This document shows positions 1 to 64,000 of a DNA stretch of 64,000 bases, piece by piece. Below the pieces are notes generated by a model that saw only the letters and a list, made by a program, of their open reading frames with translations, was not told where the DNA came from and did no database searches. A program made the translations under genes and the position numbers. The stretch covers positions 1,811,203 to 1,875,202 of the forward strand of contig NZ_JAGINW010000001.1 in NCBI RefSeq assembly GCF_017876405.1, in the 5' to 3' direction. The DNA is from Kibdelosporangium banguiense. GTDB taxonomy: Bacteria; Actinomycetota; Actinomycetes; Mycobacteriales; Pseudonocardiaceae. How positions within the stretch are numbered: position 1 is the stretch's first letter; the number at the start of each line of letters is the position of its first letter.

Positions 1-425
1 AACCCACGCGCGACCTCCACCGCGGCCCGGACCCGGTCAACCGCGAGTTCGAACTCGTAGATCGGCGCCTGCGGGTCCCCCGAGAAATCCTCGATGGAGG
101 CCCCGACCACACCTGCTTCCACGGCCAGCTCGATCGTCTTCGCGGCCTCGGCCGGGTCGTCGGCGAAACAGTTCTCAAGATCGGCGTTCACCGGCAGCGC
201 GGTCGCCTCGCACAACTCCCGACAGTTGTCCAGGATCTGCCGAGCGCTGGCTCCGGTGTTGCCGTTCTGGGCGGCAACGCCCAGGCTCGTGCTGGCCAGG
301 GCTTCGAACCCGAGGCTGGCGAGCAGGCGGGCCGTCCCGGTGTCCCAGGGGTTCGGGAGCAGGAAGGGCTCCGGCCGCTCGTGCAGTGCGCGGAACTGTG
401 CGGCCTTGGTCGCCTGGTCGATCAT
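1..425 (-). CDS. Isocitrate lyase/PEP mutase family protein, 3' part missing at window edge
   Basis: The reverse strand reads MIDQATKAAQFRALHE, then NPWDTGTARLLASLGFEALA and NADLENCF. This is the N-terminal half of the PEP mutase/isocitrate lyase superfamily, in which Asp/Glu residues after the third strand bind Mg2+. Members cleave or form C-C or C-P bonds of 2-keto or phosphono acids; the substrate here cannot be told. ATG at 425 has AGGA about 10 nt upstream. The gene runs off the left edge, so only about 141 residues are visible. It is divergent from a LysR gene that may control it. Confidence 0.8.
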   Translation of the reverse strand, partial: MIDQATKAAQFRALHERPEPFLLPNPWDTGTARLLASLGFEALASTSLGVAAQNGNTGASARQILDNCRELCEATALPVNADLENCFADDPAEAAKTIELAVEAGVVGASIEDFSGDPQAPIYEFELAVDRVRAAVEVARG

Positions 426-479
426 TGGAACGTTCCTCCCGAGTTGCCTGATCTCCACGGTGCCGCCCCGGCAATGATG

Positions 480-491
480 ATGCAAATGCAT
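480..491. promoter_or_regulatory. Candidate LysR operator between divergent genes
   Basis: ATGCA-aa-TGCAT is a perfect inverted repeat in the 100-bp gap between the PEP-mutase-like gene and the LysR gene. A second dyad, TGATCATCA, lies just downstream. LysR proteins usually bind such dyads between divergent promoters. The assignment is inferred from position only. Confidence 0.4.
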
Positions 492-525
492 AGTTCTGAA
501 AGTGATCATCAGCAATACTGATGTG

Positions 526-1437
526 ATGACGCTCGACGAGATCGAGACCTTTGTGTGCATCGCGGAGGTGGGCGGCTTCACCGAAGCCTCGCGACGCCTG
601 CACCGGTCCCAGCCCGCGGTCAGCCGCCGAATCCACGAGCTGGAACAGTCCCTCGACGCGGTGTTGTTCGAGCGCGCAGGCCGCCGGGTGACGCTCACCG
701 AAGCAGGCCGCGCCCTCCTCCCCTACGCGGAAGCCGCGTTGGCGGCCGTCCGCGACGGCGAGCGTGCTGTTCGGGATCGGACCGTCGGTGCGTTGACGTT
801 CCGTCTGGCCATTGTCGGCACGCTGGCTGATTCGCACATCGTGGACGCCCTACGCGCCTTCACCGCGCGCTTCGACGAAGTCACGGTCGACCTACGCACT
901 GCGACGAGCCGCGAGGTGAGCGCGTTGGTCCGCAGCGGCGAAGCCGACCTCGGCCTGCGCTATCACCCCGACACCGACCCCAAACTCGAGTCGATCCCGC
1001 TCGGCGACGAGAAGCTCTACGTCATCGTGCCGCCCGCGCACCGCATCACCGCCGCCGAGTTACCCGACCTGCTTCCGCTACGCGACGAGAAATGGCTCGG
1101 CTTCCCGGCCGAGCGCGGCAAGCAGGGATCGTTCCGCAATCTCCTCGAACGGCATCTGGCCGCCGCTGGTCTGCAGCACCCTCAGATCACCACAGTCGAC
1201 AGCCTCACCGCGCAGAAACGGCTGGTGGAAGCCGGTCTTGGTGTCGCGCTCATGCCGGTCAGCAGCGTGCGGGAAGAACTCCGGATCGGCAGCCTGCGCA
1301 TGATCGACGTGCCGAGCATGAACGCCCGAATCCCGGTTGTCGCCGTCCGCCGGATCGCCGGGCACCAAAGCCAGGCTGCGACGGCGTTTCTACAGGTCCT
1401 GGCCGACCACACGCCGGACCTGGTGGAGAAAGGCTAG
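526..1437 (+). CDS. LysR-family transcriptional regulator
   Basis: About 303 residues, the normal LysR length. The N-terminal winged helix contains FTEASRRLHRSQPAVSRRIHELEQ (given here as a region, residues about 18-41), followed by a periplasmic-binding-like effector domain. ATG 526 (MTLDEIETF) fits the family start; an in-frame GTG at 502 is possible. It is divergent from the PEP-mutase-like gene and probably regulates it. Its stop overlaps the convergent gene's stop by 4 bp. Confidence 0.85.
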   Translation: MTLDEIETFVCIAEVGGFTEASRRLHRSQPAVSRRIHELEQSLDAVLFERAGRRVTLTEAGRALLPYAEAALAAVRDGERAVRDRTVGALTFRLAIVGTLADSHIVDALRAFTARFDEVTVDLRTATSREVSALVRSGEADLGLRYHPDTDPKLESIPLGDEKLYVIVPPAHRITAAELPDLLPLRDEKWLGFPAERGKQGSFRNLLERHLAAAGLQHPQITTVDSLTAQKRLVEAGLGVALMPVSSVREELRIGSLRMIDVPSMNARIPVVAVRRIAGHQSQAATAFLQVLADHTPDLVEKG

Positions 1438-3047
1438 TCGTCCCGCCTGCGCCTGCGCCGGGGCGTTTCAGCGTTTCCATATGCCGCAAGCAGTTCGTTC
1501 ACCGACTTGCCCTCCGCGTGTGACCCCGAGGGCTCAGGCGGTGGAGGAGGCTTCGCGTGGGTTCCGGAGTTGCGGGCCTGCAGGGTCTCCTGCCACGAAG
1601 GCGCGTCGTCGGCACGGCGACGACGTCCTCCGGCGTCCTGCGCGGCAGCTGGTCCCGGCTCAGGGGCGCGACGACGGCCGCTGGCGGAGTCGTCCGCACG
1701 GCGGCGACCACCTGCGTCCGGACCGTCAGGCGGCTGGACGACACGACTGGACGGGTCCGGCTTACGAACTGGAGGCGGCGGGGGTGGCGGTGGCTCAGGC
1801 TTGCGCACAGGGGTTACGCGCACGGACGACTCAGCTGAACGGTTAGGCGGCGGCACAGGCGCAACGCCGCGCATCGACGGTTCGCGAACCGGTGGAGCAA
1901 CGGGGGCGCTGCGCATGGAGGCTTCGGCCGCACGGGCTGGGGGCTCGGGCGGGCGAGCAGGAATGGGCTCCGGAAGCGGCTGGATCTGCGTCGGGGCCTC
2001 GACGACCGGCTGTTTCGCCGGGAGCGGGGTCTGGCGGGTCTCGGCCTCGGTGGGACGCTGCATCGGCCTGCTGGGCTGGGGCTCGGGCTTCTTGGGCGGG
2101 CGCGGGGGCCTGCCTGGCTGCTGGCGCGCGGCCTGGGGCGGTTGCGCCGGGGCGTTGCGCTCCCAGGAGGGAGTCCAGCTCATGTCGATGCTTTCACCGA
2201 GCGAGTTCACCGACTCGCCGGCGACTGGCTGGCGGTACTCCTGACGGCGCGGGTCAGCCGCGGCACCGGGCTGGACGACCGGCTCCCACCAGCCGGAGCC
2301 GGGGTCCTCGTCGCGGACGCGGGGCTGAGCGAGCGGCTGGGAGACCTGGACCTGACGTTCGGACGGCGAGCGCGCTGGGCGCTGCGGTGCCGGACGCTGA
2401 GGCTGGGGGCGGGTCTCGCGCCGAGGCTGAGACTGCGGTGCGCTCCCGGGGACGCGGCCCATCATCTCGGTCTGCGGCTCGCCGGGGATGATCACCGGCT
2501 GACTCGGGGCCGCGGGCGACGGGTTCAGCCGCTTCATCATCTGGTTCTGCGGCGGCAGCTGGTGTGCCTCGTCGGCCATCGGCCGCATCCGCGTTGCCTG
2601 CGCCTGCAAGGCAAACCGCTCGACGAGCACCTCGCCACCCAGCAAAGTCTGCAAAGTCTCACGCAGCGCACCGAGTTCGGTACGCAGAGCGTCTATGTCC
2701 TGCCTGGACTGTTCCTCGGCCTTGCGCTTGGCCTCGGCTTCCAGTTCGAGCTCGTACTCCCGGCGGGCGGCGATCTCGCGCTCGAGTTCGAGCTCATAGA
2801 TCGCCTGCATACTCTTGGACTCGTCCTGCCGGTCGGCCACCTGACGGCGCAGCCGCGCGGCCAGGAACGCGCCGACCAGAGCCGCCCACAGAGCCGCGAC
2901 GATGCCCAGCTTCAGAAACCGCGAGTCGTCGCTGAAGACCAGGACAAGGGTGGCGCCGATGGCCAGTACCAGCGCGCCGCCCAGCAACAGACGTGCCGTG
3001 CTCGGCACCCTGCTGGCGTCGCGCGGCGACACGGCACGGCTGGACAT
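1434..3047 (-). CDS. Proline-rich membrane protein (DUF6779-type)
   Basis: About 537 residues. Two hydrophobic segments near the N-terminus (roughly residues 19-37 and 45-64) are followed by a charged coiled-coil stretch rich in Glu, Arg and Leu (about 70-130). The rest is a long Pro/Arg/Gln-rich, probably disordered tail ending in RRRRRRDD. This layout matches actinobacterial DUF6779 proteins found beside the folate operon. Function is unknown; a membrane-anchored cytoplasmic scaffold would fit. ATG 3047 is preferred over GTG 3056. Confidence 0.7.
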   Translation of the reverse strand: MSSRAVSPRDASRVPSTARLLLGGALVLAIGATLVLVFSDDSRFLKLGIVAALWAALVGAFLAARLRRQVADRQDESKSMQAIYELELEREIAARREYELELEAEAKRKAEEQSRQDIDALRTELGALRETLQTLLGGEVLVERFALQAQATRMRPMADEAHQLPPQNQMMKRLNPSPAAPSQPVIIPGEPQTEMMGRVPGSAPQSQPRRETRPQPQRPAPQRPARSPSERQVQVSQPLAQPRVRDEDPGSGWWEPVVQPGAAADPRRQEYRQPVAGESVNSLGESIDMSWTPSWERNAPAQPPQAARQQPGRPPRPPKKPEPQPSRPMQRPTEAETRQTPLPAKQPVVEAPTQIQPLPEPIPARPPEPPARAAEASMRSAPVAPPVREPSMRGVAPVPPPNRSAESSVRVTPVRKPEPPPPPPPPVRKPDPSSRVVQPPDGPDAGGRRRADDSASGRRRAPEPGPAAAQDAGGRRRRADDAPSWQETLQARNSGTHAKPPPPPEPSGSHAEGKSVNELLAAYGNAETPRRRRRRDD

Positions 3048-3126
3048 GACTAACACCGTACCTGTCAGTTATCGGTCCGAGACCTGCTCGTGTCGAAACC
3101 TGCGTTGAATCCGCGCTTTGCAGCGA

Positions 3127-3582
3127 TCAACGGTCGTCAGGCTTGTTTGGTTCATCCGGCGTGCGAAGACAGTGCTCCAGCCACAGTCCGGCGGCTATCA
3201 GCGCGGCCGAACACACGGCGCCGACCACCGAACTTGTCGTGTCGTTGGCCGCAGCGACCACCTCGGAACGTTTGGGCAGGACGTATACGAGCACGCCGAT
3301 CCAGGCGCCGAGCATGATCGCGCCGAGCATCGACGACGCCTTGGCCAACGCGACCGCACGCGCGGCGGTCAACGCCTGGACAGGCTTGCCGGGCTTGGTG
3401 CCCCGGATCCGCGACCGGAGTGAGAAGCCCAACACCACATCGATCACCGCGATGACCACCAGTGTGACACCGGCCAAAGTGGGCAACGGCGGCATCGAGC
3501 CGTAGGCCTGCTGCAGGATCAGGTACAACACGATCCCGCCGAGCAGCCCGCCGATCACCAAATCGCGCGGCCTGGTGAACCT
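3127..3582 (-). CDS. DUF3180 membrane protein
   Basis: 151 residues from GTG 3582 ([17 protein letters not shown]), which overlaps the folK stop as GTGA. The protein has four predicted membrane segments with a short basic loop (RSRIRGTKPGKP) between them. DUF3180 genes follow folK in many actinobacteria; the role is unknown. A longer upstream reading frame exists but lies inside folK and lacks family resemblance. Confidence 0.85.
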   Translation of the reverse strand, partial: RFTRPRDLVIGGLLGGIVLYLILQQAYGSMPPLPTLAGVTLVVIAVIDVVLGFSLRSRIRGTKPGKPVQALTAARAVALAKASSMLGAIMLGAWIGVLVYVLPKRSEVVAAANDTTSSVVGAVCSAALIAAGLWLEHCLRTPDEPNKPDDR

Positions 3583-4067
3583 CACACCGCCTCCAGCTTC
3601 AGGTCGTCCCGGCGTCGCACGCCTTCGTCGCCCAGCGCCGCCACAAGGTCCGCGACCCTGCCATGCCCGGGTAGTTCGGCGTCCGGCTGCACGTCCAGCC
3701 ACGGCACCAGCACAAAAGCCCGCTCGTGCGCACGCGGATGCGGCAGTTCAAGCCTGGGGTCGGCGCTGGTCACGCCGGCCACCGTAATGACGTCCACATC
3801 GAGCGATCGCGGGCCCCACCGGATTTCCCGGACCCGCCCGGCCGCGTTCTCCAGGGCGTGAGCCCGGTCGAGCCAGCCCCATTCGTCGATGTCGTCGTGC
3901 GAGACAACGAGAACCGCGTTCAGGAAATCGTCCTGATCGGTCACACCCCACGGCGCGGTCTGGTAAACCGGCGAAACCGCGAGCACCGGCAGTCCGTCCA
4001 CTGCGGACTGCAGATATCCGAGCCGGTCCCCGAGATTCGACCCGATCGACAAAACAGCTGTAGTCAT
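3582..4067 (-). CDS. folK: 6-hydroxymethyl-dihydropterin pyrophosphokinase
   Basis: 161 residues. It transfers pyrophosphate from ATP to 6-hydroxymethyl-7,8-dihydropterin, the step before FolP. Visible signatures are SIGSNLGDR at the N-terminus, [11 protein letters not shown], the HPPK signature [12 protein letters not shown], and [14 protein letters not shown]. It overlaps folB by 4 bp upstream and DUF3180 downstream, so it is translationally coupled in the folate operon. Confidence 0.95.
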
Positions 4068-4426
4068 GCCCGGGTCCGGTGCACGGTCACGGAAACGTCG
4101 GCGAACATCAACGGAATCGGTGCCGACGGTTTGTGGACGGTGACTTCGACCGCGGTGACGCGGGCGTCGGTGAGCACGTCGTCGGCGATCTCACCGGCGA
4201 CTGTCTCGATCAGATCCCGTGGTGTCCCGCCGATGATTGCCGCGGCGCGTTCGGCCAGTTCGCCGTAGTGCAGCGTCTTGGTCAGCTCGTCGGTCCGGGC
4301 GGCTTCAGTCAGGTCGATCCACGCGGTGATATCGACCAGAAAATCCTGCCCGTCCCGTTTTTCCTGTTCAAAGACACCGTGAAAGCCACGAACCCGCAAT
4401 CCGGTGAGCGTAATCCGGTCGCTCAC
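4064..4426 (-). CDS. folB: Dihydroneopterin aldolase
   Basis: 120 residues from GTG 4426, which overlaps the folP stop. It cleaves 7,8-dihydroneopterin to hydroxymethyl-dihydropterin and glycolaldehyde. It begins [19 protein letters not shown] and carries the DFLVDI strand, the LHYGEL helix and the conserved catalytic Lys in [11 protein letters not shown]. The length is typical for the octameric family. Confidence 0.95.
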
Positions 4427-5259
4427 GCCCGCCCCCATTCAGCCACGACCCGTACAGCGTCCAAAGAGCGCTGCACATCGTGCACCCGGACACCCCAAAC
4501 GCCTTTCGCCGCGGCCATTGTGGAAATGGCCGCGGTCGCGTCTTCACGGCCCTCCGCCGGCCGTGGCGTGCCGTCCTCGGCGGCCAGCAGCCGCCCGATG
4601 AAACGTTTGCGCGACGCCCCGACCAGGACCGGGAAGCCCAGCCCGAGCAGGACGTCCAGGCCACGCAGCAGCGCCCAGTCGTGCTCGGCCTGCTTGGCGA
4701 AACCCAGACCCGGGTCGATCACGATCGCGCCGACGTCGACACCGGCCGCGACAGCCGCGTCGGCCCGCGCGATCAGCTCGGTCTTCACCTCGCTGACAAC
4801 GTCGTCGTAGACGGCCAGCGAGTTCATGTCCTTGCTGTGCCCGCGCCAGTGCATCAAGATCCACGGCACCCCGGCAGCCGCGACGACCCCGGCCATGTCC
4901 GGGTCCGCCAGCCCACCTGAAACGTCGTTGACGATCGTCGCCCCGGCCGCGAGAGCAGCCTCAGCGACACGGGCCCGCGTGGTGTCCACGCTGATCCGCA
5001 TGCCTGCGGCCGCCAGCTCCTTGATCACCGGCTCGATCCGGGCGATCTCGGCACTCGCTTCGACCCGTAGCGCTCCCGGCCGGGTCGACTCACCGCCGAC
5101 ATCGACCACATCCGCGCCGGCCGCCCACATCTCGTGGGCGTGCCGCACCGCATCGTCGACCGAGAAATACCGGCCACCATCAGAGAAAGAGTCAGGCGTC
5201 ACATTCAGGACACCCATCACCACGCAGCGGCCCGGATCCGGCAGCAGCCGGTGGGTCAT
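4423..5259 (-). CDS. folP: Dihydropteroate synthase
   Basis: 278 residues. It condenses the pterin pyrophosphate with p-aminobenzoate and is the sulfonamide target. Signatures are [16 protein letters not shown] near the N-terminus, [49 protein letters not shown] and [12 protein letters not shown] 5259 overlaps the folE stop (ATGA) and fits the family. An apparent longer frame upstream lies within folE and is not used. Confidence 0.96.
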
Positions 5260-5825
5260 CGCCGCGCCTTGATCAAGTCGAGCGCCTCCGCCCGCGAGGA
5301 CGCCGACGTCTTGAACTGCCCCCGCACAGCCGAAGTCGTCGTGCTGGCACCGGCTTTCCGGATGCCTCGCATCGACATGCACAGGTGCTCGGCCTCGATC
5401 ACGACGATCACGCCCCGCGGCTCCAGCGTCTGCATGAGAGCGTCCGCGACCTGGGAGGTCAGCCGCTCCTGAACCTGCGGCCGCTTGGCATAGGCATCGA
5501 CCAGACGAGCCAGTTTGGACAGCCCGGTGACCTTGCCGTGCTCGTTCGGGATGTAGCCCACGTGCGCGACGCCATGGAACGGCAGGATGTGGTGTTCACA
5601 GACCGAATACATCGGAATGTCGGTGACCAGCACGAGTTCCTCATGGGACTCGTCGAATGTCTTGGCCAGAACGGAATGCGGGTCCATGTAGAGACCGGCG
5701 AACATCTCGCGGTATGCCCTGGCCACGCGGGCCGGGGTGTCGGCGAGGCCGTCGCGGTCCGGGTCCTCGCCGCAGGCGAGCAGGAGTTCGCGTACCGCGG
5801 CCTCGGCCCGTTCCTGGTCGAACAC
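5256..5825 (-). CDS. folE: GTP cyclohydrolase I
   Basis: 189 residues. It converts GTP to dihydroneopterin triphosphate, the first step of folate synthesis. The zinc ligands appear in [12 protein letters not shown] and [34 protein letters not shown] and TSAVRGQF are family-typical. GTG 5825 is the start that gives family length. It is the first gene of the folE-P-B-K-DUF3180 operon and lies just below ftsH on the same strand. Confidence 0.96.
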
Positions 5826-5831
5826 AGGCCT

Positions 5832-5870
5832 AACGGAGCGGACGCCACCGTTGGCGGCGTCCGCTCCGTT
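5832..5870 (-). terminator. Strong hairpin between ftsH and folE
   Basis: Perfect 15-bp arms (5832-5846 and 5856-5870; AACGGAGCGGACGCC paired with its complement) with a 9-nt loop. It lies between the ftsH stop and the folE start. No T-run follows, so it may be a factor-dependent terminator, or an attenuator or 5'-UTR element for folE. Confidence 0.6.
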
Positions 5871-5884
5871 CAGCGAGTTGATGC

Positions 5885-8047
5885 TCAGTTCTTACCGTCC
5901 CGCTCGTCCAGATCCGGCTGCGGCGAGGTCGCCGGCCGCCATCCGGGAGGCGCACCGTAGTTCGGCGGTCCGCCGGGCCTGCCCTCGTGCGGGGAGTAGG
6001 GCCCCGAACTCGGCAAACCGTTGGGCAGCGCGCCGTTGTTGGCGGCTTCCTTGGGCAGGTCCTTGGCTCCGCCCACGGCGCCGACCGGGGTCGGCTCGGG
6101 CTCTTCCTGGACCGGCGGCCACGGCTCGCCGCGCTCGATCGCCAGCTCGCCGCGGGTCTTGATCGGCGGCTTGTCCGACGGGACGCGGTCACCGAAGTCG
6201 TTGAACGCGGTGATCCTCGGCCGCTTCTCCACCCGGGAGAAGATCCGCTCGAGGTCCTTGCGCTGCAACGTCTCCTTGTCGAGCAGTTCGACCACGAGCT
6301 CGTCGAGCACGTCGCGGTAGGTGTTGAGCACCTCCCACGCCTCGGTGTGGGCGGCCTCGATGAGCGCCCGCACCTCCTCGTCGATGCCCTGCGCCACCTC
6401 GTGCGAGTAGTCCGGCGCCGAGCCCATGGTCCGGCCGAGGAACGGATCGCCGTGGTCCTGGCCGTACTTCACCGCGCCCAGCCGGGCACTCATGCCGTAC
6501 TCGGTGACCATCGCCTTGGCGATCTTGGTGGCCTGCTCGATGTCCGACGACGCCCCGGTCGTGGGCTCGTGGAAGACGAGCTCCTCGGCCGACCGTCCGC
6601 CCAGTGCGAAGACCAGGCGCGCGATCATCTCCGAACGGGTCATCAAGCCCTTGTCGTCCTCGGGGACGACCAGCGCGTGCCCACCCGTGCGGCCTCGCGG
6701 CAGGATCGTGAGCTTGTAGACCGGCTCCAGGTCCGGCATCGCCCACGCGGCCAGCGCGTGCCCGCCCTCGTGGTAGGCCGTGATCTTCTTCTCCTTCTCG
6801 GAGATGATCCGGCTCTTGCGGGCGGGACCGCCGATCACCCGGTCCACGGACTCCTCGAGCGCGTGGCTGTCGATCAGCGAGCCGTTCTGGCGCGCGGTCA
6901 GCAGCGCGGCCTCGTTGAGCACGTTGGCCAGGTCCGCGCCCGACATGCCGACCGTGCGCTTGGCCAGACCGTCGAGGTCGGCGTCCGGCGCCATCGGCTT
7001 GCCCTTGGCGTGCACCTGCAGGATCTTCTTGCGGCCGGTCAGATCCGGCGCGGAGACCGGGATCTGGCGGTCGAACCGGCCCGGGCGCAGCAGCGCCGGG
7101 TCGAGGATGTCCGGCCGGTTGGTCGCCGCGATCAGGATGATCCCGCCGCGGGCGTCGAAGCCGTCCATCTCGACCAGCAGCTGGTTGAGGGTCTGCTCGC
7201 GCTCGTCGTGGCCACCGCCGAGGCCGGCGCCACGCTGGCGGCCGACCGCGTCGATCTCGTCGACGAAGATGATGCAGGGCGCGTTCTGCTTGGCCTGTTC
7301 GAACAGGTCACGCACACGGGAGGCACCGACACCGACGAACATCTCGACGAAGTCGGAACCGGAGATCGTGTAGAACGGCACCCCCGCCTCACCGGCGACG
7401 GCCCTGGCGAGCAGCGTCTTACCGGTTCCCGGCGGCCCGTAGAGCAGCACGCCCTTCGGGATCTTCGCGCCGAGCGCCTGGTAGCGCCCCGGGTTCTGCA
7501 GGAAGTCCTTGATCTCGTAGAGCTCTTCAACGGCCTCGTCGGCCCCGGCCACGTCGGCGAAGGTGGTCTTGGGCATGTCCTTGGACAACTGCTTGGCCTT
7601 GGACTTGCCGAAGTTCATCACCCGGTTCCCGCCGCCCTGGACGTTGTTCATCATCCACAGCAGCAACAGGCCGAGCAGCACGAGCGGGATCGCGAACAAC
7701 AGGATCTGCGACAGGAACGAGTCCTGTGTGACCTTTGTCTCGAAGTCCACGTTGTTCGTGCGGAGCACGTTGAACACGTCGTCGCCGGCCTGGGCCGGGA
7801 ACGACGTGAAGATCTGTTTCTGGTTGTCCGCCTTCGACGGGTCCTTGAGGGTCAGCTTGAGCTGCTGCTCCTTGTCCTCCAGCGTCGCCTTCTCGACATT
7901 GCCGCTGGTGACCTGGGTGATCGCCTTGGTCGTGGAGACCTGGGCGTACCCGCGGGTGTCGTCGAAGATCGTGCTGAACGCGAGGTACAGCAGGACCACT
8001 GCCAGGATCCATAGCAGCGGATTACGGAGCAGTCGCTTGCGGTCCAT
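5885..8047 (-). CDS. ftsH: ATP-dependent zinc metalloprotease FtsH
   Basis: 720 residues. It is a membrane-bound hexameric AAA+ protease for membrane and short-lived proteins. Transmembrane segments lie at about 11-27 and 113-133. Walker A GPPGTGKT is at 204-211, Walker B FVDEID near 261-266, and the second region of homology [20 protein letters not shown] near 308-327. The zinc site HEGGH is at 426-430, with the downstream Asp ligand in SSDIEQATK near 502. The last 75 or so residues are a Pro/Gly-rich cytoplasmic tail, common in actinobacteria. Confidence 0.97.
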
Positions 8048-8093
8048 TCACTTACGGCCGCCGGGCGGCCTCGACCCTCCCTGACTTGCATTT

Positions 8094-8116
8094 CGGGTAG
8101 TGAGCCCCACTACCCG
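8094..8116. promoter_or_regulatory. Perfect inverted repeat upstream of ftsH
   Basis: CGGGTAGTG and CACTACCCG (9 bp each) flank a 5-nt spacer, about 45 bp upstream of the ftsH start codon. There is no T-run, and it sits in the 216-bp leader between hpt and ftsH. It looks like an operator or 5'-UTR hairpin; the binding factor is unknown. Confidence 0.5.
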
Positions 8117-8263
8117 GCCGGCGGGGCAATCCGGTCCATCCAGCGTACCGCCCACATCCAGCGCTTGACGCGCCAAGTAACTGAGGGTAGCGCGCCACCG
8201 CCGGACACTGCTGAATAAACGGGCGGATCGGCCACTCGGTTCCCAGCAGGCCTGAGGGCTTCC

Positions 8264-8818
8264 TCAGGATGAGTACACCGCCGGGTCGAGTGTGCCGATG
8301 TAGGGCAGGTCGCGGTAGCGCTCGGCGTAGTCCAGGCCGTAGCCGACGACGAACTCGTTGGGGATCTCGAAGCCGACGTACTCGACCGGCACGTCCACCT
8401 TGACCGCGTCCGGCTTGCGCAGCAGCGTGCAGACCCGCAGCGTGGCGGGCCCGCGCGAGGCAAGGTTCTTCAGCAGCCAGGACAGCGTCAGGCCGGAGTC
8501 GATGATGTCCTCGACGATCAGCACATCCCGGCCGGCGATGTCGCGGTCGAGGTCCTTGAGGATGCGCACCACACCGGAGCTCGAGGTGGCCGAGCCGTAG
8601 GAGCTGACCGCCATGAATTCCAGCTGGACCGGCACCGGCAGGGCCCGCGCCAGGTCGGTCATGAACATCACCGCGCCCTTGAGCACGCCGACGAGGACCA
8701 GGTCCGACCGCGTGCCGCCGGCCGGGTAGTCCTCGGCGACCTGCTTGGCGAGCTCGGCGATCTTCTCGTTGATCTCTTGCTCGGTGATCAGCACGGAGGC
8801 GATGTCGCCGTCGTACAC
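8264..8818 (-). CDS. hpt: Hypoxanthine phosphoribosyltransferase
   Basis: 184 residues from GTG 8818, which has a GAGGGGAAGG ribosome site. It salvages hypoxanthine or guanine with PRPP. The PRPP-binding loop is [14 protein letters not shown], and the C-terminal [22 protein letters not shown] is typical. The order tilS-hpt-ftsH is conserved across many bacteria. An upstream in-frame extension overlaps tilS and is not used. Confidence 0.95.
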
Positions 8819-8829
8819 GCCTTCCCCTC

Positions 8830-9765
8830 TCAGGAAGTTATCTGGCCAGGCGGTTGCACGCAGAGCCTGCCATGCCGGCGGCGGGCCACAAAGCCGCCCG
8901 GCAACCAGACGCCGCCCTGACCACGCCATTCACCCACCAGGGCGTCCACCGAACGAAGATGGCCGTCGGTGAGTTCGGGCACTCCGGCGTCCCTGAGCCA
9001 CGTACGCAGCACACGGCGGCGGATCGCGGGCGGATGCTCCAGCAGATCCGTGACCTGCAGTTCAGCGCCGGTCCGGGGGACGGCGGCGGCGATCTTGTCG
9101 AGGGCGTCGAGATCCTCACGCAACTGGCCGGCGGTCCGTGCCAGGGCACCGGCGACACCGCCTTGCAGAATCTCCTCCATAAGGGGGATGAGTTCATGCC
9201 TCAGACGCACACGCGTGAACCTCGGATCGGCATTGTGCGGGTCCTGCCACGGCGTGAGACCAAGCTCCTGGCAGGCCGCGACGGTCACGGTCCGGCGGAT
9301 CTTCAGCAGCGGCCGTCCCCACGGCGGATCAAGCGGGCGCATACCCGCGATGGACCGCGGCCCAGACCCTCGGCCGAGCCCGAGCAGTACGGTTTCGGCC
9401 TGGTCATCAAGGGTGTGCCCGAGCAGGATCAGACCATCGTGGGCCGCCCGCAGAGCCGCATATCTGGCCCGGCGCGCGGCAGCCTCCATGCCGCCCGCAC
9501 CAGTGACGTCGACTGTGAGAATTCTCGAGTCGACCTTGAGTTCGTGCAGCTGCGCGGCGGCCTGCCCGGCGACCTCGGCTGAGCCCTCCTGCAGGCCGTG
9601 ATCCACGATCAGAACTATGACCTCGGTCAACGTCGCCGCGGCGGCAGCCAGGGCGAGCGAGTCGGCACCGCCGGAGACCGCGACCGCGATCCGGCGTTCA
9701 TCTGTCGTGGCAAGCAGATCTTTGACAGCCTTGCGGATGGTCAGGGTCGCACTCGACGCAGCCAT
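8830..9765 (-). CDS. tilS: tRNA(Ile)-lysidine synthase
   Basis: 311 residues. It converts C34 of the CAU-anticodon tRNA-Ile to lysidine, using ATP. The PP-loop [11 protein letters not shown] lies near the N-terminus, with VDHGLQ, ARYAAL and [21 protein letters not shown] following. ATG 9765 overlaps the upstream metalloprotease gene by 25 bp. The C-terminal tRNA-binding region is short, as in other actinobacteria. Confidence 0.93.
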
Positions 9766-10802
9766 GCGTCCGGGTCCGTGATCTCCGACCGGCGCGGCAG
9801 GGTCTCGGGTGACGTCCACACCTCATTGAACCCGGCCATCCCAGCCTCACCGACGACATGCCTCGTGAAAGCGGCACCCGCGGCGTACTGCTGAACCTTG
9901 GCGTCCACCCCAAGCAACGTCCGCAGCACGCGGTCCATCAACCCGCCACCACGCCTGCGCTCAGTGAACCGGTTACGAATCACATCGACCGTCGGCACAA
10001 CAGTGGGCCCGACCGCGTCCATGACATAGTCCGCGTGGCCCTCAAGCAGCGTGGACAACGCGATCAACCGGTCGAAAACCTCGCGCTGCTCAGCGGACTG
10101 CAACAACTCCATCAACGCCACAGGCCCAGCGGACGCCGTGCTGTCGAGCGAGCGCCGACGCGCCTCCTTGATCACGTCCGGCAGCCGGTTCAACGCACTC
10201 GCGGCCGAATCGTCCATACCGGACAGGAACTTGCGGACCTCCCCCGAGAAGTAGTCCTTCAACCAGGGCACGGCGGTGAACTGCAGCCGGTGCGTGCACT
10301 CATGCAGGCACACCCACATCCGGAAGTCGGACCCGGGCACATCCAAAGCCCGTTGCGCCCCAATGATGTTCGGCGCGACCAAGAGAAGACGGCCATCGTT
10401 GAAAGGGTCGTACTGGCCAAGGACCCGCGCCCCGAGGAACGCCAGCACCATGCCCGCCTGAACACCCGCGCTCCCAGCCATCACAGCACCGACCGGACCC
10501 GCATAGGCCCTGGGCAACGCGCCCTCGGTCAGTACCTCCAAGCCTTCGGCGGCGGCCTTGATCCACCCCGGCCGGTCAACCACCTCACCAGGCGGCAACG
10601 GCAAGCCGACCCCAAGCCCAGTCAGCTCCCGCACGTGGCCTTCGGCAACGTCGGTGACCTCCCGCAACTGGCGGACCGTGTTCTCGGCCTCCGCCATCGG
10701 CACCTCGGGCCCACGCCGCACCAGCCGCTGGCCGGTGGAGATGGCCAATGACCAGTCCACGGGCGACCCCGTCCCCCGCCTGAGCTCTGTCGCCGCTTCC
10801 AC
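9741..10802 (-). CDS. Zinc-dependent metalloprotease (DUF2342 / F420-associated family)
   Basis: About 353 residues from GTG 10802 (VEAATELRRG). The metal site is HECTHRLQF (HExxH), with a likely third ligand in LLEGHADYVMD. The DUF2342 family is annotated as a zincin-like hydrolase or F420-biosynthesis-associated protein, and its position just before tilS is conserved in actinobacteria. The physiological substrate is unknown. In-frame codons extend further upstream but lack family character. Confidence 0.85.
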   Translation of the reverse strand: MEAATELRRGTGSPVDWSLAISTGQRLVRRGPEVPMAEAENTVRQLREVTDVAEGHVRELTGLGVGLPLPPGEVVDRPGWIKAAAEGLEVLTEGALPRAYAGPVGAVMAGSAGVQAGMVLAFLGARVLGQYDPFNDGRLLLVAPNIIGAQRALDVPGSDFRMWVCLHECTHRLQFTAVPWLKDYFSGEVRKFLSGMDDSAASALNRLPDVIKEARRRSLDSTASAGPVALMELLQSAEQREVFDRLIALSTLLEGHADYVMDAVGPTVVPTVDVIRNRFTERRRGGGLMDRVLRTLLGVDAKVQQYAAGAAFTRHVVGEAGMAGFNEVWTSPETLPRRSEITDPDAWLRRVRP

Positions 10803-10902
10803 AACCCCGACGCTACCTGAGCCTTCGCAAGTTGTGGTCACACGAACACAGATAGCGCTGTCTTTGCCTGGCTGTGTCCGCCTGGCCGTGTCTGGCGGGC
10901 TG

Positions 10903-12738
10903 CTATTTACATCCGCAGCCTCGCAGCGTTGCGGCAACTGCGTCGAGGGCTGGGCGGGCGGCGCCTGAGTCTGAGCCGTTGCTCATGAGGGCGAAGGCGA
11001 GCATTCGGCCGTCTGTGTCCAGGACTATGCCGGCGAGGGAGTTCACGCCGGAGAGGGTGCCTGTTTTGGCGCGGACCCAGCCGCGGCCTGTGGCGGCGGA
11101 GGTGCCTGGGTCGAAGCGGCCTTCCAGGGTTCCGCTGCCGCCGGCGACGGGGAGGCCGCCGAGCAGGGGGCGGAGTTTGGCTGTGCGGGGGTCTTTGCCG
11201 TCGCCTGCGGCCGCGGCCAGGACTGCGGCGAACAGTCTGGCTGGGACCTTGTCGTTGGTGGACAGTCCGCTTCCGTCGGTCAGCTGCGCGCCGGAGACGT
11301 CGAATCCGTTCTCCTGCAGGACTTTCAGGGTGGCCTTGCTGACTCCGGTGAAGGAGGGCTCCTCGCCCGCGGCTTTGGCGACCTCGCGGGCGATGGCGTC
11401 GGCGAGCACGTTGTCGGAGGCGAGCATGGCGTTGTCGACGAGTTCGGTCAGCGGCGCCGACTTCACTTCGCCCAGTACTTTCGCGTCGGCTGGGGCCGTG
11501 ACTTCCGGTTTGGGGGCCACGGTCGCGCCGAGGCGTTTGGCGAACTCGGCCGCGAGTGTCCTGGGTGGGTTGGCGCTGCGGGGGCTGATGTCCTTGGTGG
11601 GATCTGTCCGGCCGCCGTCCATCATCAGCGCGGTGATCGGCGCCATGTAACCGGCGGCGACGTCGCCGGGCAGCCAGCCGGGCGCGAGTCCGTCTCCGGT
11701 GTAACGGGTGGTGTCCACGAAGACCTGGGTGACTTTGCCTCCCGCGTTCGCCTTCACCTGCGCCACGAGGTCGTCCAGGTGCGCTGAGCCGGGGTACCAG
11801 GACTTCTTGCCGGCCGGCAGGGAGTTCAGCGTCGGGTCGCCCCCGCCGACCAGGATGACGGTCCCGGGTTCGGTGCCCGCGACCGCACGGGTCGAGAGCT
11901 GCTGGCCGTGGTCGAGCTTCAGCAGGGCGGCGGCCCCGGTGAGGATCTTCGTGGTGGACGCGGGCACCAGCGGGGTCGACGCGCTCTTGTTCCACAGGAC
12001 GTTGCCGGTCGTGGCGTCCAGCACGGTTCCGGTCAAAGTCCCCAAAGCGGGCACTGTTGCGGGCCCGGCGAGTGCGGACTGGATGCCCTGGGCGCTCGGC
12101 ACAGGGGCCTCCGCGCTTGGCGAACGCAGACTCGGGGTGAAGGCAACGGGTGCGGGCGGCGGCTGGATGACCACCTCGGGCTCGCTCGGGCCCAGGCCCA
12201 GCGACTCCTTCACGCCGGGCACCGCGAACACCACGCCCGCGCCGACCGCGATCACCAGCACGATCGCCGCGGCCACGATCAGGCCGGTACGGCGACGCTT
12301 TTTCGGCGGCTCGTCCGATTCATCCGAATCGGGCGTAGGCGGTGGCGGCGGGGCTGCGGGCGGCTTGGGAAGAACCGGAGGGGGTGGCGGCTCGACCCGG
12401 ATCGGGGAGACCGGGGCCACCTGGACGGTCTGCTCGGCCCGGAACGAGGACGCCTTCGGGCGCCGGTTGCCTGGCTCGATCCGCACCGGCGCGGCCCGTG
12501 GCGGCTCAGGTGGCGGGAATCCCGGCCGCTGGATGGGTGTGGTCTTCTGGGCGGGCGGACGCAGGGCATCCGGGTCGATCGCCGGGAACTGGATACGCTG
12601 GGTGGACTCGCCTACCGGAACTGTCTGCTGCGGCGGGCGGACGGGCTGGGCCGCCTCGGATGGTTCGGGACTTCCGGGTCTCTCCGGCAGATCGTCGTCA
12701 TCGGCGGTCGGCCACGCGGGGTGGTCCTGATCTGACAC
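10903..12738 (-). CDS. dacB: D-Ala-D-Ala carboxypeptidase/endopeptidase (PBP4, peptidase S13)
   Basis: 611 residues from GTG 12738, which has AGGAGG upstream. It trims or cuts peptidoglycan peptide cross-links outside the membrane. Catalytic motifs are STTK (261-264), SDN (441-443) and KTG (558-560). One transmembrane helix lies at about 152-173, preceded by KKRRR. The first 150 residues are an unusual Pro-rich, acidic cytoplasmic region, so this is a bitopic PBP4 rather than a cleaved secreted one. It is divergent from ppa. Confidence 0.93.
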   Translation of the reverse strand: MSDQDHPAWPTADDDDLPERPGSPEPSEAAQPVRPPQQTVPVGESTQRIQFPAIDPDALRPPAQKTTPIQRPGFPPPEPPRAAPVRIEPGNRRPKASSFRAEQTVQVAPVSPIRVEPPPPPVLPKPPAAPPPPPTPDSDESDEPPKKRRRTGLIVAAAIVLVIAVGAGVVFAVPGVKESLGLGPSEPEVVIQPPPAPVAFTPSLRSPSAEAPVPSAQGIQSALAGPATVPALGTLTGTVLDATTGNVLWNKSASTPLVPASTTKILTGAAALLKLDHGQQLSTRAVAGTEPGTVILVGGGDPTLNSLPAGKKSWYPGSAHLDDLVAQVKANAGGKVTQVFVDTTRYTGDGLAPGWLPGDVAAGYMAPITALMMDGGRTDPTKDISPRSANPPRTLAAEFAKRLGATVAPKPEVTAPADAKVLGEVKSAPLTELVDNAMLASDNVLADAIAREVAKAAGEEPSFTGVSKATLKVLQENGFDVSGAQLTDGSGLSTNDKVPARLFAAVLAAAAGDGKDPRTAKLRPLLGGLPVAGGSGTLEGRFDPGTSAATGRGWVRAKTGTLSGVNSLAGIVLDTDGRMLAFALMSNGSDSGAARPALDAVAATLRGCGCK

Positions 12739-12853
12739 TCGGTCCTCCTGTCCAACATCACATCGGTTCCCAGCCGCCGCGATGCCAGCCGAGCGCGAGT
12801 CGTAGTCCAGACTAGTGGCGAGCACCGACCAAAGATGATGAGCGAGGAACGGC

Positions 12854-13339
12854 GTGGAGTTCGACGTCACGATCGAGATCCCCAAAGGCGTACGCAACAA
12901 GTACGAGATGGACCACGAGACGGGGCGGATCCGGTTGGACCGGACCCTGTTCACCGCCACGCAGTACCCGGCCGACTACGGCTTCGTCGACAACACCCTC
13001 GGTGAGGACGGCGACCCGCTGGACGCACTCGTACTGGTACAGGAGCCGACGTTCCCGGGCTGCCTGATCCGCAGCCGGGCGATCGGCATGTTCCGGATGA
13101 CCGACGAGAAGGGCGGCGACGACAAGGTCCTCTGCGTGCCCGCGGAGGACCCGCGCTCGGAGCACCTGCGGGACATCCACCACCTGAGCGAGTTCTACCG
13201 GCTGGAGATCCAGCACTTCTTCGAGGTCTACAAGGACCTGGAGCCGGGCAAGAGCGTCGAGGGCGCGACCTGGGTCGGCCGGACCGAGGCCGAGGCGGAG
13301 ATCCAGCGCTCCTACGAGCGGCTGAAAACCCACCACTGA
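12854..13339 (+). CDS. ppa: Inorganic pyrophosphatase
   Basis: 161 residues, starting GTG 12854. It hydrolyses PPi to phosphate in the cytoplasm. The family I signature is in [11 protein letters not shown], with [20 protein letters not shown] and the DxxxDLxxL-like C-terminal helices. A dedicated rho-independent terminator follows 14 bp after the stop. Confidence 0.96.
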
Positions 13340-13353
13340 GACTCAGGACAAAG

Positions 13354-13386
13354 AGAGAGGGCCCCGGCTGGGGCCCTCTCTTTTTT
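13354..13386 (+). terminator. Rho-independent terminator of ppa
   Basis: Perfect 12-bp stem (AGAGAGGGCCCC at 13354-13365 with its complement at 13370-13381), 4-nt loop, then six T. It sits between the convergent ppa and efflux genes. The opposite strand lacks a good T-run, so it mainly serves ppa. Confidence 0.93.
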
Positions 13387-13406
13387 CTTCGTGGTGGGAA
13401 GTGCAC

Positions 13407-15026
13407 TCAGTGCATAGCGGCGACCGGTGCGGCCTCGTCCTCGGCGGCAACCCGCTGGATGCCCGACTTGTTGGACAGCGGGACCTCCTTGACGAACCAG
13501 ACCAGGGCGAACGCGAGCAGGACCACGAGTCCGCCGACCATGAACACTGTGTCGAGCGAGCTGGCGAAGCCGTCCAGGATCGGCCTTGCCTCCCGCGCGG
13601 GCAGCGTGTTGATGAACGCCGTGTCGTTCAGGTCGAGCCCACCGGCACCGGCCGGCATCGGCGGCAGGCCGGAGGCGGCCCGTTCGCCGGCGATCCGGTC
13701 ACCGACGATGCCGAACAGGATCGACAGGAACACCGCGGTACCCACGGTGCCGCCGATCGACCGGAAGAACGTCGCCGACGAGGTCGCCACGCCCATGTCC
13801 TTGGCAGGCGCGTCGGCCTGGATGGCCAGCAGCAGGCTCTGCATGCACAGGCCAAGGCCGATCCCGGCGAGCACCATCACCAGCATGGTCTGCCACAGCG
13901 GCGTGTCCGTCCCGATCTGGGCGAACAGGAACAGCGCACCGGTGGTGGCGGCCAGCCCGACGATCGGGAAGATCCGGTAACGCCCGGTCTTGGACGTGAT
14001 CCGGCCGCTGCCCATGGCCGCGACCAGGATGCCGAAGGTCATCGGCAGGGTCATCAGCCCCGACTCGGTCGGCGTGGCGCCCTTGACGATCTGCAGGTAC
14101 AGCGGCAGCGACATCATCATGCCGAACATGCCGACACCCATGATGAAGTTGATCACGTTCGTCAGTGCGAACACCGGACGGCGGAACAGGCGCATCGGCA
14201 GCAGCGCCGCGTCACCCATCCACCGCTCGACGAAGATGAAGGCCACCAGGCCCGCCACACCGGTCACGTACATCGCGATCGAAGCGGTCGAGTCCCAGCC
14301 CCACTCGCGGCCCTGTTCGGCCACGATCAACAACGGCACCAGGCCGACCGTCAGGGCTCCGGCGCCCCAGAAGTCGATGCGCTGCGGCACCTTCACGTGC
14401 GGCACGTTCAGCACCCGGCTCACCACGACCAGCGCCACCAGCGCGATCGGCACGTTGAGCAAGAACACCCAGCGCCAGCCGGTGATCCCGGCGAAACTGT
14501 CCAGTCCGGCGAACATCCCGCCGACCAACGGACCCGCCACACTGGACAGACCCCAGACACCCATGAAGTAGCCGGTGTAGCGGCTGCGCTCACGCGGCGA
14601 GGTGATGTCGGCGATGATCGCCAGCGCCAGCGACATCAGGCCACCGGCACCCAGGCCCTGCACCGCGCGGTAGGCGGCCAGTTCGTACATCGATCCGGCG
14701 ATTCCCGACAGCAGCGAGCCCGCCAGGAAGAACGAGATCGCGGTCAGGTACATCGGCTTGCGGCCGAAGATGTCGGAAAGCTTGCCGTACAACGGGGTCG
14801 AGATGGTCGCCGTGATCAGGTACGCGGTGGTCGCCCATGCCTGGATGGTCTGGCCGTGCAGCTGGTCGGCGATGGTCTTCATGGCCGAGGCCATGATCGT
14901 CTGGTCGAGCGCCGCCAGGAACATGCCCAGCATCAAGCCGGACAGGATTGTCAGGATCTGGCGGTGGCCCAGCGCGCCGGCCCCTGAGGGGGCTGCCCCA
15001 GCGGCGGCTGTTGCCTGTTCGGACAT
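13407..15026 (-). CDS. MFS drug-efflux transporter, DHA2 (14-TM) family
   Basis: 539 residues with about 14 membrane helices. Motif A is seen in YGKLSDIFGRKPMYL, motif C-like sequence in GPLVGGMF, and LDQTIMASAMKTIADQL near the first helix. This is the EmrB/QacA type, exporting drugs or metabolites by proton antiport. It starts 1 nt inside the marR stop (TGATG), so the pair is one transcript, regulator first. A longer upstream frame overlaps marR and is an artefact. Confidence 0.93.
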   Translation of the reverse strand: MSEQATAAAGAAPSGAGALGHRQILTILSGLMLGMFLAALDQTIMASAMKTIADQLHGQTIQAWATTAYLITATISTPLYGKLSDIFGRKPMYLTAISFFLAGSLLSGIAGSMYELAAYRAVQGLGAGGLMSLALAIIADITSPRERSRYTGYFMGVWGLSSVAGPLVGGMFAGLDSFAGITGWRWVFLLNVPIALVALVVVSRVLNVPHVKVPQRIDFWGAGALTVGLVPLLIVAEQGREWGWDSTASIAMYVTGVAGLVAFIFVERWMGDAALLPMRLFRRPVFALTNVINFIMGVGMFGMMMSLPLYLQIVKGATPTESGLMTLPMTFGILVAAMGSGRITSKTGRYRIFPIVGLAATTGALFLFAQIGTDTPLWQTMLVMVLAGIGLGLCMQSLLLAIQADAPAKDMGVATSSATFFRSIGGTVGTAVFLSILFGIVGDRIAGERAASGLPPMPAGAGGLDLNDTAFINTLPAREARPILDGFASSLDTVFMVGGLVVLLAFALVWFVKEVPLSNKSGIQRVAAEDEAAPVAAMH

Positions 15027-15559
15027 CAGTTCTCTCCTTTGGAGCGCGCCATGAGCTCGGCGTGCTCGTTGATGAAGTTCGGGATGTTGCGCTCGTGGTC
15101 GGCCACGAACCGTTCGAGCAGTTCGACGAACCGCTGCAGGTCCTCGGCCGGCCAGTGCGCGAGCATCCGGGCCATCGAGCAGCTGCGCTGCTGGTGGCGG
15201 GCCTCGATGAGTTCGCGCCCCTTGCCGGTGACGGCGAGCAGGCTGGCCCGCCCGTCCGCCGGATCCGCGAACCGTTCGATCAGGCCGTCCTTGACCAGTC
15301 CGGCCACCTGCCGGCTGATCGTGGACGGGTCGGAGTACACAGCCTCGGCGAGTGCGTTCGACCGGACCGGGCCGATGCTGGTCAGCGCGCCGAGCAGGAC
15401 CATCGCGGTCTTGTCGATGCCGATCCTGCCCAGCTGGGAGGACACCGCCGCCCACTGCCGGCCGAGACCCATCATGGCGTTCCCGACGCGAGCCCCCAAC
15501 TCGATTTCGGCCTGGCTCGGTACGGCAGTCCCGGCTGTCGTCTCCGATGCGGCGACCAT
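15026..15559 (-). CDS. MarR-family transcriptional repressor
   Basis: 177 residues from ATG 15559 (AAGGGG 5 nt upstream). The winged helix includes SDPSTISRQVAGLVKDGLIERFADPADGRAS (region about residues 75-105), the normal MarR recognition helix and wing. It is coupled to the downstream efflux gene and probably represses it until ligand binds. Upstream in-frame ATGs at 15583 and 15607 fall in or beside the candidate operator, which supports the later start. Confidence 0.9.
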   Translation of the reverse strand: MVAASETTAGTAVPSQAEIELGARVGNAMMGLGRQWAAVSSQLGRIGIDKTAMVLLGALTSIGPVRSNALAEAVYSDPSTISRQVAGLVKDGLIERFADPADGRASLLAVTGKGRELIEARHQQRSCSMARMLAHWPAEDLQRFVELLERFVADHERNIPNFINEHAELMARSKGEN

Positions 15560-15574
15560 CTCGACCCCTTGATT

Positions 15575-15610
15575 TGCTTGCATCACCCAATTACTTGCTA
15601 GATACAAGCA
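15575..15610. promoter_or_regulatory. Candidate MarR operator
   Basis: TGCTTG (15575-15580), CTTG (15594-15597) and CAAGCA (15605-15610) form overlapping dyads just upstream of the marR start. MarR proteins usually bind TTGC/GCAA-type dyads over their own promoter. Assignment rests on position and symmetry. Confidence 0.45.
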
Positions 15611-15678
15611 TGCACTTCTCGGTTTTAGTCCTCAACCGAATTAGCCGAGACCCGCCTCACAGCACGCTGGGTAGGCGG

Positions 15679-16554
15679 TCACACGCTCTGAGCAGCTGAA
15701 ACCTTCGCAAAAGCGGCAGCGCCGACAGCCACCGCGTGCGCACCCAAGCGGGCACGGCCGATCTCCAAGCCAGCGTTCGTCGCCAGTACAGACGCCCGAA
15801 CAGTCGCTCTGCACTCCCGCTCGAGCAGGTCCCACGCCCCCAGTACGCCGCCACCGAGCACTGCGATCTGACTGTCCAACACCGTCGCGACGACAGCCAC
15901 CGCCTGCCCAAGCGCGGCACCCGCCTCGTCGAAGACCCGGCGTGCCGTCTTGTCGCCCGCACGCGCGCGGCGTGCGACCTCCACGGCGCCCACGGTTCCC
16001 CCGTATCGGCGACTGATCGACAGTCCGGACGCCACAGATTCAAGGTGACCACGTGCACCGCACGTACAAGGCTCGTTGCCGAAGCCAGGGGTATGACCGA
16101 TCTCTCCGGCTCCCCCACTGGCTCCCCTCAGCAACACCCCGTCGCTGATCAGCGCGCCGCCGATGCCGGTCCCGACCATGATCCCGAACGCGTGACGGAA
16201 GCCACGTGCCGCGCCGACCATGGCCTCTCCATGCAGAAACGCGTTCACGTCGTTGTCCACGACAACCGGCAGCTCCAGCTCGCGGGCGAAGACGTCGGCC
16301 AGCTGTGTGCCCTCCCAGCCGACGAACACCTCGCTCGCCGTAGTCACCGCGCCCGTCGCAGGATCGATCACCCCGGCCGCGCCGATACCGATCCCCCTGG
16401 CTCCGGGCACCAGTTCCGCGGTGAGCGCCAGCGCTGTGCCCAGGATCGCACCGGGCGGCGACTCCGCCCGCCGGTGATCGAGTACGCGCAGGTCATCGTC
16501 ACAGCGCACGGCCTGGATCTTGGTGCCGCCGATGTCCACCCCGACCCAGCTCAT
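15679..16554 (-). CDS. ROK-family sugar kinase
   Basis: 291 residues. The ATP site is VGVDIGGTKIQAV, the sugar site GVIDPATG and DNDVNAFLHGE, and VGTGIGGALI follows. The zinc motif reads GHTP...CTCGARGHLE, with His where most ROK kinases have the last Cys. It phosphorylates glucose or an amino sugar in the cytoplasm; the substrate is not decidable. Its start codon is only 9 bp from that of divergent cutC. Confidence 0.9.
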   Translation of the reverse strand: MSWVGVDIGGTKIQAVRCDDDLRVLDHRRAESPPGAILGTALALTAELVPGARGIGIGAAGVIDPATGAVTTASEVFVGWEGTQLADVFARELELPVVVDNDVNAFLHGEAMVGAARGFRHAFGIMVGTGIGGALISDGVLLRGASGGAGEIGHTPGFGNEPCTCGARGHLESVASGLSISRRYGGTVGAVEVARRARAGDKTARRVFDEAGAALGQAVAVVATVLDSQIAVLGGGVLGAWDLLERECRATVRASVLATNAGLEIGRARLGAHAVAVGAAAFAKVSAAQSV

Positions 16555-16563
16555 CGGATACTC

Positions 16564-17301
16564 ATGGGTGTGTGTGCCGGGATCAGCATTGAGATCAGTG
16601 TCGAGACAGTCCGCGGTGTCCGGATCGCCCAACGAGCCGGCGCGGACCGGATAGAGCTGTGCGCGGGCCTGGCCGACGGCGGCCTGACGCCCAGCGCCGC
16701 ACTGATCGAGCAGGCGGTCGCCGCGACCACGTCGACCGAGGTGCACGTGCTGATCCGGCCCCGGCCCGGCGACTTCCGGTACTCCGCCGACGAGATCGCG
16801 GTGATCCGCAAGGACATCTCGCTGGCCCGGCAACTCGGCGCCGACGGGGTCGTGGTGGGCGCCCTGGATGCGGCCGGCCGTCTCGACGTCGGCTTCATCG
16901 ACGCTTTTGGCGATATCCAGACGACACTGCACCGGGCGATCGATGTCAGCGCCGACTCGCTGCAGGCCTTGGACGAGGCCATCTCGCTCGGGTTCACGCG
17001 GGTGCTGACGTCCGGGCGGAAACGTTCAGTCCTTGACGGCGCGCCCCTGATCAAGGAGATGGTGCAGCGCGCGGAAGAGCGCATCCAGGTGATGGCCTGC
17101 GGTGGCGTGCGGGCGAGCAACGCCTTGCAGGTCGTCGAGTCCACGGGGGTACGCGACTTGCACGCGGCCGTACGTACACCTGTCGGTGACGTGGGCGACG
17201 GCGACGTGTCGTTCGCGGGTGTCGGCGTGCCGGACGGGTTCGACCGGTTCGAGACCGACGCCGACGGGGTCGCGGCGTTGTGCTCCGTCATCCGCGGCTG
17301 A
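16564..17301 (+). CDS. cutC: CutC-family protein
   Basis: 245 residues with a TIM-barrel pattern: ISIEISVETVRGVRIAQRAG, DRIELCAGLADGGLTPS, LIRPRPGDFRYS, GADGVVVGALDA, HRAIDVS, FTRVLTSG and GGVRASNA. CutC was linked to copper handling, but the biochemical role is unsettled. Start ATG 16564 or GTG 16570; family members begin close to the ISIEISVE strand. The 3' end overlaps the ABC ATPase gene tail to tail by 14 bp. Confidence 0.9.
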   Translation: MGVCAGISIEISVETVRGVRIAQRAGADRIELCAGLADGGLTPSAALIEQAVAATTSTEVHVLIRPRPGDFRYSADEIAVIRKDISLARQLGADGVVVGALDAAGRLDVGFIDAFGDIQTTLHRAIDVSADSLQALDEAISLGFTRVLTSGRKRSVLDGAPLIKEMVQRAEERIQVMACGGVRASNALQVVESTGVRDLHAAVRTPVGDVGDGDVSFAGVGVPDGFDRFETDADGVAALCSVIRG

Positions 17302-18862
17302 CCCGCCGTTCCCGCTGTTCAACCGGGTCCGGCACGGGCGCCGCGGCGAGCAGCCTGCGTGTGTAGTCCTGTTGCGGCGCGCCGAAGACGTCCGCGCGGC
17401 TGCCCTGCTCGACGATCTTGCCGCGGTACATCACCGCGACCCGGTTGGCGAGCATGTCGACCACCGCCAGATCGTGGCTGATGAACAAGCACGAGAACTT
17501 CAGCCGCCGTTGCAGGTCGAGGAACAACTCGAGGATGCTGGCCTGCACGGACACATCCAGAGCGCTGGTCGGCTCGTCGGCGATCAGCAGATCCGGATCG
17601 AGCGCCAAGGCCCTGGCGATGCTGACCCGCTGGCGTTGGCCGCCGGAAAGTTCGTGCGGGTAGCGGTCTTTCAGCTGCTCGCCGAGCTCGACCGCGTCCA
17701 GCAACTCGGCGACTCGCTCGTTCCGCTTGGGCGCGCGATGCAGGATCAGTGGCTCCGCCACGCATTCCGCGACGGTCATCCGAGGGTCCAAAGAGGACGC
17801 TGGATCCTGGAAAACCATGCCGATCCTGGCTCGCAGCGGCCGCATCTTCTTCGCCGACAGGTTTGCGATGTCCTGACCGAAGAGGGCGATCGTGCCCTTG
17901 ACCGGTTTCTGCAGGCCCACCGCGCATCGGCCGACGGTCGTCTTGCCGGAGCCGGATTCGCCTACCAGGCCGAGCACTTCGCCTTGGCCGATCTCGAAGG
18001 ACACGTCATCTACGGCTTTGTGACCGGCAAACAACACCGTTAAACCGTCCACACGCAACACCGGTTCTTGACTCGCCTCGGCTTGACGTGTGCCGGTTCC
18101 CAATCTGGGCACGGCTTTGAGCAGTCGTCGGGTGTATTCGTGTTCGGGCCTGAGCAGGACATCGTCAACGGAGCCCTGCTCGACGATATCGCCCCGGTAC
18201 ATCACGACGACACGGTCGGCCAGGTCCGCGACCACACCCATGCTGTGCGTGATCAGCACAATCGCTGTGCCGAGCCGGTTCTTCAACTCCCTGAGCAGAT
18301 CGAGGATCTCCGCCTGGACGGTGACGTCCAGCGCGGTGGTCGGCTCATCGGCGATGATCACCTTGGGGTCACAGGAAATCGCCATCGCGATCATCACCCG
18401 TTGCCGCATGCCGCCGGAAAGTTCATGCGGATATTGCCTGGCTCGTTCTTCCGGGCGGTCGAGCCCGACCGTTGAGAGCAGTTCGACGACTTTCTTGTGC
18501 ACGTCCGGCAGGTCTTGGTGCAGTTTGATGGCCTCGGCGACCTGCCAGCCGATCGTGTGCACCGGGCTGAGCGCGGTCATCGGCTCCTGGAAGACCATCG
18601 CGATCTCGTTGCCGCGCAACGCCCGCAGCTGTTTGCCGGGCAACGTCCGGATCTCGCGGTCCTCGAGCCGGATCGTGCCGGTAACCTCGGCCTTCCGGGG
18701 TAGCAGGCCAAGGGCGGACATCGCGGTGACGGACTTGCCGGAACCGGACTCACCGACCACGGCGACGACTTCACCTTTCCTGACCGTGAAGCTGACCTGT
18801 CTGGCGGCTTCGACCTCGCCGAAGGTGATCGACAAATCCTCGAAGCTGAGCACGTCACCCAT
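17288..18862 (-). CDS. Peptide ABC transporter ATPase, two fused nucleotide-binding domains
   Basis: 524 residues holding both ATPases of a Dpp/Opp-type importer in one chain. Domain 1 has Walker A GESGSGKS (37-44) and signature LSGGMRQRV; domain 2 has GESGSGKTTVGRC and LSGGQRQRVSIARAL. It powers uptake of peptides or nickel/sugar-peptide ligands through the two adjacent permeases. The start overlaps the upstream permease stop by 1 nt (TGATG). Confidence 0.93.
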   Translation of the reverse strand: MGDVLSFEDLSITFGEVEAARQVSFTVRKGEVVAVVGESGSGKSVTAMSALGLLPRKAEVTGTIRLEDREIRTLPGKQLRALRGNEIAMVFQEPMTALSPVHTIGWQVAEAIKLHQDLPDVHKKVVELLSTVGLDRPEERARQYPHELSGGMRQRVMIAMAISCDPKVIIADEPTTALDVTVQAEILDLLRELKNRLGTAIVLITHSMGVVADLADRVVVMYRGDIVEQGSVDDVLLRPEHEYTRRLLKAVPRLGTGTRQAEASQEPVLRVDGLTVLFAGHKAVDDVSFEIGQGEVLGLVGESGSGKTTVGRCAVGLQKPVKGTIALFGQDIANLSAKKMRPLRARIGMVFQDPASSLDPRMTVAECVAEPLILHRAPKRNERVAELLDAVELGEQLKDRYPHELSGGQRQRVSIARALALDPDLLIADEPTSALDVSVQASILELFLDLQRRLKFSCLFISHDLAVVDMLANRVAVMYRGKIVEQGSRADVFGAPQQDYTRRLLAAAPVPDPVEQRERRVSRG

Positions 18863-19713
18863 CAGTGGCCCCCGAACTTCACGTCAAAGGCGTCCCGCAG
18901 CCCGTCCCCGATGAAATTGAAGGCACACACCGTCATCACGATCAGCAGGCCAGGCGGCAGAATCAGCCACCAGGCCCCATCGTGGGCGTATGTCAGGCCA
19001 TCTGAGAGCATTCCGCCCCAGTTCGCCGCGGGCGGTGGAATCCCCAGCCCCAGAAAGCTGACGTAGGCAACGAGCAGCACCGCGTCCGCGATCTGAAAGG
19101 TCGCGTTGACGATGACCGTGCCGATCGCGTTGGGAATGATGTGTTTCCCGATGGCCCGGACACTGCTGCCACCCATCAACCGCATCGACTCGACATAAGC
19201 CCTGCCCCTGAGCGCCACCGACTCCGCCCGCATCAACCTCGCCGGTACAAGCCACGACACCAGACCGATCACCAGAATAAGCATCGGCACACTCGGCGTC
19301 GTGATCGCAGCCGCGACCACAAGCAGGAACAACGCGGGAATCGCGATCCCAGCGTCGACAATGCGCATCATCACCGCATCGACCCAGCCGCCCGCGTAAC
19401 CCGCCACCGCACCCCACAACATGCCGATGACAGTCGCGAGAATGCCTGCGGCCAGCCCGATCACCAACGACGTCTGCCCAGCCAGCATCAACCTGCCAAG
19501 CAGGTCATAACCGAGATCATCAGTTCCCAGCGGATGACCGTTCACTCCCGGCGCGAGCCGACCGTCCTGCAGGGTCGTAAGTACCTGCTCCGTCTTGTAG
19601 AAAAGCGGCCCCACAAAACAGAACAGCACAAGCAGCACCAGCAGGCCAAACCCGACAAACGCAAGCTTGTTGCGCAAGAACCGCTTCAGCCTGCGCGTGT
19701 TCGGCCCGCTCAC
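18862..19713 (-). CDS. Peptide ABC transporter permease, DppC type
   Basis: 283 residues, about six membrane helices. The N-terminal LKRFLRNKLAFVGFGLLVLL region is typical of DppC/OppC. PLGTDDLGYDLLGRLMLAGQTSL and the EAA loop around SMRLMGGSSVRAIGKHIIPN are visible. It overlaps the DppB-type gene upstream by 4 bp and the ATPase downstream by 1. Confidence 0.92.
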   Translation of the reverse strand: MSGPNTRRLKRFLRNKLAFVGFGLLVLLVLFCFVGPLFYKTEQVLTTLQDGRLAPGVNGHPLGTDDLGYDLLGRLMLAGQTSLVIGLAAGILATVIGMLWGAVAGYAGGWVDAVMMRIVDAGIAIPALFLLVVAAAITTPSVPMLILVIGLVSWLVPARLMRAESVALRGRAYVESMRLMGGSSVRAIGKHIIPNAIGTVIVNATFQIADAVLLVAYVSFLGLGIPPPAANWGGMLSDGLTYAHDGAWWLILPPGLLIVMTVCAFNFIGDGLRDAFDVKFGGH

Positions 19714-20663
19714 GTCTTCACCCGCCGCGTCCGAGGATCGATCAACGCCTGCGTGACATCCGCCAGCAGACTCCCGACGACAGTGGCGACCGAGACAATC
19801 AGCACAACACCAAGGAGAACAGGAAAATCACTCGTCTGAGCAGCATTCCAGAACAGCAACCCCATCCCCGGATAGTTGAACAGCTTCTCGGTGACAAGGG
19901 CCCCACCGAACATGACCGGCAGGTAGTACCCCAGCATCGCGACAACGGAAGTGAGCGAGTTCTTCAACACATGCCGCGCAAGAATCCTCCGCTCAGAAGC
20001 CCCTTTGGCCCGCGCAGTCCGCACATAGTCCTCATCCAGATTGTCCACAACAGACGACCGAAGATAACGACTGAACACAGCCAGCACAGCAGCAGTCCCC
20101 GTCAGCACCGGAAGCACAAGCGCCTTCGAATCCGCGAAGATCCCCGCGACGGTGTCAGCCTGCGGAGCCTGAACCGGAAACCACCCAGTCCCAATCCCGA
20201 ACACGATAAGGAGAACGAACCCCACCAAGAACACCGGCGTGGAGTAAAGCAGAAGCGTCACAGCACTCAACGCGTAGTCCGTCGGCCGGTTCCGCTTGAC
20301 CGCCTGCCAAACTCCCAACGGAACCGCGACAACCAAAGCAACCAACGTCGACAACCCCGTTAGCACAAGCGTCTTCGGCAACCTGGCCGCAACCAGATCC
20401 CCGACCCGCTGGTTCAACTGATACGACTCCCCCAGATCCCCACCCAGCAACCGCGCAAGATAGTGGAAGTATTGAACAGGCAACGGCTGATCAAGCCCCT
20501 GCGCCTGCTCAAAAGCCCGAACCTGCTCCTCAGTGGCCTGCACGCCCAGGATCCCCTTCGCCGGCCCACCCGGAATCTGCTGCAGCAAAAAGAAAACAAC
20601 AATGGTGACCACCCAAACCACCACAACCGCCTGCAACACCCGCCACACCAAGTACCTACCCAC
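19710..20663 (-). CDS. Peptide ABC transporter permease, DppB type
   Basis: About 317 residues from GTG 20663 (VGRYLVWRVLQAVVVVWVV). It has six helices, the IPGGPAKG and GLDQPLPVQYFHYLARLLGGDLG loop typical of DppB, and the EAA region DYVRTARAKGASERRIL. Other GTG starts (about 20684-20690) are possible and have a G-rich upstream stretch. The stop is 4 bp inside dppC. Confidence 0.9.
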   Translation of the reverse strand: MGRYLVWRVLQAVVVVWVVTIVVFFLLQQIPGGPAKGILGVQATEEQVRAFEQAQGLDQPLPVQYFHYLARLLGGDLGESYQLNQRVGDLVAARLPKTLVLTGLSTLVALVVAVPLGVWQAVKRNRPTDYALSAVTLLLYSTPVFLVGFVLLIVFGIGTGWFPVQAPQADTVAGIFADSKALVLPVLTGTAAVLAVFSRYLRSSVVDNLDEDYVRTARAKGASERRILARHVLKNSLTSVVAMLGYYLPVMFGGALVTEKLFNYPGMGLLFWNAAQTSDFPVLLGVVLIVSVATVVGSLLADVTQALIDPRTRRVKT

Positions 20664-20793
20664 CGCAAACCCCAACCACGAGCCCACCACTACCCCACCC
20701 GAGTGAACCCCGAACGAACGGCCCACTCGCACCGGCTCCCCCCGCAAAACCGCCCCTCGCCCCTTTTCCACCCACTAGAATTGAAGCCGGGGC

Positions 20794-20822
20794 GGCCCCA
20801 CCCCCTTTGGGAGGGTGGGGGC
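20794..20822 (-). terminator. GC hairpin between binding-protein and permease genes
   Basis: GCCCCACCC (from 20795) can pair with GGGTGGGGGC (20813-20822), with one bulge, across CCTTTGGGA. It lies in the 216-bp gap after the solute-binding-protein gene. Such intercistronic hairpins commonly raise binding-protein mRNA over permease mRNA; that role is inferred. Confidence 0.45.
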
Positions 20823-20879
20823 TGCTTGGGGGCTGTTGGGTGGGGGGCGTTTGCTTGGGGTTTCCGGTCTTGGCTGGGG

Positions 20880-22649
20880 TCATGAGACGGTCCAGCGTTG
20901 GGGTTGCATGGCGGCCAGTGGGTCCTGGTTGCCGATGTTGACGTTTTTCTTTATCGCGGAGATTTGGTAGACGGGGTTGGGGAGCCAGATGACTGGGAGG
21001 TCTTTGGCCAGGAAGTCGCTGTAGGACTTCATTGAGTCGTGGTCGGCGGTCGAGGTGGAGGCGGCTATGAGCTCGTCGGCTTTGGGGTCGGTGTAGCTGC
21101 CCAGGTTGGAGGTGGCGCCGGTGCCGAAGATCCGTTCGCCACTGGGGTAGGCCTCGAAGTACCAGCTGCCCTGAGTGCCGAAGAAGGAGAGCTGCCAGCT
21201 GCATTCGGGTTGGGCCGGCTGGCAGGCCTTGCTGTTGCCGAGGACCGTGTTGAGTGGGGCTTGCTTGAGTTCGAGGGCGACGCCGATCTTCGACAGCGAC
21301 GACTTCAGCTCTGCCATCATGTTGTCGGTTTCTTTGGAGCCGCTTTCGGCGAGCAGGGTCAGGCGCAGGGGCGTGCCGGAGGCGATGCCTGGGCCGCAGA
21401 GGGCGGGGTTCGTGCATGTCGCGACGCCGTCGCCGCCGATGGTCCAGCCGTGTGACTCGAGTAGTTGCTTGCTTTTGGCTATGTCGAATGGGTACGGGTT
21501 GTTCTTCTGGGTGTCGGAGATGTACGGCGAGGACGGGTCCTGGGGAACGGGGCCGTAGCCTGCGACCGCCATGTCGCGCCAGATGTTCTTGACGATCGAG
21601 TCCTGGTCGACGGCGTGCTGGATCGCCTGCCGGACGTAGAGCTGTTTGAAGATCGCGCCTGCCTGCGGGTTGTTGAAGTTGTAGGGGATGTAGGTGATCG
21701 CCCAGCCTTTCCACGGCTGGACCTGGTAGCCCTTGGACTCCAGCGACGAGCGCGAGTTCAGGTTCGCCGAGGCGATGTAGCCGTAGTCCACGCCGCCTGT
21801 CTGCAGCACGTTGAATTCGGCGTCCGCGCTGGTGAACGGCTTGAACGAGATCTTCTCCAGTGATGAGACGTCCTCGCCGGTGTACTTCGGGTTCTTGACC
21901 AGCGTCACCTGGCCGCCGGTTGTGAACTCCTGCACGGAGTACGGCCCGTTGCCGGCTTTCCACAGTGGATTGCTCTGGTAGGTCGGCAGGTCTTTCGCCT
22001 GGGCGACAAGGAAGTCGAACACCTGCTGGGCGCCGGCTTCGGTCCGGTCGTGGTCGCCGATGGGCCCGTCGGCCGAGACCTTGTCCCAGGCTTTCTGCGG
22101 CATGGGCCTGACATTGATGAGTTGGTTCGCGGTGAACCAGTCGGGGCTGTACGGCTTGTCGAGCACGAACTGGAAGGTCTTGTCGTCGACCGCTTTGAAC
22201 TCGGTGATGTTGTCCGGCAGACGGCCTTTCGAGTAGCCGCCCCACTTGGTCTTGTTGAACCTGACCAGGTTGTACCAGAACTCAACGTCTCTTGTGGTCA
22301 GTTTGGAGCCGTCTGCCCAGGTCAGGTCTTTCAACGTGACTGTGACTGTCTTGCCGTCGGGGCTGTACTGCGGCTGCTGCGCGGCGCCGGCCTTGAGGTC
22401 GAGCGCGACTGTGCCGGAGGTGCCGTTGTAGGTGTAGAGCGGCACGAACAACAGCTTGTAGATCGACGAGTTGTACGACGCGAGGTACCCGGGGATCCCC
22501 AGCGGCATGATCCAGTTCGGGGTCGCGTTGGGCGGCAACGCAAACGTCACGCTGCCGGGCTGAGCGGACGGTCCTGTGCCGGATTCACTGCTACAGCCCG
22601 CCGCGAGCAGTGCCGCGGCGACACCGGCGATCAGGAAACGGCGGGACAT
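20880..22649 (-). CDS. Peptide ABC transporter solute-binding lipoprotein (SBP family 5)
   Basis: 589 residues from ATG 22649, with GGGGAGG upstream. The lipoprotein signal is FLIAGVAAALLAAGCSS, Cys anchored outside the membrane. YSPDGKTVTVTLKDLTWADG is a family-5 signature. It captures the transported ligand and hands it to the two permeases encoded downstream. It is divergent from a ROK-type repressor. Confidence 0.94.
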   Translation of the reverse strand: MSRRFLIAGVAAALLAAGCSSESGTGPSAQPGSVTFALPPNATPNWIMPLGIPGYLASYNSSIYKLLFVPLYTYNGTSGTVALDLKAGAAQQPQYSPDGKTVTVTLKDLTWADGSKLTTRDVEFWYNLVRFNKTKWGGYSKGRLPDNITEFKAVDDKTFQFVLDKPYSPDWFTANQLINVRPMPQKAWDKVSADGPIGDHDRTEAGAQQVFDFLVAQAKDLPTYQSNPLWKAGNGPYSVQEFTTGGQVTLVKNPKYTGEDVSSLEKISFKPFTSADAEFNVLQTGGVDYGYIASANLNSRSSLESKGYQVQPWKGWAITYIPYNFNNPQAGAIFKQLYVRQAIQHAVDQDSIVKNIWRDMAVAGYGPVPQDPSSPYISDTQKNNPYPFDIAKSKQLLESHGWTIGGDGVATCTNPALCGPGIASGTPLRLTLLAESGSKETDNMMAELKSSLSKIGVALELKQAPLNTVLGNSKACQPAQPECSWQLSFFGTQGSWYFEAYPSGERIFGTGATSNLGSYTDPKADELIAASTSTADHDSMKSYSDFLAKDLPVIWLPNPVYQISAIKKNVNIGNQDPLAAMQPQRWTVS

Positions 22650-22764
22650 CGCGCCTCCCCGGGGTCGGGTGTGTGATTTTCCGGACGGTAATCCCATCGG
22701 CGAACCAAAAACAAGACCTCTCGTCGTAAGTTCCGGATTGAGGTAGTGTTTCCGAAGTTACTTG

Positions 22765-22778
22765 GTTCGTTTTCGAAC
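22765..22778. promoter_or_regulatory. Candidate operator of the ROK repressor
   Basis: GTTCG-tttt-CGAAC is a perfect dyad in the 142-bp gap between the divergent binding-protein and repressor genes. It lies 13 bp before the TTG start. ROK/NagC regulators bind AT-centred dyads of this kind, so it may control both directions. Confidence 0.5.
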
Positions 22779-22791
22779 AAAGGGAGCGGAG

Positions 22792-23904
22792 TTGCCGCAA
22801 CCGCCGACCGCCGAGATCCTTCGGCTCGTCTCGACCGGCGAGGCCTCGTCACGGACCGACCTCGCGCGCCTGCTCGGGCTTGCCCGATCGACGGTGTCGC
22901 TACGCGTCCAGGAGCTCATCGACGCAGGTCTGCTGACCGAGACAGGCGAAGGACCGTCCCGCGGCGGCAGGCGACCGCGGGTTCTGCGACCGGCCGGTGG
23001 CGGTTATGTCGTTGGCGCGGATATCGGTGCGCGACACGTTCGGCTGGCGGCGTATGACCTATCGGGCGAACGTCTGCATATCACCGAGCATGGACTCGAC
23101 ATTTCCGAAGGCCCGGAGCCCTGCCTGGCAAATCTGCTCACGGCCATTTCGGAAATCAAGGAAACCTTGGCCGCACAGCAATTCCTCGGGCTCGGCGTCG
23201 GTTTGCCGGGGCCGGTCAACTTCCCGGACGGCCGGGTCGAGCGGCCCGCCAGGATGCCCGGCTGGCACGGGTTCGAAGCGCGCGATTGGCTGGCCGGACA
23301 TCTCCAGGTTCCGGTCGCGGTCGACAATGACGCGAATGTCGTGGCGCTCGGCGAGTTCCACACTCGCAGTCGCGGCCCGGAGCATCTGGTCGTCGTGAAA
23401 GCAGGAACCGGTGTCGGCTGTGGAGTGATCGCCGCGGGTGCCGTTCATCGTGGCGCCAACGGGGTTTCCGGTGACGTGAGCCATGTCCGGGTTCAAGCAG
23501 CGGGCGATACGCCTTGTGCGTGCGGAAATACCGGTTGCCTTGAAACAATCGCAAGTGGTGCGGCGCTCGTGAAAAGCCTGGGCGCAACGGATACCGCACA
23601 TTTGGTAGAACTCGCCAACAATGCCGAACCGCATGCGACCGCGGCGGTCAGACGAGCCGGCGGACACCTCGGCGAAGTACTGTCCACTGTGGTCAACTTC
23701 TTCAATCCGCACGCGGTCCTGCTGACCGGCAGGCTGGCGTCGATCGAGCCGTTTGTCGCGGCTGTTCGCGGCGCGTTGTACGAACGCTGCCTGCCGATGG
23801 CGACGCAGAATCTCGAAGTGGCCGTCGCCCAGGCGGGCGCCGACGCCGGCCCGCTGGGTGCCGGAATGCTGGCACTGCAGCAAGTTCACCGCAGAAAGGA
23901 TTGA
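22792..23904 (+). CDS. ROK-family transcriptional regulator
   Basis: 370 residues, probably from TTG 22792 (GGGAGCGGAG just upstream). An N-terminal helix-turn-helix (SRTDLARLLGLARSTVSLRVQ) is joined to a ROK domain. The ROK part keeps DNDANVVALGE and the zinc motif CACGNTGCLE but has DIGARH in place of DIGGT, so kinase activity is doubtful. It likely senses a sugar or peptide derivative and represses the divergent importer. It is 3 bp from the M81 gene, so the two are co-transcribed. Confidence 0.88.
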   Translation: MPQPPTAEILRLVSTGEASSRTDLARLLGLARSTVSLRVQELIDAGLLTETGEGPSRGGRRPRVLRPAGGGYVVGADIGARHVRLAAYDLSGERLHITEHGLDISEGPEPCLANLLTAISEIKETLAAQQFLGLGVGLPGPVNFPDGRVERPARMPGWHGFEARDWLAGHLQVPVAVDNDANVVALGEFHTRSRGPEHLVVVKAGTGVGCGVIAAGAVHRGANGVSGDVSHVRVQAAGDTPCACGNTGCLETIASGAALVKSLGATDTAHLVELANNAEPHATAAVRRAGGHLGEVLSTVVNFFNPHAVLLTGRLASIEPFVAAVRGALYERCLPMATQNLEVAVAQAGADAGPLGAGMLALQQVHRRKD

Positions 23905-23907
23905 CGA

Positions 23908-25317
23908 GTGCGTATCGGGATCGCCGGGATCGCCATCGAGAGCAGCACTTTCTCGCCGCACCGCACCGGGCTGGCGGACTTCCGCGTGACCAGGGGCGAC
24001 GATCTGCTCGCCCGGTACGCGTGGACCCAGGACACGACCGTGGAGTGGGTTCCCTTGCTGCATGCGGTTTCCCTGCCTGGCGGGGCCGTGCTCACCGAGG
24101 TTTACGAGCAGCTCAAAAGCGAGATCTTGGAGCGGATCGCCGAGTCCTCACTCGATGGTCTGCTGCTGGATATTCACGGCGCGATGAGCGTGGTCGGAAT
24201 GCTCGACGCCGAAGCCGATCTCGCGGCAGCGGTACGAAACGCGGTCGGCCCGAATGTGATGATCTCGGCCGCGATGGATCTGCACGGCAATGTGTCCCGT
24301 GATTTCGTGCAGCACTTGGACCTCGTCACGTGTTACCGCATGGCTCCGCATGAAGACGCCTGGGAGACAAAGAAGCGAGCTGCCCGCAATCTGGTGAGAC
24401 AACTCCAGAAAGGCGAGAAGCCGCACTTGGCGTGGGTTCAGATCCCAGTCCTGCTGCCCGGCGAGAAGACCAGCACCCGCATCGAACCGGCGCGCAGCCT
24501 GTACGGCCAGATCGAGAAGATCGAAGCCATGGACGGGATTCTGGACGCCTCGATCTGGGTCGGCTACGCCTGGGCAGACGAACCCCGCTGCCAGGCTGCG
24601 GTTGTCGTAACGGGCGATGACGCGGAAGTGGTGCAGGCCCAGGCGACCAGACTGGCCAATGACTACTGGCGGGTGCGCGGGGATTTCGAGTTCGTAGCCC
24701 CGGCCGGGAGCCTTGACCACTGTATTCGTGAAGGCCTGGCCAGCGGGGTGAAGCCGTTCTTCATCAGTGACTCCGGCGACAATCCGACAGCCGGTGGCGC
24801 CGGGGACGTCTCCTGGACACTACGCGTGCTGCGTGCCTACAAGTCCAGGAAAATCATCTACGCGTCCATTGTGGATCCGCAGGCCGTTGCCATCGCACGC
24901 GACAAAAGCGAAGTCGAGCTGAGCGTCGGCGGCAAGATCGACTCCGGGCCCTCCGGGCCCGTGCCGATCACCGGGACTGTCCACAAGGTTCACCAGGACC
25001 CGGTCGGCGGGACGATCGTGGTGGTGCGCACCGGCGGCCTGCACGTGATCATCACCGAGCGCCGCAAGCCGTATCACCTGGTCGGGGACTTCACGGATCT
25101 CGACCTGGATCCCGCCGAGATGGACCTCACGGTGGTCAAGATCGGTTACCTGGAGCCGGAGCTCTACAACCTGGCCAAGGGCTGGCTGCTGGCACTGACT
25201 CCAGGTGGGGTGGACCAGGATCTGCTCCGGCTGGGGCACAGCCGGATCGAACGGCCGCTCTACCCGTTCGACCCGGACATGCCCACGCCTGACCTGACCG
25301 CGGCCCTCCTGCGGTAA
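23908..25317 (+). CDS. M81-family metallopeptidase (MlrC/microcystinase C-like)
   Basis: 469 residues. MlrC proteins are cytoplasmic zinc hydrolases of short linear peptides; most homologues have unknown substrates. Family landmarks are the N-terminal GIAIESSTFSP, LDIHGAMSV, AAMDLHGNVS, YRMAPHEDAWET, SDSGDNPTAGGAGD and the C-terminal SHRIERPLYPFD-type end (here HSRIERPLYPFD). Its position with a peptide importer and repressor suggests it processes the imported ligand. Confidence 0.9.
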   Translation: MRIGIAGIAIESSTFSPHRTGLADFRVTRGDDLLARYAWTQDTTVEWVPLLHAVSLPGGAVLTEVYEQLKSEILERIAESSLDGLLLDIHGAMSVVGMLDAEADLAAAVRNAVGPNVMISAAMDLHGNVSRDFVQHLDLVTCYRMAPHEDAWETKKRAARNLVRQLQKGEKPHLAWVQIPVLLPGEKTSTRIEPARSLYGQIEKIEAMDGILDASIWVGYAWADEPRCQAAVVVTGDDAEVVQAQATRLANDYWRVRGDFEFVAPAGSLDHCIREGLASGVKPFFISDSGDNPTAGGAGDVSWTLRVLRAYKSRKIIYASIVDPQAVAIARDKSEVELSVGGKIDSGPSGPVPITGTVHKVHQDPVGGTIVVVRTGGLHVIITERRKPYHLVGDFTDLDLDPAEMDLTVVKIGYLEPELYNLAKGWLLALTPGGVDQDLLRLGHSRIERPLYPFDPDMPTPDLTAALLR

Positions 25318-25320
25318 CAG

Positions 25321-26583
25321 CTAGTTCCAGCCCGGCATCGGGTAGCCGGCGAGCAGTTCCTTGACCTCGCCCGCGATTCGCTCGATCGTGGCCTCGTCGT
25401 CGTTGTTGGCGGCCTGGACCGTCTGGTCGATCCACTCCGCGACCTTCGGCATCTGCTCGGTGCCCAGGCCGCGCGTGGTGATCGCGGCCGTGCCCAGCCG
25501 CAGGCCGGACGGGTCGAACGGCTTGCGCGGGTCGAACGGAACCGTGTTGTAGTTCAGCTCGATCCCGGCCCGGTCCAACGCCTTCGCGGCGGGCTTGCCC
25601 GCGATGCCCTTGTTGGTCAGATCGATCAGGATCAGGTGGTTGTCCGTACCGCCGGACACCAGGTCGAAGCCGCGCTCGGTCAGGGCGGCGGCCAGCGCCT
25701 GGGCGTTGGCGACGATGCCGTGCGCGTACTCGCCGAACGAGGGCTTGCTCGCCTCACCCAGCGCGACCGCGATCGCGGCGGTCGTGTGGTTGTGCGGACC
25801 ACCCTGCAGGCCTGGGAAAACAGCCTTGTCGATGGCCTTGGCATGCTCTTCGGTCGACATCAGCATGGCGCCACGGGGGCCACGCAGCGTCTTGTGTGTG
25901 GTGGTCGAGATGACCGCGGCGTGCCCGACGGGCGACGGATGCGCGCCACCGGCGACCAGGCCGGCGATGTGCGCGATGTCGGCCACCAGCACGGCGCCGA
26001 CTTCCTGGGCGATCTCGGCGAAGGCCGGGAAGTCGATGGTGCGCGGAATGGCCGTGCCACCACAGAAGATCAGCTTCGGGCGTTCGGCCAACGCGAGCTC
26101 ACGGACCTCGTCGAGGTCGATGCGGCCGGTGTCCTTGCGGACGCCGTAAGCCACGCTGCGGAACCACTTGCCGGTCGCGGAGACGCTCCAGCCGTGGGTC
26201 AGGTGGCCGCCGGCCGGCAGCGCCATGCCCATGACGGTCTCGCCTGGCTGCAGGAACGCCAGATAGACGGCCAGGTTGGCGGGCGAGCCGGAGTACGGCT
26301 GCACGTTGGCGTGTTCCACACCGAACACGGACTTGGCGCGCTCGATCGCCAGCGTCTCGATCGGGTCGACCAGCTGCTGGCCTTCGTAGTAGCGCTTGCC
26401 GGCGTACCCCTCGGAGTACTTGTTCGTCAGAACCGTGCCGGTGGCCTCGAGGACCGCGGTCGACACGTAGTTCTCCGACGCGATGAGCCGGATCTTCTCG
26501 TACTGGCGCTTGGCTTCGGCCTCCACCAGACCCGCGATCTCTGGGTCGGCGGCGGCGAGCTCGGTAATCGCGGGCTGATGCAC
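25321..26583 (-). CDS. glyA: Serine hydroxymethyltransferase
   Basis: 420 residues from GTG 26583. It interconverts serine and glycine with tetrahydrofolate, using PLP; the Schiff-base Lys is in STTTHKTLRGPRG. IRLIASENYVS, YSEGYAGKRYYEGQQ, HANVQPYSGSPAN and DNHLILIDL are typical. Its stop lies 3 bp from the convergent M81 stop. It shares the folate pool with the fol operon 20 kb away. Confidence 0.95.
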   Translation of the reverse strand: MHQPAITELAAADPEIAGLVEAEAKRQYEKIRLIASENYVSTAVLEATGTVLTNKYSEGYAGKRYYEGQQLVDPIETLAIERAKSVFGVEHANVQPYSGSPANLAVYLAFLQPGETVMGMALPAGGHLTHGWSVSATGKWFRSVAYGVRKDTGRIDLDEVRELALAERPKLIFCGGTAIPRTIDFPAFAEIAQEVGAVLVADIAHIAGLVAGGAHPSPVGHAAVISTTTHKTLRGPRGAMLMSTEEHAKAIDKAVFPGLQGGPHNHTTAAIAVALGEASKPSFGEYAHGIVANAQALAAALTERGFDLVSGGTDNHLILIDLTNKGIAGKPAAKALDRAGIELNYNTVPFDPRKPFDPSGLRLGTAAITTRGLGTEQMPKVAEWIDQTVQAANNDDEATIERIAGEVKELLAGYPMPGWN

Positions 26584-26654
26584 GGTGGACGATCCTAGTC
26601 GCGTCCAAGCGCGTAGGACTGGCACAGATGTTACTGGTGAGTAATATAGCTGCC

Positions 26655-27104
26655 ATGGACTACAGCAAGGTCGGCGAAACCATGAAGAGCACAGTCCCTT
26701 GGGTGGGTACCGCGGGGATCGACTTCAAGGAGATCACCGCGACCCGTGCGGTCGCCGTGCTGCCGGACGTTGAAGCCCAGCGCAATCACGTCGGCGGCCC
26801 GCACGCCGCGGTCACGTTCGGCCTGGCCGAGACCGCCTCCGGCGCGATTCTGCTGGCCGCCTTCGCCGCGCAGCTCGCCCGCGCGACCCCGCTGGTGGCC
26901 AGGTCGGCGATCGAGTACAAGAAGCTCGCCGTCGGCGACCTGACGGCCGAGGCTGTGCTCGGCCGCCCGGCCGAAGAGGTCGTCGCGGAACTGGACGCAG
27001 GTCAGCGGCCCGAGTTCCCGGTCCACGTCACGGTCCGCAACGCCGAAGGCGTGACCACCGCCGAAGTGACCGTGACGTGGACGCTGCGTCCTAATCGGAC
27101 TTAA
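26655..27104 (+). CDS. DUF4442 hotdog-fold protein
   Basis: 149 residues from ATG 26655. The pattern NHVGGPHAAVTFGLAETASGAILL is the hotdog helix and loop of DUF4442/PaaI-like thioesterase relatives. The acyl substrate is unknown. It is divergent from glyA and overlaps the L11-like gene tail to tail by 4 bp. Confidence 0.8.
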   Translation: MDYSKVGETMKSTVPWVGTAGIDFKEITATRAVAVLPDVEAQRNHVGGPHAAVTFGLAETASGAILLAAFAAQLARATPLVARSAIEYKKLAVGDLTAEAVLGRPAEEVVAELDAGQRPEFPVHVTVRNAEGVTTAEVTVTWTLRPNRT

Positions 27105-27529
27105 TCAGATTTGACGTGTACACCCATCGACCGGGCGGTGCCCGCGATCGTGCGCATCGCCGCCTCGATGTCGGTCGTGTTCAGGTCGGGCAGCTTGCGG
27201 ACCGCGATGTCCCTGAGCTGGTCCCGGCTCAGGATCCCGGCGTTGTCGTGGCCCGGCCGGCTCGCGCCCTTCCCGCCGAGCGCCTTTTTGATCAGGAAGG
27301 ACGTCGGCGGGGTCTTCAGGCGCAGCTGGAAAGTCCGGTCCTCGAAGACCGTGATGACCACCGGGACGATCTCACCGCGCTGCGCGGCCGTCGCCGCGTC
27401 GTATTCCTTCTTGACCGCGACCAGGTTCACCCCGGTCTGGCCGAGCATCTTGCCCAGCTCGGCGACCGGAGCCTCGCCGGCGGCCAGTTCCATCGTGACC
27501 TGGTGGCTGCTTTTCTTCCTGGGTGGCAT
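27101..27529 (-). CDS. Divergent ribosomal protein L11 paralogue
   Basis: 142 residues, the normal L11 length. LGQTGVNLVAVKKEYDAATAAQRGEIVPVVITVFEDRTFQL and the C-terminal DLNTTDIEAAMRTIAGTARSMGV regions align with L11 end to end. The N-terminal Pro-rich loop, usually PPVGPALGQ and the thiostrepton contact, reads AELGKMLGQ here, so the conserved prolines are gone. It does not sit with secE-nusG-rplA, so the housekeeping rplK should be elsewhere. It may replace L11 under some condition or affect thiopeptide sensitivity; this is inference. Confidence 0.85.
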   Translation of the reverse strand: MPPRKKSSHQVTMELAAGEAPVAELGKMLGQTGVNLVAVKKEYDAATAAQRGEIVPVVITVFEDRTFQLRLKTPPTSFLIKKALGGKGASRPGHDNAGILSRDQLRDIAVRKLPDLNTTDIEAAMRTIAGTARSMGVHVKSD

Positions 27530-27590
27530 CGCTCGCCGTCCTTTCCTTGACGGCGAGCGACGCTAAAGTCTCTCGTTACCGGAGAGTCAA
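27530..27590 (-). promoter_or_regulatory. Promoter and start-codon hairpin of the L11 paralogue
   Basis: A perfect 11-bp stem (27530-27540 with 27549-27559; CGCTCGCCGTC and its complement) abuts the start codon. Its 8-nt loop reads AAGGAAAG on the coding strand, placing the ribosome site inside the loop. Upstream, TTGACT (27585-27590) and TTTAGC (27562-27567) are 17 bp apart, so the transcript would begin at the hairpin. Translational control is inferred. Confidence 0.6.
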
Positions 27591-27592
27591 AA

Positions 27593-28438
27593 CTATTTCC
27601 GGAAACGCCAGGTCTTGCTGTCGAACAACAGGCAGATACTCGGCGACAACACCACCACGCGCAGGGTGCCGTCACGCTCGTCGTAGTCGATCCCCTCGAC
27701 CTCGAAGTTGCCGCCACACCCGCTTTCCTGCGGCAACGCGCCGAGTGCCGTGACCTGACCGGAGACGTCACTACCGCTCAGCGCACCGGCGAGATCCACT
27801 TGCAGCAACGGTTTCTTGATTCCGAACAGCGATCCCTCAGGGTCGTCGGACGAGCAGAGCAGCTGCGTCGGCGAGGTGAAATCGCACCCCTGAACATCCC
27901 GGACCGGCCTGTTTAGACGAATGGCGAACGCGTACGGAAGATTCTGCGCCGGCGTTGTGAAAGCGATGCCCGGCATCGGATGGACGATCAGCCGGGTCAT
28001 GGTTCCCCATTCACCCGCGACCATCCACCGGCCGTCCGGGGACACGGCGGCGAACGAGTTGTTGTTGGCCTCCCAGGATTCCAGTGCGTGCTGGTATTCC
28101 GACCAGGTGCCGTTGGGGGCCTGGACCCGGAAGAGTTTCGCGCCCCGGTCGTCACGCTGGTACGGCTCGACGTAGAAGCCTTGCCCCGCACCCGGGTCGC
28201 CGACGTGGTTCCAGCCGCGGCTGGACACTCCGGCAGGGATCGTGCCGACCCCGGTATAGCGGATGATCGTCTCATTGGGACGAACGATCGTGGCCAGCCC
28301 CTGGCTCTCGTCCAGTGGCCGCGCCCGATCCGAGCCGATCGGATTCCACGGCCCGATCGGCGACGCTGCCTGCGCGATGCCCGGGACCAGTGCCGTGATC
28401 ATGGTCGCCAGGACGGCGACGATGCCTGCTCTGCGCAT
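27593..28438 (-). CDS. Secreted protein of unknown function
   Basis: 281 residues from ATG 28438. The signal peptide is MRRAGIVAVLATMITALVPG, cut after AQA. The mature part has beta-propeller-like strands (AAVSPDGRWMVAGEWG) and four or more Cys that may form disulfides. I do not recognise the family beyond actinobacterial secreted proteins. The longer upstream reading frame has no support. Confidence 0.7.
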   Translation of the reverse strand: MRRAGIVAVLATMITALVPGIAQAASPIGPWNPIGSDRARPLDESQGLATIVRPNETIIRYTGVGTIPAGVSSRGWNHVGDPGAGQGFYVEPYQRDDRGAKLFRVQAPNGTWSEYQHALESWEANNNSFAAVSPDGRWMVAGEWGTMTRLIVHPMPGIAFTTPAQNLPYAFAIRLNRPVRDVQGCDFTSPTQLLCSSDDPEGSLFGIKKPLLQVDLAGALSGSDVSGQVTALGALPQESGCGGNFEVEGIDYDERDGTLRVVVLSPSICLLFDSKTWRFRK

Positions 28439-28514
28439 AGGCCCTGTGTACCTGGCGTATCTGTCGTTCCGATAGCCGCCACATGAACCATATTCACGTT
28501 TTATCGGTCGGCTT

Positions 28515-29516
28515 TCACTGCGGCTGACTCGGCCTGGCCAGGCGCAACGCGGCGTCCAGTTCGGCGTGCGCCTGCGGATGCTCGGCCCACCACTTGGTGA
28601 AGTGCGGATTGCGATCCACCACCGCGCGGTACGCGTGGGCCGCGCACGCGAAAGCCTCATGAGCCCGTCCGGCGACCAGGCCGTCGGTCCGGGTGGCCAG
28701 CATGACCCGGATCGAGATGGGATCACCACGAAGAGGCCGGATGGCAATACCGTCCCAGTTACGCGACGCGGGCGAGGCCAGCGACACGGCACCCGCGGAC
28801 ACGAGCGCCCGCGCCGCGCCGGTCTCGATCACGTGATGGGTGATCCGCGGTGTGAAGCCAAGCGCGGCGCAGGCGGTGTGCAACTGCATGCGCGCGCTGT
28901 CGTAGTCGGGAGGGAGCGCGACCCAGTCGTACTTCTCCAGCTCGGCAAGTGGAATCGTCTCGTACGAGGCAAGCGGGCTCTCCTCGGAGACAGCGACGAA
29001 CTGCGGTTCGTGCAGCAACGTCCGCACCTCGACGCCGGTGAGCCTGCGCCGGTCCACACCTTCGAAGTAGTCGAAGACCGCCAGATTGGCGCGTTTGGAC
29101 ACCAGCATGTCCAGCAGGCTCTGCCAGGACCAGTCGATCTCGGTGCGGACCTCGGTACACCGGAACCGTGCCCGGAGCTCTTCGACGAGCTGGCTGACCC
29201 ACAGCATGGGCATGGCCGCGGCGACGAACGGCCCCTGGGAGGGCACGCTCGCGCGCTCCCGTGCGGAAGTCAGCAGCTGGGAAAGATCTTCGAGCACGAC
29301 GTGCGCGGAGCGGATCACGTACCGGCCCAGGTCGGTCGGGATGCTGCCGGCCGGGGTGCGCTCGAAGAGCTGCCCACCCACCAAGCGTTCGACCGATCTC
29401 AGCTGAGCGCTCAGGGCAGGCTGGGTGAGACCAAGGCGGGCTGCGGCCTTGGTCACACTGCCTTCCTCGGCGATCGCACAGACCGCTCGCAGGTGGCGAA
29501 GTTCCAACTCAGCCAT
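28515..29516 (-). CDS. LysR-family transcriptional regulator
   Basis: 333 residues from ATG 29516 (MAELELRHLRAVCAIAEEG). The helix-turn-helix includes SVTKAAARLGLTQPALSAQL, and the C-terminal effector domain is normal. The C-terminus has an extra segment (NPHFTKWWAEHPQAHAELD). It is divergent from the MFS gene at 29827, its most likely target. Confidence 0.88.
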   Translation of the reverse strand: MAELELRHLRAVCAIAEEGSVTKAAARLGLTQPALSAQLRSVERLVGGQLFERTPAGSIPTDLGRYVIRSAHVVLEDLSQLLTSARERASVPSQGPFVAAAMPMLWVSQLVEELRARFRCTEVRTEIDWSWQSLLDMLVSKRANLAVFDYFEGVDRRRLTGVEVRTLLHEPQFVAVSEESPLASYETIPLAELEKYDWVALPPDYDSARMQLHTACAALGFTPRITHHVIETGAARALVSAGAVSLASPASRNWDGIAIRPLRGDPISIRVMLATRTDGLVAGRAHEAFACAAHAYRAVVDRNPHFTKWWAEHPQAHAELDAALRLARPSQPQ

Positions 29517-29762
29517 AAGTGTCCTTGATACCCCTTTTGGATGAGCGTGAGCTAGCCCCTGGAGGCGGGTTTTCGCTATCCGGCCTGTCCTGTCCTGCTC
29601 GATGGAAAGGGGTTCACACCTCGCGATCCCACCTCGCCACCGCACAGCAAGATAGGTGCCGGGCAGGACGTCGCCATCCCCGGCCCGGCAGTGCCCTGAC
29701 AGGCGTTATCACGCACGGTGTTCACAACCACCTACTGCGTGAACGGTCGATTCCGGGGGGTA

Positions 29763-29791
29763 TTGGCTTCGTGACCGTCGGCACCTACATT
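29763..29791 (+). promoter_or_regulatory. Candidate promoter of the MFS-cyclase operon
   Basis: TTGGCT (29763-29768) and TACATT (29786-29791) are separated by 17 bp, 35 bp before ATG 29827. The rest of the 310-bp gap 29517-29826 holds no gene that I can see, only G/C-rich leader sequence. Confidence 0.5.
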
Positions 29792-29826
29792 GAGTAGGAC
29801 ATCACGAACTTCCGGTGACGGGGAGC

Positions 29827-31053
29827 ATGGGGCAGTTGGCGCAGCGGTCTGGCTTCAGGTCGGCCTTCGGCGTAGGTGAGTTCCGTGCGCTGTGGGCGGC
29901 AGAAGCGCTTTCCCAGATCGGAGACCAGCTCGCCCGGGTCGCACTGTCCGTGCTCGTCTACGCCAGGACGAACTCGGCCGTGCTGGCCGCACTCACCCTC
30001 GCGTTGAGCTTCACCCCGTCGTTCCTCGGCTCGGCGCTGCTCTCCGGCCTGGCCGACCGGTATCCACGGCGTGAGGTCATGATCGTCTGTGACCTGATCT
30101 CCGCGTCGCTGGTGATCGTGATGTCGATCAGCGGGATGCCGATCGCGATCGTCTGCCTGGCGATGGCCGGGGTCGCCCTGGTGGGCGGCCCGTTCAAATC
30201 CGCCCGGCTCGCGCTGTTGCCCGAAGTGCTGTCCGGCGAGACGTATGTCGCCGGTCTCGCGGTGCGCAGCATCACGATTCAAACGGCCCAGCTGCTGGGG
30301 TTCCTGCTCGGCGGGATCGTCGTCGCGCTGATCAATCCATACCTCGCACTCGCCGTCGACGCCCTCACGTTCCTCGTTTCCGCGGCGCTTGTCCGGCTAT
30401 TCGTGCCATATCGCCCCGCGCCGCAACAAATCAGTCAGCGCCGGACTTTCTGGGCATCCACCGTGCATGGCGCCCGCATCATCGCGGGCATTCCGGGATT
30501 GCGTGCGCTGTACGTTCTGACCATGCTCGCCGGTTTCTACATCGGACCGGAGGGCCTCGCCGCGCCGTGGGCCGCGGAGCTCGGCGAGTCGACGAAGGTG
30601 GTCGGCCTGCTGATGGGCGCGCCCGCGGCCGGCCTGATCATCGGGACCTGGCTCTACACCAAACTGATCAGCCCGGAGCTGCGGCTACAGCTGATCGGGC
30701 CGCTGGCCACCATGGCCGGGCTGATGCTGATCTTCTGCGCGTTCGAGCCCGGGTTGTGGACCTCGCTGATGTTCCTGCTGCTGAGCGGTGTCTTCACCGC
30801 GTATCAGGTACAGATCGGGGCCACGTTCGCCACGTCCGCACCCGCCGACAGCCGGGCGCAGGTCATGGGCCTGCTCAACTCGGGTGTCCTGACCGCACAA
30901 GGGCTCGGCGTCCTGCTCGCCGGATTCCTCGCCGAGGAGATCGGCGTCGCACACACGGTTGCTGTCGCAGGGGCGATCGGAGTGGTGATCGCACTCCCTG
31001 CGGCGGCGACCTGGAGCAGGGCCACCGCCGCCCGGGAAACTGCAGCCGGATAA
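29827..31053 (+). CDS. MFS transporter (enterobactin-exporter-like), copy 1
   Basis: 408 residues, about 12 helices, from ATG 29827 with GGGGAGC upstream. Landmarks are GEFRALWAAEALSQIGDQLAR, LADRYPRREVMI (motif A) and GPFKSARLALLPE. It exports an unknown compound. Its paralogue at 33796-35010 shares FRA(L/I)W.AE, GDQLAR(V/I)ALSVLV and GLADRYPRR. It is followed by a diguanylate cyclase on the same strand. Confidence 0.9.
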   Translation: MGQLAQRSGFRSAFGVGEFRALWAAEALSQIGDQLARVALSVLVYARTNSAVLAALTLALSFTPSFLGSALLSGLADRYPRREVMIVCDLISASLVIVMSISGMPIAIVCLAMAGVALVGGPFKSARLALLPEVLSGETYVAGLAVRSITIQTAQLLGFLLGGIVVALINPYLALAVDALTFLVSAALVRLFVPYRPAPQQISQRRTFWASTVHGARIIAGIPGLRALYVLTMLAGFYIGPEGLAAPWAAELGESTKVVGLLMGAPAAGLIIGTWLYTKLISPELRLQLIGPLATMAGLMLIFCAFEPGLWTSLMFLLLSGVFTAYQVQIGATFATSAPADSRAQVMGLLNSGVLTAQGLGVLLAGFLAEEIGVAHTVAVAGAIGVVIALPAAATWSRATAARETAAG

Positions 31054-31169
31054 TAATTCCGGCAGCCGCCGGACAGAAGTATCAGAACTCGATCGAGCGC
31101 ATGATCGGTACCTCTCTCACAGCATTTGGTACGGCTCTAAGAGTGTAGCGTGAAGGCGTCGGTGTTCCA

Positions 31170-32448
<1,279 letters not shown>

Positions 32449-32465
<17 letters not shown>

Positions 32466-33699
32466 CGCTGCGGTTGCGGCCGGCATCCTTGGCTTCATAC
32501 AGGGCAAGATCGGCCGCGTGCAGCAGGTCGTCCAGCGTGCTGTTCCCGTCATCGCGGGCCGAGATCCCGATCGACACCGAACAGTCCATAGTGGACCTCG
32601 GAGCGTTTTCGGCGACCCGGCGGCGGATCCGCTCGGCGATGGCCATGGCGTCCGTCGCCGTGGTCGCGGGCAGGAATACCACGAACTCGTCGCCGCCGTA
32701 GCGTCCGACGACATCGCTTGCCCGGACTTCTGCTTTCAGGGTGCCGGCGACCGCGCGCAGGACCTCGTCCCCGACAAGGTGGCCGTACTCGTCGTTGACC
32801 CGCTTGAAGTGATCGATATCGATCATCAGCAGGCCGGCGGACGGGCTGCGCCTGGTCAGCGCCATGGTCACCGACTCCGCCCAGGCGTCCGCCTTCAGCA
32901 AGCCTGTCTTGCCGTCCGCCCGCGCCTTCTCACGCAGATGCCGGATGAGCACGCTGCGGTGCAGAACCAATGTGATCGCCGTGATCAGCAGCACGGCTAT
33001 CGGCCAGTCCACGACCGCCCATGCCATCAGCACACCCAGCCCGATGGTCGCCGCTTCCAGCGCGTAGTCGCCGGGCTCGGCCAGCGCCTCCCGCAGGCGG
33101 GCGCCGGGCATGGTGCTGAGTACCGCGGTCGTGATCAGCACGGTGTTGATCAACAGGAACAGACAGCCCGCGGCGACCACCACCGCGAAACCGGTCGGAC
33201 TCCTGGTCGTGTCCGCGAAACTCTGGTGCCCCGCCTCTGCCAGGAACAGGTACGCCGCCTGCCCTGAGAGCACGGTCGCCGACACACTGAAAACCTGGCG
33301 ATAAACAATTCTCCGGCCGACCCGGAACCACAGCGCGGTATAGCAGGTGACGATCACTATCGCGGCGAGTCCCGGATGCAACAACAGAACCGCGGCAAAG
33401 GTCCACACCGAGTTCGCATCCAGATGTGGTGTGCTCGTCCGTACGCGCGGTTCCCGTTCAATGGGACGCGACGCCTCCGTATAGAGCACGACGCCGATCA
33501 TCAACATCCCGAAAACGAACCAGTTGGCCTGGTCGATCGGAGTCCATGCGAACGAATAAGCGACTCCCCCGGCCGCGATCAGATCGACTGCCAGCACATA
33601 GCCGATCAGTGATCTCCCCACGTCCCACAGCTGCCACCGGCTGACTTGTTCCGTCAGCCGGATCGATCGATTACGCCGAAACCCTCCAAAGCCGATCAT
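32449..33699 (-). CDS. Membrane diguanylate cyclase, copy 2
   Basis: 416 residues. The plan is the same as copy 1: membrane sensor of about six helices, then GGDEF (335-339) with I-site RASD (326-329) and LMIDIDHFKRVNDEYGHLVGDEVL. The sensor keeps the shared pattern PH..(A/M).SVW.FA, so the two are paralogues including the sensor. Both genes converge with overlapping ends. Confidence 0.92.
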
Positions 33700-33795
33700 C
33701 TGACACTCCCCCCGGTAGTACTAAAAAAGTAACCGGGTATACACAATTTGTCACGCCGGTATCCGAGCGACCCACATGCAAAGTTGATCAGAGCG

Positions 33796-35010
33796 TCACG
33801 ACGACAATGGTTGCGCCTGCCGGGCCCGATGCCAGGCGAGTGCCGCAGGAACTGCTGAGACCACTCCGGCGGCGGCTATCCCGGCGACCGTGAGCGAAGC
33901 CGATCCGGCGACAGCGACCAGTACCGCACCCGTCAACAGGCCGATTCCCTGTACGGCGATCAGTCCCGCACCGGCGAGGCCGAATGCCTGTCCGCGTTCG
34001 GCGTCCGGAACCAGTCGCATGAACGTCGCCGCGGCGGTGATCTGATAGGCGGCACAGGCGCCGGAAATGATCAGCAGCGCCATTGTGATGATCAGTCCGG
34101 GCTTGAACGCATATCCGAGCAACGGCACGATCGCGAACAAAGCCAGCAGCCCGACCAGACGCAGCCGGAGATCCGCAGGCACCCAGCGCGACCAGATCGA
34201 GGCGCCGATCACGATCCCTGCCGGGTGCGCTGCCAGCAGAAACCCCGCGGTGACCGGACCGCCGCCGATCTCCGCGGCGTACGGCACAGCGAGTCCTTCC
34301 GGGACAATGACAAATCCGGCGAGCCACGCGAGCGTGACCAATGATCGCAATCTCGGATCCCGCCAGATAGTGCGGACCCCGGCTTTCAGCCGGTGCAGCG
34401 CGGGCTCGTTCCGCTCGGTGGTCCCCGCCGCCTGCCGTGGCCGGACACCGAATCGGATGATCAAAGCGGAGATCGCGAAACTGATCGCGTTCACCGCCAG
34501 CGCCCGGTGCGCGCCGAGCAGGCCGATCATCACACCGCCGCCCGCAAAACCGATCAACTGCCCGGCCTGGCCGCTCACCTGGCGAATGGACTGACCGATC
34601 TCATATCGATCATCAGTCAGCACATTCGGCAGTATCGCGGCCTGTGCCGCGGTGAATGGCGCGTTCAGCAACTGCACCGCGACCACAAGCGCGGCCAATA
34701 CGGCCAAAGGGGTACCTGGAATGGCCATCAGGGCGACAAGCACTGCCCTGCTGACGTCCGCTGTCACCATCACCGCACGTCGCGGATAGCGATCCGCGAG
34801 GCCGCCGAGCAATGGCCCGGCAATGAGATCAGGCAGGTAGGTCAGCGCATACGTCAACGCGGGCAGGGAGGCGGAATTCGTGCGCTCGAAAACAAGGACG
34901 GACAAGGCGATCCTGGCGAGTTGATCACCGAAGACGGACTGCAGTTCGGCCAGCCAGATCGCCCGGAACTCCCCGACCGCGAGTGTGCCGCGAAACGTCG
35001 CAGCAACCAC
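33796..35010 (-). CDS. MFS transporter, copy 2
   Basis: 404 residues from GTG 35010, with GAAGGGA upstream. It is paralogous to the MFS at 29827 (GEFRAIWLAELQSVFGDQLA, LADRYPRRAVMV). It lies 96 bp upstream of cyclase copy 2 on the same strand, mirroring the arrangement on the other side. Substrate unknown. Confidence 0.88.
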   Translation of the reverse strand: MVAATFRGTLAVGEFRAIWLAELQSVFGDQLARIALSVLVFERTNSASLPALTYALTYLPDLIAGPLLGGLADRYPRRAVMVTADVSRAVLVALMAIPGTPLAVLAALVVAVQLLNAPFTAAQAAILPNVLTDDRYEIGQSIRQVSGQAGQLIGFAGGGVMIGLLGAHRALAVNAISFAISALIIRFGVRPRQAAGTTERNEPALHRLKAGVRTIWRDPRLRSLVTLAWLAGFVIVPEGLAVPYAAEIGGGPVTAGFLLAAHPAGIVIGASIWSRWVPADLRLRLVGLLALFAIVPLLGYAFKPGLIITMALLIISGACAAYQITAAATFMRLVPDAERGQAFGLAGAGLIAVQGIGLLTGAVLVAVAGSASLTVAGIAAAGVVSAVPAALAWHRARQAQPLSS

Positions 35011-35141
35011 AGGTATCCCTTCGTTTCGCGTCACCGCAAACCCGAACACCAGGCACGGTACTCGTCATGAGCACGATTCGCCGTCGACCGGCCGACATAA
35101 ATCAATGTCGCAAACAGATGCCCGCCGGATAGTCTCACGGA

Positions 35142-36143
35142 ATGCTCCCCTTGGACCAAGAGGTCGACAGGATCACGGCCGAGATCGGATTCGCCGGTGT
35201 GGTGTCGGTCGACCGCGGCGGGCGAATCGAATTCGCCAGGGCGTACGGCCTGGCCCATCGCGGCCGGGACATCGCCAACACCATGGACACCAGGTTCGCG
35301 ATCGCCAGCGGCACCAAGGGACTGACCGCGCTCACCGTGATGAGCCTGATCGAGGAAGGCAGGTTGTCGCTGTCGACCACGGCCAGGTCGATCCTCGGGG
35401 ACGATCTCCCGCTCATCGACGACGCTGTGACCGTGGAACACCTGCTGGGGCACCGTTCCGGGATCGGCGACTTCCTCGACGAGGACGACGTCGACCACGA
35501 CATCGCCGCCTACATGCTCCCTGCGCCACCTCAGGACCTCGCTGACACCGAGCAGTACCTCCCGGCGCTCGACGGACATCCGCACAAGTTCGCGCCAGGA
35601 ACCGGCTTCTCGTACTGCAATGGCGGATACGTGGTGCTGGCGCTGATCGCGGAACGGGTGACCGGAATCGAGTTCCATTCGCTGGTACGTCAACGGGTCT
35701 GCGTCCCGGCCGGGATGGACTCGACCGAGTTCCTGCGCAGCGACGAGCCGTGCTCCCGGACCGCGCTCGGCTACATGAAAATCGACGGCAGCTGGCGGAC
35801 CAACGTCTTCCACCTACCGGTACGCGGCAGCGGTGACGGCGGGATCTACTCGACCACAGGCGACTTCACCAGGTTCTGGGCGGCGTTGTACGCGGGGAAG
35901 ATCGTTTCATCGGTTGATTTGATGACCCAGCGGCACAGCGAGTCCCCTCAGGACAAGTCGCACTACGGCCTCGGATTCTGGCTGCCCACGGGGAAGAACA
36001 CCGTGATGCTCGAGGGCTACGACGCGGGTGTGTCCTTCCGCAGCACCTACACCCCGGCCTCGCAGTTGACGTACACCGTGATCTCCAACAGTTCGGAGGG
36101 TGCATGGCCGATCACGCGGCGGCTGTCGGAGATCCTCGACTAG
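35142..36143 (+). CDS. Serine hydrolase, beta-lactamase/class C family
   Basis: 333 residues, no signal peptide. SxxK is SGTK (IASGTKGLTALTVM) and YxN is YCN (FSYCNGGYVVL). The third KTG/HxG motif is not clear; the matching region reads LEGYDAGVSF. This pattern fits EstB-like esterases or D-aminopeptidase-like cytoplasmic members rather than a true beta-lactamase. The stop overlaps the next convergent gene by 4 bp. Confidence 0.85.
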   Translation: MLPLDQEVDRITAEIGFAGVVSVDRGGRIEFARAYGLAHRGRDIANTMDTRFAIASGTKGLTALTVMSLIEEGRLSLSTTARSILGDDLPLIDDAVTVEHLLGHRSGIGDFLDEDDVDHDIAAYMLPAPPQDLADTEQYLPALDGHPHKFAPGTGFSYCNGGYVVLALIAERVTGIEFHSLVRQRVCVPAGMDSTEFLRSDEPCSRTALGYMKIDGSWRTNVFHLPVRGSGDGGIYSTTGDFTRFWAALYAGKIVSSVDLMTQRHSESPQDKSHYGLGFWLPTGKNTVMLEGYDAGVSFRSTYTPASQLTYTVISNSSEGAWPITRRLSEILD

Positions 36144-36505
36144 AGGTGCGGAAACGGGTCGATCGGCACGAGATTGGTGATCTCCGCGTCGGCCGCCCGG
36201 ACCACGGAGACGTACTCGTCGTCGATCTCCAGCAACAGCGGGCCGATCGTGACTGTCGGGGATAACGACCCGTACAGCTCGACTGGCCCGAGCTTCGTGT
36301 GCCTCGGATATGTTGCCCACACGGCAGATGGCCGGTTCCGCCGGAACCAGCGGCAGCTCAGCAGGGTGACCGTGGTGTCGGTGACCGCGATGATGAAGTC
36401 CGAGCGGCACTGCGCCAACGACGTCGCCGGGAAGACGTAGTGCAGCCCGTCACCCTCGGGCAGAAACGCACGGCATCTCGCGCGAACAACGGCTGACAAG
36501 GGCAT
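36140..36505 (-). CDS. Conserved hypothetical protein
   Basis: 121 residues from ATG 36505 (MPLSAVVRARCRAFLPEGD). LHYVFPATSLAQCRSDFIIAVTD and PVELYGSLSPTV suggest a small beta-rich cytoplasmic protein of the type often annotated as hypothetical in actinobacteria. No catalytic motif is visible. Confidence 0.6.
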   Translation of the reverse strand: MPLSAVVRARCRAFLPEGDGLHYVFPATSLAQCRSDFIIAVTDTTVTLLSCRWFRRNRPSAVWATYPRHTKLGPVELYGSLSPTVTIGPLLLEIDDEYVSVVRAADAEITNLVPIDPFPHL

Positions 36506-36771
36506 TCGTAATCCCCTCCATCTCCTCCGGCACCAGTGTCCGCTCACCGGTCCCGCTCACTCAAGCCCCCATTTGTGCAGGTCAGCATTTATGAGCGGAT
36601 TTCACGAAAGCCGCCCGTCAATGCGCAGCTCTCCGGCTTTGACCGCGTCTGGCCTGTTCACAGGGCTGGCACAGCCGACAGTCACGCGATGCATAACGCG
36701 CGGAGCCGCATCTGGTTACGGTCCACCAAACCCGAGCTCCGCTCGCGTTCCAATGCCGAAGTGCGGGCGTG

Positions 36772-36804
36772 AAAAGGGGCCGTACCCGGCTTCGGTACGG
36801 CCCC
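36772..36804 (-). terminator. Rho-independent terminator of the glycan hydrolase gene
   Basis: Perfect 11-bp stem (GGGGCCGTACC at 36776-36786 with 36794-36804), 7-nt loop, followed on the minus strand by TTTT. It sits 18 bp after the hydrolase stop. The remaining gap 36506-36771 holds no convincing gene. Confidence 0.88.
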
Positions 36805-36821
36805 AGTAGATCTACTATTGC

Positions 36822-39800
36822 TCAGTTCCGGTTGATGGTGAACGTTGTCGTGGTGTTCTTGATGTCCTGGTGGTTGTTGCTCAGCCTCAGGTTGGTGAAC
36901 GTGACCGAGCCGACCGCCGGGCCCTGGTCGGGCTCGGGCAGTTCGTTGGCCCACAGGCCGAATCCGGACTTCGCCTCGAACTGGTCACCTGAGGGCCGCG
37001 CACCGCTGATCGACACGTTGGTCAGCAGCGAATCGGTGATGGGATTCTCCGGCCGGCCGCCGACATACCTGGTCTGGAACATGATCCCGCTGTAGGTCGG
37101 ATCGACGATGTCCACATCGGACACACGGATCGCCCGGTAGAGCGTGCTGGCCGAGAACATCCAGATCGCGCCGAAGGTCTGCTGGCCCCAGAAGTGGCCA
37201 CCGGCCCGCACCAGCGAGATGTTCTGGAAGTTCGTCGGCCCCGGCCCGAAGTCCTCCATCGGGTAGCCGAAGTTCAGCGAGCTGATAGTGACACCCGAGT
37301 AGGTCAGTGTGTCGGCGATGTACATGTTGCGGAAGGTGTTGTTCTGCCCGCCGTACACAGCCAGGCCTGCGGCACGCCAGGTCGTCAGGGAGGTCAGGTT
37401 CTCGTACACGTTGCCGCTCTGACCGCTGCCGCCCAGGTCGGTCGCTGCGAAGAGAGCGAAGCTGTCGTCACCGGTCGACCTGGCTTCGACGTTGGTGACG
37501 CGGTTGTTCTTGCTGCCATTGGTCATGTTCACGCCGTCGGCCCACATGTCCCGGATGCGCGAGTTGGAGATCGTGACGTTCTGCACCTTCGCACCCCAGA
37601 ACAGGCACACCATGTGCTCCGACCAGACGTTGTCGATGGTCAGGCCGTTCACACCGTCGGCGTCGAACACCTTGCCCGGCCCGTCGGCCCGGATGACGTA
37701 GTTGCCGAAGTAGGCGAACCCTTCGAACTTCGAACTGCCGGCCGCGGCTTCCACCCGGAACCCGATGTCGGTGCCCTCCTGGCCGGTGGGCGCGACGAAC
37801 CTGGTGAACCATGGCCCGGCGCCGACCACGTGCACCGGCTTGCCGTACACCTGGAACTTGCCGCCGGTCTGGTAGTCGCCGGTTGGCAGATACACGCCAA
37901 CCAGGGCGCCGGTGGTGTCCATCCGAACGCGGTCGAGGGCGTTCTGCACGTCCTGGTGGGAGAACCCGGACGGCACGGCGTACTTCGCCGGATCAGGGTT
38001 TCCCGCCACCGTGGCCTGCTCGAAGTTGACGAAGTCGATGGCGTAGGTGCTTGTGTTGGACGCCGTCTTCTGCAGGCGAATCTTGCTGCCGGCCTGCACA
38101 GTCGTGCCGAGCAGGACGCTGGCCTCGTCGTAGATGTGGCGTGGACCTCCGGCACCTGGCGAGTTGCCTGGGCCGGCCTCGTTGCCGTAGAGCCACGAAT
38201 ACCTTGAGGTCAGGGTGATGGACTTGAGGAATGTGCCGTCGACGAAGATGTCCAAAGTGGAATTTATGCCACCGCCGCCCGGTGCGTCCGGGATCGAGAA
38301 CCGGGTGACCAAGGTGTTGGTCGGCCGCCGCGCGGTGAATTCCACCGAGGCACCAGTGCTGTTCAGCGTAACCGCCCGACGGCCGGACGCCTCACCGGCA
38401 AGGTCACCAATTGTCCTGTTGGGACCGACAATCGATGCGCCTCCTGCGACTACACCAGTCTCAGCTTCGTAGTGGTCGTATGGCATGTTCGCGCCACGCC
38501 CGACGAACAGGGATTGCGTACTGGTGTTGTTGCCCTGCTTGACAGGCAACTCGTTGCCGTCATTGGCGATGACAGTCCGGATGGTGTACCGGCCGTTGGC
38601 CGCCGTCCAGGTGCCGAGAGCCACGGGTGCCGTCATGGCACCTGCGGCGATCACGCCATTGTGTGCACCGCTGAGGTTGGCCACGACGGCACCCGTGTCT
38701 GCGTTCACCACCTGCAAGGTGACGTTGTGTGCGCCGCCTGCCGAGTCGACCGTGCCCTGGTTCTTGATGGCGACCGAGAAGCTGACGGCATTGCCCGGCG
38801 AGGGATTGTCCGGCGTCCAGCCGACCGGCGACGCAATCAGGTCCGAAGTAGACACCGGGTTGACGGTGAGCGAGGACGTGAGGGTGTTGTTGGCTTCGTT
38901 CTGTTCGAGGACCCGGTTGGTCTCGTCGACCTTTGCGATCAGCTGGTACGAACCCGCTGTCTGGGCGCCGATGTTCGCCGACACCGTCGCGGACGCACCA
39001 ACCGCCAGCGCACCCACCTGCGCGGTACCGACCTTGGTCGTGCCGAGGTAGAAGTTCAGATCAGTGGCACCGGCCGCGGCCACGCCGGCGTTACGCACCA
39101 CGGCGCTTGCCGTGATCGAGTCCGTCTCCACCGGCGATGCCGGGGTCCACGACGAACTCGTGATCGTCAGGTCCGGGTTCGGCGCTGCGACCCCGATGAC
39201 CTGGAACTCTGCCGCCTGACCACCGCCCGCACCCGAGTTCGCGGTAATCCGCAGCTGCACGTCCGCGACACGTGCCGCGACCGGGATCGTGACGGAATTG
39301 CCTGTCGCAGGGTCGAATTGGTATGTCGTCGGCGGGATCAGACTCGTCAGCCCGGTGGCGCTCTGCTCGCGGCCGAGCACCTGGATGGTCTGCGTCCGCG
39401 GGCCCCAGATCGTCGCCGGGTTCAGCCTGATCACAACGGAAGTCGTGTCCACATTGGCACCCAGCTGGACAGTCAGGGTGTTCGGATAGGCCGCGCCCTC
39501 CCAGTATGTGTTCACGTCGTTGTCGTTGGCATTGGTCGCGACGAAGTTCTGCATGGTCGAGGACGCGGTGATCGGCTTGCCAACCGCTTGGTTCGTCCCT
39601 CCGTTGCCGTTTCCGTTGCGGGTAACGCTGTTGCTGTTCGGTGACTGGTTGCCTGCCGCGTCTTTTGCCCGCACGAAGTACGTGATCGTGGCACTGTCCG
39701 GCTGGTTGTCGGTGAAGGACGTGGCCGTCACAGTCGTTCGCAGCACGTTGTTCGCGTAGACGTCGTAGCCGGTGACACCGACGTTGTCGGTCGACGCGTT

Positions 39801-40724
39801 CCAGGTCAGGTTGATCTGGCCCGATCCCGGCTGGGTGAAGGCGAGGTTCGATGGCGCGGTCGGCGGCTGGTTGTCGCCGGTGTCCGGGCCGTAGACCTCG
39901 AACTCCGCGACCTGCCCAGCCGGCCAGCCAGTGTTCGCGGTGAAGTTCAGCCGCAGATAACGGGTGGTCATCGCGGTGTAGTTGATCGTCACGGTATTGC
40001 TCGTGGCCGGATTGAACTGATAGCCGGTCGAGGCGACGATGTCGCTGAACGTGCTTGCACTCGCGCTTGCCTGTACCGACAAGGTTTGCGTGCGTGCACC
40101 CCAGTTGGCGACGGGCAGCTTCAGCACGATCCGGGTAGTGCTGATCGACGCGCCAAGATCGACCTGCAGCCACTGCGGGAAGGCGTTGTTCGTGCTTTCC
40201 CAGTACGTGTCCTGATTCGAGTCGTTGCTGTTGCCCGGTCCGTACCCACCGGCCGAGCCGCTCGCTGTCATCGTCTTACCCAGAGCCAGGTTCGGCCCGG
40301 CCAAGATCGTCGCAACGGCTTCGATCTCGGCAAGCTGCCCTGCGTCAGCACCGGTGTTCGCAGTGATCTCAACCCGGATGTGCCGCGTCACGGTGGCACC
40401 GAACGGAATGCGGACAGTGTTGTTGTCGCGCGGATCGAACCGGTAGCTCCGGGAGGCGACGATGGTCGAGAACCCGCTGCCCTGCACGGACAGCGTCTGG
40501 GTCCGTGCCTCCCACTTCGCGGGCAGTTTCAGCACGACACCGGAGATATTGCTGGGCCGGCCAAGATCGATCTGGGCCGCGCTCCCGCCTTGCCAGACCG
40601 AGTTCTGATCACCGTCGTTGACCGTGGCGGCGTCACTGCTGACGCTCGCGATGGCCGTGGCAGGCAGTCCTGCCATCAGTAGGACGAACGTGACTAAAGC
40701 GGCAAAAATCCGGGATGTGGTCAT
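36822..40724 (-). CDS. Secreted multidomain glycan hydrolase, GH87-like (alpha-1,3-glucanase/mycodextranase type)
   Basis: 1300 residues. Signal peptide 1-26; three F5/8-type discoidin modules (about 31-140, 145-280, 378-512) and one fibronectin III (287-370). Two CARDB modules (515-740) and a CBM6/35-like module (748-905) follow, then a right-handed beta-helix to the end. The helix has ADGVN (1062-1066) and STGDDS (1083-1088), Asp-rich positions like the catalytic Asp set of GH87. The role is inferred as binding and cutting fungal or bacterial alpha-glucan outside the cell. Another beta-helix lyase or hydrolase family remains possible. Confidence 0.7.
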   Translation of the reverse strand: MTTSRIFAALVTFVLLMAGLPATAIASVSSDAATVNDGDQNSVWQGGSAAQIDLGRPSNISGVVLKLPAKWEARTQTLSVQGSGFSTIVASRSYRFDPRDNNTVRIPFGATVTRHIRVEITANTGADAGQLAEIEAVATILAGPNLALGKTMTASGSAGGYGPGNSNDSNQDTYWESTNNAFPQWLQVDLGASISTTRIVLKLPVANWGARTQTLSVQASASASTFSDIVASTGYQFNPATSNTVTINYTAMTTRYLRLNFTANTGWPAGQVAEFEVYGPDTGDNQPPTAPSNLAFTQPGSGQINLTWNASTDNVGVTGYDVYANNVLRTTVTATSFTDNQPDSATITYFVRAKDAAGNQSPNSNSVTRNGNGNGGTNQAVGKPITASSTMQNFVATNANDNDVNTYWEGAAYPNTLTVQLGANVDTTSVVIRLNPATIWGPRTQTIQVLGREQSATGLTSLIPPTTYQFDPATGNSVTIPVAARVADVQLRITANSGAGGGQAAEFQVIGVAAPNPDLTITSSSWTPASPVETDSITASAVVRNAGVAAAGATDLNFYLGTTKVGTAQVGALAVGASATVSANIGAQTAGSYQLIAKVDETNRVLEQNEANNTLTSSLTVNPVSTSDLIASPVGWTPDNPSPGNAVSFSVAIKNQGTVDSAGGAHNVTLQVVNADTGAVVANLSGAHNGVIAAGAMTAPVALGTWTAANGRYTIRTVIANDGNELPVKQGNNTSTQSLFVGRGANMPYDHYEAETGVVAGGASIVGPNRTIGDLAGEASGRRAVTLNSTGASVEFTARRPTNTLVTRFSIPDAPGGGGINSTLDIFVDGTFLKSITLTSRYSWLYGNEAGPGNSPGAGGPRHIYDEASVLLGTTVQAGSKIRLQKTASNTSTYAIDFVNFEQATVAGNPDPAKYAVPSGFSHQDVQNALDRVRMDTTGALVGVYLPTGDYQTGGKFQVYGKPVHVVGAGPWFTRFVAPTGQEGTDIGFRVEAAAGSSKFEGFAYFGNYVIRADGPGKVFDADGVNGLTIDNVWSEHMVCLFWGAKVQNVTISNSRIRDMWADGVNMTNGSKNNRVTNVEARSTGDDSFALFAATDLGGSGQSGNVYENLTSLTTWRAAGLAVYGGQNNTFRNMYIADTLTYSGVTISSLNFGYPMEDFGPGPTNFQNISLVRAGGHFWGQQTFGAIWMFSASTLYRAIRVSDVDIVDPTYSGIMFQTRYVGGRPENPITDSLLTNVSISGARPSGDQFEAKSGFGLWANELPEPDQGPAVGSVTFTNLRLSNNHQDIKNTTTTFTINRN

Positions 40725-40882
40725 GTCTGACAGACCTCTCGTCCGGGGCAGGGTTCAACGAGAAGGTTGAATCTTCCGACCATGCAACATCGATTTTTCG
40801 GCCGGTTGTCGGTTTTTTGCGGTCAGAGGTCCAAGCGTTACAGATGCCCTACAGCCACGTCAATGCCCAGTTATCTTGCGCG

Positions 40883-41170
40883 TCAGGGCATCAGGCCACG
40901 CAGGCGCACACCCGCCGTGACCACCTGGAACCCTTGCCCAGTCAGGACGATGTCGGCGCTCTGCCCCTTGACCAGGTCGCCGATCTGCTCGCCGTGATAG
41001 ACCACGGCGCCCACCCGCAACGCGACCTCGTACTTGCCCCCGCCGCCGCGCGCCTCAGTGAAGAAGTCCCCCACACGGATCGGCCCCTTGTAGCACCGCC
41101 CGCTCAACCAGATCCCGTTGCCGTCCAGCCGCGCGCCCCCACCAAGATCGGCGAACTCGATCTTGCGCAT
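40883..41170 (-). CDS. Small beta-barrel-like hypothetical protein
   Basis: 95 residues from ATG 41170 (MRKIEFADLGGGARLDG); ATG 41212 is an alternative. The second half, VGAVVYHGEQIGDLVKGQSA then IVLTGQG, recalls domain II beta-barrels of translation factors (hydrophobic-G-x-L...G..A.(L/I)VLTG.G). Function unknown; resemblance is by eye only. Confidence 0.5.
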   Translation of the reverse strand: MRKIEFADLGGGARLDGNGIWLSGRCYKGPIRVGDFFTEARGGGGKYEVALRVGAVVYHGEQIGDLVKGQSADIVLTGQGFQVVTAGVRLRGLMP

Positions 41171-41432
41171 CTCCGCCTCCACGAGTCCGCCACCGATGGT
41201 GAACCCGTGCATGCTCCCCTGCGAAAACCACCTGGATCAAGGCCCCTGACCTTGATATTTCCGATCTGTGACATTTGCCCGGCGCGCCCGGAACACCCCA
41301 CCCCAACCGCCCAGCCGCCACGTGGCCCAGTCACATCCACCAGACGCCCGCCGCAACACCCTCAGGACAAGAGAACACCCCAAAGTCCCGCCCCGCAGAA
41401 TGCGAACAATTCAAGCAAAAATGACAATGACA

Positions 41433-41696
41433 TCAATCCGTGCCACTGCGACCAAGTTCAATACCACCGACAGTATGCACCTGAATAATGGTGCCATTCG
41501 GATTGCCGAAGACGGTATTGGTGACGCCTCCCATAACGGCAATCTCGTCCAGCAAGTTCGACAAGTTATCGGTCACCCGCCTGAGCCCATCAGCATCGCC
41601 GGCCCCATGCTCCCGAACCCAGTTCACCCCAGCACGCAGGTCACTCACAACATCCGCGAACTCCCGCCGACCGCCCATCCCCAGCTCCTGACTCAC
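41433..41696 (-). CDS. Small hypothetical protein with GTIIQ-type motif
   Basis: 87 residues from GTG 41696 (GGGGGAG upstream). The first 60 residues look helical. The tail NTVFGNPNGTIIQVHTVGGI resembles the N..G...G.(V/I)(V/I)Q...(I/V)GG motif often found at domain junctions of actinobacterial STAND NTPases and effector proteins. It may be a free-standing partner or a fragment. The 276 bp upstream to the att site hold no gene I can support. Confidence 0.5.
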   Translation of the reverse strand: MSQELGMGGRREFADVVSDLRAGVNWVREHGAGDADGLRRVTDNLSNLLDEIAVMGGVTNTVFGNPNGTIIQVHTVGGIELGRSGTD

Positions 41697-41972
41697 AGGT
41701 ACTCCCCCAAAAGAACGACCACCAAACCCTACCACCCCCAACACAATTCCCCCAGAAAAACCCCACTCCAACTGGCCCACCCAATCAACAACCAACACCA
41801 TGCCGCTCCACAAACCACGACGAACCGCAAACAAAAGAGCTGGTGAAGACAAAACACCCAGCGCTGGGTGGTGAGAAGCACGCACCGTGGGGGCCTGGAG
41901 GCTCGGCCCCCAGAAACGAAGCGAGGCGACCACGCGAAGGTGCAAAGCACCGAGCATGGTCGCCCCGGAGAC

Positions 41973-42018
41973 GAGCCGCCTAAGGGAATCGAACCCTTGA
42001 CCTACGCATTACGAGTGC
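41973..42018. repeat. att copy 1 (outer left; tRNA-Thr 3' half)
   Basis: 46 bp identical to positions 61839-61884 of the intact tRNA-Thr gene, covering the anticodon loop to the 3' end. It has no 5' half and cannot make a tRNA. It marks the outer left junction of the integrated DNA and is probably the displaced original 3' end of the tRNA. Confidence 0.92.
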
Positions 42019-42200
42019 CGGAAGGGTGCTGACCGGTAGTCCCGGTTAGTGACAGCTGATACCCGTTGATGCAGGTCAGACGATTCCCAGGTGCCCCACC
42101 GTCCCGGTGTCAACCCGCTGCTCCCAGAGCATCCGGGCACCCATCGGACACCCAGAGAGATCACCAAGACCACAACAAGATCGAGTCTTGGGAGATCCTC

Positions 42201-42524
42201 ATGAGCAACACCCCGTCCATCCCCAGCGAGCCAGCCGACGTCACCTACTCGCGCCGCGACAACATCGACCGGTGCGCCGACATCCGGGAGCACGTCGAGG
42301 ACCTCTCGTACTACCTCGCCCGGTGGGCCGAGCGGGAAACCTCCGGAAACTTTACCGGTAGCAGTAAAGTTCGCCGGGCCGCCAACGAGGCGATGGACGC
42401 GACCGACGCGGCCCTTCGTGACCTGCACCGGGTGCGGGCGACGCTGGTCGGCGAGATCCGCCAGAGCGACGACGCCAACACCGCACGCCTGGACGCCCTG
42501 CTCGCTGACCGGCGGGCCGAGTGA
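42201..42524 (+). CDS. Hypothetical protein
   Basis: 107 residues from ATG 42201, with GGGAG 8 nt upstream. Mostly helical and charged (DIREHVEDLSYYLARWAERE), soluble. No family recognised. Its stop overlaps the next start (ATGA), so the two are coupled. It lies just inside the left att site. Confidence 0.6.
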   Translation: MSNTPSIPSEPADVTYSRRDNIDRCADIREHVEDLSYYLARWAERETSGNFTGSSKVRRAANEAMDATDAALRDLHRVRATLVGEIRQSDDANTARLDALLADRRAE

Positions 42525-42751
42525 TGACCAGGGCGCTGGGCAGACCCGCTTTCAATCCGGCGCCGAGATTCAAAGGAATCAGCCGGTGCCCTGCATTCTC
42601 AGCCCGGTCGTGCCGCGACTCCATCGCCCGCGCATTCCGGGTGATGTTCGGCCGGTCGGAGCCCTACCCGCTGTGGGTCCACTTCACTATCACCGCGATG
42701 TTCACGGCGGCGCCGCTCATGGTGCTTGTCGTCGCTACTCGCATACCTTGA
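42521..42751 (+). CDS. Small hypothetical protein with one membrane segment
   Basis: 76 residues from GTG 42521 or ATG 42524. The N-terminus is basic; a hydrophobic helix (FTITAMFTAAPLMVLVVATR) ends the chain, suggesting C-terminal membrane anchoring. Coupled to the gene before it. Overlaps the tail of an opposite-strand reading frame. Confidence 0.5.
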   Translation: MMTRALGRPAFNPAPRFKGISRCPAFSARSCRDSIARAFRVMFGRSEPYPLWVHFTITAMFTAAPLMVLVVATRIP

Positions 42752-43012
42752 GCACGCCGCTCGGGCAGAAGGTTGGGTGTTTGTACCTACCTCCTGCCCG
42801 AGGGACGCCCTGACCTGTGCGCGATGTGCACGATGACGGTTCATGGCCGCGCTCGAGGCCATGGGCGTCCGACGGCAGCGGCTCGGACAACGACGCCTCC
42901 GGCGAAGTTCTTCCGCGGCGGGACGAAGAAGCTCTCGGACGCTCTCGATCTGGCGAGGCGACGGCGGCGGCCAGTTCGCGACGATCTGGCGGACGTACTC
43001 CTCGATCGTCAT
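42599..43012 (-). CDS. MTIEEYV-type small protein, uncertain 3' part
   Basis: The first 38 residues (MTIEEYVRQIVANWPPPSPR...LLRPAAEELRRRRR) match the MT(I)(D/E)EYV...PPLS...R module seen at 43449 and 44408. The last 90 or so residues lie opposite a + strand gene and look non-coding in composition. The true gene may have been cut or frameshifted. The start overlaps the upstream stop as ATGA. Confidence 0.4.
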   Translation of the reverse strand: MTIEEYVRQIVANWPPPSPRQIESVRELLRPAAEELRRRRRCPSRCRRTPMASSAAMNRHRAHRAQVRASLGQEVGTNTQPSARAACSRYASSDDKHHERRRREHRGDSEVDPQRVGLRPAEHHPECAGDGVAARPG

Positions 43013-43449
43013 GCAGTCACCGGCCGGTTAGGACCGCCGCCACGTACCTGCTGCACATAGGAATCGGCGATGCGCCACTGCTGGCCGAACTTCGTCGCAG
43101 GGATCTCACCGTTGCGGAGCAGCTCGCGGACGCAGTCTGCGGACAAGCCGACCATCTCGGCGAATTCGGCAGCAGACCAAGCGATCCGCGGAAGTTCGGC
43201 GCGCTGCTCAAGTCGCCGAGCCCGCGCTTCACACCGGGCATCTCCCGCCGTATTCGCGCTCCGCCCATCGCCACTTCCAGCTGACCGGTGCTCAGGGATC
43301 ATGCCGCCACCATCTCGGGAACGTCGAGCATGCAGTTTGCTCAGCTTGATGCGCACGGGCGCTAACAGCAGCGCGAGAGCGTCACGCTGCTCTGCGGACA
43401 GGGGCGGGGCTTTCGCCAGATTCGCGGTCACGTACTCGTCGATCGTCAT
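43009..43449 (-). CDS. Fusion of MTIDEYV module and helix-turn-helix domain
   Basis: 146 residues. Residues 1-36 are the MTIDEYV/APPLSAEQRD module; after a Gly/Arg linker, residues about 85-140 form an excisionase-type helix-turn-helix (WSAAEFAEMVGLSADCVREL, then GEIPATKFGQQWRI). In the copy at 44 kb these two parts are separate genes. The start overlaps the previous stop (ATGA). Probably DNA binding; target unknown. Confidence 0.7.
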   Translation of the reverse strand: MTIDEYVTANLAKAPPLSAEQRDALALLLAPVRIKLSKLHARRSRDGGGMIPEHRSAGSGDGRSANTAGDARCEARARRLEQRAELPRIAWSAAEFAEMVGLSADCVRELLRNGEIPATKFGQQWRIADSYVQQVRGGGPNRPVTA

Positions 43450-43703
43450 GCCGTGCCCTGCTTCCGACGTGCACGAGCCAGTGACGACTTCAGGGCCATC
43501 CTGGTCATGTGCGCTTTCCTGAGGTTTTCAGCGCGCTTAGCCCGCTCGGCCGGCGACAGCACGCCCTCCGGGTCGGCTTCGTGCTCGAACTTGTCGGCAA
43601 GCCCACGACGCGCCGGCTCCATCGCCGCGGCACGGTCGACGGTGTTCGCCCATCGGATGTGTGCAGCGATGCTGGCGCGCATGCGGCGCTGCTCGGGAGT
43701 CAT
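43446..43703 (-). CDS. Conserved actinobacterial hypothetical protein
   Basis: 85 residues starting MTPEQRRMRASIAAHIRWAN, with FEHEADPEGVLSPAERAKRAE and a basic C-terminus. The RAxIAAHxRWAN...DPxG.L.P.ER pattern is frequent in small proteins of actinobacterial mobile elements. Basic helices may bind nucleic acid. Overlaps neighbours on both sides by 4 bp. Confidence 0.7.
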   Translation of the reverse strand: MTPEQRRMRASIAAHIRWANTVDRAAAMEPARRGLADKFEHEADPEGVLSPAERAKRAENLRKAHMTRMALKSSLARARRKQGTA

Positions 43704-44017
43704 GCGTCACCTCGTAGCTCGCCAGCGGCCTGAACCAGCGCGTGCCCCAAGATCTCCAGCACCGAGGCGAGACGCCCCAAGTCCAGCGCGACCACCGGGC
43801 CAGCCTCGTGCACGGCGTGCACAGTGGGCTCTGGTGAACCGGCCTGCTCCCGCATCCAACGGACAGGCACCCTATAGATGCGCCCGAACTTCACGGCAGG
43901 GATGGCTCCGGCATGGATCAGGTCCAGGACAGACTCATAGTTCATGCGGCAGGCGACCGCGACTTCGCGAGGCGTGTAGAAAGCCTCGTCGAGTTCGGCC
44001 GATACGTGCTTGTTCAT
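43700..44017 (-). CDS. Excisionase-type helix-turn-helix protein, copy 1
   Basis: 105 residues. The DNA-binding part is FYTPREVAVACRMNYESVLD, then AGAIPAVKFGRIYRVP; the C-terminus LASVLEILGHALVQAAGEL is a conserved helix. It is a clear paralogue of the frameshifted gene at 44837-45159. Overlaps both neighbours by 4 bp. Confidence 0.8.
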   Translation of the reverse strand: MNKHVSAELDEAFYTPREVAVACRMNYESVLDLIHAGAIPAVKFGRIYRVPVRWMREQAGSPEPTVHAVHEAGPVVALDLGRLASVLEILGHALVQAAGELRGDA

Positions 44018-44199
44018 ATGTCGCCCCTTCGCGCCGGGGCGAGGAGCCGGTCAATCTCCTCGATCGGGATGACGAGGTACCGGCCGAGCCGCACCGCGCC
44101 GAGTTGACCGTTCTCGATCAGGCGACGGACCGAGCGGGTGGGAATGCCGAGCAGTTCGGATGCTTGTTGGGTGTTGACGGACTTCGGAGTCAACGCCAT
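44014..44199 (-). CDS. Small excisionase-type helix-turn-helix protein
   Basis: 61 residues from ATG 44199. VNTQQASELLGIPTRSVRRL and LGRYLVIPIEEIDRLLAPAR form a complete helix_turn_helix_17-like unit. It closely matches the C-terminal half of the gene at 45156-45539. A longer frame to 44520 exists but lacks conserved sequence. Confidence 0.7.
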   Translation of the reverse strand: MALTPKSVNTQQASELLGIPTRSVRRLIENGQLGAVRLGRYLVIPIEEIDRLLAPARRGDI

Positions 44200-44441
44200 C
44201 GGCTCAACCGCCAGCGGTTGGACAATAGGGGAAGTACGCCTTGCTGGCGTGGCTTTCTCACGTCGGAATCCATGCCGGTTCTCGTTCCAGGCGCTGATCT
44301 TTGCCTGATGCGGGCCGTCGCGAAGATCAGCGCGAGGCGTTCCCGCTGCCGCTCGGACAGCGGTGGTGCTTTCGCGACGAGCGCGTCGACGTACTCGTCG
44401 ATCGTCATAGGAGGAGGCATCGTGTGCCGCTTTGGAGTCAT
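44190..44441 (-). CDS. MTIDEYV-type small protein
   Basis: 83 residues from ATG 44441, or 72 from the conserved MTIDEYV start at 44408. MTIDEYVDALVAKAPPLSER is the module also fused to a helix-turn-helix at 43449. It overlaps the next gene by 10 bp. Function unknown; the recurrence next to excisionase-like genes suggests a joint role. Confidence 0.55.
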   Translation of the reverse strand: MTPKRHTMPPPMTIDEYVDALVAKAPPLSERQRERLALIFATARIRQRSAPGTRTGMDSDVRKPRQQGVLPLLSNRWRLSRWR

Positions 44442-44444
44442 GCG

Positions 44445-44840
44445 TCACCGCGCTCGCCGTCGGTTGATGCCGAGCTCCTGGCACCCACACGCTGCGATCG
44501 AGCTGCGCCCTTCGATCCACGCGTCCACCGACTTCTCCTTGAAGGACCAGCGGCCTTTACGGCTCGGCTGGTGACCATGCAGTTCGCCGAGCTCGGCAGC
44601 TCGAAGGATGGTCACTGTGTGGCGTCCGGCTCGAGCCGCCACCTGCTTGGTGTTCAGCCATTCGTTGTCGGACCACCGTGGAGGCTGGGGTTGCGAAGAG
44701 GCAGGTTCAGGTTGTGGTTGCGGCAGTACTTGCACGCTGGTTTGGTCGCCTTCGTCATCGGCGGTCAGTAGGCGACCGAGCTCAGCGAGGATTGCCTCGG
44801 CCAGCAGACGGGTGGCCTGGGGAACGTACTCGTCGGTCAT
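44445..44840 (-). CDS. Helix-turn-helix protein with MTDEYV N-terminus
   Basis: 131 residues from ATG 44840, which overlaps the previous stop. The N-terminus YVPQATRLLAEAILAELGRL matches that of the gene at 45539. A Pro/Gln linker leads to a helix-turn-helix (WLNTKQVAARAGRHTVTILR) and a beta-wing GRWSFKEKSVDAWIEG. Likely DNA binding. Confidence 0.7.
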   Translation of the reverse strand: MTDEYVPQATRLLAEAILAELGRLLTADDEGDQTSVQVLPQPQPEPASSQPQPPRWSDNEWLNTKQVAARAGRHTVTILRAAELGELHGHQPSRKGRWSFKEKSVDAWIEGRSSIAACGCQELGINRRRAR

Positions 44841-45159
44841 GCCGAGGCCTCGCCCCGTTCCCGCAGTACACCAGCGGCCTGCACCATCGCGGTACCAAGG
44901 ATCTCCAGCACCGACGCCAACGGGCCGTAGTCCGGCGCCGGGACCGGGGCAGGATCGGGAACGACGTGCAGCACGCGGTCGGCGCCGCGCTTCTCCTGCA
45001 CCCACCAGGCGGGGACCTTGTAGAGACGACCGAACTTCTCGTGGGGATGGCCCCGGCCTTGATCTGCGCGAGGACGTGCTGGTAGTGCATGCCGGTGATC
45101 CGCGCGACTTCCCGCGGCGTGTAGAACGCCTGGTCCAATGTAGACGTTACCGAGCTCAT
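44837..45159 (-). pseudogene. Frameshifted excisionase-type helix-turn-helix gene, copy 2
   Basis: The N-terminal frame (STLDQAFYTPREVARITGMH... AGAIPT) and C-terminal frame (EKFGRLYKVPAWW...LASVLEILGTAMVQAAG) together align with the intact paralogue at 43700-44017. They are joined by a 1-nt deletion near 45038-45045, in the CCCCACGAGAAG stretch. The total, 323 nt, is one short of a 107-codon gene. It could be true decay or a sequencing error; both neighbours still overlap it by 4 bp. Confidence 0.75.
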
Positions 45160-45539
45160 GCCGTCCGCCTCTGGGCCTGGGCAAGGATGCGGTCGATTTC
45201 CTCGATCGGGATCACCCGGTACCGGCCGAGCTTGATGGCGGACAACTCGCCGATACGGATCAGCCGACTAACCGAGTTCCGGGGGATACCGAGCATCTCG
45301 GCGGCCCGCTTGGTGTTGACGGACTTCGGATCCGCAGTCGTCGTCTTGGTGGGAGCTTCCTTCACGACAACTTCTTGATTCCGTTGTGCCCAGGTCTGCG
45401 CGGCGGCTTCACGCCTCCGTTGTGGACGGTCGTGGACTTCGGCCCGAACCTCACGGATGGCCGTCAGTAGGTGGCCGAGTTCGGCCAGGATCGCTCTGGC
45501 CAGCAGCCGAGTGGCCGCCGGGATGTCCTCGTCGCTCAC
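45156..45539 (-). CDS. Helix-turn-helix protein, first gene of the array
   Basis: 127 residues. N-terminal helix IPAATRLLARAILAELGHLL, basic linker, then VNTKRAAEMLGIPRNSVSRL and LGRYRVIPIEEIDRILAQAQ. In effect it joins the N-terminus of the 44840 gene to the 44199 unit. The 121 bp upstream (45540-45660) separate it from the XRE gene and may hold the promoter. Confidence 0.75.
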   Translation of the reverse strand: MSDEDIPAATRLLARAILAELGHLLTAIREVRAEVHDRPQRRREAAAQTWAQRNQEVVVKEAPTKTTTADPKSVNTKRAAEMLGIPRNSVSRLIRIGELSAIKLGRYRVIPIEEIDRILAQAQRRTA

Positions 45540-45660
45540 GTGGAGGTCTTACCACCACACCACAAGGGAATCAGCCCCGCTGACTGGTGCAAACTCGACA
45601 ATGGCCAGCAACCGCCAGATCGCGCCCATTGAAGCGGCGGTCGGCCCGGTTGAGCTACGT

Positions 45661-46503
45661 TCAGCCACCCGACCCGATGGCATCAAGCACCCTGTTGAGC
45701 AGCGACCGCGCCTCATCACCCTCGACTGCGACAGACCACAACTCGTTGGTGATCCTGCGGTATAGCTCCACATCGTCGTGATCAACAGTCGCCAACTCGG
45801 TGTGGTTGATCTCGATCTGGACTTCATCGTCGAGGATGATGAAACCGTGCATGGTGATCGCGGGGAGCACGGTGTCGACCGGAATGACGCCGATGCGCAC
45901 GTTCGGTAGAGCGGACAAGGTGATCAGCCGGTCGATCTGCGCCCGAAGCACCGGCGCAGAACACAGCGGGTAGCGCAGTGCGGTTTCAGCCACCAAGATC
46001 TCGATCTGTTTGCTCGGGTCGTACAGGACGTCCTGGCGCCGGATCCGAGCACGGACCGCCTCGTCGGTATCGGCGGGCGTCTGGTGGAGTTTCGCCGCCA
46101 TGGCGAACAGTTGCCGGGCGTACTCCGCAGTCTGGACCAACCCGGGCACCAGGTAGAACTCGACCATCGTGATCCGTGTGGCCGTTTGTTCCGCGGTTGC
46201 ATGCTCTCGTTGCCGAGGTGCGTGGCCGGTGCGCAGTTGCCGCTTCCAACTGTTCCGAGCGAGACGCAACTCCAGCAGTTCGTCGTGAAGCTCGAGCGCC
46301 ACATCCTCCGGAGCCTCAACCGCGGTCAGCCAAGCGGCCAGGTCGGAGTCAGAGGGCAACGTGGCACCAGTCTCGACTCGGCTGACCTTCGAGGCCATCC
46401 ACCCGAGACGGCCGGCGAAGTCCTTGCCTGTCCTGAAGCCTGACTTCTCGCGCAGGCGGCGGAGCCTGCCACCGAAGGCCAGCAGCCGCTTGTCGGTGCT
46501 CAC
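45661..46503 (-). CDS. XRE-family regulator with DUF5753 domain
   Basis: 280 residues from GTG 46503 (GAGGGGGA upstream). The N-terminal helix-turn-helix is GGRLRRLREKSGFRTGKDFA then KVSRVETGATLPSDSDL; the C-terminal DUF5753 region starts MVEFYLVPGLVQTAEYARQL. Such proteins in Streptomyces and relatives act with small partner proteins in development or toxin-antitoxin-like pairs. Here the partner would be the DUF6879 gene 20 bp upstream. Confidence 0.88.
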   Translation of the reverse strand: MSTDKRLLAFGGRLRRLREKSGFRTGKDFAGRLGWMASKVSRVETGATLPSDSDLAAWLTAVEAPEDVALELHDELLELRLARNSWKRQLRTGHAPRQREHATAEQTATRITMVEFYLVPGLVQTAEYARQLFAMAAKLHQTPADTDEAVRARIRRQDVLYDPSKQIEILVAETALRYPLCSAPVLRAQIDRLITLSALPNVRIGVIPVDTVLPAITMHGFIILDDEVQIEINHTELATVDHDDVELYRRITNELWSVAVEGDEARSLLNRVLDAIGSGG

Positions 46504-46523
46504 GTCCCCCTCTTGAGTGCTCG

Positions 46524-47045
46524 TCACCTCACGTACTCGGAATGAAGCACCGCATGTGGCCACACCCGGTCACGCAACTGTCGGTGCTGGTCTACCACGT
46601 CCCCGTCATCGATCACCTCAACCCCGGTCAGCAACGCGTCCGCGTCGAAATGCAGGATGGCGAGCCGGCTGTCATCGAACAGGTAGAAGTCGTATGTCGG
46701 CATTCCAAGCTCGCGGGCTCGGCTCTCGGTGATCCACCGAATGTCCTCGCCCGCTTCGATGTTCCGCGTGGTCGTGTCCAGCATCCATCGGATGTAGTCC
46801 GTCGGCGGTTCTGGTTGCATTCTGACTCGCTCGAAGGGGATGCCGGCCTGGGTGAGGGTCCGGATGTAGGTCACCCATGCGCGGTCAGCTTCGTCTTCCA
46901 CCTCAGGTTCGCCGCGGAGCCATCGCTCCAGTGCGGCGCGGTCGACCTCGTAATACCCCTGGCATTCCCAACGCCAGGATCTGCGCGTGACCGTGTTGAA
47001 CAGCGCAGTCAGCCCGTCGTGCGGGTCGACCCACATTCGAGTCAC
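46524..47045 (-). CDS. DUF6879 family protein
   Basis: 173 residues. WRWECQGYYEVD near the N-terminus, then ERVRMQPEPPTDYIRWMLD, IEAGEDIRWITESRARELGM and YDFYLFDDSRLAILHFD follow the DUF6879 pattern closely. The family is found beside XRE/DUF5753 regulators in actinobacteria; biochemical role unknown. The start overlaps the previous stop (ATGA). Confidence 0.85.
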   Translation of the reverse strand: MTRMWVDPHDGLTALFNTVTRRSWRWECQGYYEVDRAALERWLRGEPEVEDEADRAWVTYIRTLTQAGIPFERVRMQPEPPTDYIRWMLDTTTRNIEAGEDIRWITESRARELGMPTYDFYLFDDSRLAILHFDADALLTGVEVIDDGDVVDQHRQLRDRVWPHAVLHSEYVR

Positions 47046-47317
47046 GCCGTGTCCTTGGACCTACCGAAGAGCCGTGCGACACGGTTGCGCCACGTCGCCT
47101 TCGGGAAGTAGGGGAGCAGACTCCTGGGGATCTCAACGGCTGTCTCGTGAGCGGGAAGACCTCGCTTGCGGAGTTCGGCGAGTGCCTCTTCGTCGGTGAC
47201 CTTTGAGCCCTGAACGATGATCGAGTCGCGGTCGGATAGGTACACGGACACGCCCAATCGGGTGCTCTTCTGCAAGATTCTATCGATTCTATTGATTGCG
47301 TGTCCCGTTGGGTTCAC
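47042..47317 (-). CDS. Hypothetical protein
   Basis: 91 residues from GTG 47317. VSVYLSDRDSIIVQGSKVTDEEALAEL is a beta-beta-helix pattern; the end is basic (WRNRVARLFGRSKDTA). First gene of the XRE/DUF6879 operon. No family recognised. Divergent from the + operon starting 47359. Confidence 0.6.
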   Translation of the reverse strand: MNPTGHAINRIDRILQKSTRLGVSVYLSDRDSIIVQGSKVTDEEALAELRKRGLPAHETAVEIPRSLLPYFPKATWRNRVARLFGRSKDTA

Positions 47318-47358
47318 GCTGTTGCTCGTTCGAAGGCGCGCACTGGAGAGGCAGCGAG

Positions 47359-47544
47359 ATGAGCACGCGGCCGGTCACGGAAGCGCCGGGCAGTGGCCCC
47401 CTAGTCATGCTCGCCGAGGCCAACGACACTGGAATGGTCACCGTCTACGTCCCCAACGGGACGGCGTGGGTGACGTCGGCAACCGCTGAGCGGTTGGCGA
47501 CAGCGTTGACCTTCGCGGCTCGTGCGACCCGGGGGCGACGGTGA
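47359..47544 (+). CDS. Small hypothetical protein
   Basis: 61 residues from ATG 47359 (GAGAGGCAGCGAG upstream). VTVYVPNGTAWVTSATAERL suggests a small beta-strand protein. First of six + strand genes linked by 4-bp overlaps, ending in the integrase fragment. Confidence 0.55.
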   Translation: MSTRPVTEAPGSGPLVMLAEANDTGMVTVYVPNGTAWVTSATAERLATALTFAARATRGRR

Positions 47545-47993
47545 CCTGGTTCGGCAGCCCCGCCTACATTCTCACGGCCGTCACCGTGTTAGCGGCCGTG
47601 AGCGTCACCGACTGGTGGCTTCTGCGGACTGGCCGGATCGAACGTCGACACCACCGTGTGCCGCACCGCAAGCTCCGGGACGCCGCTCGGAGAAGGCTCG
47701 CGACCGGGTCCCCCGCACCTCGCACTGCGCCGGTCGCGGGCCCTGACTCCCGGGCTGTCTCGCCTCCTCCCCCCTCGGCGAGAACGGCTCGGGATCCACA
47801 GGGGGAACAGCCCGCGACCGCACCCCCAGCACACTCCGCGGTCGCGGGCCCCAAGCCGGCGGCTGGTGTCGTGCCCCGACGCGACACCAGCCGCCGTCCA
47901 CCCCGGACACTCATCATGATCAACTGGTGGCGTGATGGCCTGGCGGCGATGCGGCTGCGGATGCGCCACCTGGCACCACTGCCTGGACGGTGA
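47541..47993 (+). CDS. Hypothetical membrane-anchored Pro/Arg-rich protein
   Basis: 150 residues from GTG 47541 (GTGA overlap). One N-terminal membrane helix (AYILTAVTVLAAVSVTDWW), then a basic Pro/Ala/Arg-rich tail. A topology-like match to small Spd-type spread proteins of integrative elements is possible, but no sequence signature supports it. The 3' end overlaps the next gene by about 60 bp, so it may be shorter. Confidence 0.5.
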   Translation: MTWFGSPAYILTAVTVLAAVSVTDWWLLRTGRIERRHHRVPHRKLRDAARRRLATGSPAPRTAPVAGPDSRAVSPPPPSARTARDPQGEQPATAPPAHSAVAGPKPAAGVVPRRDTSRRPPRTLIMINWWRDGLAAMRLRMRHLAPLPGR

Positions 47994-48261
47994 CACTGTT
48001 GCCTGCTCCCACCGTGCGCTCGGGCTGAGCGTCGAGACCGTCCTCTGGGTCGTCAATCCCGCCGAGCGATGCAGAACCTGCCTCCTGGCTGCCGACAAGG
48101 TGGCAACCGCCCGCGTCCGCAGCCAGCTCGCCGCCAGCCAGGCCACCATGGTCGCCTGGATGGACGCGGGGATACGGGCGCTCGAGCAGGGCATCACCGA
48201 TGAGCGGCAGATCGGGGACATGCTTTACGAGGGTGGCGCGGTCTGGGCAGGCGAGTCGTGA
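47935..48261 (+). CDS. Cys-rich hypothetical protein
   Basis: 108 residues from ATG 47935. RCGCGCATWHHCLDGDTVACSH and CRTC give a Cys/His set able to bind zinc; the C-terminal half is helical. No family recognised. Its stop overlaps the next start (GTGA). Confidence 0.55.
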   Translation: MAWRRCGCGCATWHHCLDGDTVACSHRALGLSVETVLWVVNPAERCRTCLLAADKVATARVRSQLAASQATMVAWMDAGIRALEQGITDERQIGDMLYEGGAVWAGES

Positions 48262-48515
48262 GCGCGCGGGCCCGCCACGCACGGCGCCTGTCGTCGATCC
48301 TGTGCAGGGAAAGCGGTGTGTTCGTCCGAGTCCAGTACTTCCAGCAGGTGCGCCGGTACGGCGTGCACTGGACCGGCGGCCCCCACGCGACCGAGATGTA
48401 CGCGTGGGCCATCCAGCACGCCGACGAGATCCACGCGCTGGACGTGCACAGCCTCGATTGGCTCCGGACCGAACCCGCCCAGCGCACCGTCACCGGCGAG
48501 GTCGAGGAGCCATGA
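48258..48515 (+). CDS. Hypothetical protein
   Basis: 85 residues from GTG 48258. Basic N-terminus, then FVRVQYFQQVRRYGVHWTGG and IHALDVHSLDWLRTE. Small soluble protein of unknown role in the overlapped + operon. Confidence 0.55.
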   Translation: MSARARHARRLSSILCRESGVFVRVQYFQQVRRYGVHWTGGPHATEMYAWAIQHADEIHALDVHSLDWLRTEPAQRTVTGEVEEP

Positions 48516-48757
48516 ACGGCCAGGCGCTGCAAACCGTGTTGATGGGGATCGCCGACAAGCTGACCCAGCCGGACACAGTCACGCAGGCGGCGAGGACGTT
48601 CACAGCACTGTTGAGCGGGATGGACGACCCGCGAGCGTCGGAAGTGGCCGGGATGCTCAGTGAGCACGCGAAGCAGGCGGACGCGTTCGAAGCCAGCGCG
48701 GAGCGGTCACGAGCCGCGGTGCAGCAGCTGGCAGCGTCCCTGCTGGATGCCAGGTGA
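48512..48757 (+). CDS. Hypothetical helical protein
   Basis: 81 residues from ATG 48512 (overlaps the previous stop). All-helical, acidic: LMGIADKLTQPDTVTQAART, MLSEHAKQADAFEASAERS. Its stop overlaps GTG 48754 of the integrase remnant. Confidence 0.55.
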   Translation: MNGQALQTVLMGIADKLTQPDTVTQAARTFTALLSGMDDPRASEVAGMLSEHAKQADAFEASAERSRAAVQQLAASLLDAR

Positions 48758-49131
48758 CCAGCGTCGTGGCATGGCTCCATGAGTTCGAGCGCTTGTACAT
48801 CGCGGCTGGCCTGCCGCCGATCCGGCTCCACGACCTCCGGCACATCGCGGCGACGCTGATGCTGGCCGCAGGGATCGACATGAAGATCGTGCAGGAAACG
48901 TTGGGGCACAGCGCCCTGGCAGTCACATCCGACACGTACACCACCGTGCTGCCGCAGATCGCCCGTGCCGCGGCCGAGGCGGTCGTCGCGATCGTGCCCC
49001 GTCGGGCACCCACGAAAACAGCCGGGCACCCTACGGGCACCCAAGAGATCAACTCGACCGGAGGAGTGAGCGCTGACTCCCCCGTGAAAAACGAAACACC
49101 GCAGGTAGACCGGGGTCTCTCTGCGGTGTGA
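48754..49131 (+). pseudogene. Tyrosine integrase, C-terminal remnant (element A)
   Basis: 125 residues keep only the last third of a tyrosine recombinase: IRLHDLRHIAATLMLAAGID (H-x-x-R), VQETLGHSA and the nucleophile region SDTYTTVLPQ. The N-terminal DNA-binding domains and first catalytic Arg are absent. It ends 2 bp from att copy 2, the usual place of an integrase gene. GTG 48754 overlaps the upstream stop, so a peptide may still be made. Confidence 0.85.
49096..49129 (+). terminator. Hairpin at the end of the integrase remnant
   Basis: ACACCGCAG (49096-49104) pairs with CTGCGGTGT (49121-49129), and inside it AGACC pairs with GGTCT. The two stems are separated by 2-nt mismatches. No T-run. 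It overlaps the last codons, just before att copy 2, and may stop transcription into element B. Confidence 0.6.
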
Positions 49132-49132
49132 C

Positions 49133-49178
49133 GTGGAGCCGCCTAAGGGAATCGAACCCTTGACCTACGCATTACGAG
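49133..49178. repeat. att copy 2 (boundary between elements A and B)
   Basis: 46 bp identical to 61836-61881, including the 3' end of the tRNA. It shares 43 bp with copy 1. Its position between two integrase-bearing segments shows tandem integration at one tRNA site. Confidence 0.93.
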
Positions 49179-49261
49179 GACTCGGGAGCACCGTCCGGGC
49201 GGGTTCGATCCAGTTCGTTGTCCCTGGTCACTGCCACAACAGGAACAGTAGGGGGTGGTTC

Positions 49262-49770
49262 GGACGGGGCCGGACTGAGACGGAAACTGAGACGGACCCG
49301 TCGCTTGGGGCCTCGCGCGCGATGTGTCGGCGAATGAGTCCACACCGTGGCCCCCGAACCAGCCCGATACCGGGGGCTCAGGGAGGCGCGGCAACGGCAC
49401 TCATCCGGCTCATTCCGCTCATCCGTGCAGGTCAACGTCGCCTCATCCGTGAATGAGGCAACTCATTCTGGACCGACTGACCTCATCCCGCGCGGGGAGC
49501 GCCGCACGGCCGACGAGGCGTGCTGGTCTAGCAGTCCCGGGCTGGGTAGCAGTCGGCAACCGCTAGACCTAGCACCCCGCGCTAGCGGCTGGCACGCGCG
49601 TTGACCAGCGCGCTAGCGACTAGCGGACGAAACTACGGCTGGACCATCGGGGGCGAACCTCGGGCACCTACCCTCGCCCCTCGTGTCTACCTTGCCCGCT
49701 TGGGTAGCCCTCTCCCTCTACTCAGGTAGACCCCTGTGACATGGGTCGTGACCAGCGCGGTAGTGGGTAG
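49262..49770. repeat. Short-word repeat blocks, left end of element B
   Basis: The 540-bp gap 49179-49721 has no gene. Blocks follow each other: CTGAGACGG twice (about 49268-49290); CTCATCC/CTCATTC words with the dyad GAATGAG-gcaa-CTCATTC-like (49400-49495); CTAG and GCTAGC words (49525-49625); CTACC/GGTAGA words (49668-49770), the last reaching into the 3' end of the SH3 gene. CTGAGACGG/GACGGGAACTGAGACG recurs near the right end (about 61770). Confidence 0.7.
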
Positions 49771-50288
49771 ACGCTCGTCAAGGGGCCCAGCTCGACAGAG
49801 CCATTTCCCGGCCCGGGCGCAGGATGGCCCGCTGACGGTCGCTGAGCGCCCGCGCCGGTGCGTCCATCGCTCGCAGCGCCAGTAGGCGTATTTTTGCCCT
49901 CGTACCAGTCGACGCATTTGTGCCCGACGTAGCCGGTCTGTCCGGAGTTGGTTATCACCTTAACCCACCAATTACCAGGCTTCTCTCCCCAAACGCAATA
50001 ATAGGTGCCGCTAACTGTTTCGATGCAGGCAGCCGACAATGATTCGCCGGAACTGAGGTAAGCAATGGTGTTGCTGTCAGCGTTTGGTTGGTCCTTGATT
50101 GCAGTCCGGCTCAGGCCCGCCCGTGTTTTGACGTAGCAGCGCTTGGCGATGCCAGGGGTCGAGTTGGTAATGCCGTCTGGAGTGGGTTCCTCATTCTGCG
50201 CGGACGCCGCTCCGGCTGGTACTTGAACTCCCAGGACCAGTGCGATTCCAGCAGCGATCGCCAGCAAAATAAAGCGGATTCGATTCAT
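49722..50288 (-). CDS. Exported SH3-like domain protein
   Basis: 188 residues. Signal peptide FILLAIAAGIALVLGVQVPA, cut near AGA-ASA. The body has TRAGLSRTAIKDQPNADSNT, SSGESLSAACIET and GNWWVKVITNSGQTGYVGHK, an SH3_3-like fold with paired Cys. The last 50 residues are Pro/Gly/Ser-rich and run into repeat block DNA, so the natural C-terminus may have been replaced. Cargo of element B; the target (cell wall or protein) is unknown. Confidence 0.75.
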   Translation of the reverse strand: MNRIRFILLAIAAGIALVLGVQVPAGAASAQNEEPTPDGITNSTPGIAKRCYVKTRAGLSRTAIKDQPNADSNTIAYLSSGESLSAACIETVSGTYYCVWGEKPGNWWVKVITNSGQTGYVGHKCVDWYEGKNTPTGAASDGRTGAGAQRPSAGHPAPGPGNGSVELGPLTSVYPLPRWSRPMSQGST

Positions 50289-50764
50289 CGCTTGTTTCCT
50301 TCAAATGCACCTTTGGGTAGCTGGATATTTTGTTCGTTCCTTACTTCGAACATGTACTATCGTATAATCGCGAAGTACTTGCTGGGAGGGGCCATACTTG
50401 ACCACAAGACGTCAACGGCGCGTATTTCACGTTGCCCGCCAGATAGGGAGCCCAATGGCGAGACCACGCCAATGTCGACAATGAGTCAGACGTGCCGCTG
50501 ACGAACCTTCAGCGGCGCATCTCAGGGCGTGATCGCTGGCCCCCTCATTTGTCCCCCTGCCGGGTCGTGATCTTGCCGAGGACGGCCGCTAACGAGGGTC
50601 GGCGAGCAAATCCACACCAGGCGAGTCCAGATAGGCGCTCTACGACCATCTCAGGGCGTGCCCGCGCGCACTGTCTTTACGCGGGGGACGTGGCGCCCTG
50701 CATAAAGATCGACAAAACCTGGTAACATTACGTGTTCCGGTGCGCCGATGCAGAAGGGTTAGCC
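50289..50764. other. AT-richer gap with a TATAAT site and partial repeat
   Basis: No convincing gene in 476 bp. A perfect TATAAT is at 50363-50368 on +, without a good -35 box. CATCTCAGGGCGTG at 50518-50531 is a third, partial copy of the direct repeat described for 50637-51039. Base composition is clearly lower in GC than the host. Confidence 0.5.
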
Positions 50765-51039
50765 GTGAAGTTATACATGTTTCGCAAGTTTCAGTATAGA
50801 TGGCTACCTGCATCTTACTCGAAATGGCACATTCAACGCTTCGATGTTGTTCCACCTAGATACATTGCTCTCTGTGGCGCAATGACCGGACCGCTTCAAG
50901 TTGAAGCACGCTCAGCAGACAGTCCGGAACAATTAGAAATAATGTATAAGCGTGTCCACCCCTGGCAATGTATGCGATGCGTTGCAAAGCTGCAAGATTA
51001 GACAGGCGGGTGCTCTACGACCATCTTAGGGCGTGCCCC
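50637..51039 (+). repeat. Direct repeats flanking a small cargo gene
   Basis: GCTCTACGACCATCT(C/T)AGG and eight or nine more matching bases occur at 50637-50664 and 51012-51039, 26 of 28 identical and in the same orientation. They enclose the 78-residue gene at 50765 like a cassette. No inverted ends or transposase are visible. Confidence 0.75.
50765..51001 (+). CDS. Small Cys-containing cargo protein
   Basis: 78 residues from GTG 50765, with GAAGGG 7 nt upstream. Aromatic and basic: MFRKFQYRWLPASYSKWHIQ, then IALCG and WQCMRCVAK, a possible CxxC zinc knuckle. Codon use is AT-richer than the host. No family recognised beyond small element-borne zinc-knuckle-like proteins. Confidence 0.55.
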   Translation: MKLYMFRKFQYRWLPASYSKWHIQRFDVVPPRYIALCGAMTGPLQVEARSADSPEQLEIMYKRVHPWQCMRCVAKLQD

Positions 51040-51072
51040 GCACTCTCTCTGTTCTAGCCGCTTTTTCGTCCA

Positions 51073-51306
51073 TCACTCCACCGAGGGGACCTGCCGAATC
51101 CGGCGCAGATCATTTAGGTATTCGCGCGCCTCCGGTTCACTCTCATATTGACTATGGAGAACCTTCTCCAGATCTTGCGAAACCATGGCTAGTGACGGCA
51201 ATGACTTACGGTCGCCGTTCAACGCCCGACTGCCAAAAGCAATGACCTCATCCAAGTCACCTTCTCGGGCTGCAGCAACATTGGGGTCAACTTCTTGTGG
51301 ATAGAA
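51073..51306 (-). pseudogene. Remnant of a regulator C-terminus
   Basis: An open frame reads PQEVDPNVAAAREGDLDEVI, then FGSRALNGDRKSLPSLAMVS and EAREYLNDLRRIRQV. No ATG/GTG start exists in frame (only TTG 51255). The RKxLPSL...L...Y..EP.AREYL pattern resembles the end of XRE/TPR-type regulators. Probably a 3' fragment lying downstream of the Nudix gene. Confidence 0.45.
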
Positions 51307-51311
51307 TTAGA

Positions 51312-51776
51312 TCAGGCGCCGAGGACCACCTCACCATGTTCAAGGTAGAGGGTCATGCCGTTCTGATGCGCCTCGTATGCGCGCGTAATTCTTCGAACTA
51401 GCCGCGGGATGACGTAGTCGGCGAGTTGTTCAAAGCTCACCCATTCCCACAAATCTAGCTCAATGCCATCGAGTCGAATCGCATGTTCGTCGGCACCGAT
51501 ATTGCCGCAGCTGAATACATAAAGGACCTTGTCACCCTCTTCGTTAGGCGCCCAGTCACTCACGAGTAAACGCACAGGCTTGCGATCGACTCCTATCTCT
51601 TCTAGCACTTCCCGTTGACATGCCGTCGCTGGAGATTCGCCGCGCTCGACGTATCCACCCGGGAGGTCCCAACGATTGCCGTATGTCTTTCGCACGAGTA
51701 GGACACGATCACCGTCAACGAACAACGCCCCGGCGGCCATCCGAGGCGTTGCGAAGGTCTCTGTTGGGTCACCCAC
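51312..51776 (-). CDS. Nudix hydrolase
   Basis: 154 residues. The Nudix box GGYVERGESPATACQREVLE then EIGV fits GX5EX7REUXEEXGU. It hydrolyses a nucleoside diphosphate linked to another group; the substrate is unknown. It follows the XRE regulator by 4 bp on the same strand, a pairing repeated in many actinomycete integrative elements. Confidence 0.93.
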   Translation of the reverse strand: MGDPTETFATPRMAAGALFVDGDRVLLVRKTYGNRWDLPGGYVERGESPATACQREVLEEIGVDRKPVRLLVSDWAPNEEGDKVLYVFSCGNIGADEHAIRLDGIELDLWEWVSFEQLADYVIPRLVRRITRAYEAHQNGMTLYLEHGEVVLGA

Positions 51777-51780
51777 GGTC

Positions 51781-53010
51781 CTACCCTACGACGTGCATGC
51801 GGCGGGCAAGCCGGTCTAGCTCGACACTGGGCTTACCGTGGACATTCCGAACCCAGCCGAGAACAAGCTGCCTACTGAGATAGTGGTGTCTGACCTGCTC
51901 AGGGGCAAGCTGTTCCGCGTCCAGCACGGTTGCAACAGCCGCTTCGCTTCGGCCGGCCGAGTTGTACGCTCTGGCCAAGTCGAGTAGGTGCCTGACCTGC
52001 CGCTCAGTCGGCAAGGCCGACGTGTCGAGATCTGGCCCGACATCAAGGGCAACTTGTACGTCACCAAGTTCCATCGAGGTGTTCACTCGATGAATAGCGA
52101 CGTTCGTAGGCCCGAAGGCCGTCCACAGATGGTTTCCATCTCGCCCAAGCCGGTTTGCAGCGTCCTGCGCTTCCTGCAAATAGCTGCGCGTCGTCCCCCG
52201 ATCCTCAGACCGAGATGCAGCCATTGAACCAGCAAGGAATAGCATTCCATAAACGGACTGCAAATTGCCATCGTCATCCACCAGATGCGGCTGCAGGTAA
52301 GCTGCACCCGCTTCGACAAGCTGCATTGCGGGTTGAAACCGGCCTGTCGCCTGCAGAGCAAAAGCAACAGATCGAAAGAGTGAACCCACTATTGCATGGT
52401 TGCCAGTCGCTTGCGCAGCTGCGAGACCGCGTTCACCAGCCATCCAAGCCAGGTCCGACTCTCCCAGCTTCGTGAGAATCGATGCCGCTGCTTGGTAGCT
52501 CATTGCCAGTAGCTCGTTGGCGCGCAGCTGGTCGTCTCCGTCGTACTGCCGTGCAGCGAGAATCGCGTCTGCGAGAAGTAACGGCGCCCGGCCGGCGGCG
52601 AACCCGAACCGCGATGCCTGGTAAGCGTCAAAGACTGCCCGCAACTCCCGCTCAAGCTCCGTCAGCGACGGCGGCTCGGCATCCGAACTCGGCACACTCA
52701 GAAGCGGCGTCAACTGCCTGTAGTCCATCAATGCAGCTCGCAGCGCTGGGACGGTCGAGGTCCCACTGTCCGGCGTCCAGTCCAAGAGCGTGGGTTCGCC
52801 GATCAAGTCTCCGAGCGACACATCCAACGCGTCTGCAAGCCGTCGGATCACAGACAGCCGGTCAAGCTCGATGCGGTTGTTCTCCGCTTTGCCCAGCCAG
52901 TCAGGGGTTCGGCCAACAAGTCCGGACAAGGCTTCCTGCGACATCCCGCGACGGCGTCGGTACCAAGCCACACGTTCGCCGATGGTGAGGTTCTCTGTCA
53001 TCCCGCGCAT
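51781..53010 (-). CDS. XRE-family regulator with TPR-like sensor region
   Basis: 409 residues from ATG 53010 (ATG 53001 possible). Helix-turn-helix ERVAWYRRRRGMSQEALSGL then VGRTPDWLGKAENNRIELDR. The remaining 330 residues are helical repeats of TPR type (ARQYDGDDQLRANELLAMSY, LARAYNSAGRSEAAVATVLD). Likely controls itself and the coupled Nudix gene. Confidence 0.88.
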   Translation of the reverse strand: MRGMTENLTIGERVAWYRRRRGMSQEALSGLVGRTPDWLGKAENNRIELDRLSVIRRLADALDVSLGDLIGEPTLLDWTPDSGTSTVPALRAALMDYRQLTPLLSVPSSDAEPPSLTELERELRAVFDAYQASRFGFAAGRAPLLLADAILAARQYDGDDQLRANELLAMSYQAAASILTKLGESDLAWMAGERGLAAAQATGNHAIVGSLFRSVAFALQATGRFQPAMQLVEAGAAYLQPHLVDDDGNLQSVYGMLFLAGSMAASRSEDRGTTRSYLQEAQDAANRLGRDGNHLWTAFGPTNVAIHRVNTSMELGDVQVALDVGPDLDTSALPTERQVRHLLDLARAYNSAGRSEAAVATVLDAEQLAPEQVRHHYLSRQLVLGWVRNVHGKPSVELDRLARRMHVVG

Positions 53011-53154
53011 GTGACCCACCCTCCCGCGCTCACCCGAAGGTACCCCGGAAAGTTTTTCCGGGTTGGTCGTACGTATCGGGTTGACGCTTGATCCATGAAC
53101 ACGAGCGACACCAGCGAACAGGGAAACCTGTTCGGACGGGCACGTACAACGGCC

Positions 53155-53535
53155 TCAACTCCCCGGCCCGGATGGCATCCGCCTTTCAAGCGCCACAAGC
53201 CGATCGTTGATCTCAGTCAGCAGCCGCAGCACTTCCCTGATGTCCGCAGCCTGAACGGTCACCGGTCGGTCTGGGGTGATCTCGATGTGACTCGGGTCCA
53301 GGTCCGGGTGAACAAACGAACCCGTGCCGTGTCGAGTGGTGATCAGCCCTTCTTGTTGCAGGGCACCAAAAGCGCGCTTCACCGTGCCAACAGCCACGCC
53401 CCACTCCTCTGCTGCCGCGTCATAGCTCGGAAGCTTGTCACCAGGTGCGTAGATGCCGTTCGCGATGGCAGCACGGAACCCCTCGGTTACCTGAACGTAC
53501 GGGGGACTTGCGTTGTTCGGATCGAGTTTGGCCAC
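53155..53535 (-). CDS. GntR-family repressor (KorSA-like)
   Basis: 126 residues. Winged helix: YVQVTEGFRAAIANGIYAPG, LPSYDAAAEEWGVAVGTVKR, LQQEGLITTRHGTGSFV. The short C-terminal tail is a helix. In pSAM2-type elements a GntR protein represses replication and excision genes; the divergent operon here begins 184 bp away with a dyad over its promoter. Confidence 0.9.
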   Translation of the reverse strand: MAKLDPNNASPPYVQVTEGFRAAIANGIYAPGDKLPSYDAAAEEWGVAVGTVKRAFGALQQEGLITTRHGTGSFVHPDLDPSHIEITPDRPVTVQAADIREVLRLLTEINDRLVALERRMPSGPGS

Positions 53536-53574
53536 AGCAGGGAGACTACGGCAGAGTCAGCCAGGGAGCCTACT

Positions 53575-53615
53575 CAGACAAGTCTGTTGACTCTCATGCC
53601 TGTCTCGGTTAACGT
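53575..53615 (+). promoter_or_regulatory. Promoter and operator of the element B operon
   Basis: TTGACT (53587-53592) and TAACGT (53610-53615) have 17-bp spacing. CAGAC-aa-GTCTG (53575-53586) is a perfect dyad abutting the -35 box, with a half-site CCTGTCT in the spacer. A good candidate for GntR control of the + operon. The position 40 bp from the gntR start suggests autoregulation too. Confidence 0.7.
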
Positions 53616-53719
53616 TGCTCGTGTCGCAGGGATCGCAGACCTCCCCCAGACAGTAGGAAGCCCCGGCGGTGCTGGAACACCGGCCGGGGCGCACATCGAA
53701 ACCTTTGGAGCGGTGAACG

Positions 53720-53977
53720 ATGCAGTTCGAGGATAACCGGGTGTACCGGGTCAAGGCAGTGGCTGAGGCCCTGGACGTTTCCCCGGCCACGATTTACCGG
53801 GCGATCGAGTCCGGTGCGCTGGACGCGTACAAGATCGGCACGGGCAAGGGCACGCTGCGTGTCCCGGGCCGGTCGGTGAACGTCTACCTGAACGACTGCG
53901 GTGAGGCTGCGTACCAGGCGTATGTGGTTAGCGGCCAGTCCCCGGCGGCGGACGACACCGTGGGGGAGGTGGCTTGA
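53720..53977 (+). CDS. Helix-turn-helix DNA-binding protein
   Basis: 85 residues, GGAGCGGTG upstream. YRVKAVAEALDVSPATIYRA and a wing with LRVPGRSVNVYLNDCGE: excisionase/MerR-type helix_turn_helix_17. First gene of the + operon; may activate or regulate it. The real excisionase is more likely the gene at 58349 beside the integrase. Confidence 0.8.
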   Translation: MQFEDNRVYRVKAVAEALDVSPATIYRAIESGALDAYKIGTGKGTLRVPGRSVNVYLNDCGEAAYQAYVVSGQSPAADDTVGEVA

Positions 53978-53978
53978 G

Positions 53979-54479
53979 ATGACCAGCACCGTTACCTCTT
54001 ATCCGTACGACGACCCCCGCCGCTACGAATCCACCACCGTCACCCGCTTGTGGGACTTCGCCCCGGCTCCGGCTGAACCTGCTCGGTTCGTGCCCGGTGA
54101 CATGGTCCCTGGCACTGTGGCGGGCCAGTCGACCCAGGTGATCGCGCAGCACCGGCAGAACAACATGAGCCCGGTTGTGCTGGACATGACGGTCACGATC
54201 CCGATGTCGCTGGACGACGTGACGGCCGTGCTGTGGATTCTGTGGGACGGCTGTTGTGGTCCGCTGGAGGAGTTCACGGGCGACCCGGCCTACATGCGTC
54301 GCATGGTGCTGGAGACCTACCTGGCCGAGGGTGGTCTGCGGATCGAGGAAACCCTGTGCCGCCTGGCCAATCTCACTCCAGGGGACCGGGACTACGCCGA
54401 CTGGCAGAAACTGCGCGCTGAGGTTGCCCGTGTCTACGGCACCGGCCCGGCCACCTGCATGGCGGAGGTGGCCCGATGA
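53979..54479 (+). CDS. Element B hypothetical protein, paralogue 1
   Basis: 166 residues from ATG 53979, 1 bp after the previous stop. The core LDMTVTIPMSLDDVTAVLWI, RRMVLETYLAEGG and DYADWQKLRAEVARV matches the next gene (TSIPLTETEMAAVLYGVLE, RRIVTETVVNAG, QAQWQDCRALVRACL). Helical protein, no known family. Confidence 0.7.
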   Translation: MTSTVTSYPYDDPRRYESTTVTRLWDFAPAPAEPARFVPGDMVPGTVAGQSTQVIAQHRQNNMSPVVLDMTVTIPMSLDDVTAVLWILWDGCCGPLEEFTGDPAYMRRMVLETYLAEGGLRIEETLCRLANLTPGDRDYADWQKLRAEVARVYGTGPATCMAEVAR

Positions 54480-54904
54480 CCACGATGATTCGGCGCCCGG
54501 CCGCCATGCCGGACGTGTTCGGCCCGTGCGCCGAGTTCGCCGGTCTGCCGGTCAGGGATCTGCGGGTGGAGTACGCAGGTTGTCAGGGCGACGACTTCGA
54601 CCCGGACAACCCGCCGGTGGTCGCGGTTAAGACGTCGATTCCGTTGACCGAGACCGAGATGGCCGCCGTGCTCTACGGCGTGCTGGAATGCTCGGAGATC
54701 CCGACGATCACCCCCGAGGAGACCCGGCGGATTGTCACCGAAACCGTGGTCAACGCCGGGTGCATGCAGATCGCGGAGTACGTCTACGAGGCGTACCGGT
54801 CGCTGCGGGACGGCACCGGCAACCAGGCGCAGTGGCAGGACTGCCGGGCCCTGGTTCGTGCCTGCTTGGCCAACGTTCGCGCGGCCTGCCAGGAGGTGTG
54901 GTGA
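54476..54904 (+). CDS. Element B hypothetical protein, paralogue 2
   Basis: 142 residues, coupled to its neighbours by ATGA overlaps on both sides. Same core as the preceding gene, so the pair arose by tandem duplication and diverged. Function unknown. Confidence 0.7.
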   Translation: MTTMIRRPAAMPDVFGPCAEFAGLPVRDLRVEYAGCQGDDFDPDNPPVVAVKTSIPLTETEMAAVLYGVLECSEIPTITPEETRRIVTETVVNAGCMQIAEYVYEAYRSLRDGTGNQAQWQDCRALVRACLANVRAACQEVW

Positions 54905-55215
54905 TGGCGTTGCGTCGCTTCGAACTTGTGCCGTTGGCTGCCGCGTTGTACGTCAGCCCGTACCGGCTGGACGACCTGGCGCAGCTGCGCAAGCAGTGCA
55001 CCGCGGACTTGCCCGGCGTTGCCGCTGAGCTGACGGTCTTGCTGGTCACCGTGTGCCGGGACGTCCCGGAGATGGCGACCACACGCAGTGTCGAGATCAC
55101 CGGCGACACGATCGATCAGGCCCGGATCGATGCCTGCATCACCACCGCCGCGACCGTGGTGGACGCGGTCAACCGGACCGAGGAAACCGCGAGCGGAACG
55201 GAGGCACGTCAGTGA
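54904..55215 (+). CDS. Element B hypothetical protein with LYVSP motif
   Basis: 103 residues from ATG 54904. FELVPLAAALYVSPYRLDDL resembles PLDLATVVAVLYVSPFTAVD in the gene at 55844, suggesting another related pair. The C-terminal half is helical and Thr/Ala-rich. No known family. Confidence 0.65.
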   Translation: MALRRFELVPLAAALYVSPYRLDDLAQLRKQCTADLPGVAAELTVLLVTVCRDVPEMATTRSVEITGDTIDQARIDACITTAATVVDAVNRTEETASGTEARQ

Positions 55216-55514
55216 GCCCGACCAGTGACTACCAGGTGGCGGTCACCGTGTTCACGACCGTGGCCGCCGGGGATGCCCGTGACCAGCGGGACGCCCAGAA
55301 CTGGGCCGTGATGGCGGTGGAACAGGCCTTGCACAGCGTGGCCACCGGCACCCGCCTGGGCGGTGTGGTCAGTGTGCCGTCGCGGTACCCGGCCCTGACC
55401 ACCCGCCAGGTCGACGTCCATGCCGTGATGGACACCGGCACCGCCGGGATCAATGGCTACCTGACCATCAGGCCGACCGGTCGGGCCTACCCGCAACCGG
55501 GCGAGCCCGGCTGA
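55212..55514 (+). CDS. Element B hypothetical protein
   Basis: 100 residues from GTG 55212 (GTGA overlap). YQVAVTVFTTVAAGDARDQR then VMAVEQALHSVATGTRLGG is a beta-helix-beta pattern, and DVHAVMDTGTAGINGYLTI ends it. No family recognised. Confidence 0.65.
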   Translation: MSPTSDYQVAVTVFTTVAAGDARDQRDAQNWAVMAVEQALHSVATGTRLGGVVSVPSRYPALTTRQVDVHAVMDTGTAGINGYLTIRPTGRAYPQPGEPG

Positions 55515-55557
55515 CTGGAACCGGCAGGCCTGTACGCCCATCGTGCAGGCGCAACCG

Positions 55558-55814
55558 GGTTCCTGAACCACCCCAGCAACCGGCCCGGCGGGTTCCGAAC
55601 CGCCGACGCCCCTTGGCGTTTATGAACGCGCCCGCCGGGCCGGTCTCCCACCCCCACGACCCCTGTTCACGAATCCGGGTTTCCGCTGTTCCGGGCAGGT
55701 GTACCCCCGTTCCCTCATCACGGTGTACCCCCGTGGAACATCGCTGGTCTGCGATGCCGCGAACCCGGGTTCACCCGGGCCGGGATGCCGTTTCGGCAAC
55801 GGGTTCGTGAACCC
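55558..55814. repeat. GGTTC/GAACC palindrome block
   Basis: The gene-free gap 55515-55843 holds four dyads on one word: GGTTC-ct-GAACC (55558-55569), GGTTC-c-GAACC (55591-55601), GAACCCGGGTTC (55761-55772) and GGGTTC-gt-GAACCC (55801-55814). GTGTACCCCCGT occurs twice (about 55699 and 55721). Possible operator array or replication-control region ahead of rep. Confidence 0.75.
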
Positions 55815-55843
55815 CGTCCTTCGCATCACGAGAGGCCCTTGCT

Positions 55844-56140
55844 GTGTCCTCCCTGAACCCCACTCTGAACCTGAACCCGCCCGGTGAACCACTGGACCTG
55901 GCAACGGTCGTTGCCGTGCTCTACGTCAGCCCGTTCACCGCCGTCGACTACCGGCAGATGCCCACAGCGGCACTGGCCGCCTACGTCACCACCGTGACCG
56001 CCGACCCACGATGCCGGGTGACCGAACTGGTGACCTTCCTGGCGGACACCCGCCGGGCCGGACTGTGCCGCGCCGAAGCCCGGCACCTGGCCGACGCCGA
56101 ACGTCACGCGCCGCGCGTGCTGTCCGCACTCACGCACTGA
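55844..56140 (+). CDS. Element B hypothetical protein with LYVSP motif, second copy
   Basis: 98 residues from GTG 55844. AVLYVSPFTAVDYRQM corresponds to the motif in the 54904 gene. The C-terminus is helical and His/Arg-rich. It precedes rep by 37 bp and may help replication control; no family evidence. Confidence 0.6.
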   Translation: MSSLNPTLNLNPPGEPLDLATVVAVLYVSPFTAVDYRQMPTAALAAYVTTVTADPRCRVTELVTFLADTRRAGLCRAEARHLADAERHAPRVLSALTH

Positions 56141-56177
56141 CGTTCCCGTTCCTGCCCTGTCACAAGGGAGACACATC

Positions 56178-57533
56178 GTGACTCACGCCAACCCCACCCC
56201 GCCCGGTGTCCGGCGGCTGTACCCGGTCCCGGTGCCAGAACCTGCGGACGGGGACACCCTGGCCACCCGCGCGGCCGACCAGGTGGCCCGTGCCCGGCTG
56301 TGGCTGCCGCCGGCCGATCCGGAGGTGTTCGACTGCTACCTCGGGCGGCTGGCCGTGCAGCTGGACCCGCACACCGAAGCGGACCCGGTCGGGGTGATGG
56401 TCTCGCTGCTGGCTGCCGCCGGGGTTCACCTCGGGCCGGGGCCACACCTGCAGCTCGGCTACGAACGACACCCGCTGTTGGTTTGGCCGCTGGTGATCGG
56501 CGAGACCGGGCGGGGAAAGAAGGGCACGGCGTACAACGCGGCGAAAGCTCTACTCTCTCAAGCTGACACCGAATTCGTGGCCAGCAATGTCCAGTCCGGA
56601 CTGTCCAGCGGCGAAGGTCTGGCCGCCGTGTTCGCCAGTGACCCTGACAGTGCTGGGAAGGGTCGGGCGCGGCTGCTACCCGAGGGCGACTGTCGCCTAC
56701 TCGCCTACGAGCCGGAATGGGCAGCGGTGATGGCCCGGATGAAACGCGAGGGCAACACCCTGTCCGCCACCCTGCGCGCCGCATGGGAAGGCGGCAATCT
56801 GTCCACATTGAACGTGGACGCCCGGGTAGCCCGACAGGCGCATGTGGGCATCCTCGCGCACATCACACCGAAGGAGTTCAAGGCCAAGGTGTCCGCGTCC
56901 GATATGGCCGGTGGCACCTACAACCGGTTCCTGCCGATCGCGGTTGCCCAGTCCAAATTCCTTTACATCCCAACGGTTCCCGACCCGGCCCTATTGATCG
57001 ACCTGGGCGCGTCCCTGGGAGACCGGCTACGGCAAGGCGCCCGGTTCGGCCCGGTCGGGCTAAGCCAGGCCGGAACCGCGCAGTGGAGCCACATCTACCT
57101 GGAATTCTCCGACCACCCCGAGGAGGACACCAGCCAAGTCGCCGAATTCATCTCCCGGGCAGCACCGCAATGCCTGCGGATCGCGGCCATCTACGCCGCG
57201 CTCGATCGCACAGACCAGATCAGCCCGGATCACCTGACCGCCGCAGCTGCGTTGGTGCGCTACGCCATCGCGTCCGCCGCCGCCGTGCTGCAACCCAGTG
57301 ACGTCCTGCGCAAGCTGGCCGCGTTCATCGCGCAAGCCGGGCCGGACGGGCGGACCCGCGAGGAAATCCGCTCAGGCTGCTTCCAGCGCAACATCACCGC
57401 CGACAAGGTGGCCGCGCTGCTGGACAAGCTCGTGACCGCCGGGCAGATCACTCGGGGCGAACGCCGGTCGCCCAGTGGCCGGGGCCGCCCGGCCGAAGTG
57501 TTCACCGCCAACCCGCCCGACCTACGCGGTTAA
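56178..57533 (+). CDS. DUF3987-type replication protein/helicase
   Basis: 451 residues from GTG 56178. A degenerate P-loop GETGRGKKGT (108-117) has Lys where Ser/Thr is usual, as is common in actinomycete members. LLAYEPEWAAVMARMKREGN, AHVGILAHITPKEFKAKVS and YNRFLPIAVAQSK are typical of DUF3987 helicases used as element replication proteins. A C-terminal winged-helix-like tail (ITADKVAALLDKLVTAGQIT) follows. Likely drives transient replication after excision. Confidence 0.8.
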   Translation: MTHANPTPPGVRRLYPVPVPEPADGDTLATRAADQVARARLWLPPADPEVFDCYLGRLAVQLDPHTEADPVGVMVSLLAAAGVHLGPGPHLQLGYERHPLLVWPLVIGETGRGKKGTAYNAAKALLSQADTEFVASNVQSGLSSGEGLAAVFASDPDSAGKGRARLLPEGDCRLLAYEPEWAAVMARMKREGNTLSATLRAAWEGGNLSTLNVDARVARQAHVGILAHITPKEFKAKVSASDMAGGTYNRFLPIAVAQSKFLYIPTVPDPALLIDLGASLGDRLRQGARFGPVGLSQAGTAQWSHIYLEFSDHPEEDTSQVAEFISRAAPQCLRIAAIYAALDRTDQISPDHLTAAAALVRYAIASAAAVLQPSDVLRKLAAFIAQAGPDGRTREEIRSGCFQRNITADKVAALLDKLVTAGQITRGERRSPSGRGRPAEVFTANPPDLRG

Positions 57534-58348
57534 CGCGGAAACGCGGCAAATGCCGTGACCAGGGCAAACGTGTCTGGACGGGCCCGAATTACCGCGTACC
57601 TACGCGGTAATTGCCGCCCCACCTCCAACAAAACCACAGGTCAGCGAGTTGTCGCGTTACCGCGTTTACCGCGTACCGAGAAACGAGGACACGACCACCG
57701 CCAGGCACGCGGCCACGCGCGACGCGGTAGCGACTGGCGCGCTACCGGTAGCGGCTGCGCTACCCGCCCCGCTACCCCGGTCACCAACCCTGATCAGGCC
57801 GTATATCCCCAGGTAGCGGGTAGCGGCACCACCTCCCATCCCGCAACTAGCCCTCTCAGGAGGTCATCCGCACTCACCGACCGCGCTACCGCCACCCAAC
57901 GAGCCGCTACCACTGGCCAGTCACCCGACACGCAGCCGGGCAACGAGATGCCCCCGCGCCGGGCCGGGGGAGGGCATCTCATCTCTCGCAGCTGCGGAAC
58001 AGCCAGGGTCTAGATCTAGACCCTTCTGCCTCTAGACCTAGAGCCCCCTCTAGACCTCAAAACCGGCAGTGACCAGGTCACTAGGGCCTAGCCCCCTCCG
58101 GTTACAGCCACACCAGTCCGGCTGTAACCGGAGGGGGGAGGCAGGGAGCCAGTCAGGGACTCGGCCGGCGGGCAGGGAGTTCTCCCTAACCCCTCCCTGG
58201 CCAGCCTCCCTGGGATGACCAGCGCAAACCACGCTCAGGGACCCAGGGAGGTAGCCGCCACAAGCCGCCGGAACCCCCCGGATTTCGGCACTTCCTGGAC
58301 CCCTTGCCGGGTCCCTCCCCAACCGACCAGCGGAAGGGCACACCACCC
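57534..58348. repeat. Repeat-rich gap between rep and xis, candidate origin
   Basis: 815 bp without a gene, made of successive word blocks: GCGGTAA/TTACCGCG (57528-57690), GGTAGC/GCTACC (57725-57915), TCTAGA with the 18-bp perfect palindrome GGGTCTAGATCTAGACCC (58006-58023) and more CTAGAC copies to 58058. The GGTTACAGCC stem (58092-58137) and CAGGGAG/CTCCCTG (58138-58250) come next. The iteron-like GCGGTAA block right after rep is the best origin candidate. Confidence 0.7.
58092..58137. repeat. Perfect 18-bp stem with 10-nt loop
   Basis: CCCCCTCCGGTTACAGCC (58092-58109) and its exact complement (58120-58137) flank ACACCAGTCC. It lacks a T-run and lies in the rep-xis gap, so it may be a replication-initiation cruciform or protein site rather than a simple terminator. 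Confidence 0.85.
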
Positions 58349-58585
58349 ATGCGACGCACCACCGCCATCACCCGGCCGACCACGGGGGACGTGACCACGC
58401 CGGAACCGATCCTCTTCGACGTTCCGTCCGCCGCCCGGCAACTGAGCATCAGCCGGACCACGCTCTACGAACTGCTCAAAGCCGGAGAAATCGAGTCCGT
58501 GAAAATCGGTGCGCTCCGGCGAATCTCACTGGCCGCACTTCACGCCTACACGGCACGGAAAGCCGCTGAATACCGGGCTGCATAG
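58349..58585 (+). CDS. xis: Excisionase
   Basis: 78 residues from ATG 58349 (GGAAGGG upstream). LFDVPSAARQLSISRTTLYE then LLKAGEIESVKIGALRRISL is the excisionase helix-turn-helix. It lies 43 bp before int, the standard xis-int order, and directs excision over integration. An in-frame upstream ATG at 58304 lacks support. Confidence 0.9.
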   Translation: MRRTTAITRPTTGDVTTPEPILFDVPSAARQLSISRTTLYELLKAGEIESVKIGALRRISLAALHAYTARKAAEYRAA

Positions 58586-58628
58586 CCTGTCGCTCCATCC
58601 GCCATAACCACACATCGGAGATCACCAC

Positions 58629-60083
58629 ATGGGACGCAAGAAACGCCCCGAGGGCACACGTGCGCCAAACGGCGCCTCATCCATCTACTTTGGAAAGGAT
58701 GGGAAATGGCACGGACGCGTCACTATGGGCGTTCGTGACAACGGCAAACCAGACCGACGCCATGTGGAACGGAAGACCGAAGCGGAGGTTATCCGGGCCG
58801 TCCGTGAGCTGGAAAAGCAGCGTGACTCCGGGAAGGTTCGCAAGGCAGGCAATGCGTGGACTGTCGAGAAGTGGCTTACGCATTGGCTGGACAACATCAT
58901 TGGGCCATCGGTACGCCCGAAGACGGCTCAGCGGTACCGGACTGACATTGTCGAGTACCTGATTCCAGGCCTAGGCGCTCACCGTCTCGACAAGTTGCAG
59001 CCTGAGCACATCGAAAAGTTGTACGCGAAGCTTCGGGCACGGAAGCCGCCGCTGGCATCGTCGAGCATTTACCACGTGCACGCGACGATACGAACTTCGC
59101 TGAACGAGGCAGTGAAGCGGCGGCACATCGTTGAGAACCCCGCCCTGATTGCGAAGCCACCACAACTCGTAGAGCCGGAAATCGAGCCGCTGACGGTAGA
59201 CGAGGCAAAGCGCATTCTCGCGTCAGCAGCTGCGCGCCGGAACGGCGTCCGCTTCGCTTTGGCTCTGGCTATGGGACTTCGCCAAGGTGAGGCCATCGGG
59301 TTGAAGTGGGACGATATCGCCATCGTGTGGCATCACGGTTGTGCAGAAGGAAAACCCTGCAACACCAGCCGTCCGATGGACTGCCCGGCCGGTTATGCAA
59401 CCGGCACGATCACAGTCCGCCGGGCATTGCAGCGCCACACATGGCGGCATGGCTGCGATAACCCCACCGAGTGCGGCGAACGCTTCCACCGCACGGCGTG
59501 CCCAGCGAAGTGCAAGCGCCATCGGGACCGCAAGAACTGCATTCGGGACGAGAAAGGGCATCCCCGGCCGTGTGCGGAGAACTGTGCTGAGCACGCCCGG
59601 CACTGCCCGGACCGCGTAGGCGGTGGCCTGGTTGAGGTTCCCACGAAATCCCGGGCCGGACGGCGGACCGTGGCGATTCCCGGCCGTCTCGCCGAATGGC
59701 TGTTCCAGCATCGGGAGGAGCAGGCCGAAGACCGGCGGCTGGCCGCGAACCTGTGGCAGGACGGCGGTTGGGTGTTCGCTCAGCCCACCGGCAAGCCGAT
59801 CGACCCACGAGCGGACTACCAGGAGTGGCGAGACCTGCTCGGCGCGGCGGACGTCCGGGCGGCACGCCTTCACGACGCGCGCCACACCACGGCAACCATG
59901 CTGCTGGTCCTCCGGACGCCCGTCCGGGCCGTCATGGAGTTGATGGGCTGGACAGCCGCGTCCATGGCAAGCCGGTACATGCACGTGCCTGACGAGATCA
60001 AAGAGGGCATCGCCGGGCAGATGGGCAACCTGCTCTGGTCACCTCCCAGCGACCAGCGGGAGCGGGGTGAGATCACGGGTTAG
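58629..60083 (+). CDS. int: Tyrosine site-specific integrase with Cys-rich insert
   Basis: 484 residues. N-terminal arm-binding region (SSIYFGKDGKWHGRVTMG), core-binding domain about 78-180, catalytic R218 (GLRQGE), K340 (TKSRAGRR), H415 and R418 (LHDARH), W441 and Tyr450 (MASRYMHV). Between strands, residues 236-328 form an insert with 11 Cys and many His, probably zinc-binding. It recombines att at the tRNA-Thr 3' half; all catalytic residues are present, so it may be active. Confidence 0.95.
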   Translation: MGRKKRPEGTRAPNGASSIYFGKDGKWHGRVTMGVRDNGKPDRRHVERKTEAEVIRAVRELEKQRDSGKVRKAGNAWTVEKWLTHWLDNIIGPSVRPKTAQRYRTDIVEYLIPGLGAHRLDKLQPEHIEKLYAKLRARKPPLASSSIYHVHATIRTSLNEAVKRRHIVENPALIAKPPQLVEPEIEPLTVDEAKRILASAAARRNGVRFALALAMGLRQGEAIGLKWDDIAIVWHHGCAEGKPCNTSRPMDCPAGYATGTITVRRALQRHTWRHGCDNPTECGERFHRTACPAKCKRHRDRKNCIRDEKGHPRPCAENCAEHARHCPDRVGGGLVEVPTKSRAGRRTVAIPGRLAEWLFQHREEQAEDRRLAANLWQDGGWVFAQPTGKPIDPRADYQEWRDLLGAADVRAARLHDARHTTATMLLVLRTPVRAVMELMGWTAASMASRYMHVPDEIKEGIAGQMGNLLWSPPSDQRERGEITG

Positions 60084-60459
60084 GTCCGAGCAACCGGGTT
60101 AGATTCCTAACTCGGCTTCCTAACTCGGCGGGTTAGGCGCCCGATCCGGGCCGTGAGCTGCACGAAGGTAGGGGGTTAGGCGGGTTAGGCCTCTGTGGAC
60201 GCCTCTCCAGAGACGGCCAAAACGGCAGTCTCGCAGGGATGCCGTCGGAACTACGTCCTTAGGCTCTGCGATCCCCGCTGGTGAGGAACAGGCACTGGTT
60301 GAGCATGTTGAGCGCCCGGAGTGTCGCCATACCGACGGGGACGTGACAGTCCTGGCAGCCGTAGACGGCTGCGGTTGCCAGGACCCCCAAGAACCCCCAA
60401 TATGTCCCAGCCTCCCTACGTGCTTGCTGACGCAAGCCAAGCTGCGGACAAGGCTGCCA
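60073..60459. repeat. GGGTTAG/CTAACTC block after int
   Basis: GGGTTAG appears at about 60077, 60096, 60131, 60174 and 60182, with CCTAACTCGG twice (60106 and 60119). Positions 60093-60250 are repeated near 61620-61764. The rest of the gap to 60459 contains no gene I can support. Confidence 0.75.
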
Positions 60460-60960
60460 CTAATCTCGAACTATCTCGTGACGCACGTCAAGGTCATCTG
60501 CTGTCACACCGAAACGTCGAAGGTAGGCTGCATGAGATGGCCCCTTGAAAGCATCTTTGCGACGCTCGAAGAATCGTTTGTTATGCCAACTCACACCAAA
60601 CCGAATCGTCATACGGTCACGGATTGTATTTTGCCATTCCCACAGCATCAATTGCTCCGGCCGCGCCCGGAGACGCTCATCGGACCAGCGTAGGAGCTTA
60701 ACACATTCTCGAAGATTGGCCTCGTCGTCGAAAACAATCTCGACCGTCGTACGGGCGTACGGCACGCGGGGAGGCCCTGGAAGTTCGCTTCCCTCAAGTA
60801 TCTGGGTCGGCCTAGTCTTGCCGCGTTCAAGTAGACGGTTGAGCTCTTCGTCGATTTCCAATTCCCCTAGCTCGCGCGCTACACCAAGAACATCAATGGG
60901 GTTTATCTCAACATCGTTGACATCGTCAACATCGTCGCGCATTTTAGCTACACCTCGCAA
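60460..60960 (-). CDS. Unknown cargo protein between integrase copies
   Basis: 166 residues from ATG 60960 (or 60942). Acidic N-terminus DDVDDVNDVEINPIDVLG, then TTVEIVFDDEANLRECVKLL and LMLWEWQNTIRDRMTIRFGV. No family recognised; no membrane segment. Codon use is less GC-biased than neighbours. It sits in about 1.1 kb of DNA absent from the duplicated integrase region and was likely acquired separately. Confidence 0.6.
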   Translation of the reverse strand: MRGVAKMRDDVDDVNDVEINPIDVLGVARELGELEIDEELNRLLERGKTRPTQILEGSELPGPPRVPYARTTVEIVFDDEANLRECVKLLRWSDERLRARPEQLMLWEWQNTIRDRMTIRFGVSWHNKRFFERRKDAFKGPSHAAYLRRFGVTADDLDVRHEIVRD

Positions 60961-61031
60961 TCAACCATCACGATGTTTACACGAGTGTTGCACCAGCTGC
61001 CGTCATTGTCTATGACTCGCCAAGGTTTCTC

Positions 61032-61096
61032 GCGAGTGGCCCCTCTCTGATTAGCGAGTGGCCCCTCCTGATCGGTGAGTGGCCCCTTCCTGATTA
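61032..61096 (+). repeat. Three tandem 21-22-bp repeats
   Basis: G(C/T)GAGTGGCCCC followed by TCTCTGATTA, TCCTGATCG and TTCCTGATTA occurs three times in a row (61032, 61054, 61075). They precede the broken integrase copy. Possibly leftover ends of an insertion sequence or recombination sites; nothing else of such an element remains. Confidence 0.75.
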
Positions 61097-61139
61097 GCGG
61101 TAGCCTCCTGTTGGAACGTCACCGAATTCCGTTTGGGAC

Positions 61140-61576
61140 CATTGTCGATCGCCTGGTCGAGGTTCCCACGAAGTCTCGCGCTGGTCGGCGAACAGTGGCC
61201 ATTCCCGGCCGTCTCGCCGAATGGCTGTTCCAGCACCGAGAGGAACAGGCCGAAGAGCGTCGGCAGGCTGCAAACCCGTGACACGACGACGGTTGGGTGT
61301 TCACTCAGCCCACCGGCAAGCCGATCGACCCGCGAGCGGACTACCAAGAATGGCGGGACTTGCTCAGCGCAGCTGAGGTCCGGGCGGCACAGTTGCACGA
61401 CGCGCGCCACACCACAGCCACCATGCTGCTGGTCCTCAGGACGCCTGTCCGGGGCCGTCATGGAGCTCATGGGCTGGACAACGGCATCTATGGCCAGCCG
61501 GTACATGCACGTGCCTGACGAGATCAAAGAGGGCATCGCGGGACAGCTGGGAAACCTGCTCTGGGTCGCCGCCTGA
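61140..61576 (+). pseudogene. Second integrase 3' end, broken copy
   Basis: From about 61151 it parallels codons 333 onward of the intact integrase (VEVPTKSRAGRRTVAIPGRL, DYQEWRDLL, LHDARHTTATM, MASRYMHV). The Trp at codon 377 is TGA (61279-61281), and an extra G in the run at 61451-61454 shifts the frame before ELMGWT. It lacks the N-terminal two thirds. A relic of another related element or of a partial duplication. Confidence 0.9.
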
Positions 61577-61589
61577 CGACCGGAGGGAT

Positions 61590-61764
61590 GCGGGTTAGAT
61601 CGCGGGTTAGGTGCACGCGGCCGGGTTAGATTCCTAACTCGGCGGGTTAGGCGCCCAATCCGGGCCGTGAGCTGGGCAAAGTTCGCGGGTTAGGCGGGTT
61701 AGGTCCCTGTGTGCCCCGTCCGCAGAGGGGCCGAAACAGCCGTCTCTCAGGGATGCTGTCAGAG
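61590..61764. repeat. Second GGGTTAG block
   Basis: GGGTTAG occurs at 61592, 61604, 61623, 61644, 61688 and 61697 with one CCTAACTCGG. About 145 bp align with 60093-60250, including GCC(C/A)ATCCGGGCCGTGAGCTG-like sequence. It lies after the broken integrase copy just as the first block follows the intact one. Confidence 0.75.
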
Positions 61765-61790
61765 CTAACTGAGACGGGAACTGAGACGAA

Positions 61791-61823
61791 CGCCCGGCCA
61801 CTGTCCATAGTGGCCGGGCGTTT
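61791..61823 (+). terminator. Terminator-like hairpin before the tRNA
   Basis: Perfect 12-bp stem (CGCCCGGCCACT at 61791-61802 with 61809-61820), 6-nt loop, then TTT. It separates the element's + transcripts from the opposing tRNA gene. Confidence 0.75.
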
Positions 61824-61835
61824 CGCCTGGTAGAG

Positions 61836-61881
61836 GTGGAGCCGCCTAAGGGAATCGAACCCTTGACCTACGCATTACGAG
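61836..61881. repeat. att copy 3 (right end of element B, inside tRNA-Thr)
   Basis: Identical over 46 bp to 49133-49178; 61839-61884 is identical to att copy 1. It restores the tRNA 3' half after integration. Confidence 0.93.
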
Positions 61882-61913
61882 TGCGTCGCTCTAGCCGTCT
61901 GAGCTAAGGCGGC
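61837..61913 (-). tRNA. tRNA-Thr, anticodon CGT
   Basis: The reverse strand folds as acceptor GCCGCCT/AGGCGGC, D arm GCTC...GAGC, anticodon stem ACGCA/TGCGT with loop CTCGTAA, and T arm AAGGG-TTCGATT-CCCTT. Discriminator T and an encoded CCA follow. Anticodon CGT reads ACG (Thr). Its 3' half is the integration target of elements A and B. Confidence 0.97.
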
Positions 61914-62033
61914 GTGACCTTGTTCAGTGTAGCGGGTGGGGTTGAGGGGTTTACGACCACCCGCATGGGTGAGGGGGTTGGGCGTCACTGGGGGGTGGGC
62001 GGGTCGTTAGGCAGTGTGATGGGAGTCGCACGG

Positions 62034-63686
62034 ATGGGGTTTTGTATGCGCAGGTGCAGGGCTGTTGGGTGGGCGTTGCCGGTGGTGGTGGCGGTGCTGG
62101 CGCTCTGTGCTGCTCCTGCGGTGGCTCAGCCGATGACGACGCCGGTTCCGCCGCCGAAGGATCCGAATGCGCCGCCGGCTTCGGCGCCTAATGGGCCTCA
62201 GCCGTTGGGGCATGCCATTGGGGATGCCGGGACTGGGTTGTCGATGATTCGGATCCTGCCTGCTTCGGCTCCCACCAACACGATCTTGCCGGGGTACTCC
62301 GACAAGTTGCCCAGGCAGTCGGCGCTTGAGGTTGGGTTCGGGCTGGCCAGCGCTCAGGTCAACTCGGAGTCGTATCTGGCTGTCGAGCATTCGATCGCAC
62401 AGGCTTCGCCGGGCGGGATCGCTGTTCAGGGGGCCAGTCCGCAGTCGCCGGGCGCTGTGGCCCAGACTGCTCCGCCGGACAATCCGCAGCCGCGGACTTT
62501 CGGGATCAATCCGCCGCAGACTCCGTTGGATGCCTTGGTGCGGGTCGGTCTGCTGAACGGGAGCGCGCAGGCGAGGTGGAGTGACACGCTGGGGCCCTGT
62601 GTGACGCCGTTGTCTGATGCGAGTACGTCGATGGCGAGCCTGTCGTTGCTCAATGCCATTCCGACTTTGCCAGGGATCACTGATCTGTCAGGCAAGCTGA
62701 CCGAGTCCAAGCTGGCGCCTGATCAGGCGAAGGCCTTGACCGATCAGCTCAAGACGTTGCCTGGGCCGCTGGCTGAGCTTGGGGGTCTGCTGTCGGGGCC
62801 GGACAAGGCTGACGGCAAGGGCGCTCTGATCAGCCTGCCGAACACGTTGTCCACACGGTCCACTGTGGCGCTTGTCGATATTCCCGGGTCTGCCAACAAG
62901 GCTGTCCAGTCCACTTCGACGTTGCAGGTCGCCAGCCTGAATCTGCTGGGCGGCACGCCGTTCGCGATGTCGGTCAACGTGGTGAGTCAGCCGACGCTGC
63001 AGGTTACGTCCACTGGGGACGCCAAGACCTCGAGTGTGAAGTACACCGCGCCTGTCCTGGAGATCAAGCAGGGCGACAAGGTCCTCTACCGGCTTGATGC
63101 CGCGCACCCGACCTTCGATGTGCCGATCGGGATTCCGCTGCCGAGCCTGTCGGGCCAACTGCCGGACGGGTTGAAGAACCTGCCGTTGATCGGTGATCTG
63201 GCCAACGCCCTGCCCAAGGACTCGCCGCTGCTGCCCAAGGCCAACGAGCTGGGCCAGTTGAAGCTGGACATCGGTGTGCTGCGGGTGTCCATCGCGGGTT
63301 TGCAGCAGAAGGCCCAGGACATGACCGAACCGTTCAAGGGCCACCAGTTGGCGGCCAGTGCGCGGATGCTGGATCTGCAGGTGCTGCCCACGCAAGCGCT
63401 TGGTCTGCCGGGACTGCCTTCCGCGCTCGCGCAGGTGTCGCTCGGCGAACAGGTGGCACGGGCCGCGGCGCCGGAAGGCGGCGTCGTGTGCGGCATCGCA
63501 GGTGGTCCGCCTCAGGCCAAGCCGGTCCCGAAAGAGCCGAAGCTGGCTTACACCAGTGCGTACCAGGCCATTCCGATGTTCTGGACCGGCAGTGCCATGC
63601 TCCTGATCGGGGTTGTGCTCGTGGCCGCCATGCCGGCGCACCGGATCCGCCGGCCGCAGCGAGTGTCCGAAGAGGATCAGCCGTAG
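62034..63686 (+). CDS. Secreted, C-terminally membrane-anchored protein
   Basis: About 550 residues from ATG 62034 (GGGAG upstream); ATG 62019 and 62046 are alternatives. Signal peptide around WALPVVVAVLALCAAPAVAQ, a Pro-rich linker, then a long beta-rich, Ser/Thr/Leu-rich region. A membrane helix (AIPMFWTGSAMLLIGVVLVA) and basic tail end it. Found beside holB in actinobacteria; function unknown, probably a cell-surface protein. The stop overlaps holB tail to tail by 10 bp. Confidence 0.75.
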   Translation: MGFCMRRCRAVGWALPVVVAVLALCAAPAVAQPMTTPVPPPKDPNAPPASAPNGPQPLGHAIGDAGTGLSMIRILPASAPTNTILPGYSDKLPRQSALEVGFGLASAQVNSESYLAVEHSIAQASPGGIAVQGASPQSPGAVAQTAPPDNPQPRTFGINPPQTPLDALVRVGLLNGSAQARWSDTLGPCVTPLSDASTSMASLSLLNAIPTLPGITDLSGKLTESKLAPDQAKALTDQLKTLPGPLAELGGLLSGPDKADGKGALISLPNTLSTRSTVALVDIPGSANKAVQSTSTLQVASLNLLGGTPFAMSVNVVSQPTLQVTSTGDAKTSSVKYTAPVLEIKQGDKVLYRLDAAHPTFDVPIGIPLPSLSGQLPDGLKNLPLIGDLANALPKDSPLLPKANELGQLKLDIGVLRVSIAGLQQKAQDMTEPFKGHQLAASARMLDLQVLPTQALGLPGLPSALAQVSLGEQVARAAAPEGGVVCGIAGGPPQAKPVPKEPKLAYTSAYQAIPMFWTGSAMLLIGVVLVAAMPAHRIRRPQRVSEEDQP

Positions 63687-64000
63687 TAGAGCGTGGTCAC
63701 CATCGCTTCGACGGCGATCCGTGGTTTTACGTTCAGCTCCAGGGCTTCGCGGCATTTCAGGACTGCTTCGAGGCGGCGGAGGGTTGATTCGGGGGACCAG
63801 GAGGCTGCCGCTGTGCGGGCGGAGTTGGCGTGGTCGGGGTGGTTGAGGGCGGCTTCCGAGCCGCTCCCCGTCACCAGGACGTCACGGTAGAACCCGGCGA
63901 GGTCGACCAAAGCAAGGTCGAGTGTGTCCCGCTGGGTTCGGGTGGCGCGGGACTTTTGCCTGCGCTCCAGCTCTTTCAGCGCACCGGCACTGCCGCGAGT
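63677..64000 (-). CDS. holB: DNA polymerase III delta' subunit, C-terminal part
   Basis: The reverse strand reads GALKELERRQKSRATRTQRD, then DLALVDLAGFYRDVLVTGSG and ESTLRRLEAVLKCREALELN, the collar-domain end of HolB. It is a clamp-loader subunit at the replication fork. The 5' part, including the ATPase domain, lies beyond the window's right edge. Confidence 0.85.
   Translation of the reverse strand, partial: TRGSAGALKELERRQKSRATRTQRDTLDLALVDLAGFYRDVLVTGSGSEAALNHPDHANSARTAAASWSPESTLRRLEAVLKCREALELNVKPRIAVEAMVTTLYYG

Follow-up and report, generated by a model that had tools for sequence, protein, structure and literature searches.

Element B of Kibdelosporangium banguiense appears to be a tra-less transfer hitchhiker that has, besides a likely origin of its own after rep, several clt-like docking sites. 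Judged from sequence, we give this reading a probability of about 0.7. The element (49.135-61.88 kb) is integrated, belongs to the actinomycete ICE type and possesses int and xis (Table 1). All coordinates are positions within the window, i.e., the whole 64,000-nt stretch analysed (GCF_017876405.1, NZ_JAGINW010000001.1:1,811,203-1,875,202, forward strand). With somewhat less assurance, we consider it likely that the reading extends to tra-less actinobacterial elements as a class: clt-like modules in a row, each answering to one TraB word class, would set the range of helpers. Such elements would be broad-range hitchhikers of double-stranded-DNA conjugation, and the word classes a readable code that links TraB winged helices to DNA.

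Table 1. Features of element B, in order of position in the window.
Feature	Position	Strand	Basis or remark
attL	49135..49177	.	43-bp copy, tRNA-Thr 3' region; identical 43-mer at 61838-61880
CTCATC/ATGAG module (clt-like)	49393..49476	-	model R2: same module beside 5 tra genes
CTAG module 1 (clt-like)	49527..49627	+	tra-linked HMM E=1.9e-13; 5.6e-7 with HMM free of own-genome sequence
GGTAGA block, TGACCAGCGC core	49660..49775	+	words located; no tra-linked counterpart in survey
NUDIX protein	51312..51776	-	Pfam PF00293
HTH_31/TPR regulator	51781..53019	-	Pfam
GntR-family regulator	53155..53535	-	Pfam PF00392
HTH_17 protein	53720..53977	+	Pfam PF12728
GGTTC/GAACC block	55500..55900	+	words located; also in second copy L046; no tra-gene match
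rep	56178..57533	+	DUF3987 protein, PF13148; predicted C-terminal winged helix
rep-linked iteron module (likely oriV), word ACGCGGTWA	57520..57680	+	conserved layout; word-Rep co-variation
GGTAGC module (clt-like)	57724..57833	+	model R1 from tra-less elements: 4/4 new matches after tra genes
CTAG (TCTAGA) module 2 (clt-like)	58009..58092	+	tra-linked HMM E=1.5e-6; 3.2e-5 without own genome
GGTTACAGCC hairpin	58092..58137	.	18-bp perfect arms (repeat search)
AGGGA/CAGGGAG module (clt-like)	58149..58322	+	HMM of 64 modules after tra genes, E=4e-19
xis-like HTH_17	58349..58585	+	Pfam and PHROG excisionase
tyrosine integrase	58629..60083	+	PF00589, PF14659
GTTAG module 1 (clt-like)	60065..60191	-	tra-linked HMM E=4.4e-16
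GTTAG module 2 (clt-like), after broken int end	61591..61719	-	tra-linked HMM E=1.8e-18
attR	61838..61880	.	inside tRNA-Thr (61837-61913)

The blocks of short words described in the initial annotation are real. Repeated and inverted 6-mers were scored against dinucleotide shuffles in overlapping 200-bp windows (step 50); coding DNA was recognised from GC3 by a simple criterion, which missed the atypical genes at 50-53.5 kb. Between 53.6 and 61.8 kb of element B, 21 of 49 non-coding windows exceed z = 4, as against 8 of 722 in twenty 20-kb stretches (400 kb) of the same genome; with 60.7-61.1 kb removed the count is 15 of 41. The repeats at 60.7-61.1 kb are not of the module type. At the left end (49.2-49.85 kb), 4 of 13 windows pass z = 4. 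Coding windows pass in none of 81 cases in element B and in 1.1% of 6231 in the same 400 kb. Core chromosome gaps had been said to lack such blocks; in the stretch below 49 kb, 0.7% of 136 non-coding windows lie above z = 4. The listed words are likewise present at their listed places. The claim of a block in every long gap does not hold for 49.85-50.35 kb, where word enrichment is absent (z below 0). The GGGTTAG blocks, present at 60.1 and 61.6 kb as reported, are mostly of a single orientation, and the one at 61.6 kb duplicates the one at 60.1 kb and is located after the broken end of a second integrase. What had been taken for a recurring word, GGTTACAGCC, is a single 18-bp hairpin, which could be a terminator. 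A block scan called none at 49.5-55.7 kb and also overlooked some of the listed blocks.

The words constitute a recurring vocabulary. A module combines a dyad and a TGACC[A/T]G core with directly repeated words, and these three components are common to all modules examined; the distances from core to word step by about one helical turn (spacing histogram, L018 and L020 left out). Seven clt-like modules of five classes (AGGGA, CTAG twice, GTTAG twice, GGTAGC and CTCATC) are present in element B. As in a clt, short words are arrayed in tandem in its blocks, as direct and as inverted copies, over no more than about 200 bp; the position directly after a tra or FtsK-like gene does not occur within element B. 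We term the modules "clt-like" and not clt because no tra gene (FtsK/TraB-like transfer gene) was found within the element, also with a TraB HMM. The core TGACCAGSRCRAAC alone is not diagnostic, since 12 of its 14 own-genome matches (against none for the reversed pattern) lack a surrounding word block. A promoter role of the core, with TTGACC as -35 box, was rejected, as a steady -10 partner is absent by eye.

The link between modules and TraB comes from a survey of one bacterial family (L151, at a contig end, excluded). At score 4, a block immediately follows 69 of 109 TraB-type genes, for which candidate clt modules are now offered; among 101 control stretches, taken 0.9-1.4 kb beyond, 3 have one. 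The other 40 genes have no block at this score, and among a further 40 FtsK-domain genes 5 have one. These tra proteins owe their name to similarity. Some have matches to FtsK_SpoIIIE or plasmid_TraB, for the most part weak and in no case reaching NCBI's cut-off, and those of L054, L259 and L260 matched no Pfam family. The words and layouts of the AGGGA, GTTAG and CTAG modules after tra genes are the same as in element B, and the homology spans genera. HMMs trained solely on DNA after tra genes (that for CTAG on three modules, of L217, L241 and L059) detect the respective blocks of element B with E-values of 1.5e-6 to 4e-19, whereas the best control has E=4. In the reverse test for GGTAGC, model R1 found four new sites below 1e-5, all after TraB genes, and none of 24 weaker matches examined as loci within 1.5 kb of a TraB gene. 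For CTCATC, model R2, built from element B and two other tra-less elements, found 12 new sites, five of them beside TraB and one in the own genome. For GGTAGA, GAACC and GGTTACAGCC no tra-linked match was found among the 109 and 40 tra or FtsK-domain genes. The TraB C-termini follow the word classes at 50-75% ATPase identity (likeness 0.433 within a class versus 0.279), but not significantly at 25-35% (p 0.085); this test left out L110 and L111, each interrupted by a stop, as well as proteins to which no word class was assigned.

The module after rep is most likely the iteron origin of element B. Like in iteron origins, the iterons adjoin rep in a conserved layout and their word is matched to the DNA-binding domain of Rep. 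The layout > A <> B < occurs by a loose rule at 29 of 36 rep loci including element B, of which L020 rests on a word from a neighbouring block (fragmentary loci L005, L008 and L009 left out). In the comparison of related elements proposed in the initial annotation, the rep-linked module keeps its layout although the words differ. The word changes together with the C-terminal winged helix of Rep: its base 5 is G in all eight loci whose Rep has the motif E..R and in none of the other 28, a motif that was picked post hoc with the data already seen; L021, with a single TGA inside rep, was retained with X at the stop. Base and motif changed six times on the tree, three of them forced by well-supported branches. 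In the AF2 model of Rep (mean pLDDT 78) the C-terminus forms helices 375-385, 394-401 and 408-420 and strands 424-429 and 439-444, and MCM and Orc chains are the best Foldseek matches. The MCM/Orc-like Rep would read the 8-9-bp word through its terminal winged helix, with binding and replication as the presumed outcome. Distant relatives of Rep comprise one PLSDB record and six entries in phage collections, all under 36% identity.

Tra-less and tra-bearing loci differ in their module content. At least two modules of three classes occur in 13 of 17 tra-less loci and in none of nine tra-bearing ones (Fisher 0.0005, with loci not all independent), and the TraB HMM found neither match nor remnant in the 17. 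Its matches in 9/9 tra-bearing loci hold by construction, because these loci were among its training sequences; L111 entered the training as a 23-aa fragment. Four tra-less loci (L039, L047, L048 and L051) have no module of the three classes; in L051, a GCACACC block lies close to a gene of 556 aa without assignment. Several classes co-occur in tra-less loci of other genomes. In the genome of element B, tra genes followed by modules are found at L217 (CTAG), L135 (AGGGA) and L299 (CTCATC). An element with several module classes thereby shares its genome with three candidate helpers.

In tra-bearing elements, a clt-like module would directly follow traB and present its words to TraB, a hexameric pump for double-stranded DNA, which would recognise them with its C-terminal winged helix, as reported for plasmids. 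Any helper TraB that shares the cell may then grip element B and move it in double-stranded form. Several word classes are carried, and therefore many helper TraBs could move it.

Alternatively, the modules may be unused leftovers, i.e., clt DNA kept after descent from, or recombination with, tra-bearing elements, which we regard as unlikely. A third att copy of 30 bp at 41985 suggests an older, tandem element, and the duplicated int end, which has a GTTAG module to itself (61.15-61.72 kb), resembles a scar of this kind. However, words are better preserved than spacers between element B and K. philippinense (divergence 0.049 vs 0.188, p 2e-4), and the second copy L046 retains AGGGA, one GTTAG, GGTAGC and two CTAG modules, although a CTCATC match (model R2) is absent there. 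The joint occurrence of classes in other tra-less loci that lack a TraB remnant likewise argues against leftovers. Decoys that titrate or jam the TraB of competitors, rather than loading element B, would have the same suitable anatomy with many word copies per module; we consider them improbable, as the conserved full layout, core included, and the fact that element B has int, xis and rep fit a use in cis.

Marginally less credible than decoys is a replication role for all blocks, as origins or iterons that serve different types of Rep. The shared dyads, direct words and TGACC core would agree with this, as would the co-variation of the rep-linked module with Rep, but the other classes are located after tra genes and the rep-linked words form a separate, ACGNNNTTA-like family. 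The initial suggestion of stacked iterons or operators was right in direction: one block is an iteron-like origin after rep, and most others match modules after TraB genes. Functionless DNA from slippage or a templated process, a mode of formation also proposed there, accounts for the local repetition of words, but retains almost no probability given that modules recur across genera and genomes, words diverge less than spacers, the origin word changes together with Rep residues and core-to-word distances lie one helical turn apart. RNA or single-strand structure as the sole cause seems less probable: the mirror halves of modules could pair, but layouts differ between classes and steps of about one helical turn suit proteins on duplex DNA.

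Compared with known systems, the hitchhiker reading of element B combines familiar parts. Plasmid clt loci, as far as described in PMC3583192 and PMC4170104, likewise consist of short repeated 5-9-bp words with inverted repeats; in pWTY27 the words reach into the end of the tra gene, and TraB of pSVH1 reads 8-bp repeats via a C-terminal winged helix. Element B differs by rows of modules without a tra gene, several word classes, both orientations and the common TGACC[A/T]G core. In the Streptomyces theta plasmid pWTY27, the iteron origin similarly has an 8-bp word in both orientations, and according to the account in PMC3583192 RepA binds the intact inverted repeat; the Rep of element B, by contrast, is a DUF3987 protein, and the layout after rep is made up of two mirror halves with two cores. 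In oriT mimicry and multiple oriTs (e.g., pEC156), helper-dependent elements also bear transfer recognition DNA, sometimes more than one; the cases presented in PMC11389934 involve relaxases and single-stranded DNA, whereas the pump for element B would be TraB, acting on double-stranded DNA.

With the actinomycete ICEs and defective AICEs outlined in PMC3218068 and PMC9513070, element B shares the tRNA att site, tyrosine integrase, xis and rep. Its DUF3987 rep differs from the types named in PMC3218068 (RepSA, RepAM and Prim-Pol), and an identity with RepAM of pMEA300 was rejected, as that family is given there as DUF3631. The DAICEs treated in PMC9513070 carried traB, whereas an FtsK/SpoIIIE-like TraB gene was not found in element B. 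With integration genes of its own, no pump gene found and candidate helper recognition DNA, element B resembles integrative mobilizable elements, although here the recognition DNA is assigned by homology and a relaxase is not involved. As far as PMC9513070 covers the subject, it leaves open whether own or hijacked TraB acts within one actinobacterium, and gives the clt of the model AICE pSAM2 as undescribed. We found no description of a row of several clt-like modules on a tra-less element in the open-licence literature. If our reading is true, mobilization widens from relaxase/oriT systems to an FtsK-like route for double-stranded DNA, and who moves whom becomes predictable from sequence. The GntR and NUDIX genes of element B are reminiscent of pSAM2.

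The non-coding modules of element B, an integrated AICE-type element, are real features, and most of them are, judged from profile matches, homologous to the DNA behind TraB-type (FtsK-like) transfer genes; the GGTAGA and GAACC blocks gave no tra-linked match. The HMMs behind this comparison were trained only on regions downstream of tra genes (64 of AGGGA, 9 of GTTAG and 3 of CTAG type, the modules being named after their repeated word), and their best match in 400 kb of control sequence had E=4. Tra genes with matching modules also occur in the same genome at three loci (L217, L135 and L299), and a further FtsK-domain gene there (L218) has no block behind it.

Modules of element B matched by the tra-linked HMMs (window positions), and tra genes of the same genome with matching modules (C1 positions)
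Feature	Position	Strand	Match
AGGGA module	58149-58322	+	E 4e-19
GTTAG module	61719-61591	-	E 1.8e-18
GTTAG module	60191-60065	-	E 4.4e-16
CTAG module	49527-49627	+	E 1.9e-13; 5.6e-7 without own-genome sequence
CTAG module	58010-58092	+	E 1.5e-6; 3.2e-5 without own-genome sequence
L217 tra gene	C1:1943205		CTAG module; match begins 7 bases behind stop, E 5.5e-8
L135 tra gene	C1:12100665		AGGGA module, E 4e-13
L299 tra gene	C1:2894865		CTCATC module, E 1.9e-13

Enrichment was measured as pairs of repeated or inverted 6-mers per 200-bp window relative to dinucleotide shuffles, with a cut-off of z=4. Between 53.6 and 61.8 kb, 21 of the 49 non-coding windows lie above this value (15 of 41 when 60.7-61.1 kb is left out), as do 4 of the 13 that cover the left end (49.2-49.85 kb). 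In twenty control stretches of 20 kb from the same genome, the figures are 8 of 722 for non-coding and 1.1% of 6231 for coding windows; because the windows overlap, these counts give the size of the effect and not an exact p-value. Some gaps are blockless, such as 49.85-50.35 kb. At 60.9-61.1 kb, ACATCGT and AGTGGCCCC occur as direct copies, which are repeats of a different kind from the modules.

Relatives of the rep gene (E<=1e-60) were found in 46 of 390 family genomes, the closest outside the window's genome in the congeneric Kibdelosporangium philippinense, and 36 rep loci, the window's own included, were compared. The second element copy in the same genome (rep 97%) retains the series of blocks between rep and xis, and one of its predicted genes contains a long array of direct repeats (ACCTGACCG, GGGCGAAC, CGAACC; L046 4848-5292). 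K. philippinense (rep about 80%) retains GGTAGC, TCTAGA and the hairpin, with CGAACTTTG at the place of the window's GCGGTAA. Typically, the rep-linked module consists of three direct words (spacing 9, 8), core TGACCAGSGCAAAC, a central dyad made of one reversed and one forward word, core AAAACCGCAGGTCA and three reversed words (8, 9). A loose version of this layout, in which a word precedes core A, a reversed and then a forward word separate the two cores and a reversed word follows core B, is present in 29 of the 36 loci and absent from L004, L014, L015, L018, L023, L024 and L034. In 35 of 36 loci the best word scores above anything in base-shuffled sequence (maximum 3.8), but only 17 surpass the highest score within rep coding sequence (5.8; mean 3.4). 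Core-word distances fall into two groups that differ by about one turn of the helix: 22-27 bp (20/32) or 33-34 bp (9/32) between core A and the reversed word after it, and 25-28 bp (18/29) or 37-38 bp (5/29) between the forward word and core B. In the main classes, modules linked to rep and to tra genes alike have the core TGACC[A/T]G(C/G), frequently with CAAAC after it.

The origin word co-varies with Rep. Residues E..R at Rep 395/398, a motif chosen after the data had been seen, accompany a G at word base 5 in 8 of 8 loci and other bases in 0 of 28. The two traits both change six times on a tree built from the Rep ATPase part, and well-supported branches force three of these changes; a pair test gave p 0.25, with 0.05 out of reach of its three pairs. 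C-terminal identity is higher for same-word pairs in three bins of ATPase identity (p 0.02, 6e-6 and 0.003; pairs not independent). The structure model of Rep (window 56178-57533; mean pLDDT 78) predicts a winged helix at the C-terminal end and resembles MCM and Orc proteins (E 2e-5, TM only 0.43), a likeness that agrees with PMC5862659, where DUF3987 was predicted to act as a mobile-element helicase. We interpret the rep-linked module (57520-57680) as a probable origin.

Among 26 longer loci the other words include AGGGA, CTAG, GTTAG, GGTAGC, ATGAG, AACCCGC, GCCGTCCCA, CACTGGC, GTGGAT, AGTGA, GCACACC, CGTCAC and GGTTC, and many of the non-rep-linked words occur in more than one element. Nine loci possess an FtsK-like gene of 644-899 aa, directly followed by a block in seven; the 17 others mostly have several blocks. 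A profile of five of these FtsK-like tra proteins was run against 390 genomes, two candidates being scored per genome, and downstream DNA was examined for 109 among the matches listed. Blocks of score>=4 lie at -60 to +440 of 69/109 tra genes versus 3/101 at the control position +900 to +1400 (Fisher 1e-22). At score 2.5 no word is found behind 12, and the words behind the other 97 are AGGGA/GGGGA (64), GTTAG (8) and, for the remainder, mostly AGTG-, GTGGAT-, GCACACC- and GTGTCA-types. Forty further FtsK-domain genes yielded five blocks at score 4 (CTAG twice, GTTAG, CGTAAC, CCCGTCAC) and, behind 31, no word at 2.5.

The reverse comparison, with models from tra-less elements, leads to further TraB-type genes. 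A GGTAGC model from three such elements matched seven sites below 1e-5 in 381 genomes, the three sources and four new ones, all four within about 45 bases of a TraB-type gene end; none of 24 weaker matches examined as loci has such a gene within 1.5 kb. The CTCATC model gave 15 matches at 1e-3, three sources and 12 new, of which five adjoin TraB-type genes (one in the own genome) and seven do not (L290, L291, L292, L297, L298, L300, L301). L290 and L300 adjoin other modules, and L301 precedes the rep of K. philippinense by about 6 kb. At L290 (1-3083, genome G383), 3 kb of DNA contain several modules of the AGGGA, GTTAG and ATGAG types together with a weak match to CTAG.

Element B itself has no tra gene that we could find. 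The TraB HMM, whose training set included the nine tra-bearing loci, has no match in the 17 tra-less loci, element B in its whole length included. Among these loci, coverage from end to end is known only for element B and for the second copy, which has att copies at L046 3623 and 17009, and none of the 12 PF01580 matches in the genome falls within either. At least two modules of the three HMM classes are present in 13/17 tra-less versus 0/9 tra-bearing loci, some of them close relatives. The four tra-less loci with none of these classes have to be explained by other classes, incomplete flanks or decay.

The TraB of pSVH1 recognises repeated 8-bp words by a C-terminal winged helix, and the clt of pWTY27 extends over the last part of traA and into the DNA that follows (PMC3583192, PMC4170104). 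Among 31 TraB proteins (duplicates removed; last 95 residues; pairs not independent), C-termini at 50-75% ATPase identity have an identity of 0.433 for pairs of the same word class (53) and of 0.279 for pairs of different classes (20); at 25-35% the values are 0.272 (7) and 0.232 (89), with p 0.085. We infer that TraB proteins would bind the clt-like modules of element B, and that a helper would drive its transfer. Whether elements can hijack another element's TraB is a question raised in PMC9513070, and multiple oriTs are known from relaxase-type hitchers (PMC11389934). Differences between the window and K. philippinense from GGTAGC to CTAG amount to 6/122 in words versus 54/288 in spacers (p 2e-4), and between the window and the second copy to 18/295 versus 55/477 (p 0.012).

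Element B lies in a 12.8-Mb genome between 43-bp direct repeats (49135-49177 and 61838-61880, the latter within tRNA-Thr) and encodes NUDIX, HTH/TPR and GntR regulators, small orfs, the DUF3987 rep, an xis-like HTH gene and a tyrosine integrase. In the region 41985-49135, a 30-bp third copy of the tRNA-Thr end lies at 41985 and the C-terminal fragment of an integrase at 48754-49131, which suggests that an older element A stands in tandem with B. At 61.15-61.72 kb the 3' end of a second, broken integrase gene has a GTTAG module of its own behind it; this arrangement is similar to that at 59.6-60.19 kb and looks like the relic of another element end.
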